Virus record (IMG/VR): IMGVR_UViG_3300044470_000195
Coordinates: 1 to 48,404 of that record
DNA length: 48,404 nucleotides
DNA from: a virus
Strand: one strand, 5' to 3'
Below, one piece after another: positions 1 to 48,404 of the stretch. The position numbers and the translations under genes are program-made. Below the pieces are notes generated by a model. It saw only the letters and a list, made by a program, of their open reading frames with translations, made no database searches and had not been told where the DNA came from. Position 1 is the stretch's first letter, and each line of letters begins with the position of its first letter.

Positions 1-186
1 AGCGTCAGCCGCCAGCAGCGCCTTGAGCTTTTCGCGCGCGGTCTCGACGTCGCCCAGGGCATCGGCGTAGCAGCCTATGACGGTGATCCGGCGCGTGGCC
101 GGTGCGGCGGCCGGCGCCGCAGTTACCTGAGGCGCGGCGGCCGGCACCCCAGTTACCGCCGGCGGGAAGTGCACGGAGCGTGTCAC
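1..186 (-). CDS. Hypothetical protein, N-terminal part (runs off the window)
   Basis: A GTG at 186-184 overlaps the TGA of the upstream replication-like gene (GTGA), so translation is probably coupled. The frame stays open for 62 codons to the first base of the window. It starts TRSVHFPPAVTGVPAAA, has an Ala/Pro/Thr-rich stretch, then a segment beginning TRRITVIGCYADALGDVETA that looks like a folded helix-strand unit. I do not recognise the family. The gene lies wholly in bases 1-508, which the 127-bp terminal repeat suggests is an alternative branch of the assembly, so it may be absent from the circular form of this genome. Confidence 0.5.
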   Translation of the reverse strand, partial: MTRSVHFPPAVTGVPAAAPQVTAAPAAAPATRRITVIGCYADALGDVETAREKLKALLAADA

Positions 187-1451
187 GCCATACCTCCCTT
201 CCGCATCTCCTCCACCAGCACCTGGCGCGCCCAGGCCCTCTGCTCCTCGTCCGCGTCGGGGTTCTTGAGGACCTCGGCGGCGAACAGGCGATCGCGCTCA
301 ACGTCGCGGGCGTCGGGAGCCGCCGCGCGGGGCGGCGGTAGTTGTTCCGTTGCCTCGGCGGCCTCCTTGGCAATGGACAGCACCAGGCCGCGGTTGAGTG
401 GCTGGCCGCGGCGCTTCCGCGCGGCGGCCGTCAGGAACTGCGCGAAGATCCGCTCGAACTTCGGGCCGGCGGGTTGGACGATGGCGCGCAGGTCCACCAG
501 GTTCGCGGCGCTCAGCGCAACACCGAAAGCGTTGTGCAGCAGGTCTTGGATAGCGGGGATCCGATCGGGCAGGGCTGGCTGGCTGGCTGGCTCTTTCGGC
601 AAGCCAACGGGGCCCTCTACAGAGATGCCAGCCAGCCAGCCCTCTGAAGTCTTTCTCTGTATCTCTGTAGGCAATAATGATACGGAGGTTTGTGCAACCC
701 CGTTTTTACCCTCTGTACATCCCTTTTTGGAGGTTCGTACGGGATCCAAAAAGGTTTGTACAATGCCGTGCAAACTTGGCAGCACGCGCTCCACGAACTC
801 GGGTGCCGGTGCCCGACGCTTTTCCGCCCGAATTTTCTTTAACCGGAACCGCTGGAATCTGTTATCCTGCCTTTGATCGAATATGAGCCTGACTCCAGCC
901 ACGCACTCAGCCTGCAAGCGGTTCTTCAGAACCCGGTCAGTCTCCTCCTCAGCGATGAAAGCCTTGCGAACCTCCGGAGTGAATTTGTTGATTTGGTTGA
1001 GGATATACGGCGGCAACGTCGCTGTACAAACCTCTTGCGCTTTTTCTTCGCCCTTGTCGAGGTAGTCCATAGGCAAGACCACCTCTCCGCGAATACATAG
1101 CCGCTTACCGTCTCTGAAAACCCTGTTTTCGCGCTCTAAGAGCACCCACGCGTGTCGAACGCCGCCGGGATCCATATCGAGATCGGCGCTGGCATGTTTG
1201 AGTGTGAGTTCGCGGCCACTCTTGTCTACGCAGCGCGGGGAGCGATGTCCCAACCGGATAGTGTGAGCCAAAACCCAGGCCCACAGGCGCAAGGTCGGTG
1301 AGTAACGCTTGTTTTGGTAAGTGAGGTATTGATCGGGTGGCATCGGATCGAATCCCTTCTTGGATCCCAGTTTCGACATCAGCCCTACGGCTTCTTGAAA
1401 GTCGGGGGATCGACCCGAGACCCCCGCCGGCTTCCTTTGCGGTGCGTTCAT
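183..1451 (-). CDS. Putative phage replication initiator (winged-helix-like N-terminus)
   Basis: This 422-residue protein probably starts replication, judged mainly from layout. Residues about 40-130 (YLTYQNKRYSPTLRLWAW through the LLERENRVFRDGKRLCIRGEV segment) read like the winged-helix N-terminus of phage replisome organisers. A basic middle part and a Lys/Arg-rich C-terminal helical part follow. The ATG overlaps the previous stop (ATGA) and has a GGGAGGTG ribosome site. Iteron-like repeats and a perfect inverted repeat lie inside the coding sequence, as in lambda O-type genes. From codon 315 (base 509) onward this copy differs from the copy entering the right end of the window, which would give a 323-residue product. 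No primase or helicase motifs are visible, and the exact family is uncertain. Confidence 0.55.
   Translation of the reverse strand: MNAPQRKPAGVSGRSPDFQEAVGLMSKLGSKKGFDPMPPDQYLTYQNKRYSPTLRLWAWVLAHTIRLGHRSPRCVDKSGRELTLKHASADLDMDPGGVRHAWVLLERENRVFRDGKRLCIRGEVVLPMDYLDKGEEKAQEVCTATLPPYILNQINKFTPEVRKAFIAEEETDRVLKNRLQAECVAGVRLIFDQRQDNRFQRFRLKKIRAEKRRAPAPEFVERVLPSLHGIVQTFLDPVRTSKKGCTEGKNGVAQTSVSLLPTEIQRKTSEGWLAGISVEGPVGLPKEPASQPALPDRIPAIQDLLHNAFGVALSAANLVDLRAIVQPAGPKFERIFAQFLTAAARKRRGQPLNRGLVLSIAKEAAEATEQLPPPRAAAPDARDVERDRLFAAEVLKNPDADEEQRAWARQVLVEEMRKGGMA
509..635. repeat. 127-bp direct repeat, internal copy
   Basis: Bases 509-635 are identical to the last 127 bases of the window (48278-48404). The match ends at base 508 (G) versus 48277 (T). 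A length of exactly 127 equals a commonly used assembler k-mer size, which suggests a graph overlap rather than a biological repeat. If so, base 48404 continues into 636 and the genome closes into a circle of about 47,769 bp. Confidence 0.9.
571..643. repeat. Perfect 17-bp inverted repeat made of GGCT units
   Basis: The left arm AGGGCTGGCTGGCTGGC (571-587) is the exact reverse complement of 627-643, with 39 bases between them. It lies in the replication-like coding sequence, encoding a WLAG segment and a PASQPAL segment on the minus strand. The window's right end stops inside the right arm of its second copy. It could be an origin structure, or simply a hairpin that disturbed assembly. Confidence 0.75.
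686..780. other. Iteron-like repeats, candidate replication origin
   Basis: Variants of the 11-mer AGGTTTGTACA occur at 686-696 (AGGTTTGTGCA), 731-741 (AGGTTCGTACG) and 752-762 (exact). An inverted relative lies near 766-778 and a partial inverted one at 714-724. Another exact inverted copy sits at 1023-1033. All are inside the replication-like gene, next to an A+T-richer patch. Lambdoid phages carry iterons inside the initiator gene, so this is a plausible origin, but no function is shown. Confidence 0.45.
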
Positions 1452-1999
1452 CGCGCACCTCCCGCACTTTCGCCCTCGCCGCTTACTTTCGTCGCGTCTC
1501 GTAAGAACGGATTATCGATGCGCTCGAAGACGCCTCCCGCGATGCGGGCTTTATCGCCGTCGCAGTCGAGTAGATCCTCGCGGCGGAACCTGACCCGCCA
1601 CAGCTGGCAGGTCAGGTCAACACCGAAGTATGTCCATGCCCGGGCCGCACTGGTAACGTGAATGCCCTTCACGCACGTGCCAGATCCCGCCGGTGGCAGG
1701 TCCTCCTCGTGGTAAAGTCCTTCAGGCTGCACAAATCCCAGGGTGTGGCGGCCGTGGCCGTCGGCCTTCGTGGTTCGGTACGCGGTTGCGGTCCCGTCCT
1801 CCGTGAATACGATGCCCAAGAAAGAGGCCATGTAAAGCAGGCGGTCTTCGCCGCCGTGCCAGGTGCCGCCGAGCCAGGTGCCGCCGCGCCAGGTGCCGCC
1901 GCGCCACTGAACGATGCCATCGGCAAGGCTCACATCGGCGTTGTCAGTAGTCGCTTCGCGTAGCCACGCGGGAGCGCCGGCCAGCTCCTCGATTTTCAT
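1448..1999 (-). CDS. WxGG-repeat protein with C-terminal domain (4 repeats)
   Basis: This 183-residue protein starts MKIEELAGAPAWLREA. Four five-residue units follow (QWRGG, TWRGG, TWLGG, TWHGG), then EDRLL and a folded C-terminal part of about 130 residues. That part contains DGTATAYRTTKADGHGRHT, GTCVKGIHVTSAARAW and LLDCDGDKARIAGGVF. I know the overall design from many phage genomes but not its function. The ATG at 1999 overlaps the stop of the paralogue upstream (ATGA). The product ends in GGAR, and its stop overlaps the ATG of the replication-like gene. It appears to be the full-length member of a tandem pair. Confidence 0.8.
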   Translation of the reverse strand: MKIEELAGAPAWLREATTDNADVSLADGIVQWRGGTWRGGTWLGGTWHGGEDRLLYMASFLGIVFTEDGTATAYRTTKADGHGRHTLGFVQPEGLYHEEDLPPAGSGTCVKGIHVTSAARAWTYFGVDLTCQLWRVRFRREDLLDCDGDKARIAGGVFERIDNPFLRDATKVSGEGESAGGAR

Positions 2000-2424
2000 C
2001 GCGCACCGCCCTTCGTCGCGAGCAGACGGTTTTCGTCGCCGCACCAGTTGCCGCCGTGCCAGACGCCGCCGCACCAGACGCCGCCACGCCAGTCGCCGCC
2101 GTGCCACTCGCCGCCGTGCCAGACGCCGCCGCACCAGTTGCCGCCGTGCCAGACGCCGCCGCACCAGACGCCGCCACGCCACTCGCCGCCGTGCCACTCG
2201 CCGCCGTGCCAGACGCCGCCGCACCAGTTGCCGCCGCACCAGAGGCCGCCGCACCAGTTGCCGCCGTGCCAGACGCCGCCGCACCAGTTGCCGCCGTGCC
2301 AGACGCCGCCGCACCAGACGCCGCCGTGCCAAACAACAATGCCATCAGTAAGAGCCACATCGGCGTCTATCGTGTTCGCTTCGCGTAGCCACGCCGGAGC
2401 GTTGGTCAGTTCCTCGATTTTCAT
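1996..2424 (-). CDS. WxGG-repeat protein (20 tandem units), truncated paralogue
   Basis: This 142-residue protein begins MKIEELTNAPAWLREA, nearly identical to its downstream neighbour. It then has 20 consecutive five-residue units of the form x-W-x-G-G (x1 = V, N, E, L or D; x3 = H, C or R). After the repeats it keeps only DENRLLATKGGAR, so the C-terminal domain of the paralogue is missing. The period of five resembles pentapeptide-repeat beta-helices, but the residue pattern is not the usual A(D/N)LXX. I chose ATG 2424 because GGGAGGTG precedes it and it overlaps the previous TGA. A frame beginning at 2493 would only add a shadow of the upstream gene. Confidence 0.8.
   Translation of the reverse strand: MKIEELTNAPAWLREANTIDADVALTDGIVVWHGGVWCGGVWHGGNWCGGVWHGGNWCGGLWCGGNWCGGVWHGGEWHGGEWRGGVWCGGVWHGGNWCGGVWHGGEWHGGDWRGGVWCGGVWHGGNWCGDENRLLATKGGAR
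2035..2334 (-). repeat. 15-bp tandem repeat encoding xWxGG units (20 copies)
   Basis: Twenty consecutive 15-base units code for xWxGG. Many are identical or differ only at the variable codons, so all six frames stay open here and give spurious Arg-rich and Ala-rich reading frames. Runs such as VWCGG-VWHGG-NWCGG recur, which points to expansion by unequal recombination or slippage. Confidence 0.9.
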
Positions 2425-2717
2425 CGCGCACCTCCCCCTGCCGCGCGCTCGCGCCGCTCGGCTCGCCAGAGCGTGCGGCCGGTCACCAGGCACCGCACCC
2501 AGGTCTTGCAGCCGTTCTTGGCGTGATAGAGCTTCGCAAAGGCGATCTCATCCGGCAGGACGGACCCCCGCCCGACCTCCTCGACACCCCGTTCCGGGTG
2601 CTCGATCCGCACCGAGTAGATCAGGCGGCCGAGGTTGTCGCGCCGCTGCTCCGGTGTCATATTGCGCGAGTGCGCACTATCGCCGGGGTGACCCCCAGCC
2701 GTAAAAGCCGTTCCCAT
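2421..2717 (-). CDS. Small conserved phage protein, first gene of the minus-strand operon
   Basis: The 98-residue product is MGTAFTAGGHPGDSAHSRN..., then TPEQRRDNLGRLIYSVRIEHPERG, a central VLPDEIAFAKLYHAKNGCKTW segment and the ending RAAGGGAR. I do not recognise a domain. ATG 2717 is preferred over the longer frame starting at 2864 because AAAGGAT lies just upstream and the extra 49 residues look non-natural. Its stop overlaps the next ATG (ATGA), and the C-terminal GGAR codons also form the ribosome site of the next gene. The operon promoter must lie in 2718-3077, but no convincing -35/-10 pair is visible on this strand. Confidence 0.6.
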   Translation of the reverse strand: MGTAFTAGGHPGDSAHSRNMTPEQRRDNLGRLIYSVRIEHPERGVEEVGRGSVLPDEIAFAKLYHAKNGCKTWVRCLVTGRTLWRAERRERAAGGGAR

Positions 2718-3020
2718 CGCGTATCCTTTCAGGCGCGTGGCTCCGCACGCTGTTATTGCGCTGGGGATTCGGGCTAGAATGGATTCAGCCGTGACCCTCC
2801 GCGCTGTGTTAGGTTTTTTCGCTGCTCTCGTTTCAGCTAAGATTTGAAGGCAGCGGGAATCCACAGATCAGGGGGGAGACCTTCCACGGTTCCGGGCCGG
2901 CATAGCCCTCATTCGATTACAATGTAGGGTTTTACCACCCCACCCTTTTCCCCCGTAGTACTGCACGTACCCACAGGGCCGAACCTTGCCTGAATTCGGA
3001 GGTAAGTTAGAGACGGGACA

Positions 3021-3043
3021 CCGCGGTGCTGACAACACCGCGG
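3021..3043. promoter_or_regulatory. Inverted repeat between divergent genes (possible operator)
   Basis: CCGCGGTG (3021-3028) and CACCGCGG (3036-3043) form a perfect 8-bp inverted repeat around CTGACAA. It lies 35 bases upstream of the recombinase start, in the gap between the minus-strand operon and the recombinase. It could be an operator or a directionality-factor site. No T-run follows, so a terminator is less likely. Confidence 0.35.
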
Positions 3044-3077
3044 CGCCCCTGTCCACCTCTGCTGTGCTGGAGCATCG

Positions 3078-4046
3078 ATGGCTGTCACAGATTTTACCGC
3101 CGCAATAATCGAAAATACCGCCGCAATAATCGAAAATCTGCGCCTCGAACAGGCGCGACTCAGACAGGGCCTGGTGGCCCGCAACACCGTGCTCGGCTAC
3201 GGGTACGACGTGCGCAGCTTCGCCGCCTGGTGCGAGCGCTTCCACCGCGCCGCGCTCCCTTGCAGTCCCGAGACCCTCGGCCTGTACCTGACCGATCTGC
3301 TCGATCAAGGCAAGAAGATCACTACCGTCGATCGGCGCAAATGCGCGATCGCCTACGAGCACCGCTCGTCCGGACTGCCATGCCCGGTAACGGACGAGAT
3401 CCGCGAGCTGCTGCGAGGGGCCCAGCGCCTGCGCGGAGAAAAGCCCCGGCAAATGCGCCCGATCACGGTCCACGAGTTGTGCCGAATGTCCGGCCGGCTG
3501 GCGCGCCTGGCCACGCCGGCGGCGCTGCGCGACCGTGCCCTGCTGGTCCTGGGCTTCGCTACGGCGCTGCGGCGCTCCAACCTGGCCGCGCTGAACCTGG
3601 CCGACGTGGAGTTCTGCCGCCAGGGGATGATTGTCTCCGTGGACCGCGAGAAGCAGGACCAGGATGGCCACGGCCGGCTGATCGGCGTGGTGCGCGGCAA
3701 GCACCCCAACACGTGCCCCGTGCGCGTTCTGAGAGCTTGGCTGCGCGTGCGCGGCAGCCAAGCCGGACCGCTCTTCCCGAGATTGGACCGGGCGCACCAA
3801 GGGCAGCCGATGGACGGGGAGTGCGTCTGCCGGATCGTCAAGGCCTCGGTATCGGGTATTGGCCTCGATCCGGCTGAGTACGGCGCCCACAGCCTGCGCG
3901 CCGGGATGGTGACCGCCGCCGGAGAGGCCGACGTTGGGGTGTTGCGCATCTCGCGATACACCGGCCAGAGCCCCGCGATCGTCGAGCGCTACTTCCGGCG
4001 CACGAATCTCTTCCGCGCCTCCGCTTGTGCCGCTCTCGGGTTGTGA
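3078..4046 (+). CDS. int: Tyrosine recombinase / phage integrase
   Basis: This 322-residue site-specific recombinase probably integrates or excises the phage genome. Residues about 20-120 form the helical core-binding domain and about 127-322 the catalytic domain. Visible catalytic residues are Arg165 (TALRRSNL), Lys192 (DREKQD), His271 and Arg274 (AHSLRAG) and nucleophile Tyr305 (VERYFRR). The usual second His/Trp (GH.S in most integrases) appears as Gln297 (RYTGQSP), an unusual substitution. The N-terminus contains a duplicated TAAIIEN from a 21-bp tandem repeat. ATG 3078 follows an intergenic region and is divergent from the minus-strand operon. No excisionase or lysogeny repressor is recognisable nearby. 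Confidence 0.9.
   Translation: MAVTDFTAAIIENTAAIIENLRLEQARLRQGLVARNTVLGYGYDVRSFAAWCERFHRAALPCSPETLGLYLTDLLDQGKKITTVDRRKCAIAYEHRSSGLPCPVTDEIRELLRGAQRLRGEKPRQMRPITVHELCRMSGRLARLATPAALRDRALLVLGFATALRRSNLAALNLADVEFCRQGMIVSVDREKQDQDGHGRLIGVVRGKHPNTCPVRVLRAWLRVRGSQAGPLFPRLDRAHQGQPMDGECVCRIVKASVSGIGLDPAEYGAHSLRAGMVTAAGEADVGVLRISRYTGQSPAIVERYFRRTNLFRASACAALGL
3095..3136 (+). repeat. 21-bp tandem duplication in the integrase start
   Basis: TACCGCCGCAATAATCGAAA plus one A occurs at 3095-3115 and again at 3116-3136 without change. It duplicates seven residues (TAAIIEN) at the protein N-terminus. The perfect copy indicates a recent event or a retained DNA site. Confidence 0.9.
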
Positions 4047-4463
4047 TCGTGGCTGTTTCGTCGTCCCTCCGAGTAAGAGGGTTATGAGGGCCGGACGTGT
4101 ACTCGTGACACCTGGGAGGGTGCCACACGCCCGACCCCCAAACGCTTTCAGCTCCGGACGCTGGCCAGCGCCCGACGCGATTCCATTGTGAGGCCGAAGC
4201 CTCCCAAAAGCAACTCGGGCAAACACCCTGCCCGCGAATTTGATAAGCTGGGGCCAGTCCACTGCGAAGAATCAGCGAAAGATCCAAGGGAGAGGGACCA
4301 AAACCACCAAGCACCCTCTCCCCTCCGCACATCTCCTAACCCAGCCATCCTAGCGCGCCCCGACATGCCGGTGGGCCGCGACCCGCCGCGCGAGAAAAGT
4401 ACAAACTACTTTCTCTCGCGCGAATAAATCCCGACCTCTTTTTTATCGCATCGGAATGTGCTT
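4047..4463. other. Gene-poor stretch after the integrase with a hairpin
   Basis: I see no convincing gene in these 417 bases. Short frames on both strands lack ribosome sites and natural composition. GCGCGAGA (4388-4395) and TCTCGCGC (4414-4421) form an 8-bp inverted repeat around an A+T-rich loop. A run of six T lies at about 4439-4444. The hairpin may end integrase transcription or mark an attachment region, and neither is established. Confidence 0.4.
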
Positions 4464-4667
4464 CTAGCCGAGCCAGTAATCCGATGCGGTGCAGGCGACG
4501 GCCGGCAGCGCGTCAATCAGCTCGATCAGTCGCGCGACAAGGTTGCCGCGCCGCGGGTCGTCGAGATCGGGACGGCGCGAGGCAATGACTTCGAGCAGTA
4601 GCGCGCGGTCCATCTCGCGCACCATGGAGGCGCTATGGTATCGCAGGACCTTTGCGGAGGCGGCCAC
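4464..4667 (-). CDS. Hypothetical small helical protein
   Basis: The frame reads VAASAKVLRYHSASMVREMDRALLLEV..., then a DDPRRGNLVARLIELIDALP helix pair and the ending ACTASDYWLG. The C-terminal 45 residues look like a natural helical protein. The start is uncertain: GTG 4667, ATG 4625 and ATG 4613 are all in frame and none has a good ribosome site. It is divergent from the sigma-like gene downstream. No family is recognised. Confidence 0.4.
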   Translation of the reverse strand: MAASAKVLRYHSASMVREMDRALLLEVIASRRPDLDDPRRGNLVARLIELIDALPAVACTASDYWLG

Positions 4668-4821
4668 TTCGCTGCAAATGGTAGCGCTCCGATCCGCGCC
4701 TTGGCAAATGGCGATCGCTCATCGGCGTTCCTGAAGCATCGGCGCCCCCGCCGCTCCCGGATCCACAGGCGGAAACCCCGAGGTCGGCGCGGTGAATCCG
4801 CCGAGTTCGGGCCGGCACCGA

Positions 4822-4849
4822 TTGAAACCTAACTTTCGTTAAGTATTAT
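4822..4849 (+). promoter_or_regulatory. Near-consensus sigma-70 promoter
   Basis: TTGAAA (4822-4827), a 16-base spacer and TATTAT (4844-4849) lie in a short A+T-rich island just upstream of the sigma-like gene. Transcription would begin near 4856. This suggests the sigma-like gene is read early by the host polymerase. Confidence 0.6.
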
Positions 4850-4865
4850 TCAGCACCAAGCCGGG

Positions 4866-5423
4866 GTGAATGGTTTTATACTGGCGGGGAAGGTGACCGA
4901 GAATCAGAGCCGGTACGTTTTGGATCATCTCGACCTGGTAGAACCATTGGCCAGGCGGCTGAAGCGACGGCTGCCAGAGGGTTTCGAACTCGACGACCTG
5001 ATCCAATCGGGCGTGCTCGGACTGATCCGGGCGGCGCTCCAGCAGGATGACAGGTCTCCCGCCGACTTCTATGCGCGCTTCCGGATCTGGGGGGCGATGC
5101 TCAATGCGGTTCAGGGCGAGCCGTGGTGGTGGGCCACCGCGCGCGCCGACTACGCCGGCGATTACGAGCCCGCCGCGTCGGAGGACGCCCCCGAGCCGAT
5201 CGCCGAACTGAGCGCGGACCTGGCCGACGCCCTGGCCGCCCTCACTCCATTGCAGCGCGAACTGCTCCACCTGGTCTACGAGCACGGCGAGTCGCTGCGC
5301 CACATCGGCCACACGCGGGTGCTGGAGATCGGCTGGCGCCGGGTCCAGCACGAGCACCAGGAGGCGCTGGACACGCTCCGCGGCATCCTGGAGAGCGATG
5401 TCCGCCTGCCGAAAGCGGCGTGA
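4866..5423 (+). CDS. Sigma-70-family RNA polymerase sigma factor, compact
   Basis: This 185-residue protein probably directs host RNA polymerase to phage promoters. Residues about 16-80 match sigma region 2 (VEPLARRLKRRLPEGFELDD, then LIQSGVLGLIRAALQQD and FYARFRIWGAMLNAV). An acidic linker follows, and residues about 118-175 match region 4 (LTPLQRELLHLVYEHGESLR, then HTRVLEIGWRRVQHEHQEAL). Regions 1 and 3 are minimal or missing, and the part aligned with the usual helix-turn-helix turn is divergent. GTG 4866 starts the frame. An in-frame GTG at 4893 with a GGGGAAG stretch just upstream is an alternative. A sigma-70 promoter lies just before it, and two copies of a shared 21-bp element follow downstream. 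Confidence 0.75.
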   Translation: MNGFILAGKVTENQSRYVLDHLDLVEPLARRLKRRLPEGFELDDLIQSGVLGLIRAALQQDDRSPADFYARFRIWGAMLNAVQGEPWWWATARADYAGDYEPAASEDAPEPIAELSADLADALAALTPLQRELLHLVYEHGESLRHIGHTRVLEIGWRRVQHEHQEALDTLRGILESDVRLPKAA

Positions 5424-5424
5424 C

Positions 5425-5445
5425 GGGCGGGGCCTGCGGACTATA
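5425..5445 (+). promoter_or_regulatory. 21-bp repeated element, copy 1 (candidate phage promoter)
   Basis: This element begins one base after the sigma-like gene's stop codon and lies just upstream of the 5452 gene. It shares 19 of 21 bases with 6072-6092. The common core is GGCCT[GC]CGGACTATA, whose end resembles a -10 box. Both copies sit at gene starts right after a stop codon, so they may be promoters for the phage sigma factor. Confidence 0.45.
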
Positions 5446-5451
5446 CGGGTG

Positions 5452-5847
5452 ATGCCCAAGAAATTCGTAACGACCCTCCAGGATGACATCGACGAGCTAG
5501 GCCGCCTTGAGGCCGAAGGCGTTTCGACCAAGTACGCGCGGATGTCGGCGCTGCGCAAGAAGATCGTCGCCACCCTCCCCGACCACACCCTCGACACCAC
5601 CCTGCGGGGGTTCATCTACGGCGCTATCATCGGCGCGCCTACGTGCAAGCGATTCATTGACCTGCAGGGTTTGTTCCGCAGGATCACCCCCAAGGCCTTC
5701 ATCGCGGCGCTCCGGCCGGACGCGGTAACGCTCGATACCTTCCAGGGGTTCCCCGAGCGGGTCCAGGCCGGCCTGATAACCGAGTCGCAGACCGGGCCGC
5801 GCTTCGTGAAGACCTTCCATCTGGTCGCGGACGCCAAGGCGGCCTAG
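5452..5847 (+). CDS. Hypothetical protein, 131 residues
   Basis: The product starts MPKKFVTTLQDDIDELGRLE, continues with STKYARMSALRKKIVATLPD, and has a central GFIYGAIIGAPTCKRFIDLQ segment ending in a long amphipathic stretch. Composition and codon use look natural, but I recognise no family. ATG 5452 is preferred to the in-frame upstream ATG at 5398, which lies in the sigma-like gene. The 21-bp element and its TATAC end lie directly ahead, so the mRNA leader would be very short. The next gene starts two bases after this stop. Confidence 0.65.
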   Translation: MPKKFVTTLQDDIDELGRLEAEGVSTKYARMSALRKKIVATLPDHTLDTTLRGFIYGAIIGAPTCKRFIDLQGLFRRITPKAFIAALRPDAVTLDTFQGFPERVQAGLITESQTGPRFVKTFHLVADAKAA

Positions 5848-5849
5848 CG

Positions 5850-6062
5850 GTGGATGAGGATGCCGCGGACCTGGGAGCTGTCGGGCACGCCGTGCAACTC
5901 CTCGCCGAGCTGCGGCGCGCGCTGAAGGTGCTGCCCATGTGCGGCGAGCGCCGGAGCTGTCCGGTGCTCAAAAACATCCGGCGGATAATTGGGGTCCTCG
6001 AAGCGGAGATTCTGCACTACGACGCGAAGTGCAAAGCGGCGGAACCCGATAAAGTGGCCTAA
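5850..6062 (+). CDS. Hypothetical protein, 70 residues
   Basis: The GTG start at 5850 lies two bases after the previous stop, so the two genes are probably co-translated. The product contains LGAVGHAVQLLAELRRALKV, a short Cys-containing turn (MCGERRSCPVLKN) and a second helix (IRRIIGVLEAEILHYDAKCK). It looks like a small helical protein with three Cys. No family is recognised. The second copy of the 21-bp element begins nine bases after its stop. Confidence 0.55.
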   Translation: MDEDAADLGAVGHAVQLLAELRRALKVLPMCGERRSCPVLKNIRRIIGVLEAEILHYDAKCKAAEPDKVA

Positions 6063-6071
6063 AACCGGGGT

Positions 6072-6092
6072 GGGCGCGGCCTCCGGACTATA
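6072..6092 (+). promoter_or_regulatory. 21-bp repeated element, copy 2 (candidate phage promoter)
   Basis: This is the second copy of the element found at 5425-5445, differing at two positions. Here the core runs into TATATAAATG, a strong -10-like box. It lies nine bases after the stop of the 5850 gene and heads the long run of genes toward the terminase. A structured leader begins about 15 bases downstream. Confidence 0.45.
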
Positions 6093-6106
6093 TAAATGCG
6101 AAACCC

Positions 6107-6169
6107 GAGCGCGTAGCCTCGCGCTCGCCATAACAGACCGCGCCGTTCTCCCTCCTTGGGCGGCGCGGT
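6107..6169 (+). terminator. Two-hairpin leader, possible attenuator
   Basis: GAGCGCG (6107-6113) pairs with CGCGCTC (6120-6126) around a six-base loop. ACCGCGCCG (6137-6145) then pairs perfectly with CGGCGCGGT (6161-6169), followed by TTTCCCC. The pair sits just downstream of the TATATAA-like box and ahead of the 6235 gene. The weak T-run makes it either a weak terminator or an attenuator or antitermination leader. Confidence 0.45.
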
Positions 6170-6234
6170 TTCCCCGTATCTGGCGGGATTAGCCCTGGCA
6201 GGCGGCCGAAAGCCTGGTCCCAGACGTAACCTCG

Positions 6235-6600
6235 ATGGAAAACTGTATCCCGCGAAAGAAGCGCCTTCCGGTCCTCCGGCCCGGCGGCGGCCTGGCGTAC
6301 CTGGCCTCCCCCGCGGACGTGCGCGAGTTGGGCCGCGCCGGCCTGGCCAAGGTTTATGGCAAGGGGCGCCGGCTCGACGGCTGCGTGCTGTTCGAGGGCC
6401 CCTCGCAGGCCCACGCCGGCACGCGCTACGTGCACGCCCACGAAGTCTCCGAGACATGGACCGATCCTGAGGGCGTGTTGCACTTCCGACCGCACCTCGA
6501 GCCCAACGTCCGCGGAGTCTACGCCTTCAAGAGCATTACCGGACTGGAGCCGGCGATGTTCCGGCAGGTGCAGATCGACTGTTTGAGAAAGGCTGCATGA
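6235..6600 (+). CDS. Hypothetical protein, 121 residues
   Basis: The protein contains RLPVLRPGGGLAYLASPADV near its start and a central LAKVYGKGRRLDGCVLFEGP segment. It ends with FRPHLEPNVRGVYAFKSITG and a short basic tail. It looks like a soluble alpha/beta protein. I do not recognise a family. ATG 6235 is the first in-frame ATG, without a clear ribosome site. Its stop overlaps the start of the 44-residue gene (ATGA), beginning a chain of overlaps that reaches the terminase small subunit. Confidence 0.6.
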   Translation: MENCIPRKKRLPVLRPGGGLAYLASPADVRELGRAGLAKVYGKGRRLDGCVLFEGPSQAHAGTRYVHAHEVSETWTDPEGVLHFRPHLEPNVRGVYAFKSITGLEPAMFRQVQIDCLRKAA

Positions 6601-6731
6601 ACCCGACCAAACGAGCGGAACTCCTCAAAGACCGGCAGGACTACCGGCAGGCTTTGATCCACAAGCGCGAGCGGCTGGAAGAGAAACTCAACCACGTTGA
6701 GCAACAGATCGCCGGCCTAAAGAAGGCGTGA
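6597..6731 (+). CDS. Small coiled-coil protein, 44 residues
   Basis: ATG 6597 overlaps the previous TGA. The product starts MNPTKRAELLKDRQDYRQAL and continues IHKRERLEEKLNHVEQQIAG to LKKA. It is highly charged and forms a likely continuous helix or coiled coil. The overlaps at both ends (ATGA at the start, TGATG at the end) support it as a real gene despite its size. No function is known. Confidence 0.55.
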   Translation: MNPTKRAELLKDRQDYRQALIHKRERLEEKLNHVEQQIAGLKKA

Positions 6732-6952
6732 TGAGCGAACCCCTGATCTCAACTGGAGCAGACTTCGTTCAACGCCTAGGCAGGACACGCTGGGGCCAAG
6801 GACGAAGCGAATCCGCGGCGCGCCGGCGTGCGGAGCGCAACCGCGGCACGCTGCACACACCGCAGCCTGGCCAGCTCATCACCATGAGCCGAGGCGCCGA
6901 CTACCGCGTGGAGCGGGATGGATCTCTCCGGCGCATCCGAATATTTCGATGA
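6731..6952 (+). CDS. Hypothetical basic protein, 73 residues
   Basis: The ATG shares its A with the preceding TGA (TGATG). The product is Arg-rich (RLGRTRWGQGRSESAARRRA and ERNRGTLHTPQPGQL) and ends GADYRVERDGSLRRIRIFR, which looks like a small beta hairpin. It could bind nucleic acid by charge alone, which is inference. The following gene's ATG overlaps its stop. Confidence 0.5.
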   Translation: MSEPLISTGADFVQRLGRTRWGQGRSESAARRRAERNRGTLHTPQPGQLITMSRGADYRVERDGSLRRIRIFR

Positions 6953-7095
6953 GGGCGCGCAACGTACGCGGCAATGTTGGCGGGCGTTTCCTGGCAGAAT
7001 TGCGTAGCATCCCCGATCTTCGCGCGAAGGCGGAGACTTCTACGGCGGCCGTCGCGCCACGGCCGCCTCTCCGCTTCCCGCTCAAGAAAATATGA
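6949..7095 (+). CDS. Small hypothetical protein, 48 residues
   Basis: ATG 6949 overlaps the previous TGA, and its own TGA overlaps the terminase small subunit ATG at 7092 (ATGA at both ends). The product starts MRARNVRGNVGGRFLAELRS, continues IPDLRAKAETSTAAVAPRPP and ends LRFPLKKI. The double overlap is the main evidence. It fills what would otherwise be a 139-base gap. The function is unknown. Confidence 0.5.
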   Translation: MRARNVRGNVGGRFLAELRSIPDLRAKAETSTAAVAPRPPLRFPLKKI

Positions 7096-7649
7096 TCGCG
7101 ACAAACATGTCCGCGAAAAAGCGGAAGGCCATCCTTTTGGTTGCCCAGGGCCTCGCAGCGGTGGAAGTCGCCAAGCGTGTCGGCGGCGCACTGCGCACGA
7201 TCATGTATTGGAAAGCCGACCCCGAGTTCGCAGCGGCCGTCGAAGCGGCCATGCGGCCGTGGCTCGATAAGATCCGCGCGCGCGACGTGGCCGACCGCGA
7301 CAAGCGCCTCGAACGGCTGAACGCCGATCGCCTGCGCCTCATGACCATCAGGGATGAGCGGGCCAACGATCCGCGCGTGCAGGACGTACCGGGCGGCAAA
7401 ACGGGGCTGGTCTACCGCAGCGGAAAGACCAAAAACGGAATCAACGGAATCGAGACCACCGAGGAATTCCGCGTCGATTACCGGATGCTGGCGGAGTTGC
7501 GCGAGATCGAGGAGCAGGCCGCGCGCGAGCTGGGCCAGCGCATAGACAAGCACTTGCACATTCGCAGCTTCCGCGACTTCACGGACGAAGATTTGGACGC
7601 ACTCATCGCGGCAGGCGCCGCGGAATTCGGCGAGGACGCGGGCGCGTAG
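7092..7649 (+). CDS. Terminase small subunit-like protein
   Basis: This 185-residue protein probably recognises phage DNA for packaging. Residues 7-60 (KKRKAILLVAQGLAAVEVAK, then GGALRTIMYWKADPEFAAAV) form a helix-turn-helix unit like those of small terminase subunits. A charged helical middle and a C-terminal helix pair (YRMLAELREIEEQAARELGQ) could provide oligomerisation. Its position before the large subunit supports the call. ATG 7092 overlaps the previous stop, and an in-frame ATG at 7107 is possible. Four genes separate it from the ATPase gene, fewer than expected to be adjacent but not unusual. Confidence 0.65.
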   Translation: MIATNMSAKKRKAILLVAQGLAAVEVAKRVGGALRTIMYWKADPEFAAAVEAAMRPWLDKIRARDVADRDKRLERLNADRLRLMTIRDERANDPRVQDVPGGKTGLVYRSGKTKNGINGIETTEEFRVDYRMLAELREIEEQAARELGQRIDKHLHIRSFRDFTDEDLDALIAAGAAEFGEDAGA

Positions 7650-7724
7650 TATCGAGCGGCCGGAGACCCAGACCGCATGTACCGCAACGCAGTTTTAACC
7701 CACACCAAAAAGGACTTCATCAGC

Positions 7725-8243
7725 ATGGACGCAGTAAACCCCAATCTTTCGCCCGCCGTCACTCACCAGCCGAGCTTGCTGGGCGGCGCCGAGAACATCA
7801 AACTGCTCTTCGACGAGGAGCTGGACAGCCGCCGCGAGACCCTGGCGCGGCAGCGCGCCTGGGAAGCGATTTCGATCGACCAGGCGCAGACCGCCAGCCG
7901 ACGCGCCCAGAACGCCGCCACCATCGATCACGCCATCAACGCCGGCATCGTGCTGGCCGGCCAGGTAGGGACGACCGAAGGCCAGCAGACCGTGAGCCCC
8001 GCAGGGACCGCGGCCAGCGAGGCCGCCAAGGGCGCCGTTGCGGCTGCCGCCGCCGGCGAAGCCGTTAGCGCCGAGGCCGTGACCGCCAACGTCGCGAACC
8101 TGTTCACGTCGCTGACGCCGGTGATCGCCAGCGCATTGGCCGCAGCCATTTCGCAGACCATCGCGGCCCTGGTGCCGGTGGTCGTAACCGCTTCGGGCGG
8201 GGCCTCCACTCCTTCCCAGACCACCAGCAAGCCGTCCGCGTAG
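7725..8243 (+). CDS. Hypothetical Ala-rich protein with hydrophobic C-terminal half
   Basis: ATG 7725 follows AAAAAGGAC at a usable distance. An in-frame ATG at 7677 would add 16 residues. The N-terminal half is helical and charged (LLGGAENIKLLFDEELDSRR and TLARQRAWEAISIDQAQTAS). The C-terminal half is very rich in Ala and Val with long hydrophobic stretches (LFTSLTPVIASALAAAISQT, IAALVPVVVTASGG). It might be membrane-active or a virion component, but no family is recognised. A strong hairpin follows its stop. Confidence 0.55.
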   Translation: MDAVNPNLSPAVTHQPSLLGGAENIKLLFDEELDSRRETLARQRAWEAISIDQAQTASRRAQNAATIDHAINAGIVLAGQVGTTEGQQTVSPAGTAASEAAKGAVAAAAAGEAVSAEAVTANVANLFTSLTPVIASALAAAISQTIAALVPVVVTASGGASTPSQTTSKPSA

Positions 8244-8255
8244 CAGTTCTCCGCG

Positions 8256-8281
8256 GAGGGGCCGGGCAACCCCGGCCCCTC
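8256..8281 (+). terminator. Strong 11-bp hairpin (terminator-like, no T-run)
   Basis: GAGGGGCCGGG (8256-8266) and CCCGGCCCCTC (8271-8281) form a perfect 11-bp stem with loop CAAC, 12 bases after a stop codon. No T-run follows, so it may be a factor-dependent terminator or a processing site between genes. Confidence 0.55.
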
Positions 8282-8311
8282 TCAGGAACAGGGAAAAATA
8301 GGGAAATACCC

Positions 8312-8902
8312 ATGCGCACGCTATTCCTGCTGGCAGTTGCAGCCGTCCTCGGGACGGCCCAAACGACTGCGCCCGCGCCGGCGCCGGCGCCTTCCACCGT
8401 GGCCGATGTACTCAGCTCAGTGAAGCTGCCGACGTATTTGTTTTTGGGCGGCCGGTACGATCAGTTTCTCGGCGCGAATATCGTCGGGTCGGCCATCGTT
8501 CCTGAATCGCAGTCAACCGGCATGTTCGGAACGTTGACGTTCAAGGTGTCGCCTATAGGCTACACGGACCCCACGAGCAAAAAGACCGGCTACCTGCTGG
8601 GGTATTCCGCGAGCGCCGGCCAGTGCAAGCAGCTTTATCCAACCCCCGGCACGGCCGGTAAAAACGTGATCCTTTTGTGCGCGGACGTGGGTGCGACTTT
8701 CAGCGCTACGTCTGTGCCATCGAGCGGAACTACCGTCAACTTCACCGGCTCGGTCTCACCTGGTTACATGCGACAACTGAATTCTCACTTCGCCGTAGGC
8801 GGCCTGCTGCGGCTCTCCTATATCGCCGGCGCCGGGCCGGGCGGAAGCGGAGCGCTTGACGTTGCCCCTGAGGCTGGAATCATCTGGAAGCCTGGGCCAT
8901 AA
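8312..8902 (+). CDS. Secreted hypothetical protein with signal peptide
   Basis: The 196-residue product starts with a clear signal peptide (MRTLFLLAVAAVLGTAQTT) and a Pro/Ala linker. A beta-rich body with many Gly, Ser and Thr follows (LPTYLFLGGRYDQFLGANIV, YLLGYSASAGQCKQLYPTPG, NSHFAVGGLLRLSYIAGAGP). The alternating pattern resembles a small beta-barrel or other beta-sandwich, and two Cys could pair outside the cytoplasm. GGGAAATA precedes the ATG. Phage genes for exported proteins may affect the host envelope, but nothing specific can be said here. Confidence 0.65.
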   Translation: MRTLFLLAVAAVLGTAQTTAPAPAPAPSTVADVLSSVKLPTYLFLGGRYDQFLGANIVGSAIVPESQSTGMFGTLTFKVSPIGYTDPTSKKTGYLLGYSASAGQCKQLYPTPGTAGKNVILLCADVGATFSATSVPSSGTTVNFTGSVSPGYMRQLNSHFAVGGLLRLSYIAGAGPGGSGALDVAPEAGIIWKPGP

Positions 8903-8909
8903 TAGGCCC

Positions 8910-9029
8910 ATGCGCTACCTGCTCGACAAGTTACTCTCTTTCGTTTCGCGCCTGCTGTACGGGGGAGTGGATCCCGACTCGACCAACAGGCGCATGGCAG
9001 CCGTGCTGCCGGACCAGCGACCCAAATGA
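8910..9029 (+). CDS. Small hypothetical protein, 39 residues
   Basis: ATG 8910 starts seven bases after the previous stop, and the TGA overlaps the next ATG (ATGA at 9026). The product MRYLLDKLLSFVSRLLYGGV followed by DPDSTNRRMAAVLPDQRPK has an amphipathic or membrane-surface helix at the N-terminus. The overlap and helix pattern support a real gene. The function is unknown. Confidence 0.5.
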   Translation: MRYLLDKLLSFVSRLLYGGVDPDSTNRRMAAVLPDQRPK

Positions 9030-9328
9030 AGCTCACAGACGCGCGGCTGAACGTAGATCGGGAGACGGGCGCCTGGTCCGCCTCACCCAATCAGCCCGCG
9101 GCGCCGTACATCCGCTTCGAACGGCAGGCCCTCCAGCCCGGCGACACCTACGCTGTGGTGAGGCCGGACGGCTGCACTACCGGCGCGCGCGCTGCGTTCC
9201 CGGCCGGACAGACGCACCAGGTGATTGCCATCCTGCACCGGGCGGACGGCTCGGAGTTGGGCGCGCCGCACTACGGGGCCGATGGCGTTCCGGTGGATAA
9301 CCTGCCAGGCTATGACCTAACCCTATGA
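9026..9328 (+). CDS. Hypothetical protein, 100 residues
   Basis: The product reads MKLTDARLNVDRETGAWSAS, then a beta-rich body (YIRFERQALQPGDTYAVVRP, HQVIAILHRADGSELGAPHY). It looks like a small all-beta protein. Its ATG overlaps the stop of the 39-residue gene. The large-terminase ATPase gene starts 22 bases after it. No family is recognised. Confidence 0.6.
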   Translation: MKLTDARLNVDRETGAWSASPNQPAAPYIRFERQALQPGDTYAVVRPDGCTTGARAAFPAGQTHQVIAILHRADGSELGAPHYGADGVPVDNLPGYDLTL

Positions 9329-9350
9329 GCGACTTCCGACCGACAAATGC

Positions 9351-10124
9351 ATGAGCGCGGTAGCCGCGGACGACCGAGCGCAGCGGGAGCGCAAGGCCAA
9401 CACCTACGCCAATATTTACAGGCAGCGCCGGGGCGAGCGCGAGGAGAGCAAGCGCCGAGCCGAAGAGCACCTGGCCGAGTTCATCCGCCAGGGCTGGCAC
9501 GTGTTGGAGCCGAGCACGCCGTACGTGCACGGCTGGCACATCGACGCCATGTGCGAGCACCTGGAGGCCGTTTCCAAAGGGTGGATCCGTAACCTGCTCG
9601 TCAACGTGCCGCCGCGGCACATGAAGAGCCTGGCCGTCTCTGTGTTCTGGCCGTGCTGGGAATGGGCGCTTCGCCCGGAACTGCGCTACCTCTACACGTC
9701 GTATGCGCAATCATTGAGCACGCGCGATTCGCTGAAGTGCCGGCGCCTGATCCAAAGCGACTGGTACAAGCAGAATTGGGGCAATCGTGTCGAGCTATGC
9801 AGCGACATGAACCTGAAGACGCGGTTTGATAACAGCGCGACGGGCTACCGGCTGGCCAGTTCGGTAGGCGGCTCGCTGACGGGTGAGGGCGGCGATCGCC
9901 TGGTGGCGGACGATCCGCACAACGTCAAAGAGCGCGAGAGCGACACCATTCGCGAGAGTGTGATTCAGTGGTGGAACGAGGTCATGTCCACCCGCGGAAA
10001 CGATCCTAAGACCGTGGCCCGCGTGGTGGTGATGCAGCGAATTCACGAGCTGGACCTAAGTGGCTACTTGTTAGAAAAGGGAGGCTACGAGCATCTGTGC
10101 CTGCCGGCGGAGTACGAAGAATGA
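9351..10124 (+). CDS. Terminase large subunit, ATPase half (split gene)
   Basis: This 257-residue protein is the packaging motor ATPase half. It has a Walker A-like PPRHMKS within LLVNVPPRHMKSLAVSVFWP, a Walker B-like DRLVADDPHN and a GGSLTGEGGDRL segment typical of phage terminases. It stops at LCLPAEYEE, the point where the family normally continues into an IGW.DPR segment and the nuclease domain. That continuation is found at 11373-13152, beyond about 1.25 kb of other frames. The stop codon overlaps another ATG (ATGAGCG), which looks like a settled gene boundary rather than a fresh break. How the halves assemble is unknown. Confidence 0.9.
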   Translation: MSAVAADDRAQRERKANTYANIYRQRRGEREESKRRAEEHLAEFIRQGWHVLEPSTPYVHGWHIDAMCEHLEAVSKGWIRNLLVNVPPRHMKSLAVSVFWPCWEWALRPELRYLYTSYAQSLSTRDSLKCRRLIQSDWYKQNWGNRVELCSDMNLKTRFDNSATGYRLASSVGGSLTGEGGDRLVADDPHNVKERESDTIRESVIQWWNEVMSTRGNDPKTVARVVVMQRIHELDLSGYLLEKGGYEHLCLPAEYEE

Positions 10125-10279
10125 GCGCCCCACTGGCCGCGCGCGCGTGGCTGGCTTACCTGTTTTGCGTCTCCATGGAACCCTGGGAGCAGCAATGGGA
10201 ACTGGAGAAGATACACCGACAGCCACAGAACACCCCGCCACGGACTACGGTCTCACATCCCTCGGAGTACCAGGGATGA
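10121..10279 (+). CDS. Hypothetical small protein, 52 residues
   Basis: The ATG overlaps the terminase ATPase stop (ATGA). The product begins MSAPLAARAWLAYLFCVSME with a short hydrophobic stretch and ends in a polar tail (PPRTTVSHPSEYQG). The support is only the overlap and moderate composition. It could instead be non-coding spacer left by the rearrangement that split the terminase. Confidence 0.35.
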   Translation: MSAPLAARAWLAYLFCVSMEPWEQQWELEKIHRQPQNTPPRTTVSHPSEYQG

Positions 10280-10307
10280 ACCGGGTCATGATTTGAGCCA
10301 AGTATAT

Positions 10308-10472
10308 ATGAACTACGCCTCGCACCACTTCGCGACCGCGCGCCTCGGCGGCGATCCAGGCGCGCCGCCCGAGTTCGTCCGCTACTGTTCTGAGTGCGGT
10401 TGCCTTGACCGCGGCGACCCGGCCGAGTTCCCCGAGTTGGAGTATCCGGCCTGCGAGACAATGGTCCCATGA
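10308..10472 (+). CDS. Small protein with CxxC, 54 residues
   Basis: The product is MNYASHHFATARLGGDPGAP, then PEFVRYCSECGCLDRGDPAE and FPELEYPACETMVP. The C-S-E-C pair plus two more Cys suggests a small zinc or redox site. Its stop overlaps the next ATG (ATGA at 10469). An A+T-rich AAGTATATATG leads into the start, without a clear ribosome site. No family is recognised. Confidence 0.5.
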   Translation: MNYASHHFATARLGGDPGAPPEFVRYCSECGCLDRGDPAEFPELEYPACETMVP

Positions 10473-10870
10473 ACAGACGAACTCTTTTGGCGCTGCTTCC
10501 GGCGGCGCTGACAACGCGCGTGTTCGGCCGCGCCGCGAAGTTACCCGAGAGCCACGAGATACTGCGCTCCTTCGATGCCCGCGACTGGGCGAAGGCCTTT
10601 GTAGCGCACGTCGAACAGAAACCGGCGATCGCCACTGACCCGGAAACCATGACGGGCTGGTTCGCTAATGCCCTGATGCGTGGTTGGGACGAACACACCG
10701 AGGCGCTCAGGCGCGACGCGGCTGCGCTAGTGACGCCGTTCGATCTGGAACGCGAAGAGATCCGCGGCGCCGTAGCGCGCGGCTGGTGCGCCCCGCCTAA
10801 CGCGCATAAGGCAATGGATTGCGACCTGGCGGAAGCCATCGCGCAGGAAGTTCTGAAGCTACGGGTGTGA
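10469..10870 (+). CDS. Conserved-looking phage protein, 133 residues
   Basis: The N-terminus MNRRTLLALLPAALTTRVFG resembles a secretion or membrane signal. The body contains DARDWAKAFVAHVEQKPAIA and TMTGWFANALMRGWDEH, a pattern I associate with small phage proteins carrying a GWFANA.M.G(Y/W)D motif. The function is unknown. Both ends overlap neighbours (ATGA at the start, GTGA at the end), so it is a settled part of the operon inserted between the two terminase halves. Confidence 0.6.
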   Translation: MNRRTLLALLPAALTTRVFGRAAKLPESHEILRSFDARDWAKAFVAHVEQKPAIATDPETMTGWFANALMRGWDEHTEALRRDAAALVTPFDLEREEIRGAVARGWCAPPNAHKAMDCDLAEAIAQEVLKLRV

Positions 10871-11151
10871 GGTTTCTCCGCCGCCTCTACCTTAGCGCCG
10901 CGATCGCGCTGGCCGGCATCTTCGAACGGCCGGCGCCGGCGCTCATCGAGCCGCCCATCGAGCAGGACTACGATTCGCGCCTCGAAGTCACGGTAACAGT
11001 GCAGGCGCGCCACACCGCGCCCGTGCCCGCGGCGCTGCTGGCGCAGTATCACGCGCAGGCCGAGGAGTTCTGGGAAGAGCACTACCGCGGGCTGCCCGAG
11101 GAACTGGCAGCCGTGACGCGGCGCGTGCGCGAGCGGGCGTGCGGCTGGTAG
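10867..11151 (+). CDS. Membrane-anchored hypothetical protein, 94 residues
   Basis: The GTG start at 10867 overlaps the previous TGA. Residues 1-27 (VRFLRRLYLSAAIALAGIFE) look like a positive-inside transmembrane anchor or signal. A Pro-rich segment, a beta strand pair (SRLEVTVTVQARH) and a charged helix (LLAQYHAQAEEFWEEHYRGL) follow. An in-frame start at 10819 is unlikely because of the overlap evidence. The function is unknown. Confidence 0.5.
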   Translation: MRFLRRLYLSAAIALAGIFERPAPALIEPPIEQDYDSRLEVTVTVQARHTAPVPAALLAQYHAQAEEFWEEHYRGLPEELAAVTRRVRERACGW

Positions 11152-11422
11152 AAGTCACGCGGCGCGCGGCCGGTTCTAATTCCGAACGGGGGCGCTCCAA
11201 CTCGATCACGTCCATGGCGCGGATGAAGCCTGCGGACCGCACGGGAAGAATAGTTGGAAGCGGCCACGGGGCGGGCAGCCACTGTATTTGGAAATCATAG
11301 CCGGAAAGCACGACCTGTCGGAATTTCAGATTCTGTGCGCCAACTGCAACACCATCAAGATGTACGAACTCAATGAATTCGGCCGATACAAACAAAAGAA
11401 AAACAAGCATCGGGTGGAGTGA
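11139..11422 (+). pseudogene. HNH endonuclease, apparently frameshifted
   Basis: The frame open from 11180 to 11422 reads FRTGALQLDHVHGADEACGP, HGKNSWKRPRGGQPLYLEII, AGKHDLSEFQILCANCNTIK and on to HRVE. LDHVHG and the C-A-N-C pair are hallmarks of small HNH nucleases. No start codon exists in that frame, because an in-frame TAA lies at 11177. A GTG at 11139 opens VRLVEVTRRAAGSNSERG in another frame. Joining the two needs a -1 shift near the GGGGG run at 11088-11092 plus 100, that is 11188-11192. HNH proteins beside terminases assist packaging in HK97-like phages. Here it may be decayed, or the base count of the run may be wrong. Confidence 0.6.
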
Positions 11423-11468
11423 CCCCAGGACGGAGGCCGGCCAGCTACTCTGGCCGGCTCGATTTCGG
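11373..11468 (+). other. Upstream-frame start of the terminase nuclease half
   Basis: From ATG 11373 this frame reads MNSADTNKRKTSIGWSDPRT then EAGQLLWPARF, which is the conserved linker expected before the nuclease domain. After F (TTT, 11463-11465) the natural continuation GPVELEELKRSLGPYG lies in the +1 frame. Skipping the C at 11466 restores it. TTT-C followed by the Arg codon CGG would allow tRNA-Phe to slip from TTT to TTC. A single-base indel is the plain alternative. Confidence 0.65.
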
Positions 11469-13152
11469 CCCCGTCGAGCTAGAGGAGCTGAAGCGGTCCC
11501 TCGGCCCGTACGGCGCCGCCGGCCAGCTTCAACAGCGGCCGTCGCCATCGACCGGCGGCGTGTTCCAGCGGCATTGGTGGCGCTATTGGCAGCCCGCCGG
11601 CGCGAACCTCGGCCCCGTCCCGGTCAAGCGGCCGGATGGCTCGATTGCCATGGTGGAGGCTATCCCGTTGCCTCCGCTGGATGAGGAATTGCACTCCTGG
11701 GATATGTCCTACCGGGACCTCAAGGAGTCGGATTTCGTCGTCGGGCAGCATTGGGGCAGGGCGGCGGCCCGCAAGTTCCTTCTGCACCAGGTCAAGGGGC
11801 GTTGGGACTTCCCGCGCACCTGCAACGAGTTTAAGAAGTTCAGCGAAGATTGGCCGGTAGGCGCCAAGCTGGTAGAGAATGCCGCCAACGGCCCCGGTAT
11901 CATCTGGGCGCTGGAGGCGACCGTGCCGGGCATCATCGCGGTTCCCCCGATCGGCTCGAAGGAAGCCCGCGCCGCCGCGGTCTCGCCCCAAGCGGAGGCC
12001 GGCAACGTCTTCTTGCCGCATCCGGCGATCGCGCCGTGGGTGGCGGAGTTCATCGATGAAGCATCGACGTTTCCCAAGGGCGCACACGATGACCAGGTGG
12101 ATGCGTTGTCCCAGGCCTTGAACCGGCTGAACCGCGCCGACGTTCTCCGGATGTTCCCCGAGTTCCGCGCGAATCCACGCCAAGGCGAACCGCCCGAAGC
12201 GCTGCACGTGATTGCGCCGGTGCGGCTGGAGGGCTGGTGGCAGCGTTGGATAGGGATCGCTTCCGGCCCGGCCGGCATGTCGATTGTGTGGCTCTGCCAG
12301 GCTCCCTCCGGGCAATTGCATCTGTACCGGGAGTGGTGTGGACCGGGGGCCGGCGAAGAACTGGGCGCGCGCCTGGCGGAGCAATCGCTCCAGGAAATGG
12401 AGAACACGCGGATATTGACCGCGTTTCTCGCGCCGGAATACTTCGACCCTTCGGCGGCGGGGAAGAGCCTGGCGCGTGAAATTGCGCATGGCGTCGAAGC
12501 GGTGACCGGCTCCGAGTCCGCATTCACCTTCGAGCACACCGAAGAAGAACGGCGGATGGACCGGGATCAGGCCTGGCTTTCGCTGGAGACGCGGAGGCGC
12601 AAGGCCGCGAAAGCGAAATTGCTGCTGCGTGCGGCCGATGGCGAGCGCGCCGGCGGCTGGGAATATCTCCACGGGCTGCTACGCTGGTGGCCGTTGTATC
12701 AGACGGAACCGATACCCTTCGACCGCGACACCGCTCTGATGTTGCAGCAGGAAAGCCAGGAGCGATACGACGAGTATCTCCGGCACGTGGCCGGCGACCC
12801 GGCGCAGGAGACGCTACCGGGCCTGGTGATCTGGGACGAATGCCCGCTGGTGGCGCACGCGCTGAGCGCCCTGGTGCGCGACGAGAAGAAAGCCGACGCC
12901 GCGCTACCCCGCCTGCTGCCGGCCGAAGCGCTGCTGACGGCCTTAATGGGGCACCGCGCCAAGGCGGAGATGCGGCCGCCCGTGGAGGCCTACACGGCCC
13001 AGCGCCTGGAAGAGTTGCAAAAGCGCGTGCAGCATCCCAACGCGCAGCAGATCCACATGGCCGCGACTAAGGCCGAGGTGGACTGGAAACAGAAGTTCGG
13101 CCAGCGCAAGGGCTGGAACTTTTCGCGATTGGGATCCAAGCCAAGGAAATAG
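11419..13152 (+). CDS. Terminase large subunit, nuclease half with an extra C-terminal region
   Basis: As an uninterrupted frame from GTG 11419 this encodes 577 residues; the true start is probably ATG 11373 with a +1 shift. Residues 15-50 carry the linker GPVELEELKRSLGPYGAAGQ. The nuclease domain follows, with Asp95 (SWDMSYRD), Glu153 (LVENAANGPG) and Asp224/Asp228 (HDDQVDALSQ) as metal ligands. Normal family members stop near residue 240. Here about 340 residues follow that resemble a second terminase nuclease: IGIASGPAGMSIVWL at 278-292, LHLYREW, and a late LVIWDECPLVAHALSALVRD segment. The aspartate usual in the first motif is replaced (IASG), so that copy is probably inactive. It may be a structural or regulatory part. 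Confidence 0.85.
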   Translation: MTPGRRPASYSGRLDFGPVELEELKRSLGPYGAAGQLQQRPSPSTGGVFQRHWWRYWQPAGANLGPVPVKRPDGSIAMVEAIPLPPLDEELHSWDMSYRDLKESDFVVGQHWGRAAARKFLLHQVKGRWDFPRTCNEFKKFSEDWPVGAKLVENAANGPGIIWALEATVPGIIAVPPIGSKEARAAAVSPQAEAGNVFLPHPAIAPWVAEFIDEASTFPKGAHDDQVDALSQALNRLNRADVLRMFPEFRANPRQGEPPEALHVIAPVRLEGWWQRWIGIASGPAGMSIVWLCQAPSGQLHLYREWCGPGAGEELGARLAEQSLQEMENTRILTAFLAPEYFDPSAAGKSLAREIAHGVEAVTGSESAFTFEHTEEERRMDRDQAWLSLETRRRKAAKAKLLLRAADGERAGGWEYLHGLLRWWPLYQTEPIPFDRDTALMLQQESQERYDEYLRHVAGDPAQETLPGLVIWDECPLVAHALSALVRDEKKADAALPRLLPAEALLTALMGHRAKAEMRPPVEAYTAQRLEELQKRVQHPNAQQIHMAATKAEVDWKQKFGQRKGWNFSRLGSKPRK

Positions 13153-13161
13153 GAGTCTACA

Positions 13162-13509
13162 ATGCCCGCTGTCATCATCATGCCGCCGCCCACCCCGCCC
13201 GGCAAAAAGAGCGCCCGCAAGCCCGCGGGGATGCCGCCGCCCACCTTCGGAAGCGGCGCCCATGACGCCGGCATGGACCCCGGCCAGGATGCGGGAGGCT
13301 CCAGCCTGAGCCCCGAGGAAGTAGGCTATTCGGCGGACGATCTCTGCTCCGACTGCGCCCACGCTGAGGGCGGCAACTGCGGGAAGTACCAATTCCCGAT
13401 CAGCCCGAACGGCCATTGCCGAGCAGGGTTCGAACCCCAGGGCGGAGAGGGCGACAGCGACGGCGGCGACGCCGCGGCAGAAAGCAACCCGTGGGACGCT
13501 CCGCAATGA
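13162..13509 (+). CDS. Four-Cys hypothetical protein, 115 residues
   Basis: An AGGAGT ribosome site precedes ATG 13162. The N-terminal half is Pro/Gly-rich and likely disordered. Residues about 60-92 hold LCSDCAHAEGGNCGKYQFPI and NGHCRAGFEP, a C-x2-C-x7-C-x12-C arrangement that could bind zinc or an iron-sulphur cluster. The C-terminus is Gly/Asp-rich. It is encoded between terminase and portal, and its stop overlaps the next ATG. Spacing resembles high-potential iron-sulphur motifs only loosely. Confidence 0.6.
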   Translation: MPAVIIMPPPTPPGKKSARKPAGMPPPTFGSGAHDAGMDPGQDAGGSSLSPEEVGYSADDLCSDCAHAEGGNCGKYQFPISPNGHCRAGFEPQGGEGDSDGGDAAAESNPWDAPQ

Positions 13510-14093
13510 CGCTCGTGCTGTTCCTGTTAGCCGTCCTGCTGGCGCTGAGCCTGGCGGGATCCGCGGTGCTATGGCATTGCCTCCGGCGCGAGGCGCAGAC
13601 CTGGCAGGAGTCCGCGGCGCAACAGCGCGCCCAACGCCACCAGCTCGCCGAGGAGATCGCCGGCCTCGAAGCGGCCGAGGCCAGCATCGAGAAAGCCGTG
13701 GAAGAGGCCCGCCGGGCGCGCGACGAATGGAAAGCCGAGGCGGAGCGGCTGCTCGATCGCATCAGGTCCCTCGATAGCGACCTGGCTCTATGGAAGGCCA
13801 AGGCGGAGCACTGGCAGGAGCAGTACGAGCGAGCCAACGCCGACGCCATCAAGGCCCGCGAGACGGTGGCGGATTGGATAGCGCAGAGGACCTTTGGGAA
13901 AAGCATCTTCAGCCACGCGCCGGCACTGCCGGAGAGGGCCAATGTCCCTAAGCCTGTCGCCAAGCAGCGCGTGCAGGGGCGGGTGGCGGTGCAGATGGCC
14001 GAGCGGCAATTCAACGAAGCCTACGCCGATCTGATGCGTGGGAAGAGCGACCCGCCAGCGGCAGCCGCCCCGCCTGAGCGCGCCGGAGGCTGA
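13506..14093 (+). CDS. Membrane-anchored coiled-coil protein, 195 residues
   Basis: ATG 13506 overlaps the previous stop. Residues 1-26 (MTLVLFLLAVLLALSLAGSA) are a transmembrane anchor. Residues about 30-125 form a long Ala/Glu/Arg coiled coil (LAEEIAGLEAAEASIEKAVE, WKAEAERLLDRIRSLDSDLA). The C-terminal part is polar, with a predicted helix (VAVQMAERQFNEAYADLMRG). The architecture recalls inner-membrane spanins or envelope-spanning proteins, but its location before the portal gene also fits a packaging or head accessory. The longer frame from 13416 is a shadow of the preceding gene. Confidence 0.6.
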   Translation: MTLVLFLLAVLLALSLAGSAVLWHCLRREAQTWQESAAQQRAQRHQLAEEIAGLEAAEASIEKAVEEARRARDEWKAEAERLLDRIRSLDSDLALWKAKAEHWQEQYERANADAIKARETVADWIAQRTFGKSIFSHAPALPERANVPKPVAKQRVQGRVAVQMAERQFNEAYADLMRGKSDPPAAAAPPERAGG

Positions 14094-14096
14094 TCG

Positions 14097-14327
14097 GTGG
14101 CGAGGGCGGCGGCGTGCATCTGCGGCAAGTGCACTCGATGCAGGCAGCGCGCCTGCTAACGGAAGCGCCGCGCGCTGGTGAAGCAGACCCTGTATGGCCC
14201 GCGCCGCGACCACTGGCCCGAGCCGGCCACGCCGCAATCGTCGCTGCGCCGCTTTGCCGAGCAGGACTTCTTTTTCGGAACCGAACCCCGATGCGGCCGG
14301 GTGATGCCGCATCAGCCACAGAGCTAA
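14097..14327 (+). pseudogene. Cys-cluster small protein interrupted by an in-frame TAA
   Basis: From GTG 14097 the frame reads VARAAACICGKCTRCRQRAC, then TAA (14157-14159), then RKRRALVKQTLYGPRRDHWP and on to PQSSLRRFAEQDFFFGTEPR, stopping at 14325-14327. The C-x-C-x2-C-x2-C cluster followed by a basic stretch is a design I know from small phage proteins, where an aromatic residue usually sits at the position of this TAA. The sequence on both sides stays natural. It is therefore a recent nonsense change, a readthrough site, or a sequencing error. Confidence 0.5.
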
Positions 14328-14363
14328 CCGCGACGGATTTCAGATTTTGCCACCAAGGTTACC

Positions 14364-16874
14364 GTGATTCCCATTTCTCCCGCTCCCCAGCCACCCTCCA
14401 AACCGCAACTCCTCGAAATCTTCAAGGAAGCTGCTAAGAAGATCGTGACGGAGGACGTGTCGCAGGACGTCGAGCCGGAAAAGCTCTGGCAGTACCGCAT
14501 GGCCGCCAAGAACGATCTCTATTGGCGCGCCCTGCAATACGTCTCGCCCAGCCTGTTCGAAGGCGGCTTGGCCGCGTTTAGTTCCGTGGGAACCCCGCTG
14601 GCGTCGAACGAAGCGGACTACGGCGGGACGACCGGCCTTTACGATTACGTCCAGAACATCTACCGCGGCTACGGGCGCAAGTTCATCGGCGCGATCGGGC
14701 TGCGCGCGCCCAACGTCAAAGCCGTGCCGGACGATCCGGAGGACGAAGAGAGCCAGCGGCATGCCCGCATGGCCGACATCGCGGCTCAGATCCTGCGCGC
14801 CAAGTGGGACGTGGATTCGCGGAACCTCGAACTCGCGATGCACTTGTGGAAGTCGGGCACGACTTTCGCGTACACGCCCTGGGTAGCGGACTCCACCAAG
14901 TACGGTAAGACTGCGCAGCCGCGCCTCGAATCCCGCCAGGTGGGCATGGGAGAGGCGGCCTACCAGTGCCCCCAATGCGGAGCCACGGCGCCGGCGCCGG
15001 AAGGCGACCCCGACAACACCCAATCGCCGCCGGTTTGCCAGCAGTGCCAGCGCCAGCTTGCCCCCGAGGATTTCAAAGAGCCGGATGCAGTGGACGTTCC
15101 GGAGATGGTCGGCGCCTCCGAATACGCCAACGGTGCGGTGGAGTTCCATCTCTGCAACATCTTCACGGTCACCGTGCCGTTCTTCGCGCACGACCTGGCG
15201 GATGCGCCCTGGCTGCAATACGAATACGACGAGTACAAGGGCCGGCTGTTACGGGATTATCCGAACCTGCGCGCGCAGGGCAGCCTGGAGAACAGCGGCG
15301 AAGACCAGGCCAGCTCGGGCGTGGGCGCCCTGGTGCGCGATACGGCGGCTTCCCCCATGGGCGTTCCGACGCCGCGGCGCACCTCGCGCTGGCGCTACAC
15401 GCGGATCTGGCTCAAGCCCGAAATGTATGAGGCGGTTACGGATTCGCAGACCAGCGACCAAATCGTCTCCTATGTGCCTGACGGTAAATTGCGCACCGGC
15501 CTGCAACAATTCTTCCCGGATGGTTTGAAAATCACCATGGTCCAGGGCCAGGTGATCGACCTCGAAAACGAGCGCCTGGAGGACGTGTGGGCCGCCTGCA
15601 AGCCCGAGACCTCGGAGTATATCTTCGCGGATCCGGTGGGGCAGGACATGGTGCAGATCCAGGACTTGAAGAACGACATGCTGAACATCGCGGCCGAGAC
15701 CCTGGAGCGCGGCCTGCCCATCACGTTCGTGCATCCGGACGCGGTGGATACCGAGCAGTGGACGCAAACTCAGGCACTCCCGGCCGAGATCGTGCCGGCG
15801 GTCCCCGCGATCGGCGACACCCTGGGCGCCAATTTCTTCCAGACGCAAGCCGCGCAGTTCTCCAATCAGATGATGCCATGGCTCGAATCCGTGGTCGAAG
15901 AGGCCCGCGAGGTGGTGGGCACGGTTCCCTCCGTCTACGGCGGCGATGAAGGCGACCAGACCGCCCGCGAAGCCGAAATCAAAAAGAACGCCGCGCTCCA
16001 GCAGCTCGGCGTGCCGTGGCTGTTCATGCGCAAGTTCCACGCGCAGGTGCAGACCAACGGCGTAAAGCAACTCGCGCGCTACGGCGCCGGCATGCTGCGC
16101 TCGGTGAAGCAAGGCGCCGAAGGCTACGAGAGCCTCATGTTGAACGTGGCTGAACTGAAAGAGGACGGATGGCACTTCGAAGCTGAAGAGGCCATCCCCA
16201 TGACCTGGGGGCAAATGCGCGACCTGCTCATGTTTATGATGGAGAAGCCGCCCCAGATCCTCCAGGCATTCGGCTACACCCACCCGATGAACGTCGCCAA
16301 GAATCAAAGCCTGCTGGGCATGACGGGCTATTACACGCCTGGCCTGGCGGATCGAGACAAGGCGCTCGACACCATCGGCCAACTGGTTAAAGCCAAGGTG
16401 ATCCAGAAGCCCATGCCGGACGGCTCGATCGACTTCCAGCCCACCATCCCCGCGGATGGCTTCGAGGACGATCACCAACTCTGCGTGGACGTGTGCAAGG
16501 CCTGGTGCCAGTCGGCCTCCGGCCGGCGCGCGCGAGAGATGAATCCGGACGGTTATGCCAACGTGCGGGCGTGGGGAACGGCGCACATGAAGCTGCTGAA
16601 TCCGCCGCCACCGCCGCCGCCGCCTCCGCCAGCGCCGCGGCTCAACATCAACGCCAAGCTCACGGATATGATTCCGCAGCAGCAGCAGACCATTCTCAGC
16701 GACTTCAACCTGGCGGCGGCGCCCGTTCCGCCTCCGCCCGCGGCGCAAGCAGGGCCCGTACCTGCGCCAGCCGCGCCGCCACCGGGCGGACCTTTTAAGG
16801 CCGCCGGGCCGGCCGCCCCGGCGCTGCCGCTCCCAGGGGGCGGCGCGCAGCCGTTGCCGAGTCCGTTGCAGTAA
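14364..16874 (+). CDS. Portal protein, zinc-ribbon-containing
   Basis: This 836-residue protein forms the dodecameric DNA channel at one head vertex. The body has portal-like features: an N-terminal helical wing, LWKSGTTFAYTPWVADSTKY, an IADEFHLCNIF-like segment at VEFHLCNIFTVTVPFFAHDL, and a long helical stem region (NFFQTQAAQFSNQMMPWLES). Around residues 200-235 two Cys pairs (YQCPQCGATAP and PPVCQQCQRQL) form an inserted zinc ribbon, uncommon in portals. The C-terminus is Pro/Ala-rich with a run of ten Pro and a Gln-rich patch. GTG 14364 is preceded by AAGG. The size and neighbours (scaffold and capsid downstream) match P22-like rather than HK97-like portals. Confidence 0.8.
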   Translation: MIPISPAPQPPSKPQLLEIFKEAAKKIVTEDVSQDVEPEKLWQYRMAAKNDLYWRALQYVSPSLFEGGLAAFSSVGTPLASNEADYGGTTGLYDYVQNIYRGYGRKFIGAIGLRAPNVKAVPDDPEDEESQRHARMADIAAQILRAKWDVDSRNLELAMHLWKSGTTFAYTPWVADSTKYGKTAQPRLESRQVGMGEAAYQCPQCGATAPAPEGDPDNTQSPPVCQQCQRQLAPEDFKEPDAVDVPEMVGASEYANGAVEFHLCNIFTVTVPFFAHDLADAPWLQYEYDEYKGRLLRDYPNLRAQGSLENSGEDQASSGVGALVRDTAASPMGVPTPRRTSRWRYTRIWLKPEMYEAVTDSQTSDQIVSYVPDGKLRTGLQQFFPDGLKITMVQGQVIDLENERLEDVWAACKPETSEYIFADPVGQDMVQIQDLKNDMLNIAAETLERGLPITFVHPDAVDTEQWTQTQALPAEIVPAVPAIGDTLGANFFQTQAAQFSNQMMPWLESVVEEAREVVGTVPSVYGGDEGDQTAREAEIKKNAALQQLGVPWLFMRKFHAQVQTNGVKQLARYGAGMLRSVKQGAEGYESLMLNVAELKEDGWHFEAEEAIPMTWGQMRDLLMFMMEKPPQILQAFGYTHPMNVAKNQSLLGMTGYYTPGLADRDKALDTIGQLVKAKVIQKPMPDGSIDFQPTIPADGFEDDHQLCVDVCKAWCQSASGRRAREMNPDGYANVRAWGTAHMKLLNPPPPPPPPPPAPRLNINAKLTDMIPQQQQTILSDFNLAAAPVPPPPAAQAGPVPAPAAPPPGGPFKAAGPAAPALPLPGGGAQPLPSPLQ

Positions 16875-16881
16875 GCCCCGC

Positions 16882-16948
16882 GCGGGCGAGGCGCGTGCCG
16901 GCCGCCGACGATGAGTCGGCGGTCCCCGGTTCAATTCCGGTAGCCCGC
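16882..16948 (+). tRNA. Degenerate tRNA-like element
   Basis: A T-arm (CCCGG-TTCAATT-CCGGT, 16925-16941) is followed directly by AGCCCGC, which pairs over six bases with GCGGGCG at 16882. GCCGA (16904-16908) and TCGGC (16916-16920) make an anticodon stem with loop CGATGAG. The D-arm is only about 15 bases, position 33 is G instead of U, and no CCA is encoded, so a working tRNA is doubtful. It could be a decayed tRNA or an attachment-site remnant. It sits alone between portal and scaffold genes. Confidence 0.35.
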
Positions 16949-16966
16949 TTCATCTGAAGTTCCCCA

Positions 16967-16990
16967 AAGCCAGAAAGCCAGAAAGCCAGA
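16967..16990 (+). repeat. Three copies of AAGCCAGA
   Basis: The 8-bp unit AAGCCAGA is repeated three times without change between the tRNA-like element and the scaffold gene. The rest of 16875-17057 shows no gene. The function is unknown. Confidence 0.8.
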
Positions 16991-17057
16991 ATTCCCGCGT
17001 TACGCCGATGGGGCAGGAACCCTTATCAAAAGTGCCGGCGTGGCGCATGAGGTATAA

Positions 17058-18281
17058 ATGTCCCCTTCCGCAGACGTAGCAGCAGTTGATCCCAGTCCGT
17101 CGATGGATTCCTCTATGGATGAGTTCTTCGGCGCTCCGTCCGATCCGGGCGGATCCGCAGACGCACCCCCAGCTCCCGAGGCCGCACCCGAGGCCCAGGC
17201 TGCCGAGAGCGCGCCCGAACTCCCGCCGCCGGCCTCGCCCGTGGCGCAACCCGTGCCAGGCGCCCCGGAATTGCCGGAAGGCGCGGCCGTCGACGGCAAG
17301 CAGATCCGCATCGACGTGCCCCGGTTCAATAACATCTACCGGGATTATAAGTACGCCCAGGAAGTCCGCCAGTTCGCCCCCACCATCGAAGAGGCGCAAG
17401 CGCAGTACCAGCGCGCCAGCGATATGCGGCACATGCACGCCGATTTCTCTTCGGCGGATCCGGGCGCCGTGGATGAGTTCCTGAAGTACTGGGAGTCGCA
17501 ATCTCCCGAGGGCTTCGCGGTGATGACGCAGCGCGCCCTCGATAAAGCCCCCGCCGCCGTGCGGGAGCAGATGAGCCAGACGGTTATGGCTGGGAGAGCG
17601 GACGCGCTGTACGCCAAGGCCGCCGAGACTCAGGACGCCAACGACCTCTACAAAGCCCGCATGTTCGAGTGGTCGAACACCGGCCGCTATCGCACCGACC
17701 CCCTGCAACGCCCCGACCCGCTGGCCGCGCGCGAGCGCGATATCGCCAACCGCGAGCAGCGCCTCCAGCAGGGCGAGCAGCAGCGCGCCGAGGCGGCCTG
17801 GAACAACTGGCAGACCGCCACGAACCAAGCCATCGGCACTGGCCTGGTGGGCGCCATCGACAAGATGTTGGATCCGCTCAAAGGGCGCTTCGCGGACGCC
17901 CCGGCCCTATTCAACGCACTTCGGAACCAGATCCGGGCCGAAGTCGTTCATAAGGTCGAAGGGAACGAGGACTGGGTAAAAAACTACAACTTGGACTACC
18001 GCACCGCCCGCAAAACCATGTCGCCGGGCGATCGGCAGGCGCTTGTAGGAACGTATCTGGCCAAGGCGCAGCAAGCGGTTGCCGCCACGGCCGCCCCACT
18101 CGTGAACCAGGCCACCAAGCTCCTGGTCACACAGAATCAAGAGGCACACCAAAGGCTGGCGAACGGTTCCGCTAAAAGAGGAACGGCCGCCCCTGGACAG
18201 CCGGTACGACAGAGCATCGCGCCTCGCGGCGATCGCCAGGCGATGACGCTCGATCAAATGATCGATGCCGACATGGGCTGA
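17058..18281 (+). CDS. Putative scaffold protein
   Basis: This 407-residue protein lies directly before the major capsid gene. The N-terminal 80 residues are Pro/Ala/Glu-rich and disordered. The rest is charged and helical (EEAQAQYQRASDMRHMHADF, LAARERDIANREQRLQQGEQ, AAWNNWQTATNQAIGTGLVG), with a basic C-terminus (QSIAPRGDRQAMTLDQMIDA). Acidic, helical composition with a basic tail that can bind coat protein, together with gene order, points to a P22-type scaffold. No protease domain is visible. ATG 17058 follows GAGGTATAA. The assignment rests mainly on position. Confidence 0.65.
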   Translation: MSPSADVAAVDPSPSMDSSMDEFFGAPSDPGGSADAPPAPEAAPEAQAAESAPELPPPASPVAQPVPGAPELPEGAAVDGKQIRIDVPRFNNIYRDYKYAQEVRQFAPTIEEAQAQYQRASDMRHMHADFSSADPGAVDEFLKYWESQSPEGFAVMTQRALDKAPAAVREQMSQTVMAGRADALYAKAAETQDANDLYKARMFEWSNTGRYRTDPLQRPDPLAARERDIANREQRLQQGEQQRAEAAWNNWQTATNQAIGTGLVGAIDKMLDPLKGRFADAPALFNALRNQIRAEVVHKVEGNEDWVKNYNLDYRTARKTMSPGDRQALVGTYLAKAQQAVAATAAPLVNQATKLLVTQNQEAHQRLANGSAKRGTAAPGQPVRQSIAPRGDRQAMTLDQMIDADMG

Positions 18282-18335
18282 AGCCCGGCAGCATAACCGT
18301 GCACCCCAATTCATTCTTCTTCAGGAGTCATCCCC

Positions 18336-19667
18336 ATGGGTGCAACTAACGCAGATGTCGTAAACGGACAATTCGAAAAAGTCCGTCCCAAATTACAAGA
18401 GTGGTTCGACAGCACGACTCTGGTGGCCGGCCTCATCAAGCGGGCCGCCGAATCTCATCGTGTTTCCGCCTGGAGCGCCGGCAGCGTCGGCTCGGGGGGC
18501 GTGAGCGCCTTCCGCGTTCCGCTGATGCGCTATGTCGGCGGCGACTACGGAACCTTCAGCTACGACGAAGGCGATCTGGGCGGCGGATCGTCCATGCGCG
18601 TCGATTTCATGACCATCGGCTATTTCCCGACCGAGTACGCCGTGGAAATCAGCTCTCTCGCCAAGGAGTCCACGGCTTCGAGCGAGCAGGCCGTTGTGGA
18701 CGTTTTCAAGTACCACTTGAAAAAGTCGATGAAAGAAATGCAGCACTACGAGGATACCGGCTTCCACCAGGACGCCACCGGCGTGCTGGCCTCCGGCATC
18801 GGCACCGGCAGCCCGGTCAACACTTCGCCCTCGACTTACGCGCTCGATGCCAACTTCGGCCCCCAGCGCTTGCGCTACAACCAACCGCTCGACATCTTCA
18901 AGAGCGATCTGTCCGTCCAGAACAACGCGGGCGGCCCGGTGCGCGTCTCCAGCTACGATCTCATTGCCAAAACAGTGACACTCTCGTGGCCCGGCGCCGT
19001 GACGGTGACCAATGCCGCCGCGACCGACAAGCTGTGTTTCCGCGGCATGGCTGCCACGGTATCGGCCGGTTCGTGGAAGAACGGCATCTACACGTTCAAC
19101 AATTCCGCCACATCCGGATACACCCTGGGAATCAACCGGGCGACCGTGCCCGAAGTTGTGACGCCCAACATCGCCGCGGGCACCGTGGCGCTGGTTCCGG
19201 CTCACGGCCTGCTGCTGAATGACCAGATCATCCAGCGGCGCGACGAAGACGCCCTCGCGGGTCTCGTCGGAATCGCCCACCAGGCGCAGCGCGCGGCGGT
19301 CTACTTCACCGGGATCGCGATCTCGGAGTGGCACCGCGGCGGCAGCGACAAGATGATCGACATCGTTCCGGCCGACATCAAGCAGTCCACCACGTTCCAG
19401 TTCTGCGGCATCAAGCATTACGTGTCCAAGAAACAGGACCGCAGCCGCATCGACTGGATCATCCCGAAAAACTGGGGCCGTGCGATGCTGCATGACCTGA
19501 AATTCCACGAAGTGGAAGGGCGCCGGCTGTTCGAGCTGCGCAGCTCCTCGACCGGCTTCCCGAAAGCCGGATTCTGCTTCTACCTGATCTCCACCGACAA
19601 CATCTACAACGTGGACCCCGGCGCGGGTGGTGTGATCTCCGCGCTTGCACTTCCCAGCGGCTATTAA
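18336..19667 (+). CDS. Major capsid protein
   Basis: The 443-residue product is preceded by a strong ribosome site (CAGGAGTC) typical of highly expressed genes here. N-terminal helix and strand segments (VVNGQFEKVRPKLQEWFDST, GGSSMRVDFMTIGYFPTEYA) and the long middle domain fit an HK97-fold capsid with an inserted domain (VTLSWPGAVTVTNAAATDKL). The C-terminal part (DWIIPKNWGRAMLHDLKFHE, GFCFYLISTDNIYNVDPGAG) also fits. Position after scaffold and size support it. A hairpin and A+T-rich patch follow the stop, where transcription may be reset. Confidence 0.75.
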   Translation: MGATNADVVNGQFEKVRPKLQEWFDSTTLVAGLIKRAAESHRVSAWSAGSVGSGGVSAFRVPLMRYVGGDYGTFSYDEGDLGGGSSMRVDFMTIGYFPTEYAVEISSLAKESTASSEQAVVDVFKYHLKKSMKEMQHYEDTGFHQDATGVLASGIGTGSPVNTSPSTYALDANFGPQRLRYNQPLDIFKSDLSVQNNAGGPVRVSSYDLIAKTVTLSWPGAVTVTNAAATDKLCFRGMAATVSAGSWKNGIYTFNNSATSGYTLGINRATVPEVVTPNIAAGTVALVPAHGLLLNDQIIQRRDEDALAGLVGIAHQAQRAAVYFTGIAISEWHRGGSDKMIDIVPADIKQSTTFQFCGIKHYVSKKQDRSRIDWIIPKNWGRAMLHDLKFHEVEGRRLFELRSSSTGFPKAGFCFYLISTDNIYNVDPGAGGVISALALPSGY

Positions 19668-19683
19668 CCTCGCCGCACGGGAT

Positions 19684-19741
19684 AGGGCCTTCGGCGCTCC
19701 TGCTGCTGGCGTATGTCCAGAGCGGGGGCGCCCGAGGCCCT
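19684..19741 (+). terminator. Bulged hairpin after the major capsid gene
   Basis: AGGGCCT (19684-19690) pairs with AGGCCCT (19735-19741), with further partial pairing inside (CGCTC with GAGCG). It begins 17 bases after the capsid stop and is followed by an A+T-rich stretch. It may end or reduce transcription after the most abundant structural gene. Confidence 0.4.
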
Positions 19742-19750
19742 GTATTTACT

Positions 19751-19756
19751 TATAAT
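19751..19756 (+). promoter_or_regulatory. TATAAT box, possible -10 element
   Basis: A perfect TATAAT lies 14 bases upstream of ATG 19770 in a short A+T-rich island within a GC-rich genome. No good -35 or extended -10 is present, so the call is weak. Confidence 0.25.
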
Positions 19757-19769
19757 TACTCTTTTACGT

Positions 19770-19988
19770 ATGAATCACCTGACGTTTCGAAGTTCGAGGA
19801 TCATCTACTATGGCCCTCACGCCTGCGAAAACTGCGGCGTTCTGATTTGCAGGATGGGCCGGGAGTTCGGCGGCAACGCCTTCACCTATCCGGACGGCCC
19901 GATCTATCCGAACACCGAATGGCACGCGCACGTCTGCGATCCCGAAAAACCACCTAAATGTCCAACCACCGCAAAATCGCCTTCCTGA
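19770..19988 (+). CDS. Small Cys-containing protein, 72 residues
   Basis: The product is MNHLTFRSSRIIYYGPHACE, then NCGVLICRMGREFGGNAFTY, then a segment with WHAHVCDPEKPPKC. The C-E-N-C and later Cys residues suggest a zinc site. ATG 19770 is preferred over the upstream in-frame ATG at 19713 because the earlier part runs through the hairpin region. It overlaps the next gene by 31 bases. The family is unknown. Confidence 0.5.
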   Translation: MNHLTFRSSRIIYYGPHACENCGVLICRMGREFGGNAFTYPDGPIYPNTEWHAHVCDPEKPPKCPTTAKSPS

Positions 19989-20584
19989 ACCGCCTGCTGG
20001 GCAGCGAACTAGGAACCAACCCGTTCGGCGAGCCTCTATACTCCTGGCAATTCGCCGACTCGCTCACCCACCAGATGCAAAAGCTCGACCCCGCCACCGG
20101 GCGCCCGGCCTACAACTACCGCTGCCCGTGCGGCCTGAACATGCAAGTGCACGCGGCCTCCTGCACCCTCACGGTGGTCGAGCCGGTGTACGTGGTGCGC
20201 AAGCTCTGCCCCGAGCTGCATAACCAGTACGTGGCCACCATCTGGTGCGACCCCGGAAAGCCCGAGCAGTGGCTGAAGGAGTTCGGCAGCCGCATGAAGT
20301 ATCCCGAGCGCGGCTACCTCTGCCCGACCAACGCCTGCCTGGAACCCGGCATCGAACCCGACCCCGCGGCCACCTGGGACCTGATCCACAAGGTGAAGGA
20401 GCAGCGCAAGAAGAGCATCGCGGAGTGGGTGCGGGAATCCGAAGACGCGCTGGCGCTGAAGGAGCGCCGCGACGAAAGCCTGCTGGACGACATGATCTCG
20501 GACGCCTGCACGGCGTTCGGCCACGCCAAGCCCGGCACGCGCAGCGGGGGGATCAGCTTCCCCTCGGTCAGTAAGGCCGCATAA
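19958..20584 (+). CDS. Hypothetical virion-region protein, 208 residues
   Basis: The product contains LLGSELGTNPFGEPLYSWQF, a Cys-containing segment (YNYRCPCGLNMQVHAASCTL), a conserved-looking CPELHNQYVATIWCDPGKPE and a charged helical C-terminus (VKEQRKKSIAEWVRESEDAL). It has about eight Cys. Its location after the capsid suggests a head or connector role, which is inference from position. It overlaps the preceding gene by 31 bases, and the next ATG follows after a clean AAAGGA site. Confidence 0.6.
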   Translation: MSNHRKIAFLNRLLGSELGTNPFGEPLYSWQFADSLTHQMQKLDPATGRPAYNYRCPCGLNMQVHAASCTLTVVEPVYVVRKLCPELHNQYVATIWCDPGKPEQWLKEFGSRMKYPERGYLCPTNACLEPGIEPDPAATWDLIHKVKEQRKKSIAEWVRESEDALALKERRDESLLDDMISDACTAFGHAKPGTRSGGISFPSVSKAA

Positions 20585-20596
20585 CCAAAAGGAAAT

Positions 20597-21247
20597 ATGG
20601 ACAACTCACAGCTCATGTCGCGCCGTATTAAGCGCGGCTACAAAGTCATCGTCTCGGTGTACCCCGCCGCGCCGCCGCCCATCGAGCGGCCGTTTGACGG
20701 CTGGACCCAATTCACGCTTCCGGCATGCCCCAAGGGAACCGCGCCGCAAATCTTCAAAGTCGCCGATGCCGTGCAGTTCACGACCGACGAGATGGACCGT
20801 ACCAAAATCAGGGAGAACCTGATCTTCGCCGAGCAGGTGGCTCAGGATCTCTTAGACCACTGGGCGCGCACGCCCATGGGCGGCCCTCCGGGATCCGGGC
20901 CGGGGATCGGCCTCATCGCCGGCGACGCCCCCACCGAGGCAGAACTCCAGGTCTTGCTCGCGCGCCAACAGGCCATGTTTGAGTGGCTGTACCACGAGGG
21001 CATGCGGATGGCCCAGGCCGAAGAGTGGCGCGGGATCAACCGGCATCACCGCATGGCGGCCGAATGGCTGGGCCTCGAAGAGCCTTGGGCGCGCGATCCG
21101 CGCAAGAAGGGCAATCAGCCCTGCCCGGCGTGCACCGTGCCGATCTCGACCGACGCATTCATCTGCCCCAACTGCCACACGGTATTGAGGGCGTTGCCGG
21201 CGGAAATTCTGGAACTCAATCAGCCCAGGGTGCAGCGGGCGCGTTAG
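20597..21247 (+). CDS. Hypothetical protein with C-terminal zinc ribbon, 216 residues
   Basis: AAAGGA precedes ATG 20597. The N-terminal half has a beta-like section (YKVIVSVYPAAPPPIERPFD). The middle is helical (ENLIFAEQVAQDLLDHWART, MFEWLYHEGMRMAQAEEWRG). Residues about 176-200 hold CPACTVPISTDAFICPNCHT, a classic four-Cys zinc ribbon. It probably interacts with another virion protein or nucleic acid. Its last 32 bases overlap the convergent minus-strand gene at 21216. Confidence 0.65.
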   Translation: MDNSQLMSRRIKRGYKVIVSVYPAAPPPIERPFDGWTQFTLPACPKGTAPQIFKVADAVQFTTDEMDRTKIRENLIFAEQVAQDLLDHWARTPMGGPPGSGPGIGLIAGDAPTEAELQVLLARQQAMFEWLYHEGMRMAQAEEWRGINRHHRMAAEWLGLEEPWARDPRKKGNQPCPACTVPISTDAFICPNCHTVLRALPAEILELNQPRVQRAR

Positions 21248-21560
21248 ATTCCAGCGTAAAGGTTCTGTCGAGCGGAACCCGCTGGAATACTTCCGTAACC
21301 GTGCAGGTTCCAGCCTCTAAATCGGAGGCGGTGACCACCCTCCAGAGCGAGCGATATTCGCGACACTCGCGGGAAAGCATAAAGATCGAGCCCCGCGGAC
21401 AATCCGCATCGATGTAGACAGGTAAGCCGTTGAACCGGAATGGACCTGGGGCCGGGATCGAAATCAGCTTCCGGCCACGCACCCAAAGCAGTTTTTCGGG
21501 GTCGAGAGCGGCCCCCGCGACCGCTGCCCCGATCAGTCCGAACAATCCACGCCGAGTCAT
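21216..21560 (-). CDS. Minus-strand protein with Tat-like signal, 114 residues
   Basis: This gene runs against the structural operon. MTRRGLFGLIGAAVAGAALD carries a twin-Arg-like RR plus hydrophobic stretch. Then LLWVRGRKLISIPAPGPFRF, a beta-rich middle and a conserved-looking TASDLEAGTCTVTEVFQRVP follow. I associate the arrangement (RR signal, then LW..G.K.ISIP) with small phage-encoded proteins, function unknown. ATG 21560 follows a CTGGGGTG stretch, and a longer frame from 21695 is a shadow of the 21577 gene. It is convergent with the 20597 gene (32-base overlap) and divergent from 21577. Confidence 0.65.
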   Translation of the reverse strand: MTRRGLFGLIGAAVAGAALDPEKLLWVRGRKLISIPAPGPFRFNGLPVYIDADCPRGSIFMLSRECREYRSLWRVVTASDLEAGTCTVTEVFQRVPLDRTFTLESNAPAAPWAD

Positions 21561-21576
21561 CACCCCAGAGTAACCT

Positions 21577-22512
21577 ATGGCCACCGCCACGCTCCAAAAC
21601 GTATACGACGCCGCGCGCTCCTGGCTGAGCGATAACGGCTTGGTGTCGGCCGGCGAAATCTTCACCAACGCGGTGCTGCAACCCCACTTCGCCACGGCCT
21701 ACCGCAAGATGTACGATTCGCTGGGGTGCATCGGCTCGCCGCGCATCCGGCGCGAGTTCTATCACATCCTGCCGGCGGAGACCTCGATCTTCATCCCCTC
21801 CTCGGTGGGCATCCAGGACCTGGCCGAGCCGGAATTCCTGGACGAGCGGAAAAGCGTTGCGGCGGTAGCCATCGCCGCGACCGGGATCACATCGCCCATC
21901 CAGGTGACCACCGCGGCCCCGCACGGCTACGCTTCGAACGCGACCGAGGTGATTGTGGCGGAAGTGGCCGGCACGCAAGCTCCCTGGGGCCGCTGGTTCG
22001 TCACCGTGGTAGACCCGCTCAACTTCACGCTCAACGGATCGGTGTCTGACGGCGTGGCGGGAACCGGCGGCGTAGCGAGCACCTCGAACGATAAGTTTAC
22101 GCCCTGCAACCCGCTCGACTCGCTCACCGATCGCGACATCTCGGACTCGCTCTGCGATTACGCCTGGGAAGAGGGCTACTTCAAATTCCGCGGCTGTTCC
22201 CAGCCGGTGCAGATCCGCGTGACGTACGTGGCTTCCGGAGTGGCCCCCACCATCACGACCCAATCCATCGGCCTGGATAACTGCCTGAACTTCCTGGCGG
22301 CCTACACCGCCGCGATCGCCGCCGGGTCCAAGGGCTGGACGACGATGGCCGCGGGGCTGGAGCGCCGCGCGCTGGGGTCCAGCGAGAAGGTTGGCTCCGG
22401 AGGCTACCTGCGCGACTTCATGAACATCCAGGTCAAGACGATGCAGCGCACGCAACGGCGCCGGCGGCCGTTCCGCAAGAAGAGAACGCAGTTCGACGCG
22501 ATCTGGACCTGA
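21577..22512 (+). CDS. Putative head-tail adaptor protein
   Basis: The 311-residue product starts MATATLQNVYDAARSWLSDN, a helical adaptor-like N-terminus. It contains YRKMYDSLGCIGSPRIRREF and an inserted beta domain (VAAVAIAATGITSPIQVTTA, GRWFVTVVDPLNFTLNGSVS) resembling an Ig-like module. A helical part (LDNCLNFLAAYTAAIAAGSK) and a basic tail (RTQRRRRPFRKKRTQF) finish it. P22-type tails use a similar small adaptor between portal and tail hub. Position after the head genes supports the call, but no signature motif is present. Confidence 0.55.
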   Translation: MATATLQNVYDAARSWLSDNGLVSAGEIFTNAVLQPHFATAYRKMYDSLGCIGSPRIRREFYHILPAETSIFIPSSVGIQDLAEPEFLDERKSVAAVAIAATGITSPIQVTTAAPHGYASNATEVIVAEVAGTQAPWGRWFVTVVDPLNFTLNGSVSDGVAGTGGVASTSNDKFTPCNPLDSLTDRDISDSLCDYAWEEGYFKFRGCSQPVQIRVTYVASGVAPTITTQSIGLDNCLNFLAAYTAAIAAGSKGWTTMAAGLERRALGSSEKVGSGGYLRDFMNIQVKTMQRTQRRRRPFRKKRTQFDAIWT

Positions 22513-22579
22513 GTTCGAAACGTAGCATTCAGCCGGCGGATAGACCCCGCAGGCTTGGGCAAAAAGGAAAAACAAACCA

Positions 22580-23248
22580 ATGTCCGTCTCTATGACTCCC
22601 GGCGTAGCGCGCCTTTATCAGCGCTCCGTCATCTTCGGCAGCCTGGACCCCGTTGCGGTCATCCACGGCGGCGGAATCAACGCCAACAACATCACCACGT
22701 CCCAGCCCAACCAGAATTTCATGGGCTACTGGACTCGCTCCACGGCCACCTCGGGGACCTCCCGCAACACCTACCTGCGCCACTATCTGAACGGCCAGGG
22801 CGGAGACGGAGAATGTCTGCGGGCCTATACGACGGTCGATACCGTCTCGGTCGCCACCGCGGCACATGGCGCGCAGATCAGCCTGAACTTCGCCAACGGC
22901 GGCTCGATTGCCGGGCTGGGCGCGGCCTCCCGCCACACCCTGCAAGTGCCCAACGCCGCATTGCCGGCCAACGGGACCTATTGCGCCACCGAGAGCGAAG
23001 TATCGTGCGACGGGTCGAGCGCGGACCCTTCCGCGGTGACTGAGTTCGCCTTCCATCGCTTCTCGAACGCTGGCGACGGCACCGGCCTGGCCAAGGTTGA
23101 CACCAAGGCCGCCCTGTTGTCCCTCCAGGGCTTCACCGTCGGCTCGGGCAAGGTGGTACAGGCCAAAACCTCGGCGGCGGTGAGCCACACCATCCGCATC
23201 CTGGTCGGCGGCACGCCGTACTGGATAATGGTGAGCAACCAGCAGTGA
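22580..23248 (+). CDS. Structural protein, 222 residues, unknown
   Basis: AAAAAGGAAAAA precedes ATG 22580. The protein is Gly, Ser, Thr and Ala-rich and mainly beta: MTPGVARLYQRSVIFGSLDP, TRSTATSGTSRNTYLRHYLN, ISLNFANGGSIAGLGAASRH and a strongly hydrophobic end (HTIRILVGGTPYWIMVSNQQ). It may be a decoration or tail-sheath-like protein, but nothing identifies it. Its stop overlaps the start of the small gene at 23245. Confidence 0.55.
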   Translation: MSVSMTPGVARLYQRSVIFGSLDPVAVIHGGGINANNITTSQPNQNFMGYWTRSTATSGTSRNTYLRHYLNGQGGDGECLRAYTTVDTVSVATAAHGAQISLNFANGGSIAGLGAASRHTLQVPNAALPANGTYCATESEVSCDGSSADPSAVTEFAFHRFSNAGDGTGLAKVDTKAALLSLQGFTVGSGKVVQAKTSAAVSHTIRILVGGTPYWIMVSNQQ

Positions 23249-23415
23249 CCATCACGCCAGAAAAGCTCAACGAGCGCTTGCGGGAACTGCGCCAGGACGA
23301 AGAAAACCTCCTGGCGCGGCTCAACGCGGTGGGCGGTGCGATCGCGGAGTGCGAGGCCTGGAAACAGCGCCTGGCCGCTCCGGATCCCGAACCGCCGCCG
23401 GCCGAGCCTCAGTAG
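23245..23415 (+). CDS. Small coiled-coil protein, 56 residues
   Basis: The GTG start at 23245 overlaps the TGA of the preceding gene (GTGA). The product MTITPEKLNERLRELRQDEE followed by NLLARLNAVGGAIAECEAWK and a Pro-rich tail forms a helical hairpin or coiled coil. Helical spacing and the overlap support it. The role is unknown; small coiled coils of this kind occur among tail genes. Confidence 0.55.
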   Translation: MTITPEKLNERLRELRQDEENLLARLNAVGGAIAECEAWKQRLAAPDPEPPPAEPQ

Positions 23416-23425
23416 CCCCATCCCC

Positions 23426-23448
23426 GGCCGGTTCGCCATGAGCCGGCC
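23426..23448 (+). terminator. Short hairpin between small gene and 23471
   Basis: GGCCGG (23426-23431) pairs with CCGGCC (23443-23448) around an 11-base loop. It lies 11 bases after a stop codon and is followed by TTCCTC. It is a weak terminator candidate at best. Confidence 0.3.
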
Positions 23449-23470
23449 TTCCTCACCAGGAGTTTTTTCC

Positions 23471-23782
23471 ATGCAGAACTATCAGAACAAGAATTTCGGG
23501 AGCCTTAGCTCCGTCGCGGCAACGCCCGCGGTCCTGCTCTCCAGCCTGGCGCACAAGCATACCGTGGCGGCGGTCCCGACCGGCGCGCCCGCGAGCTGCG
23601 CGCTGCAACTGGAAGGCTCGCTCGACAATACCAACTGGTTCAACCTTTCCGGCTCGCAGGACGCCTCCGGCGGAAACATCATGTTCCACGTTGTGGATAA
23701 GCCCGTGATGTTCGTCCGCATCAACCTCACGGCGCTTTCGGCCGGCGCATCCGTCGCGGTGAACTACCTGGGGGTGTTCTGA
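23471..23782 (+). CDS. Putative small tail or capsid-decorating protein, 103 residues
   Basis: A CAGGAGT ribosome site precedes ATG 23471, the same strong type as the capsid and ejection genes, so it is probably abundant. The product is MQNYQNKNFGSLSSVAATPA, then ALQLEGSLDNTNWFNLSGSQ, and a C-terminal HVVDKPVMFVRINLTALSAG beta stretch. It looks like a small beta protein, probably trimeric or decorating. An upstream in-frame ATG at 23438 is less likely. Its TGA shares an A with the next ATG. Confidence 0.55.
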   Translation: MQNYQNKNFGSLSSVAATPAVLLSSLAHKHTVAAVPTGAPASCALQLEGSLDNTNWFNLSGSQDASGGNIMFHVVDKPVMFVRINLTALSAGASVAVNYLGVF

Positions 23783-25779
23783 TGCGCTACTGCATTCTGC
23801 TCCTCGCAGCCGCGGCTGCGCTTGCCCAGACGCCCGTGATCGGGCCGCAATCGACGGACGACGGAAAAACGTTGACGTTCAAGCGTACCGTGGCGGTAGG
23901 CGCTACGGTGCTTGGCCCCAAGACCATCGGGGCGGGCGCGAATCAGCTTCCAGCGGCGGCAGTATGTGCTCGCTGTATGACTATGGTTACGGATGCGGCA
24001 AGCGCTTCGGACTGCACGCTTGGAAATGGTACCTCAGTCCATGCCTGTTATAGCGATGGATCTGTGTGGGGTCCAATGGGCGGGTCTTCGTTCCCTGACC
24101 AGACCGGCAACAACGGAAAGATTCTCGGAACGAACGGGACAGCGCCTTCCTGGGTGGCAGGGCCTACCGGAACCCTCCCGTCGCAGACAAATCAGTCAGG
24201 CAATCTCCTGACGACGGACGGCAGTAATGCGGCTTGGGCGAATGGCGTAAGCCGCGTAAGAATTCTCAACAACGAGGAAACTCCTGATTACTCGCTCTTT
24301 CAGTGGTATGCTGCTCTGGCGAAGGCCAACAGCGTCTCACCCAAAGTGCTGGCAATTGGAGATAGCATAACCCAAGGGCTAAACGTAACTAGCCCCACCG
24401 TCAATGCTTATTTTGCTCTCTTAAAGAATCGCACGGCCTCTATGTATCCGCCGAAAGGAGAAGGCTTACAGTACTTCCCCGCAACCGCGCAAGCGTGTAC
24501 CTGGGGATCGTGTACATGGGCAAAAACGGGGACATGGACGGCGCTCCCTTCATGGGGCTTGACTATCGCTCCGGCTAAAGTGTGGAGTGCCGGCTCATCG
24601 GCCACCGCCACTCTGACGTCAGCGTATTTTGACAGCATTGACATTTATTACCTCACGAATACCGACTCTGGCAGCGGATTTACGGTAGCCATCGATGGCG
24701 GTGCGACTACTACCTACGGTGCCAGTACGACGAGTTCTCCCGCCTGGGTTCGGCAGAACGTGACTGCCACGCTCGGCAAGCATTCGGTCGTTTTCACCGC
24801 TCCATCTTCCGGCAATATGTACTTGTATGCCGTGGCGCTGAACGTATCAGGGACAGGTGGCGTGCAGTGGAACAACGCGAGCGTCAGCGGATCGTCCGCA
24901 TCCCATTGGTGCACCAACCCTAGCGCCTCGCAAAACTCAGGCTGGATGACGGTAATGCCCGCGCCGAGCCTCATCATTGAAGCTCTAGGGACGAACGACT
25001 ACGGCGGCGGCTCGTCGGCCACGTGGCAAACGAATCTCGACGCTTGCCTAACATTTCTAGCCGCAACTTTCCCGACCGCCGCGGTGCTTGTGGTGGACAT
25101 GCAGAACACCAGTGGCGCAACCGGATTTGCGGGCGAGGCCCGCTCGGTTTATTACGCCGTCACGAAGGCGGAAGCCGCGAAGTTCGGTGCGGCCTATCTG
25201 AATATCGGAGATCGCTGGGGAACCTACGCCACTGCTACCGCGGCAGGGATTTTATTCGACGGCCTTCACCCCAACATTTACGGACATTGGGATATCGCGG
25301 ATTATCTCCTAAAGCGGTTGTTCCCGACTTCTTGGTATCCTGCGTCTACAAATTCCCCCGCATACAACGCGACAATCAGTAACGGGTTCGGATGCTCTGC
25401 GAATAGCCCGGCCCCGACGATCACGCTGGGGGCGGCCGCTAACAGCACGACAACGATCTCGGCTGTGCATGGGCCAAGCCCGACTGGTGGACCGTGCGAC
25501 TTTTCCGGTGAGGTGCAGATCAATACTACGTGCAGTTCATGTTCCGCTGGGACCGCGAGCCAAGAGTTCTTTCGGGTTACGTTTGGCACTCCTCGGGCAG
25601 GGACCCCCATTTGCACTCTTTCGCCATCCGGGGCACAATCGGCGGCACTCAGCGGGACTTCTCAGGTATACCCTAACTACCAAAACAGCTCCGGGACCTA
25701 CGCCAGCTTCTATGCAGGGTCCACCAAGCCGCCCGATAACCAGTTCATGCTTTACAACTGGCATTGCGATGGACAGTAG
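23782..25779 (+). CDS. Secreted SGNH-family esterase, tail-associated
   Basis: This 665-residue protein has a signal peptide-like N-terminus (MRYCILLLAAAAALAQTPVI). A linker with GKILGTNGTAPSWV and LLTTDGSNAAW tail-type repeats (residues 110-155) follows. Then comes an SGNH hydrolase: GDSITQG with Ser195, GTND (403-406) and DGLHPN with Asp493 and His496. The catalytic block order (I, III, V) fits GDSL/SGNH carbohydrate esterases, which remove acetyl groups from surface polysaccharides. A Gly/Ser-rich beta region (HSVVFTAPSSGNMYLYAVAL) sits between blocks. It shows lower GC and simpler codon use than its neighbours, suggesting acquisition. The target and its place in the virion are inferred. 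Confidence 0.8.
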   Translation: MRYCILLLAAAAALAQTPVIGPQSTDDGKTLTFKRTVAVGATVLGPKTIGAGANQLPAAAVCARCMTMVTDAASASDCTLGNGTSVHACYSDGSVWGPMGGSSFPDQTGNNGKILGTNGTAPSWVAGPTGTLPSQTNQSGNLLTTDGSNAAWANGVSRVRILNNEETPDYSLFQWYAALAKANSVSPKVLAIGDSITQGLNVTSPTVNAYFALLKNRTASMYPPKGEGLQYFPATAQACTWGSCTWAKTGTWTALPSWGLTIAPAKVWSAGSSATATLTSAYFDSIDIYYLTNTDSGSGFTVAIDGGATTTYGASTTSSPAWVRQNVTATLGKHSVVFTAPSSGNMYLYAVALNVSGTGGVQWNNASVSGSSASHWCTNPSASQNSGWMTVMPAPSLIIEALGTNDYGGGSSATWQTNLDACLTFLAATFPTAAVLVVDMQNTSGATGFAGEARSVYYAVTKAEAAKFGAAYLNIGDRWGTYATATAAGILFDGLHPNIYGHWDIADYLLKRLFPTSWYPASTNSPAYNATISNGFGCSANSPAPTITLGAAANSTTTISAVHGPSPTGGPCDFSGEVQINTTCSSCSAGTASQEFFRVTFGTPRAGTPICTLSPSGAQSAALSGTSQVYPNYQNSSGTYASFYAGSTKPPDNQFMLYNWHCDGQ

Positions 25780-25813
25780 GTAATACGTTGCCCGCCCCGT
25801 CGAATAAACCCTC

Positions 25814-26227
25814 ATGACCTACGATCAGTTCCTCGCAGCCCTGTGCCTGTGGCGCGAGGCGCGTAACTGCTCTCCCGCGGCGCTCGCCGGCATCTGGCAT
25901 GTGATCCTAAACCGGCTATGCGATCCGCAGCACCGCTGGCCGCGCACCATCCCGCAAATTATTCTCCAGCACGCCCAGTTCAGCAGCTTCCTCCAGTCCG
26001 ATCCCAACGTGGTGAAGTTTCCCGTAGACGACGGGGGGCCGGATTGGCAGGCCTGGCTGAAGTGCCGCGGCGTGGTGGCGGATCCACGATCCGCGGATCT
26101 CAGCGACGGCGCCACAAACTACGAGAACGAGCCGATCGAGCCGGTGGACAAACGGCCCCTGTGGGCCAAAGCGAACCCCGACAAGCTCACCGCTACGATC
26201 GATGGGGTTCGCTTTTATCGCCTGTAA
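25814..26227 (+). CDS. Cell-wall hydrolase, SleB-type endolysin
   Basis: This 137-residue protein resembles the SleB/CwlJ hydrolase family, which cleaves peptidoglycan. LWREARNCSPAALAGIWHVI carries the catalytic Glu (Glu15), followed by LNRLCDPQHRWPRTIPQIIL and HAQFSSFLQSDPN, with DGATNYENEP as the late block. It is shorter than cellular members because it lacks a cell-wall binding part, as phage enzymes often do. No signal peptide is seen, so a holin would be needed; one may be at 47211. Its end overlaps the minus-strand gene by 35 bases. Confidence 0.75.
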   Translation: MTYDQFLAALCLWREARNCSPAALAGIWHVILNRLCDPQHRWPRTIPQIILQHAQFSSFLQSDPNVVKFPVDDGGPDWQAWLKCRGVVADPRSADLSDGATNYENEPIEPVDKRPLWAKANPDKLTATIDGVRFYRL

Positions 26228-26516
26228 AGCAGGGAGGCACCGGAGGCGGCACCGGGCGCTTAAGAGCCTGCTCGGGCTGTTCGTAATACCGCCGTGTGCG
26301 CTCGATCGCTTGCGGGTTCTCTATTTCTCGCTCCAGCAGGACATGGCCGCCGTAGAGACCCTGCGGGATGATCCCAACGGCATGCCACCCAAGGGAACCG
26401 AGCGCGTTCAGGTCGCGCAGGTCTCCAGGGTCAATGGAGATCCCGATGTATTCGAAGCACTTGCTCACAACGTCATCTTCCGGTTTCTGAGTTGATTCGT
26501 CAATGAACCCCGACAT
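26193..26516 (-). CDS. Minus-strand small protein (DUF4177-like pattern), 107 residues
   Basis: Residues about 18-65 read SKCFEYIGISIDPGDLRDLN and ALGSLGWHAVGIIPQGLYGG with LLERE, a small alpha/beta layout resembling DUF4177-type proteins. A Pro-rich tail (RPVPPPVPPC) ends it. The start is uncertain: ATG 26516 lacks a clear ribosome site, and a GTG at about codon 17 is possible. It is convergent with the lysis gene (35-base overlap), and its first 14 bases overlap the next plus-strand gene. The function is unknown. Confidence 0.5.
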   Translation of the reverse strand: MSGFIDESTQKPEDDVVSKCFEYIGISIDPGDLRDLNALGSLGWHAVGIIPQGLYGGHVLLEREIENPQAIERTRRYYEQPEQALKRPVPPPVPPCFTGDKSEPHRS

Positions 26517-28446
26517 GCTGGTGCGCGAGCTGGCCGCCTTCGAGGGCGCCTGCTCCCGCCTCGACGCCGAGAACGTCCCGGTCAATAAAGCCCTGCTCGC
26601 GCAAAATGTCTCGTACACGCGCGGCCAGGTCGCGACACGCTACGGCCATTCGGCGATGTTCACGGTGTCTCCCTGGGACGCGGCCTGGACCTCGATGTAT
26701 AACTGGCTGCTGCTCTATCTGGGGGCTAACCACAATTGGCTGGTGTGGTATGCCGCCGGAGTGGGGGTGCGCCAGATGGACCTCGACCAGCTCGCCTGGG
26801 GAGCCACGACGCTGATCCCCCAAACGACGGCATACGCGGCCTGGTTTGCGGGAGCCGGGTCGCGATTGTATGTAGCGTACTACGACTCCCACGGCGTGGG
26901 CATGGCCGGCGGAAACGTGTACGCCTGGGGCGTGGGCGCGGATCCGCTCTTCGCCGGGCCCATGGCCTCGACCTTCAGCGGCGCGAGCGAGCCGGCGGCC
27001 GGCGTAGTGACCGCCGGCATCCACCGCTTCGGGTATCTGCTCCAGACGCGCAACGGCTTCACCACCACCTGGTGCCCCGTCTCTTCGGGGGCGTTCGCGC
27101 CCTACAGCTTCAACGCCTCGGGCGGTAAGACGCTGCGCCTGAGCATGACGGCGAACCTGCCCACGTGGGCCTCGCAGCTCCAGATCATCATGACAACGGC
27201 GGATAACCTGGATAGGTACTTCGTGGTGCCAGGCGCGGTGATGCAGGTTCCTGGCGGCGTCAACGGCTGGCCCTTCAATTTCCCCGACATCTCGATCGCG
27301 GATGAGGACCTGGCCAACTGCACGGATGCCGCGAGCTTCGCCAACCGCTTGACCTGCGACATCAACGGCACCCCGCCGTTCTTCCCCTCGGTGATCTTCC
27401 CCTACAGCGGACGGATGGGCTACATCACGCGCGATGGCGCCGGATACCCGGTCTGCTATTTCTCGGACCCCAGCGATTTCCAGTCGCTCGACGCCGCCAC
27501 CAGCGGGGTCTACCTGCCCGGCAACCTGCCCATGGTCGCCGGGGCCGCGCTGCGCGGCGTGGGTTATCTCTTCGGGCCGCACTGGTCCTACGCCGTCACA
27601 GACAACGGCCAGGTGCCGGCGGAATGGGCCGAGGCGCAGCTCGTGGACGGCTCGATCGGAACTCTGTCACCCACGGGCGTCTGCCTCAGCGCCGCGCAAG
27701 GCTTTCTCTGGGTGGCGGACGAAAGCGGCCTGTATTGTTTCCAGGGCGGCGTGTACCCGTCGCTGCCGGTGTCCTATTACCAGGACCCCGATTGGAGGCG
27801 CATCAACTGGGCCGCGGCCACGGCAGTGTCCGTGGTAGATGACAAAAACAACAAGCGCGTCGAGGTCCTGGCGCCGCTCGACGGCGCCACGGCGCCGACT
27901 CACCGCCTGGCTTGGGATTACACCGATTACGATGGCGCCGACCCGACCACGGTGAAGTATTCGCTCAATAGTCTGGCGAGCTACGCCATGAGCGCAATCG
28001 CCATGGTGCAGAACCCCACCAGCAAAAAGATGGAAGTCTGGACTGCGCCCCAAACCTCGAACCCGGTGATGCGCCAGAACGACGGCAGCGAGACGCACCC
28101 GTATCGCGACGGCGCCGCGGGAATCGCCTCCACCTACGAGTCCGCGCCACTGCCCGGCATCGACGCCACGCGCGGCCAGGTGCAATTCTTCCACGGCAAT
28201 CACGCGCGCATCAAGGGAGCGGGACCCCTGGCGCTGAAAGTCTGGGGCGTGGATCACGTGCGCTCGGTAGTGCCGGCCGCCAGCCCGTTGACGTTGGCGC
28301 CGGCTCCGGGGCTCGAGTTGCTCTGGAAATACTTTCTCCAGTCCGAATACGCCACACTGCAACTCTCCACCGATGGCGCCGCCGATCACTACTTCCTGTT
28401 GAGCCGGCTCAAACAGTACTACACCAAGGCCGCTCCACAAAGGTAA
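26503..28446 (+). CDS. Tail hub / beta-propeller-like structural protein
   Basis: The 647-residue product is Gly, Trp and Tyr-rich and beta-dominated with spaced aromatic blades: LLLYLGANHNWLVWYAAGVG, GNVYAWGVGADPLFAGPMAS, GYLLQTRNGFTTTWCPVSSG and similar stretches. That suggests a propeller like the P22 DNA-stabilising tail hub. A lone helical segment (LLWKYFLQSEYATLQLSTDG) ends it. Gene order (adaptor, hub, then fibre) fits. ATG 26503 overlaps the divergent minus-strand start by 14 bases. Confidence 0.6.
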   Translation: MNPDMLVRELAAFEGACSRLDAENVPVNKALLAQNVSYTRGQVATRYGHSAMFTVSPWDAAWTSMYNWLLLYLGANHNWLVWYAAGVGVRQMDLDQLAWGATTLIPQTTAYAAWFAGAGSRLYVAYYDSHGVGMAGGNVYAWGVGADPLFAGPMASTFSGASEPAAGVVTAGIHRFGYLLQTRNGFTTTWCPVSSGAFAPYSFNASGGKTLRLSMTANLPTWASQLQIIMTTADNLDRYFVVPGAVMQVPGGVNGWPFNFPDISIADEDLANCTDAASFANRLTCDINGTPPFFPSVIFPYSGRMGYITRDGAGYPVCYFSDPSDFQSLDAATSGVYLPGNLPMVAGAALRGVGYLFGPHWSYAVTDNGQVPAEWAEAQLVDGSIGTLSPTGVCLSAAQGFLWVADESGLYCFQGGVYPSLPVSYYQDPDWRRINWAAATAVSVVDDKNNKRVEVLAPLDGATAPTHRLAWDYTDYDGADPTTVKYSLNSLASYAMSAIAMVQNPTSKKMEVWTAPQTSNPVMRQNDGSETHPYRDGAAGIASTYESAPLPGIDATRGQVQFFHGNHARIKGAGPLALKVWGVDHVRSVVPAASPLTLAPAPGLELLWKYFLQSEYATLQLSTDGAADHYFLLSRLKQYYTKAAPQR

Positions 28447-28450
28447 TTCC

Positions 28451-28657
28451 ATGGCTAAACTGAACTCCGCCGAAAGAAACGCCCTCCCCGCTTCGCAATT
28501 CGCGCTGCCCGGCAAGCGTGGCTATCCCATTCCCGACACGAGCCACGCCGAGCAAGCCCTCCGGATGCGCGGCCACGCTTCGCCCGGCGAGCAAAAGCAG
28601 ATCGTAGCGGCGGTCGCAAAGAAGTTCCCGCAAGTAGGACGCTACCGCAAGCCTTAA
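28451..28657 (+). CDS. Small protein, 68 residues
   Basis: The product is MAKLNSAERNALPASQFALP, then GKRGYPIPDTSHAEQALRMR and GHASPGEQKQIVAAVAKKFP. The pattern of LP...FALPG, IPD.SHA..AL is one I have seen in several phages and in bacteria, where it is usually uncharacterised. It starts just after the hub gene and ends just before the fibre, so it is probably co-expressed with them. The function is unknown. Confidence 0.65.
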   Translation: MAKLNSAERNALPASQFALPGKRGYPIPDTSHAEQALRMRGHASPGEQKQIVAAVAKKFPQVGRYRKP

Positions 28658-28661
28658 TCCC

Positions 28662-30476
28662 GTGGCCAATCTCCCCACCAGCGCGCGGCTGCACGCAAAC
28701 GCGCTGCGAGCGCTGCGTAACCCCACCGCCAACGTGGCCGCGGAAGGTATCGAGACGCTCCAGACTTCGGTGGACACCCTCCAGGGGAACATGGCGCCCC
28801 TGCTGGCCGCCTCGCAAGCCTCCGCCGCGGCGGCATCCTCCAGCACCACGGCGTACGGCCCCTGCCCCGCGACCGACGTTACCGGCGCGCAGTTCATCGC
28901 GAACCCCAGCGGCGGCGACGTGCTCCAGTATGTCCTGGCGAACCCCGGAATCTATTTCTGGAGTCCCTACGAGCTGGACTGGCTTCAGCCGGCCAATGAC
29001 CGGAACTACTGGCTCAGCTTCGTCACCATGCAAAAGGGGCACGTGGACGCCACCAGCGGCGCCTGGGTGCCGGCCGCCGACGTGGATGGAAGAGACGAGG
29101 CCCCCGGAGTCTATTACGGCCAGAAGATCGCCGACTCGGGAGCGGCCAATTCCACGGCGAGCGGCCAAGCCTCGCTGGTGCAGTGGAAGGCCAACCCGAT
29201 CATTTCGGGGTGGAAGGTGCCTCCGGCGAACAATCCGGACGGCAGCACCAACCTCGATATCACCTTCCGCTTCTGGATCTGGTGCGTCTCACTGAGCGCC
29301 CAGCAGGCCTTGGGCAGCGTGGGGTCCGTCACGCTGCAATCCGCCTGCTGGCCCAGCGGCGCGGATCATTTCGACCTGAACCCGATCGCTCCAGCCAACG
29401 CCCTCGACCTCTCCCAGGCCAATCCCACCACCCTCGGCCCCGGCATCACCGTAACCGATAACGGGCTGCAAGTCGCCGGCGGCGTGGGGATCACGTTCGA
29501 CAACCAGGGGAACGTGATGGTCAAGACCGCCTCGGGCGTGGCCGTCGACGGCAACGGCAATGTGACGGTCGCGGCCGGGAACGGCATTGGGATTTCGGGC
29601 GGCCAGGTGGTCGTGAGTGCCGCCAGCGGCCTGGCGGTAGGACCGCAGGGGGTCTACGTTCCGCTCGGCGGGGTGGTGGACGCCATGATCGCCGGCGTGG
29701 GCGCGGCCAAGGTCACCGCCGGCGTGCTAGCCGCGGGCGTCGTCTACGCCGGCACAGTCGCGGCGAACCAAGTCCTCACTGGGACGCTGGGCGCGGGCGT
29801 CATTTACGCGGGTACGATCAATGCCTCGCAGGTCAACACCGGGGTGCTTGGCGCGGGCGTGATTTACTCCGGCCAGATCAATTGCAGCCAGCTAAAGGCC
29901 GGCACGATCGCGGTGGGAATCAGTTTGTCGTCGCCCATCATCACGGGCGGATCGCTGTACATTAGCGCTGGGTCTTGGCGCGTGCAGATCGACCCTCTGA
30001 ATGGCAATCCCATTCAGATGTCGGATGGGGCCGGGAACGGGACGAACCTCGGGATAGATCAGGTCTATATGTACGGGGCGGGCGGCAACCTGACCCTCTC
30101 GACCCTCAATTTCGCCAGCCTTCAGATGAGCGACGGCTTCGGGTCCTCCAGCGTCAAGACCACAGGCATTTCCACCTCGGGCAGCCTCTCCGGCGCGAGC
30201 CTCGCGGTCACCGGCAACATCTCAGGCGGTGGCGTCTCGACTCTCGGAACTATGCAGGCCGGCGGCTACACGGGGGGCGCCTTCGCGGGATCCGGCGTGA
30301 ACTGCCCACTCTATGGGGTGGCCGCCGCGGGTTTCAACCCGTACGTGAGCGGCGTGCAGTATTTCGGCCACTCAGACGACCTCACTATTCGGGATTCGCT
30401 CGGCAACTACTGCACCATCAACGGATCTGCAATGCGCCTCAGCTTTCGGGGCGGCGCTTACGTGGGCCTGATTTAA
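28662..30476 (+). CDS. Tail fibre protein, 604 residues
   Basis: GTG 28662 begins a 604-residue protein. A helical N-terminal part ([20 protein letters not shown]) leads into a middle domain, then a Gly/Ala-rich beta stretch. The latter has repeated [39 protein letters not shown] and [19 protein letters not shown], an internal duplication of about 23 residues. A C-terminal tip-like region ([20 protein letters not shown]) follows. Short repeats of GxxxAGxI type build trimeric fibres. It is probably a receptor-binding or shaft fibre. Confidence 0.65.
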
Positions 30477-30508
30477 CCCTTTCCGATTCGACCTCCTGGA
30501 GCACTTCC

Positions 30509-33160
30509 ATGGCTGAAACCGTCTTCATACAAGTCGCCACACCGGGCGCCACGGGTCCCGGCGGCAACCCCGGCGCGACGGGTGCATCTGGCCCGGCGGG
30601 CACCTCGGTTAATTGGACCGGGACGTATGCCGCCACCACGATCTACGCTCTATCCGCCGGCGTGTCGTATGGCTCGTCTTCGTACGTCAGCCTGGGAGCT
30701 ACCAATGTCGGCCACCAGCCCGACATCAGCCCGCTCTGGTGGCAACTCATCGCGCAGCAGGGAGCACAAGGCGCCACGGGCGTCGGCGCCTCGGGCAGCA
30801 CGGGGCCACAGGGCAGCGTCGGCGCCACGGGCAGCACGGGGGTCGGCGCCACGGGCGCCACCGGCAGCCAGGGCAGCCCCGGAGCCACGGGGGTCGGCGC
30901 CACGGGCAGCCCTGGCGCCACGGGCAGCCAGGGCGACCCCGGAGCCACGGGGGTCGGCGCCACGGGCAGCACGGGCAGCCCCGGCGCCACGGGCGTCGGC
31001 GCACAGGGCCCGCAAGGAATCGGCGGCGTCCAAGGAAATCCCGGAGGCGCTGGTGCGACCGGGAGCACGGGGCCCCAAGGTGATCCCGGAACGGCCGGTG
31101 GCCAGGGATCCGCCGGAAATCCCGGTGCCACGGGCGCCACGGGCAGCGGCCTCGTCGGCGCCACGGGCAGCACGGGCAGCCCCGGAGCCACGGGCACGGC
31201 CGGTATCTCGGTGACATGGACCGGGACCTACTCGTCCGTGATCACCTACGTTCTGAACAATGGCGTGGTCTTCAGCTCGGCCTCGTACGTGAGTTTGCAG
31301 AACAGCAACACCGCGCACCAGCCCGACATAAACCCCACCTGGTGGCAACTAATCGCCCAGCAGGGATCGCAAGGAAACACGGGCAGCCCCGGCGCGACGG
31401 GTAGCCCCGGCAGCGTCGGTGCCACGGGCAGCACAGGGGTCGGCGCCACGGGCGCAACCGGCAGCCAGGGCAGCACGGGAAGCACGGGCGTTGGCGCCAC
31501 GGGCAGCACGGGGAGCGTTGGCGCGAGCGGTGCACAAGGCAGCGGGGGCTCCCAAGGTGTGCAAGGAAACACGGGTAGCCCCGGTGCGACGGGCAGCACG
31601 GGGCCCGGCGTTTCCGGCACCACCAACTACATCCCCAAATTCACGTCGGGGAGTGCAATTGGGAATAGCTCGATCCAGGACAACGGGACGACGGTAAGCA
31701 CCAGTGAGAGTATGGCCGTGTCAGGGATTCTCTCAGTAACGGCTATTGCCACACAAATACAGTCCATTACGAATGCCTCCTCTGGTTATGCCCAGTTTCG
31801 CTTGATCGATGACCTGGGGCACGCCTACTACATCGCTCGCGGAGGATCAGGAACCACCGTCGCCAACAAGCTCTACTTCTGGGATGAGCAGGCAGGATCA
31901 TATGCCGGAATTTATGTGGGAGCCGGAACGTTCTACGGCAATTTGAGTACTGCCGGGACCTTGACCCTCGGGTCGTCCCCCGCCTGGACCCAATGGCCTG
32001 CTGTAGACATTGCAGCCTACGCCAATGGCAGCACTACAGGGGGACTCCAAGAAGCGATCACTGCAAACGGAGCCTACCATACCTACCTGATTCCACAAGG
32101 CACGACCTCCGTGAGCGGCACGGTGACACTGGTCTCGAATATCGCCATCCTCGGTTCCAGCCCAGCAGCATCTATAATCTCGCTCACGAACGCCACGGCC
32201 GACTTCCTCACCTGGGGATCGGCCCAGGTCAACAACGTCTGGATTGGGAATTTCTCCGTCACCTCCCCGTCTGCTTCGACGCGCACGGGTGGGTGGGTGC
32301 TCCATGGGACGGCTGCCTACGGCTCACCGAAGCTGCTCAATAAGGCCCACATTTTCAACCTCGATGTCACCCGGCAGATGAACGGCCTCTGGATCACCCA
32401 GTTTCAATTCGTCTGGGTGCAGAGTTGTATGATGAGCGATTTCGTGAATGGCGGGGTCGGTATTGCCTGGGGGCAGACCGTTTCCAGCGGCTCGACCAAC
32501 CAAGGCTCTGAAGGATATTTAATCGACTGCCAGATTTATGCGAGCGATTTTATCAACAGCGACACCACGAGCTTGCTGCACGCCATAACCATCACTGATT
32601 GCGATGCGGTTTATTTGCTCGATTCAGGAGCGTCCGGCGCCACGTCCAACAACGTACTGATGACCGCGAATTCATACGGCCTCCACAACCATTTCATCCG
32701 AGGATTAACCGTAGACGCGACCTCGGGAACGGGACCAAATTTCTACATCACCGGCAGTGGAACGGCGACGGACATCGCCATTTACGATTCCTGGTTTTCC
32801 CCTTCCAGCACAGCTTCGGCGGGGCTGCGGATAGATGCCACAACCCTCGGGCGCTTCAATGTCGTGGGGAACGAGTTCATAAATGCCACGGCCAGCGGCG
32901 CGTACGGCCTCTACCTCAGCAACAGCGGGAACGTGCCTGTAAATGTGGAGGCGAACATGTTCACCTCCAACACGAACGGCATCTACGTGAATGCCGGCTC
33001 CGGCTGCCAGGCTCCTCTCATCGATGGAAACTACGATACCGGCTCGACCACGTACTCATTGGTGACCAGCTCCACTACGAACATGATCCGCGTGGGCGCC
33101 AACTACTTCCAGAGCGGCCACTCCTATGGCGCCACGCCCGCGAAGGATCTAGGATGGTGA
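30509..33160 (+). CDS. Collagen-like tail spike with beta-helix C-terminus
   Basis: The 883-residue product begins [20 protein letters not shown]. Two copies of a Trp/Tyr module ([20 protein letters not shown] at about 30605-30760 and [20 protein letters not shown] at about 31210-31360, each ending [13 protein letters not shown]) resemble carbohydrate-binding modules. Long collagen-type G-x-y blocks (GATG/GSTG/GVGATG) separate them. From about residue 485 on, beta-helix-like repeats ([40 protein letters not shown]) suggest a pectate-lyase-like or spike domain. ATG 30509 was chosen because the upstream frame is a shadow. It probably binds host polysaccharide. Confidence 0.75.
30768..31612 (+). 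repeat. Collagen-like coding repeats (two blocks)
   Basis: Two blocks (about 30768-31195 and 31365-31612) are made of near-identical codons for G-x-y triplets, for example GGCGCCACGGGCAGCACGG. High DNA identity favours expansion or loss by recombination, which would change fibre length. Confidence 0.8.
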
Positions 33161-33462
33161 GCATGACGCCCGAAAAGTCTTACGAACTAACCACCGCCGA
33201 GCGGGAGCAATGCCAGCGCCTGAACACTCTCGGCGTGCAGATCAAAGCGCGCGCCTTCGACGCGCAGGCGCAACTCGCCCTGGCGCAGAACGAGCTTTCG
33301 CATCTCCAGCGGGAATTCGACGGCATTTTGAACGCGATGCGCGCCGCGCACGGATTTGTCAACGGCGGTCTCACTCAGGACTTCGCCAGGCTCGTGGGCG
33401 CCGCGCTGCCCACGAAGCAAGATGCGCTGGCGCCGAAGGGCGCCGCAGAGGGGCCCCGATAG
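33154..33462 (+). CDS. Hypothetical helical protein, 102 residues
   Basis: The start ATG 33154 overlaps the previous stop region (ATGGTGA), and an in-frame ATG at 33163 is an alternative. The product [20 protein letters not shown] followed by [20 protein letters not shown] and [20 protein letters not shown] is a coiled-coil-like helix, then a short C-terminal AP/KQ-rich tail. It is probably a tail-tip chaperone or assembly helper by position. No family is recognised. Confidence 0.55.
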
Positions 33463-34617
33463 ATGCGCTTCCACGTTGTGGGCCTTCCGCACACCGAGGT
33501 CAGTAAGGAATACTGCGCCTGCGCCTACAGCGAAAAATGCCGCAAGTTCGGCCTGATGATGAAATCGCTAGGGCACCACGTCATTCTCTATGCGGCCGAA
33601 GGCTCGGACCAATCCTGCTGCGATGAGTTGGTGCCCGTTATTTCAACGGCCGAGCAGGAGCGCTTTTTCGGCGGCTACGACTGGCACAAGAGCACTTTCC
33701 GGCTGAAGTGGGACCCTGCCGAGCCGTACTGGCAGATCGCGAACATGCGCGCGGCGGCTGAAATCAAGGCCCGCGAGCAGCGCGGGGATTTCGTCTGCCT
33801 GGTCGGCGGCGCGTGCCAGAAGCCCATCGCCGACCTGGTGGGCGAGGCAAATTCGATTATCGTCGAGCCGTTCGTGGGCTATTACGGCATCTTCGCGCGG
33901 CACCGCGTTTTCGAGAGCTACACGCACCAGGCGTGCGTTTACGGCACGCGATCGAAGGATCCGGACGGCCCCCTGTACGATGCCGTGATCCCCAACTATT
34001 TCGACCCCGCGGATTTCCCGTTCTGCGCGGAGAAAGGCGATTACCTCCTGTTCCTGGCGCGCGTCATCCAGCGCAAGGGCATCGCCATGGCCATCGAGAC
34101 GGCCAAAGCCGCGGGCCTGAAGCTCATCGTCGCCGGCCAGGGCGGAACGGTTGACCGCGATGCGCTCGTCACCGAGGAGGGGCAGCGGCTGCCAATCGGC
34201 GACGTGGAGTACGTCGGCTATGCCGATGCAGCCAGGCGCGCCGAGCTGATGGGCCACGCGCGCGCGTTGATCCAGCCCACTCTGTTTTTGGAGCCGTTCG
34301 GCGGTAATGTCGTCGAGGCGCAAATGTGCGGCACGCCCGTTATCACCACCGATCACGCCGTGTTCAGTGAAACCGTGAAGCCGGGGCTCACTGGCTATCG
34401 CTGCCACACCCTTGGCCAATTTGTTAAGGCGGCGAAGGAATGCCAGAGCCTGGACCCTGCGACCATCAGGGAAATCGCCATAGCCAACTACTCCATGGAC
34501 CGCGTGAAGCTCATGTATCAGACATATTTCGAAATGTTGGCCGGCCTATGGGGCGAAGGTTGGCCGGCACTCGGGAGCGATGCGGTGTCCGACTTGGAGT
34601 GGCTAAGAAAGCGTTGA
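33463..34617 (+). CDS. Family-4-like glycosyltransferase
   Basis: This 384-residue enzyme starts right after the previous stop. It shows a Rossmann C-terminal half (GDYLLFLARVIQRKGIAMAI, ETAKAAGLKLIVAGQGGTVD) and the retaining-glycosyltransferase motif EPFGGNVVEAQMCGTPVI with Glu277 and Glu285. The N-terminal half contains SLGHHVILYAAEGSDQSCCD and WHKSTFRLKWDPAEPYWQI. It transfers a sugar from a nucleotide sugar, but the acceptor is unknown. It may glycosylate a virion protein, modify host surface polysaccharide, or modify DNA. Its position among virion genes favours the first two. Confidence 0.75.
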   Translation: MRFHVVGLPHTEVSKEYCACAYSEKCRKFGLMMKSLGHHVILYAAEGSDQSCCDELVPVISTAEQERFFGGYDWHKSTFRLKWDPAEPYWQIANMRAAAEIKAREQRGDFVCLVGGACQKPIADLVGEANSIIVEPFVGYYGIFARHRVFESYTHQACVYGTRSKDPDGPLYDAVIPNYFDPADFPFCAEKGDYLLFLARVIQRKGIAMAIETAKAAGLKLIVAGQGGTVDRDALVTEEGQRLPIGDVEYVGYADAARRAELMGHARALIQPTLFLEPFGGNVVEAQMCGTPVITTDHAVFSETVKPGLTGYRCHTLGQFVKAAKECQSLDPATIREIAIANYSMDRVKLMYQTYFEMLAGLWGEGWPALGSDAVSDLEWLRKR

Positions 34618-34699
34618 CGTACTAGCCGATTCAGAGTGTTTTTGAACCTTGTGGATGCTGCCGTTCACGCGCATTCTTTGCATAGGCCGGAAACGCCCA

Positions 34700-35611
34700 A
34701 TGAGTCAGCCTGCCAGCTTCTCCAAAAACGGCTCCGCCCGGTTCTATGTGTACGTTTACTGGAACCCCCTAAAAGATGGGACCCCGCCTTTCTATGTTGG
34801 GAAGGGCCAGGGTTTCCGCGCCAGGAGCCACTTATGCCCATCGGGAGGCGACGGCAAAAACAAGTATAAAGAGGCACTCGTAAAGGAAATACGGCGGGCC
34901 GGGATGGAACCCCTCATCACATATGAGTGGTGCGGAAACGACGAACAAGAGGCGCTCCTTTGGGAGCGATTTCTAATTGAGCTGTTCGGCAAGCGCCGCA
35001 ACGGCGGCCTCCTCGCAAATCTTACGGACGGTGGCGAGGGAACCAGCGGATTTAAGCTCGCACCGGAACTTGTTAAGAGGCTTGCTGATGCCCGGCGCGG
35101 TAAACCCAAACGCTTCCCCGTGTCCGAAGAAACATGCCGGCGGTTATCCGCTTCGCTAAAGGGGCACGCCGTTTCCAGCGATACCAGAAAGAAAATATCC
35201 GAGAGGCAGACCGGTACCCAAAGGGCCAGGGGCCATGTTGTTTCTCAGGAGTGCAGGGATAGAATTGCGGAAAAGCTCAAGGGGCGCCCAGGAATCAAAG
35301 GGGTTGTCCGTTCGGAGGAGTGGCGCCTCAGATTATCCAAATCCCACGAAGGTAAAAAGCACTCTCCGGAGTCGATCGCAAAAATGAAAGGCAATCAGAA
35401 CGCTCTCGGCTACCGACACTCGGATGAAGTCAAGGCTGAAATCTCAGCAAGGCAAAAAGGCCGCACTCTTTCCGAAGGTCACAAGGCGAAGATTCGAGCA
35501 TCCTCCGGCGGGTGGCATCACACGGAGGAGTCTCGCCGCAAAATGTCCGAGGCGAGACGCCGCCGTGCTCAGTCCGAATCTGCGGGCACCATAATCCCCG
35601 CAACCGAATAG
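34700..35611 (+). CDS. GIY-YIG homing endonuclease with NUMOD3-type repeats
   Basis: This 303-residue selfish endonuclease has an N-terminal GIY-YIG-like block (RFYVYVYWNPLKDGTPPFYV then GKGQGFRARSH) and a catalytic-type Glu in LLWERFLIELFGKR. Its C-terminal two thirds consist of repeated DNA-binding NUMOD3-like units (SEETCRRLSASLKGH, SDTRKKISERQTG, SEEWRLRLSKSHEG, SPESIAKMKGNQNA, SEGHKAKIRASSGG, TEESRRKMSEARRR). It lies alone between the glycosyltransferase and ejection genes, is more A+T-rich than its surroundings, and is not inside a recognisable intron. ATG 34700 was chosen over 34649. Confidence 0.8.
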   Translation: MSQPASFSKNGSARFYVYVYWNPLKDGTPPFYVGKGQGFRARSHLCPSGGDGKNKYKEALVKEIRRAGMEPLITYEWCGNDEQEALLWERFLIELFGKRRNGGLLANLTDGGEGTSGFKLAPELVKRLADARRGKPKRFPVSEETCRRLSASLKGHAVSSDTRKKISERQTGTQRARGHVVSQECRDRIAEKLKGRPGIKGVVRSEEWRLRLSKSHEGKKHSPESIAKMKGNQNALGYRHSDEVKAEISARQKGRTLSEGHKAKIRASSGGWHHTEESRRKMSEARRRRAQSESAGTIIPATE

Positions 35612-35652
35612 CCTCCGCAATTTCTTAATCTTTTTACGCTCAGGAGTCCATC

Positions 35653-37932
35653 ATGGCCAGCCTCAAAGACATCTCTCTGCAAAACCGCAACACCGCGCTG
35701 ACGGAGAACCAGCAGCTCATCGACCAAGGCTCTACGCTCCAGGACCAGGCGGGTGCGACCTCGGACATTTACAGCAACCAGGCCCAGGGCTATCAGAGCC
35801 AGGCGGACGCCGCCGCGGCGCAGCTCCAGCAGACGCCCGGCTACACGGCCCAGGAAGCCGCGCAGATCGCGCCCGACTATTCGCAGTACGCGACCGGCTC
35901 CGGAGACCTGCAAAACCGGCAATTGACCAGCGCCGAGCAAGGCCAGATCATGGGCGATCCCAACGCGGCCATGCAGTATTACGACCCGTCCCAGACCACC
36001 GCGGACGTGCAGGGTTCGACCCAGAACCAGCAGCAGGCCACCGATGTGTTGCAGCAGCAGATGAACGCCGCCGCCGGCAATGAGCAGTTGGGGCTGAACA
36101 ACGCGACCAACGCGGGAGCGGAGAACGCCAACAACGCGCTCGGCACCGAGGGTCAATCGATGATTACGGCCTATGGCAATGAGGCCGCGGGGCTGAATGC
36201 CTCGGTAGATCCCTCGCAACTGGGCCTCTCGGCGAACTACGCGGCCAACGAGGAAATGACGCCCCAGCAGCAACAGGACATGGTTACCGCGGCGGGCGTA
36301 ACGGCGGGCAACCAGTACCGCTCGCAGCAGTCCGACATCGCGCGCCAGGCGGCGGCGCAGGGCAACACCAGCCCCATGGCGATCGCGGCCATGAACGAGC
36401 AGCTCAACCGCGACTCGGCCGCCTCCGCCGGCGATGCCATGACCCAGGCGCGCATCGATGCCTCCAACGCCGCCGCCAGCCGCCTGCAAACCGAGGAGGC
36501 TACGCGGCTCGGCAGCGCGCAGGACATTGCCGGCATGGAGCAGCAGAACGCCACCACGCTCGGCAACACCCAGATGCAGGCCATCGATACGTACGGCGCC
36601 CAGAACCTCTCGAACGCGCAAGCCCAGGAGCAGGCGCAGGCGAACGCCGCCGCCACCGGCGGCCAGGCGACCGCCAACGCCGCGGCCACCGGCGGCCAGG
36701 CCGCCATCAACACCGCCAACACCACCGGCCAGGAGACCTTAGCGGCCGAGCAGCAGAACCAGGCCACCGGCCAAGGTCTCGCCACGGCCGCCGACACGGC
36801 CGCCTCGAATCGCGCCGACACCCTGGCCACCAATCGCCAAGCCTCGACGGCGGACATTCAGAACACGCAGTACAACCAGGGGATGGCCACCGGCCAGGCC
36901 ACGGCGACGGGAGCGCAGACGGTAGCCAACCAGCGCATCGCCGGCAATACCGCGTATCGCGGCTACCTCACCGGGCAGCAAGCCGAAGACCAGAGCAGCG
37001 CGCTCACTGCCTCGGGGCAGAAAATCTCGGCGTACGGTGACACCACCTCGGCGGCCACCGGCACGCTGGGCGCGGCCAACGCCGCGACCAGCGGCGCGAC
37101 CACCGCCAACGCACAGCCCAGCACGGCCCAGCAGGTCGTCGGCGCGGCTACCGGCGCCGCAGCCGCATTCCTGGACGACGGCGACCTCGACACGTCCGCC
37201 GGAGATATGCCGACGCCTCCCGACCTGCCGGCCCAGATCGGCACACCAGCTCCGCCGCAGACCGCCGCGCCCGCAGACCCCTCGTTGAGCACCTGGCAGA
37301 AGATTCAACGCTACAGGCAACAGCGGCAGCTTCAACAGCAGCAGAACCCGAAGAGCATCGGCAGTAATGGGCAGCCGCAGTCACAGCAGCAGCAGAACCC
37401 GAATAGCTGGTCCCAGATCGGCTCCAACATTGGCCAGATCGCCGGCGCCGTCACGGGCCTGGCGGACGGCGGCGCGCCCGGCGTGAAGCCCGCCATCGTG
37501 GGCGAGCGGGGCCCCGAGTGGATCACCAACCTCGGCAAGGAGGGGCATAGCAAAGGCACGCTCGTTACCAAGCCCACCCACGCCCTGATGGAAAAGAACG
37601 ATCTGGTGGTGCCGCTGAACCGCACCAAGAACACCAAGGTCCCGCCCAGCACACTGCGCATGGTGCCGGCGCGCTACCGCCCGGCCGGCGGAAACGGCGC
37701 CAACGCCGAACCCATGTGCGATGGAGGAGTCCGCGCCGAGCCCATGGCCGCCGGCGGCATCGTAACCAAGGGCGCGCAGCCGCCGGCGCCGATGCCCACG
37801 GCCGCCAGGATGCCGGGATCGGCGGCCGGCGCCCTGGTGCGTTCGCGCTACCGCAGACCCACCGGGCCGGCAGGCCCGCACAATCCGCTCCACATCAACG
37901 AACCGCTGCATCCGATGCCGGCGTACAGGTAG
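35653..37932 (+). CDS. Putative virion ejection / internal protein 1
   Basis: A CAGGAGTCC ribosome site precedes ATG 35653. This 759-residue protein is Gln, Ala, Asn and Thr-rich (NAAATGGQATANAAATGGQA and QQQQNPKSIGSNGQPQ) with a C-terminal ADGGAPGVKPAIVGERGPEW, TNLGKEGHSKGTLVTKPTHA and NDLVVPLNRTKN. That end resembles tape-measure or injection proteins (VGERGPE motif). The composition fits an ejected, membrane-interacting virion protein. It is followed by two more large proteins of the same style. Confidence 0.6.
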   Translation: MASLKDISLQNRNTALTENQQLIDQGSTLQDQAGATSDIYSNQAQGYQSQADAAAAQLQQTPGYTAQEAAQIAPDYSQYATGSGDLQNRQLTSAEQGQIMGDPNAAMQYYDPSQTTADVQGSTQNQQQATDVLQQQMNAAAGNEQLGLNNATNAGAENANNALGTEGQSMITAYGNEAAGLNASVDPSQLGLSANYAANEEMTPQQQQDMVTAAGVTAGNQYRSQQSDIARQAAAQGNTSPMAIAAMNEQLNRDSAASAGDAMTQARIDASNAAASRLQTEEATRLGSAQDIAGMEQQNATTLGNTQMQAIDTYGAQNLSNAQAQEQAQANAAATGGQATANAAATGGQAAINTANTTGQETLAAEQQNQATGQGLATAADTAASNRADTLATNRQASTADIQNTQYNQGMATGQATATGAQTVANQRIAGNTAYRGYLTGQQAEDQSSALTASGQKISAYGDTTSAATGTLGAANAATSGATTANAQPSTAQQVVGAATGAAAAFLDDGDLDTSAGDMPTPPDLPAQIGTPAPPQTAAPADPSLSTWQKIQRYRQQRQLQQQQNPKSIGSNGQPQSQQQQNPNSWSQIGSNIGQIAGAVTGLADGGAPGVKPAIVGERGPEWITNLGKEGHSKGTLVTKPTHALMEKNDLVVPLNRTKNTKVPPSTLRMVPARYRPAGGNGANAEPMCDGGVRAEPMAAGGIVTKGAQPPAPMPTAARMPGSAAGALVRSRYRRPTGPAGPHNPLHINEPLHPMPAYR

Positions 37933-37952
37933 GTCACGAAGGGATCCCATCA

Positions 37953-39725
37953 ATGGCAGTCACGGTATTCGATTCCAAAGGGCGCTACGTGGGGGTCCCT
38001 GGGCAGAACCTCCTCGCGCCGATTCTCGATCAGCCCGACATCGGCGTAGGCCTCGACGACTCGACCGGCACGGCGGACGCCGACAACCAATTGCAGTCGG
38101 CCGCGCTGCCCAATCCACCGGCGATCCCCGATCAACCCACGGACAACACCGGCCCGGCACAGCAGATCGCCATGGCGCCCCCGCCGGCGCCCTCGGGCAA
38201 CCCGGCCGCGTACGGCCGCGCCGCGGGCTTACCACTGCCCTCGCCCCCGAACATCCCCCCGCAGATGTCCACGCCGGCGCCGCCGCAGACGGCGCCGCCG
38301 CCGCCACCGCCGAACGGATCCCAAACGCAGGACCCCTACGGCAGCACGTTGATGGACAACTCGAACCAAGACCCCACCGCCCCCGCGCCCACCACGTTGC
38401 AGCGCCGCCAGGCCTTGCAGCCGCCCCAGCAGAGTTCCCCGCGGTGGTATCAACGCCTGGCCGCCGCCGCTTTGGGTGGCGCCGCGGGCTACGTGAACGC
38501 TTCCGGCAAGATCGGCGCCAATATTCCGCAATCGGAGGTGCAGGCAGCCGAGGGAAATATCCTGCATCCTGGGGATGCACAGCGCATGGCCGAGTACAAT
38601 CGCGAGAAAGCCGGCCTGGACGATCAACTCACCCTAGAGACCCAGGAGAAGGAAGCCGACGCCCTCGACGAGCAGCGCCAGGCGACGGCCGAACAGCGCC
38701 GAACCGACGCCACCACGCGCGCGCAGAACGAGAAGGACAAGACCGCCGCCGCCGCCGCCGCCCAGGTGGCCAAGGACCTGGCGGCGCGGCGCTCGGCGTT
38801 CGACAAGCTGAAGGGCGCCGCCGTGCCGGTCTACCAGGACCCCAACGCCCCCGTGCCGCCGGGCTACACCGCATTGAACGATCCGGACGTGCCGGGCAAG
38901 GTCGCGCTCGTACGCAACGGAATGCAGCCCGCGCCGCAGGAACTGATTGCCGGCAAGTACCTGTTCGGCTACAAGGCGGGGGATCCCGTGGACACGGCCA
39001 CGCTGAAGGCCGCTTACGACGCCTACTACCGCGACAGCCGGCAAGCCAACAAGCCCGACGCCAACGAGTGGCAAGTGTATCTGGATGCCGCCGGCGGGAA
39101 CGCGGCCGACGCCACGGCAAATTGGAAGCGGGACCAGATCGCGATCGCCGCGGCGAAGCTGAAAGATCCCAACGCGCCCAAGCCCATGATGACGGGCCAG
39201 AAGATTCAAATCGAACAGAAGAAGGCCGCCGTGCTGGCCGCCGCGGAAAAGAACGCGCAGACGCGCCTGGCCAAGATCACCTCCGCGCCGAAGCTGCAAA
39301 CCAGTTCGCCCTTCGCGGCTTCCCTCGCCGGCGACGTGGACACCCCGCAAGCCGTGTACGCCGACCTGGCGAAGAACAAGCAGGACGCCCAGGACGCTTA
39401 CGAGTCGGAGATCCAGGCCGCCACCGGCGGCGTGCCGGGCCACGTCGCCTATCCCGCGGCACCGGCGCCTCAAGGCGCCCCGCCGCCACCGCCGCAGGGT
39501 GCCCCCGGCGCGCCGCCGCCTCCAAGCGCTACAAACGCTCCGAAGCCCGCGCCGCAAGCCACCACAACTCCTCGAGCTCCGGCGCCCGCTCCCGTCGCGC
39601 CCGGCCCGCGCGTGACAATGCCCGTGGCGGGGCAAGTGAAGTACGTCCGCGGTCAGGCCATGAAAATCACCAAGGTCTACCCGGATGGAACGGTAGACGC
39701 CGTGCCGGTCTCCTCGGCGCAGTAA
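37953..39725 (+). CDS. Putative virion ejection / internal protein 2
   Basis: ATG 37953 has GAAGGGA upstream. The 590-residue product has a Pro-rich N-terminal third (PPNIPPQMSTPAPPQTAPPP), then a helical, Ala-rich middle (AAGYVNASGKIGANIPQSEV, TLETQEKEADALDEQRQATA, AAAAAAQVAKDLAARRSAFD). A Pro/Ala C-terminal section ends in PVAGQVKYVRGQAMKITKVY, a small beta module. It looks like a flexible internal virion protein, and no enzymatic motif is seen. Confidence 0.6.
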   Translation: MAVTVFDSKGRYVGVPGQNLLAPILDQPDIGVGLDDSTGTADADNQLQSAALPNPPAIPDQPTDNTGPAQQIAMAPPPAPSGNPAAYGRAAGLPLPSPPNIPPQMSTPAPPQTAPPPPPPNGSQTQDPYGSTLMDNSNQDPTAPAPTTLQRRQALQPPQQSSPRWYQRLAAAALGGAAGYVNASGKIGANIPQSEVQAAEGNILHPGDAQRMAEYNREKAGLDDQLTLETQEKEADALDEQRQATAEQRRTDATTRAQNEKDKTAAAAAAQVAKDLAARRSAFDKLKGAAVPVYQDPNAPVPPGYTALNDPDVPGKVALVRNGMQPAPQELIAGKYLFGYKAGDPVDTATLKAAYDAYYRDSRQANKPDANEWQVYLDAAGGNAADATANWKRDQIAIAAAKLKDPNAPKPMMTGQKIQIEQKKAAVLAAAEKNAQTRLAKITSAPKLQTSSPFAASLAGDVDTPQAVYADLAKNKQDAQDAYESEIQAATGGVPGHVAYPAAPAPQGAPPPPPQGAPGAPPPPSATNAPKPAPQATTTPRAPAPAPVAPGPRVTMPVAGQVKYVRGQAMKITKVYPDGTVDAVPVSSAQ

Positions 39726-39746
39726 TAGAAGCCTGTAACCAAATCA

Positions 39747-42700
39747 ATGGCCCCCTCTCCGCCTCCCGACCAACTTCGGAAGCCCAGCACGATGGGCACG
39801 TTCAGTCTGTCCGACTTCGACCCGGATCCGCCGCAGCCGGCGCAGATGGGGAAGTTTCGGCTCGACGAACTGGAGGACGCGCCACCGCCGCCCGCGGGCC
39901 TCCCTGGACCGCCCAAGCCGCCCCTGCCGCAAGGACTGCCGGCGCCTGCCGATTTCCCCGCGGTCCCGCAGCAACCGCCCGGCATGATGAACGTGCAGGC
40001 CGCCTCCCCGATGGCGGCCGACTCAACTCCGCCGCCGCCCGCCCCGCCGCATCTCAAAGGTCCGTCTGCCCCGGCCGCGCCGGCTCCGCCCTTGTGGCAG
40101 GGTCCCCTCGAAAGCAGCTACGCGCCGCCCACTACGTCTAAAGCCTCGGGCGTTATCCCCATCGCACCCCTGCCGCCCCCGGTTCCATCCGGCCAACCGC
40201 AGCCGACATCCCCGCAAATTCTCACCGACGAACCGCCCGCGCCCGCGGCACCCCCGATCATGCTCGACACCGGCCAGGCGCGCAACATCCCCACGCCGCA
40301 ACCGGGCGCACAGCCCTACGACCCCAACAGTCTCAGCCAGGCTGCCACGGACCTGCGCGACTTGCTCTTAGGGCCGGCGTACGGCGCCCCGCTGAAGGCC
40401 GACTCGAAGGTGGAGCAGGCCTTGAACGGGATGTTGCGCGCTACCGCCAACCTGAACACCCCCACGGCGATTGCCACGTGGTTGACCGGCATCGGCGTAG
40501 CGCAAGCTCTGCCCTGGCTGGCGAGGCTGCCCGCGGCCAGGTCGTTCCTCTCGCAATATCCGGCGCTGGCCAAAGGCGTCGATATCGCCACGCGCGGCGC
40601 CGTTCCCGCGGCGTTCGGCGCAAAGGGCGTTATCAGCGGCGTTCCCCAGGTCGTCCAGGGGGTTCGAAGCGGAAACCTCGAACAGGCCGCGGAAGGCGCA
40701 ACCAACCTCGCCCTGGGCGGAGCCGGCCTCTACGGCGCCACGCGGATCGGCACCGAGACGGCCGGCCTCTATCCTGGCGAGCCGGAGCCGCCGGCGACCA
40801 TTCCCGCGCGGCGCGGGGCGTTTCCGGATGTCATGGAGCAGGCCAGGCCGGAGGGCGTAACGCCTCCGCCGGAACGGCCCAACGTGGCGGGTCTCACCCA
40901 GGAAGCGGCGCAGTCCGAGCAGACGGCGGAAGCCCTGACGGGCGCCGGCCGCGAGTTGGCCGCCGAAGTCTGGCTGCGACGCGCCGAAGCAGCCAGGGAC
41001 AAGCTGCCCAGCGAACCGCTCAACATCAACGGCCGCCAGTTCACCCAAAAGCAGACCGGCGTTGATCGGGGCGGACGCCCCATTTACGATCTGCTGGACG
41101 ACGCCGGCAACGTGATTACCGCCGGCCGCGCGGGCGACGTGGCCAACTTCGTGCGCTCGCGCCTCGCGCCGACACCCGACACCGCACCCCCCGAGGACGT
41201 GCTGAATGCCGGCGCACTGGAATCGGCGATCGAGGAGCAGGCGCAGCGCTACCAGAACATCCGCACCCAGCAGGATCACCTCGCGTCCGGCCAGGACGTG
41301 CAGATGAGCGCCGACACGATGCGCCTCTCGACGCCCGAGCAGCGCATTGCCATGCTGCGCGAGAACATCGCCGCGCACCAGGCGGATTATGAGATCGGCT
41401 GGAAAGCCATCGAGGGCGATCTCGGCGCGGAGGCCGCGGGCGCGCTGCGCGCGAAAGTGGAAGCGGCCGGGAACGCCGCGCCGCCGCCGGCACCTGCTGC
41501 CGCCCCGGTTGGCGCCCCTCCGGCGCCGGAGGTATCTCAACCTATATCGAGCCAGGTCGAGCCGACTCAACCCGCGCCTTCCGCCGCGCTCGACACCGTA
41601 CCCGAGACGCCCGCCACCATCGCCACCCAGGTCGAGCAACTCCAGGGCGGACTGCGGCGGGTCGTTATGCTTCCCAAGGGAACCCCGCTGGTGAAGCGGC
41701 CCAAGGGGATGCAGTCCTACCAGGACGAGGGCGGCAACACCTACTTTTACAACCCGACGCTGACGAACTTCCAGCAGATCGACCAGGCGGTACAGCAGAA
41801 CCGTCTGCCCGAATTGTTGGGAGCGACCCAGGGCGGGATGGGCGCGCCCGATAAAAGCCAGATTGCCGGGCCGCCCGAGGCCGTGGTAGCCAAGGACGCC
41901 CAGGGGGAGACCGTACAGGCCGCCCTCACCGATCCGGGCAACCTGGGGCCAGCTATCGCGCAAGCGCAGAAGGTCACGCCACCTGGCGGAGCGGTGGACG
42001 TCGAGCCGCCGGAAGCGGAGATCGCGCACCGGCTGGAAGGCGAGCCGCCGGCGCCGGGCGCCCCCGAGAAACACGAGTACTCCTCGACACAGGTCGACCT
42101 GCCAACGCCGCTCGCTCAGGGCATTATTACCGCGGGCGCCAGTATCCCCGACGAACAACTCGCTGACGACGGCCGCGAAACCGTCCCGCACATCACGGTC
42201 AAGTTCGGGATTCATGGCGAGGACCCAGCAGAGGTGCAAAAACTCCTCGCCGAGGAGCCGCCCGTCACTGCGACCTTGGGAAAGACGTCCATCTTCCACA
42301 CCGACGAGGCCGACGTGCTCAAGGTCGATGTGGACTCGCCGGACCTGCACCGGCTGAATGCCAAGATTGCGGACGCGCTACCCCACACCGACACGCATCC
42401 CGACTATAAGCCACACGTCACCATCGCTTACCTCCAGAAAGGACAGGGCGAACAATACGACGGGCAGGACATACCGGGAGTCACCGGGCAAACCGTTACC
42501 CTTCCCGCCGTTACGTTCTCGTCCAAAAACGGAGAAAAGACCAATATTCCGCTCAGTGGCTCACCGGGTGAGCCACTTCAGCAGGGCACGTACCGCGCCG
42601 ACGAGCTGAGCGACGCGCCGCCGCCGCAAGGTGTAGCGCAAAAGCCACAGATAGCCCGTGATAATGCTGAACCGCCCGCGCCCGAATCCGGTCCACACGG

Positions 42701-45700
42701 TCCGATCTTTCGTCAGTTTCACCACGATGCTTCGAGCGCAATAGCCAAACTCACCGAGCTGCAAACCGGAGAAGCGGTGGGCGCCCTCCACCATCCGGCG
42801 GTAGGTGATATCGATCTGGTATGGGGTAAACCAGGGCATCCATGGCACGAGGATGACGACGGCTACGGCTTGTCCCACATCATCGCGAAACACGGCGACG
42901 AATTCCCGGCAGGAACGCTCCAGAACCTCCTCGACGACATGCGCCCGTTAGCGGGACAGCAGCAACGCGACCGGATGGAGTTGGAGAGTCAGAAATACCA
43001 TGCCACCGTGCGGCTCTCTTGGGATCATCGTGCGAAGAAATGGTTACTGACGGCTTTTGAACGTACAGTGCCGCCTTCCGCCAAGGGGAGGTCATTCGTC
43101 CCTGGCGCCCAGGAACAGAGCGGCGAAACGAGTCCTTCGCCGGAAGGCGGCCCAGCTACCGAAGGAACTACCGACGGCTCCGGCAATCCCGTTACCGGGA
43201 CCAGTAGGCCGACTTCCCCACTGGCTGGTAGATCCACTTCCACTATCCCCTCATCCAAAGCCGCAGTCAATCCTCCCCCCAGCGCCGCCGCCGCGGCCGG
43301 CCTTACGCCCGAGCAAATAGCCGCCCAGGTGCGCGCCGCACTGGCCGCCAGCCGCGGCCCGGCGCCGGCGGAGCGCGCCGATGTCGGGCCCATCGCGGAC
43401 TACACGCGCGGGCGCGGCACGCTGCCCAAGCCCGACGCTGGATGGTGGCACGGCAGCGTGGACGGCGAGCCGTTCTACACCAACCAATCGCTCGCGTTGT
43501 TAGGCGAGGCTCCCGCCGCCAAGGGACCGCAGGCCTCCAGCGCCTTCGCCCAGAACTTGAAAGGCACGGGCAAAGAGGCGCCCATCGAGCCGCGGGCGTA
43601 CTCGGCCGCGTCGGACGATTACGACTATCAGCAGGGCAGCGGCAGGGCGCCCATGATCTGGTTCAGCGACGGCACCCCCGTTAACGCCAGGTTCTACGAC
43701 CACGTTCTGAAGCGCTACCCTGACGCCACCTTTGCGCGTGAACCGAACGTGCCCGAAGATTCCGGCAAGCCGGTATACGTGCGATCCGGCAACAAGGCTG
43801 TAGGCTTGATCGCGCCCATGCGGCGCACCGCCGGACACGTCTTCGACAAGGTAAAGGAATTCCTGGGGGAGGAAACCGGCACCTCGCGCGTGGGCCAGGT
43901 CGTCGAGCGCACGGCATTCGCCTTCTACAACCAGGACGTGCTGCCCAAGCTCCAGGGCAGCCAGGCGGGCGCCAAAAAGATGATCACCGGCCTGGTCGAG
44001 ACGGTTTTCCCGCGCTTCGGCGTGGATCCCAAGACGCTCGATACCGTCTACGCGCTCAAGGGCGACCGCGATAAAGCCGAATTCATCCTCCGCGCCACCG
44101 TCGAGCACATGAGCGAGGTTCTGGGCCCCGAGGCCGATAACGCCGTGGTCAACCAGGTGGCCCACGGCCGGCCGGACCTGATCGCCGCGGGGCTGACTCC
44201 CTTGCAGGCCTTCCAGGTCGATGTCATGGACCGGATCAAGACCGGCGCCGCCCAGGAAACCGCCGAGCTGCAGAACATCGCCGATTTCCTGCGCCAGGCG
44301 GACGACGTGCTCTACAAGGCCCAGTCCAGGTACAAGGACATCCACCAGCTCGCCAATCACCAGCGCGTCATGTGGAAGGTGATTCCCGGCAGCCAGGGTG
44401 CGCGCGGCAAGAGCGGCCAGGCCAGGCGCCCGCTCGAAGGCACCAAGGGCCAGTTTAAGCGCCATGTATTCGAGAATATGTCGGACGGGATCAAGCTGGG
44501 CGGCGTACCGTACACTTATAATCCCGTCGATAACTTCGTCCGCCACTACGTGGACGTCATGAAGTTCCTCACCGCGCAGCGCTGGTGGGCCGCGGCCAAG
44601 AAGATGAAGGCGCGGGTGTTCGTGCCGTTCGGAAAGCGCGCGCCCGAGGGCTTCGACAAGCTCGACGATCGCATCGCCCGCAGCTTCCTGCACGTGGAAG
44701 AGGGCATGGTGGACAAGGGCGAATGGTATGTCGAGCACGGCATGGCCAAGCTCATGAACGCTTACGTGAGCCGCGACCTGCTGCGCGATCCGAACACCGG
44801 CTTGGGCCAGTTGGGCAACGTGCTTATGGCCGTCAAAAACGGCTACACCGCCGTAGAGTTGGGCATCTCGGGCTTCCATTGGGTTTTCGAGACGCTGGAA
44901 ACCGGCGGATCGAGCATCGGCCTGGGCCTCTCGAAGATCCTCAACCGCGGCGCCGTCAAAGAAGGCCTAGCCGACATCGGCAAGGGCCTAGCGATCGCGC
45001 CGGCCGCCCGCGAGGCCTGGAAGACCGGCGATGCCGGCGTGAAGCTGCTGAAGAACCCCGCGGCGTACGCCCACACGCCCGAGGGCGCCGAGCTGCTGAA
45101 GGCCTACCCCGACGCCAAGCAGTTGATGGACGACCTGTTCGCCGGCGGCGGCCGGGTGGATATCTACAACGACTACAAGCAACACACCATCCAGGCCTTC
45201 CGCGAAGCCTACAACCAGGGGAGCTATCTCGGCGCCGGGTTGCGCTCCCTGGGGGCGGGCATGGAGGCGCTCATGGTGCCCCTGTTCGAGTGGTACATTC
45301 CCAAGATCAAGGTGGGCGTGTTTCTGCGCGAGTACTCCGAGCAGCTCTTGCAGCATAGCGACGACCTGGCGGCGGGCAAAACCACGCGCGGCGAGCTGGC
45401 CCGCAAGGCCTGGGATTTCGTCGAGGATCGCTTCGGCGAGATGAATTTTGACAACCTGTTCTGGCATCGCACGTTCAAGACCGCCATGCAGATCGTCATG
45501 CGCAGCGTGACGTGGAAGTTCGGCAGCGTGCGCGCCGGCGCCTACGCCGTTGGCGGCACGGGCAAGGAACTTCACCAGGCCGTGCGCGACAAGCGCCGGC
45601 CGAAGCTGACCCCGCAAGCCGCCTGGGCGCTCGGCATGGCATTGCTCACGGCCGCGGTGGGAACCCTGGCTACATACCTGTTCACCGGCGACCGGCCGCG

Positions 45701-46493
45701 CGAGCTGAAGGACCTCTTCTACCCGCGCACCGACAAAAACGACCCGCGCCAGCGCGTCTCCCCGCCGACGTACGCCCGCGAGTACTCGGCGATCGCCAAG
45801 CACCCCATAGTGTGGGCGTTCGGCGGTGTGAGCGGCGTTCTGAGCAAGTCGCTCGAAGTTTACAACAACAAGAACTATTACAACCAGCGCATCTGGGAAG
45901 ACGACGACCCCGCGGCCAAGGTGGCGCTCAAAATCTTCAACCACTATGCGCCCTGGAACGCCAACATTGGACTGCAATCCTTCGAGCGCGTCCGCCAGGA
46001 GGGCGGAGGCCTGAAGCAGGCCGTGCCCAGCTTCCTGGGCTTCCCCAAAGCGCCGCGCTACGTGACTGAGACCCCTGCCGAGGAGCTGCTGAGCCAGTAC
46101 CGGCAGGAGGCGCAGCCCTCGGGCGGACGCTCCGCCAACGCGCGCAACCAGGTCACCAGCCGCTTTACCGCGCTGCTACGCGCCGGCCAGGAAGCCGAAG
46201 CGAAACGGCTCTACGGCCAGGCGCTGGCCGCCGGCACGGCCACGCCCGACGACATGAAGCACGCCGCGGCGCGCGCGGTCTACGGGCCGCTGGTGGCCGA
46301 TTTTAATCAGCTTTTTGTGGGCGTCGAGTCTGGCCAGGCGCTCGACCACGGCATCCGCGTCATGGCCAAGGCCAGCCCCGCGGAGCAGCAAGTCATCGGC
46401 CCGATATTAGGGCATCACCTCAAGACCGCGTTTCCGAAACTCCCGCCCGTGGAACAACAGCACGTCCTCGACCGCCTGAAACTCCTGCAATAG
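39747..46493 (+). CDS. Giant polyvalent virion protein with 2H phosphoesterase and BECR-type modules
   Basis: This 2,248-residue protein is by far the largest gene. Residues 1-190 are Pro-rich. A G-x-F/Y-x-x-D-E/F-L-x-D-A/P-P-P motif occurs near 17, 35 and 948. Residues about 765-925 hold two H-x-T motifs, PHITVKFG (His815, Thr817) and PHVTIAYL (His890, Thr892), the signature of 2H phosphoesterases. Residues about 975-1100 (EAVGALHHPAVGDIDLVWGK, GYGLSHIIAKHGDEF with His1044 and His1049, KWLLTAFERT) resemble BECR-fold nucleases of phage polyvalent proteins. The C-terminal half is a long helical body like large polyvalent-protein-associated regions, with one transmembrane stretch near 1960-1982. 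It is probably injected with the DNA. ATG 39747 is weakly supported; ATG 39792 is an alternative. Confidence 0.7.
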   Translation: MAPSPPPDQLRKPSTMGTFSLSDFDPDPPQPAQMGKFRLDELEDAPPPPAGLPGPPKPPLPQGLPAPADFPAVPQQPPGMMNVQAASPMAADSTPPPPAPPHLKGPSAPAAPAPPLWQGPLESSYAPPTTSKASGVIPIAPLPPPVPSGQPQPTSPQILTDEPPAPAAPPIMLDTGQARNIPTPQPGAQPYDPNSLSQAATDLRDLLLGPAYGAPLKADSKVEQALNGMLRATANLNTPTAIATWLTGIGVAQALPWLARLPAARSFLSQYPALAKGVDIATRGAVPAAFGAKGVISGVPQVVQGVRSGNLEQAAEGATNLALGGAGLYGATRIGTETAGLYPGEPEPPATIPARRGAFPDVMEQARPEGVTPPPERPNVAGLTQEAAQSEQTAEALTGAGRELAAEVWLRRAEAARDKLPSEPLNINGRQFTQKQTGVDRGGRPIYDLLDDAGNVITAGRAGDVANFVRSRLAPTPDTAPPEDVLNAGALESAIEEQAQRYQNIRTQQDHLASGQDVQMSADTMRLSTPEQRIAMLRENIAAHQADYEIGWKAIEGDLGAEAAGALRAKVEAAGNAAPPPAPAAAPVGAPPAPEVSQPISSQVEPTQPAPSAALDTVPETPATIATQVEQLQGGLRRVVMLPKGTPLVKRPKGMQSYQDEGGNTYFYNPTLTNFQQIDQAVQQNRLPELLGATQGGMGAPDKSQIAGPPEAVVAKDAQGETVQAALTDPGNLGPAIAQAQKVTPPGGAVDVEPPEAEIAHRLEGEPPAPGAPEKHEYSSTQVDLPTPLAQGIITAGASIPDEQLADDGRETVPHITVKFGIHGEDPAEVQKLLAEEPPVTATLGKTSIFHTDEADVLKVDVDSPDLHRLNAKIADALPHTDTHPDYKPHVTIAYLQKGQGEQYDGQDIPGVTGQTVTLPAVTFSSKNGEKTNIPLSGSPGEPLQQGTYRADELSDAPPPQGVAQKPQIARDNAEPPAPESGPHGPIFRQFHHDASSAIAKLTELQTGEAVGALHHPAVGDIDLVWGKPGHPWHEDDDGYGLSHIIAKHGDEFPAGTLQNLLDDMRPLAGQQQRDRMELESQKYHATVRLSWDHRAKKWLLTAFERTVPPSAKGRSFVPGAQEQSGETSPSPEGGPATEGTTDGSGNPVTGTSRPTSPLAGRSTSTIPSSKAAVNPPPSAAAAAGLTPEQIAAQVRAALAASRGPAPAERADVGPIADYTRGRGTLPKPDAGWWHGSVDGEPFYTNQSLALLGEAPAAKGPQASSAFAQNLKGTGKEAPIEPRAYSAASDDYDYQQGSGRAPMIWFSDGTPVNARFYDHVLKRYPDATFAREPNVPEDSGKPVYVRSGNKAVGLIAPMRRTAGHVFDKVKEFLGEETGTSRVGQVVERTAFAFYNQDVLPKLQGSQAGAKKMITGLVETVFPRFGVDPKTLDTVYALKGDRDKAEFILRATVEHMSEVLGPEADNAVVNQVAHGRPDLIAAGLTPLQAFQVDVMDRIKTGAAQETAELQNIADFLRQADDVLYKAQSRYKDIHQLANHQRVMWKVIPGSQGARGKSGQARRPLEGTKGQFKRHVFENMSDGIKLGGVPYTYNPVDNFVRHYVDVMKFLTAQRWWAAAKKMKARVFVPFGKRAPEGFDKLDDRIARSFLHVEEGMVDKGEWYVEHGMAKLMNAYVSRDLLRDPNTGLGQLGNVLMAVKNGYTAVELGISGFHWVFETLETGGSSIGLGLSKILNRGAVKEGLADIGKGLAIAPAAREAWKTGDAGVKLLKNPAAYAHTPEGAELLKAYPDAKQLMDDLFAGGGRVDIYNDYKQHTIQAFREAYNQGSYLGAGLRSLGAGMEALMVPLFEWYIPKIKVGVFLREYSEQLLQHSDDLAAGKTTRGELARKAWDFVEDRFGEMNFDNLFWHRTFKTAMQIVMRSVTWKFGSVRAGAYAVGGTGKELHQAVRDKRRPKLTPQAAWALGMALLTAAVGTLATYLFTGDRPRELKDLFYPRTDKNDPRQRVSPPTYAREYSAIAKHPIVWAFGGVSGVLSKSLEVYNNKNYYNQRIWEDDDPAAKVALKIFNHYAPWNANIGLQSFERVRQEGGGLKQAVPSFLGFPKAPRYVTETPAEELLSQYRQEAQPSGGRSANARNQVTSRFTALLRAGQEAEAKRLYGQALAAGTATPDDMKHAAARAVYGPLVADFNQLFVGVESGQALDHGIRVMAKASPAEQQVIGPILGHHLKTAFPKLPPVEQQHVLDRLKLLQ

Positions 46494-46505
46494 AAAGAAG
46501 TCCCC

Positions 46506-46709
46506 ATGTATGTCAGTGTGCAAGCCGTTACCGCCGTCTGCGCAGTGATCGCGTTGAGCGGCGCGGGGGTCGCGCTGTACGTCCGCGCGGCCCTCGGCAG
46601 CTTCCTGGAAAAACTCGACGAGCGGTTTGTGGCGTGCCCGGTGTGCTACCAGAGGCACTCGGATATGGAGCGGCGGCTGGAGGCGTGCGAGCACGCGTTC
46701 GGCGAGTAG
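46506..46709 (+). CDS. Small membrane protein, 67 residues
   Basis: The product MYVSVQAVTAVCAVIALSGA followed by GVALYVRAALGSFLEKLDER has one strong N-terminal transmembrane segment. A Cys-containing tail follows (FVACPVCYQRHSDMERRLEA). AAAGAAG precedes the ATG. It follows the giant protein closely and may aid lysis or DNA entry; this is inference from size and membrane helix only. It is convergent with the next, minus-strand gene. Confidence 0.5.
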   Translation: MYVSVQAVTAVCAVIALSGAGVALYVRAALGSFLEKLDERFVACPVCYQRHSDMERRLEACEHAFGE

Positions 46710-47162
46710 CTAGGCGTGCATCGCTTGCTGGGGCGCCGCCTTGCTCTCGGCGCGGCGGATGGCGGCTTCCCTGAGTTTGCGCTTGTGGGCCACGGACATC
46801 GGCCGGCGGGTTCGCTCCGCGACGGCAGGGACCGCACCGTGCTCCGTAGTTGACTCTCCCGCTGCTGCCGCCGCCTCGCTTTCCATGGCGCGGCGGATGG
46901 CGGCTTCCCTGAGTTTGCGTTTGTGGGCCTCGGACATCGGCCGGCGGGTCTGCGTTTGCGCTACGGGCGATGGGCCCGTGGGGGCGGCCGGCGACGACCC
47001 CGACCCCCACCCCATGCGGCGGTAGGCCTCCAGGGCCCCTGGGATTTTATCCGGGTGGCCGGTGATTGTGACCCCGCCGTAGCTCCATACTGCCCTGTCC
47101 TGCTGTTCCCCACCGCCGGTAGAACGGCGGAGTGCCATTTCTGCTCTTGCTTTTGTAGGCAT
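46710..47162 (-). CDS. Basic repeat protein with duplicated DNA-binding-like motif, 150 residues
   Basis: GGAGGAT precedes ATG 47162 on the minus strand. The protein carries two near-identical units, RRPMSEAHKRKLREAAIRRA and RRPMSVAHKRKLREAAIRRA, which resemble NUMOD-type helical DNA-binding repeats. A Pro/Ala/Ser linker separates them. The N-terminal part (DRAVWSYGGVTITGHPDKIP) is distinct. It is divergent from the holin-like gene and convergent with 46506. The duplicated DNA is nearly identical, suggesting a recent duplication. It could be a DNA-binding accessory, but its role is unknown. Confidence 0.55.
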   Translation of the reverse strand: MPTKARAEMALRRSTGGGEQQDRAVWSYGGVTITGHPDKIPGALEAYRRMGWGSGSSPAAPTGPSPVAQTQTRRPMSEAHKRKLREAAIRRAMESEAAAAAGESTTEHGAVPAVAERTRRPMSVAHKRKLREAAIRRAESKAAPQQAMHA

Positions 47163-47210
47163 AACTGATCCTCCCTGAGAACCACCTTACCCCAATTTAG
47201 GAGAAACCCA

Positions 47211-47444
47211 ATGTTTACGTTCGTGAAAGTCGATTTCGCCAAGGCCTTGCTCGGCCGGCTGACGGCGAGCAACGATACCAAGACGACCGTGCTCGGGATA
47301 GCCGCGGCAGGGCTGCTGGCTGCCAACCTCGATTGGGGCAGGTTGTTTCACGGGGATTCGGTGCAGCTAGGCCAGGCGGCCGGCGCTCTGGTGGCGGCGG
47401 CCATCGGGTATTACACCAACAAGCCCGACACACCGAAGAAGTAA
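47211..47444 (+). CDS. Holin-like small membrane protein, 77 residues
   Basis: A TTAGGAGAAA ribosome site precedes ATG 47211. The 77-residue product has two likely membrane helices (KTTVLGIAAAGLLAANLDWG and LGQAAGALVAAAIGYYTNKP) and a short charged tail ending in KK. Size and topology fit a class II-like holin, which would release the SleB-type hydrolase, but it lies 21 kb from that gene. Other small membrane proteins could look the same. Confidence 0.5.
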   Translation: MFTFVKVDFAKALLGRLTASNDTKTTVLGIAAAGLLAANLDWGRLFHGDSVQLGQAAGALVAAAIGYYTNKPDTPKK

Positions 47445-47446
47445 AC

Positions 47447-47503
47447 CGCGCGATCGCGCGCCTCGGCGTTTTCAGTGGATCCCATCGCCGGAAGCGCCGA
47501 GGC
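47447..47503 (+). terminator. Palindrome plus hairpin downstream of the holin-like gene
   Basis: CGCGCGATCGCGCG (47447-47460) is a perfect 14-bp palindrome. GCCTCGGCG (47460-47468) pairs perfectly with CGCCGAGGC (47495-47503), and TTTT lies in its loop. The pair begins three bases after a stop codon. It could terminate the holin-like transcript, although the T-run is inside the hairpin. Confidence 0.35.
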
Positions 47504-47530
47504 GACCAGGTTGATTTCAGGGGAGGGCCA

Positions 47531-47701
47531 ATGCAACGGAATCGCTGGTGGTTCGAACTCGATACCGACTCGATGGAGGACGTGATGGACGGAATTGGCT
47601 GGGATCTGCCGGGGATGAAGCGTTACTCGATCTTGATGCCCAAGCTGGCAAGCCGCGAGTCGCAATCGGCCAGCCGCCGGGCGAACGTTTCCATTTCCTG
47701 A
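47531..47701 (+). CDS. Hypothetical small protein, 56 residues
   Basis: GGGGAGGG lies at a good distance before ATG 47531. The first 39 residues, MQRNRWWFELDTDSMEDVMD then GIGWDLPGMKRYSILMPKL, look natural. The last 17 (ASRESQSASRRANVSIS) overlap the convergent minus-strand gene and look like its shadow. If the strong ribosome site is real the gene is expressed. The function is unknown. Confidence 0.4.
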   Translation: MQRNRWWFELDTDSMEDVMDGIGWDLPGMKRYSILMPKLASRESQSASRRANVSIS

Positions 47702-47925
47702 AGCCGGGTTTCAAGCCTCGACAAGTCGCCCTTGAGCACCGCGTGGCCCGTTTCGAACGCCGCGCGGGCGCCGGCGAAGTCGCGCCGATTGACGCACGCG
47801 CTGATATCCGCGAGGGTTTCGGCGATGGCGTACACCTCGGCCTGGAGCAGCGCCAGGTTGTGCTTCGCCTTGGCGCGACTGTCTATCAGCCGAACGATAA
47901 TCGCCTGGCGTTCCTCTTCGCTCAT
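47623..47925 (-). CDS. Helical hypothetical protein, 100 residues
   Basis: The minus-strand product MSEEERQAIIVRLIDSRAKA then KHNLALLQAEVYAIAETLAD and FAGARAAFETGHAVLKGDLS, RLETRLQEMETFARRLADCD is a continuous helical, coiled-coil-type protein. GCAGAG precedes the ATG. It overlaps the end of the small plus-strand gene by 79 bases. Such charged coiled-coil proteins are frequent in phage early regions; no family is recognised. Confidence 0.6.
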   Translation of the reverse strand: MSEEERQAIIVRLIDSRAKAKHNLALLQAEVYAIAETLADISACVNRRDFAGARAAFETGHAVLKGDLSRLETRLQEMETFARRLADCDSRLASLGIKIE

Positions 47926-47972
47926 CTCTGCTCAGTTTACGTCAAGGGGCGGCCGAACCCGCCCCGCCCCTA

Positions 47973-48173
47973 CTACTTCACGCAGACCCAGCCCCAATGG
48001 CACCGCTGCCCGTGTTCGTCGCACTGGCACACCGGCGCGAGATCCTTGCAGCCGATGGGCGGTATGGGCTTGATGGGCACGACTCCGCAGCCGTCTGAAT
48101 AGGCGCGGGGCGCGATCGCGAGTAGAGCCAACGCAATCAACGCGGGAATGAGCATCGTAGCGTAGCGCTTCAT
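47973..48173 (-). CDS. Secreted Cys-rich small protein, 66 residues
   Basis: GGAAGGAAAG precedes ATG 48173. A signal peptide (MKRYATMLIPALIALALLAI) is followed by a short mature part with six Cys: DGCGVVPIKPIPPIGCKDLA and PVCQCDEHGQRCHWGWVCVK. Paired Cys suggests a disulphide-rich, exported protein. The GC..P.KP.PP.GCKDL..CQC pattern is one I associate with Acidobacteria and their phages, but I cannot verify that here. The larger overlapping frame from 48219 is its shadow. Its function is unknown. Confidence 0.65.
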   Translation of the reverse strand: MKRYATMLIPALIALALLAIAPRAYSDGCGVVPIKPIPPIGCKDLAPVCQCDEHGQRCHWGWVCVK

Positions 48174-48248
48174 CGTCTTTCCTTCCGTCAGCGGCTGCCG
48201 GCAGCGGGCATAAACACAACCGTGCCTACGGGATTTTGTTTCGCGCGC

Positions 48249-48404
48249 TCAAAGGCTGCTGCGAGCGTCAGATCCGTCGCTCAGCGCAACACCGAAAGCG
48301 TTGTGCAGCAGGTCTTGGATAGCGGGGATCCGATCGGGCAGGGCTGGCTGGCTGGCTGGCTCTTTCGGCAAGCCAACGGGGCCCTCTACAGAGATGCCAG
48401 CCAG
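48249..48404 (-). CDS. Alternative C-terminus of the replication-like protein (partial)
   Basis: The 127 bases 48278-48404 encode the same residues as the internal copy. From 48277 leftward the frame diverges and ends DGSDARSSL then TGA (48251-48249). On a circular path this would replace the last 108 residues of the 183-1451 gene with nine, giving a 323-residue protein. It is the 3' end of that gene in the circular arrangement, with the 5' end at 1451. Confidence 0.6.
   Translation of the reverse strand: MAGISVEGPVGLPKEPASQPALPDRIPAIQDLLHNAFGVALSDGSDARSSL
48278..48404. repeat. 127-bp direct repeat, right-end copy
   Basis: This matches 509-635 base for base and reaches the window's last base. 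It ends within the right arm of the 17-bp inverted repeat. The exact length and end placement argue for a k-mer overlap at a graph branch, so the molecule probably closes here. Confidence 0.9.

Follow-up and report, generated by a model that had tools for sequence, protein, structure and literature searches.

The protein encoded at positions 39747-46493 of the window, which is the whole IMG/VR virus record IMGVR_UViG_3300044470_000195 at its full length of 48,404 nucleotides, joins a 2H phosphoesterase module and a PBECR1 module to a conserved C-terminal module in one chain of 2,248 residues. The C-terminal module recurs in many phages behind different enzymatic domains and resembles an ejection-protein chassis with exchangeable cargo. 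Based on the gene context, the polyvalent type of the payloads and the T7 gp16-like layout of relatives, we infer that this is a polyvalent ejection protein, which is likely packaged in the virion and ejected into the host with the DNA.

Genomic context of the giant gene

39747..46493, plus strand: giant protein, 2,248 residues, intact open reading frame (ORF) with an ATG start
14364..16874, plus strand: portal protein (context), PHROG portal match at E 1.1e-4
35653..37932, plus strand: upstream protein of 759 residues, candidate companion ejection protein, 57% identical to the protein at 428-3040 of locus L002
37944..39725, plus strand: upstream protein of about 593 residues (start uncertain), a second candidate companion in ejection, with 35% identity to the protein encoded immediately upstream of the L002 giant
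41598..42035, plus strand: unnamed block, residues 618-763 of the giant protein, 65% identical in the L002 relative

An earlier note on this DNA, made from the sequence alone, had described a 2,248-residue protein with two HxT motifs. The ORF was found intact, and the motifs HIT (residues 815-817) and HVT (residues 890-892) are 75 residues apart as the note had placed them; likewise, the GYGLSHIIAKHGDEF block begins at residue 1039 and WLLTAFERT at residue 1099. The ORF is a real coding sequence, with several of its separate parts kept in independent phage contigs. The surrounding late-gene region contains a split large terminase, the portal and a tail-fibre gene, all of them upstream of the giant gene. 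While the position of the gene at the end of the virion gene cluster, as the note had it, is plausible, the record stops 1.9 kb further on. Both genes directly upstream are conserved in L002 too, the giant protein of which is the closest relative found (identity of 61% over the C-terminal module and 57% over the 2H domain).

Several other features of the record were observed. The large terminase is divided between two ORFs, 9351-10124 and 11419-13152, with about 1.3 kb containing an HNH-like stretch between them, and a single ORF of L038 covers both parts; no Rfam intron was found in the region 9351-13152. The ORF at 34649-35611, which follows a glycosyltransferase gene (33463-34617) and precedes the candidate ejection genes, carries NUMOD3 motifs and a weak GIY-YIG match and likely encodes a homing endonuclease. 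The ORF at 1448-2332 on the minus strand gave a weak match, below the cut-off, to the histone H1-like HC2, which may reflect composition only. PADLOC yielded no match. The C-terminal module was present in five MAG contigs labelled with four different phyla, two of the contigs being Acidobacteriota; considering that these labels conflict and that binned phage contigs are unreliable, we assigned no host to the window phage.

Predicted fold and catalytic residues of the 2H module

42066..42566, plus strand: 2H phosphoesterase module, residues 774-940, from Pfam, AlphaFold and Foldseek
42189..42197, plus strand: first catalytic motif HIT (residues 815-817), its H and T unchanged in all 70 homologues
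42414..42422, plus strand: second catalytic motif HVT (residues 890-892), its H and T likewise unchanged in all 70

The giant protein almost certainly contains a 2H fold. An HxT pair alone is weak evidence, because roughly 8% of shuffled versions of the giant protein with the same composition contain one at a spacing of 60-90 residues; the profile and structure evidence outweighs this rate, and we rejected chance as the origin of the pair. Pfam 2_5_RNA_ligase2 matched residues 811-898 above its curated cut-off (E 8.1e-12), and NCBIfam 2_5_ligase matched the protein weakly. When 70 phage sequences were aligned, the HxT/HxT tetrad was retained in 70 of 70, and the invariant residues were H815, T817, H890, T892, G821, F850, P889 and Y895. 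The module was modeled by AlphaFold with a pLDDT of 96.5 and a pTM of 0.89, with the two HxT motifs in a bilobal fold as in the 2H superfamily. In a Foldseek comparison of the model with the PDB, bacterial CPDase 5h7e ranked first (E 1.8e-7), followed by BCSR5 phage Acb1, LigT, Usb1, poxvirus cGAMP PDE and T4-type Acb1. The 2H call of the earlier note, which had named LigT and Acb1 for the structural comparison, is thus confirmed by profile, predicted structure, Foldseek and invariant catalytic residues.

The family is not confined to giant proteins. Among 69 distinct 2H-bearing ORFs, some of which are cut by contig ends, 29 are of at least 1,000 residues and 23 are shorter than 250 residues. 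Solo 2H genes directly follow a portal homologous to that of the window in L027/L030 and L050, and adjoin the terminase in L038. The contig IMGVR_UViG_3300010885_040738 carries both a solo 2H gene (L030) and a giant with the C-terminal module (L140), at least 30 kb apart; thus the enzyme is a stand-alone late gene in one phage and is fused to the chassis in the window phage. In L002 (ORF 6966-14570) and L024 (ORF 2755-12504), a His_Phos_1 domain immediately precedes the 2H domain and looks circularly permuted: its catalytic RHGETEWN-like strand (at about residue 717 in L002; RHADTAWDN in L024) comes after, not before, the rest of the domain.

The PBECR1 module

42687..43079, plus strand: PBECR1 module, residues 981-1111, Pfam E 1.6e-8, AlphaFold pLDDT 84.8
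42891..42893, plus strand: His1049, predicted catalytic residue of the BECR domain, kept in 13 of 15 homologues
43050..43052, plus strand: Thr1102, predicted BECR catalytic Thr, invariant in 15 of 15 homologues

A BECR fold is very probable for the second module. Pfam PBECR1 (PF18809) matched residues 1015-1107 with 35.4 bits, above the gathering score of 27.6. In the AlphaFold model, the predicted catalytic His is on a helix (model residues 70-81) and the Thr on the C-terminal strand (124-135); a His with a Thr/Ser is the kind of active-site pair given for most PBECR families (Iyer et al. 2017, PMC5512222). In the Foldseek comparison, the top nine matches were CdiA-CT NC101 or RelE-family toxins, with E of about 0.3 and none significant. 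As such, the BECR assignment of the earlier note holds through the Pfam profile and the conserved His and Thr; in the structural check that it had proposed, BECR-type toxins do rank first, but not significantly. In the PBECR1 domains of L110 and L107, KGR replaces KHP, so the catalytic His is gone although the C-terminal Thr persists, which points to inactive copies.

A stretch of Bbp10 from Bordetella phage BPP-1 is 48% identical to the PBECR1 module over 127 residues. Bbp10 has about 2,050 residues and is encoded in a structural-gene cassette. Its neighbours there are an SLT protein on one side and a tail-fibre gene on the other, and the second gene upstream is annotated as an internal virion protein. 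By analogy, this setting favors delivery of the window protein with the virion. Unlike the window protein, Bbp10 lacks homology to the C-terminal module. Mass spectrometry of BPP-1 virions, in the literature searched, covers only the two major capsid bands.

Comparison of the 2H module with Acb1 and RNA-end enzymes

The profile of the 2H family, searched against PDB sequences, matched Acb1 9q2g best (E 1.5e-8), which makes Acb1 the nearest solved sequence relative of the module. T4 Acb1 and three Acb1-type proteins from other phages scored 18-40 bits against this profile and E. coli ThpR just 3 bits. By these scores, the family is nearer to Acb1 than to E. coli ThpR, and an ordinary housekeeping LigT/ThpR was rejected. 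Fold comparison of the model by itself cannot separate Acb1 from the LigT/ThpR and CPDase RNA 2',3'-cyclic phosphodiesterases, all of which share the 2H fold.

Acb1 (T4 57B; PMC9117128), an anti-CBASS nuclease that cleaves 3'3'-cGAMP and cyclic trinucleotides, is a solo enzyme of 150 residues, whereas the 2H module of the window is a domain inside a giant protein. Using the Acb1 residues reported in PMC9117128, the base-stacking positions Y12, W74 and F107 correspond to Y778, F850 and H884 in the window, giving aromatics at the first two and a His at the third; ThpR is likewise aromatic at two of the three, so this comparison is suggestive only. The equivalents of E141 and the lid residue W147 are Q915 and A921, at positions that vary in other large-phage Acb1-type proteins too. 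Against Pfam Acb1 (PF23474), the giant protein scored 22.6 bits, below the gathering score of 27, and the 2H relative L029 scored 29.6. Since the protein falls below the Pfam cut-off and differs at the E141 and W147 equivalents, we call the module an Acb1-like 2H enzyme, not an Acb1. The enzyme of PMC12287305 is an unrelated metallophosphoesterase.

The 2H module would most likely act as Acb1 does, hydrolysing defence signals made from nucleotides before the host's immunity is triggered; for action on cyclic or oligonucleotide signals as such, we see slightly less than an even chance. The two modules could instead act in sequence on RNA, where PBECR1 leaves 2',3'-cyclic phosphate ends and the 2H module opens them to 2'-phosphates, blocking RtcB-type re-ligation. 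BECR RNases need no metal and leave cyclic ends of the kind that 2H enzymes process (PMC5512222), the closest fold match is an RNA 2',3'-cyclic phosphodiesterase, and the weak 2_5_ligase match fits as well. Furthermore, 2H and PBECR1 share one chain in both the window protein and L026. However, these are the only two distinct proteins with both domains, out of about 70 with 2H and 15 with PBECR1, and the second does not have the PBECR1 His; the closest relative, L002, has 2H and no PBECR1, and the sequence scores favor Acb1 over ThpR. An obligate pair was rejected on the same counts, and sequential action on RNA is a rather unlikely role.

A conserved C-terminal module behind exchangeable payloads

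43914..46490, plus strand: C-terminal module (residues 1390-2248), conserved at 127 or more IMG/VR loci and proposed as a chassis for ejection and delivery
45627..45683, plus strand: hydrophobic segment conserved in 13 aligned modules, residues 1961-1979

The C-terminal module, which the earlier note had missed, is encoded at no fewer than 127 IMG/VR phage loci, which supply about 80 distinct sequences for an alignment. In all 99 ORFs scored for its position, which include redundant copies, it ends at most 108 residues from the C-terminus (median 6), and the extensions N-terminal of it range from nearly none to more than 2,600 residues. When 13 modules were aligned, their hydrophobicity maxima coincided in position. 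Residues 1390-2248 had no match in Pfam, PHROGs, NCBIfam, the PDB or INPHARED phages; the module profile had no match in the PDB at E 1, hence none to solved ejection proteins. The module matched neither BPP-1 Bbp10 nor BcepMigl gp16. A partial, weak match was found with the C-end of the PBECR1 protein L109 (E 2.6e-7). The payloads carried with the module were as follows.

SLT: L006, L169, L195
ddrB-ParB: L012, L164, L175
RadC/JAB: L010, L121, L157
InPase: L120, L161, L200
Helicase: L121
His-phosphatase and 2H: L002
2H: L141
PBECR1: L184
2H and PBECR1: window protein

As far as the libraries and literature searched extend, this chassis module, with its payload exchange, is undescribed. The payload types are typical of polyvalent proteins (PMC5512222), which supports the delivery reading. 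Both PBECR and 2H were listed among the domains of polyvalent proteins by Iyer et al. 2017 (PMC5512222), who suggested RNase activity and degradation of nucleotide signals as their roles and argued for injection. Since both domains are found in injected polyvalent proteins there, the window protein belongs to an already known kind; a demonstration of injected signal-degrading 2H enzymes was not found in the literature searched. Like phage polyvalent proteins, it is large and multidomain, is encoded in the late-gene region near virion genes (terminase, portal and tail fibre upstream) and holds at least two functionally unrelated enzymatic domains, 2H and PBECR1, in one chain. Its relatives carry the hallmark polyvalent domains InPase, ddrB-ParB, RadC, ART and LPD22. 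Unlike in those proteins, its C-terminal module is absent from the searched libraries, and 2H together with PBECR1 is uncommon.

The T7 gp16-type ejection proteins (PMC8954989) offer a second comparison. In L006, L169 and L195, the SLT domain lies within the first 190 residues in every case, where T7 gp16 has it too, and a long C-terminal part with the hydrophobic segment comes after it. Two candidate companion genes upstream are a further likeness. In contrast to gp16, the window protein has a variable enzymatic payload and no sequence match to any solved ejection protein, and the resemblance is one of layout only.

This layout can also be read against a role in the cytoplasm. The SLT domain of T7 gp16, at its N-terminus, stays in the periplasm (PMC8954989), and under the same topology the N-terminal payload might miss the cytoplasm unless it is cleaved or passes fully. 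The giant protein would then be a structural ejection protein forming a DNA conduit, with a payload that is periplasmic and acts there on phage or host nucleotides, or is a binding domain only, and the cytoplasmic defence would not be disarmed. The N-terminal SLT of the relatives agrees with such a conduit, as do the loss of the PBECR1 His in L107 and L110 and the inactive PBECR domains known in Mu MuF (PMC5512222). However, none of the 70 homologues departs from the 2H catalytic residues, and the other payloads of the chassis (InPase, ddrB-ParB, helicase and RadC) have cytoplasmic substrates; we consider this conduit role unlikely. Action of the 2H module on NAD- or ADP-ribose-derived nucleotides, for example ADP-ribose 1'',2''-cyclic phosphate, rather than on cyclic oligonucleotides or RNA ends, is improbable: the sequence and fold matches do include plant Appr>p cyclic phosphodiesterase (1fsi, 1jh6), an ART-PolyVal domain shares one polypeptide with a 2H of the window's family in L029, and the His-phosphatase stands just ahead of 2H in L002 and L024, but the likeness is mostly at the fold level and Acb1 is nearer by sequence.

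Proposed function and significance

We thus favor a virion-delivered protein in which both modules are enzymatically active, whatever the substrate, and we hold this to be somewhat probable. In such a polyvalent ejection protein, the module of residues 1390-2248 would be the shared chassis for packaging, ejection and membrane passage, in a role like that of the C-terminal part of T7 gp16. The N-terminal part would be the exchangeable payload, here a 2H domain whose catalytic tetrad is intact, together with a predicted PBECR1 RNase that would make metal-independent cuts in host RNA. The differences from Acb1 at E141 and W147, the score below the Pfam Acb1 cut-off and the PBECR1 Foldseek result weigh against this reading, as would a topology copied from gp16. 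In its fullest form, the C-terminal module would define a large undescribed ejection-protein family delivering exchangeable enzymes, and the window phage would preload its virion with an Acb1-like enzyme that disarms cyclic-nucleotide immunity before phage expression; we put this forward tentatively.

The window locus provides a concrete, confidently folded 2H module for testing the injection proposal of 2017. The C-terminal module occurs on more than 100 phage contigs and is absent from the searched libraries, and its payload exchange could show how enzymes are loaded into virions by phages. T4 Acb1 is a separate small enzyme, whereas one injected with the DNA would be at hand as soon as infection begins.
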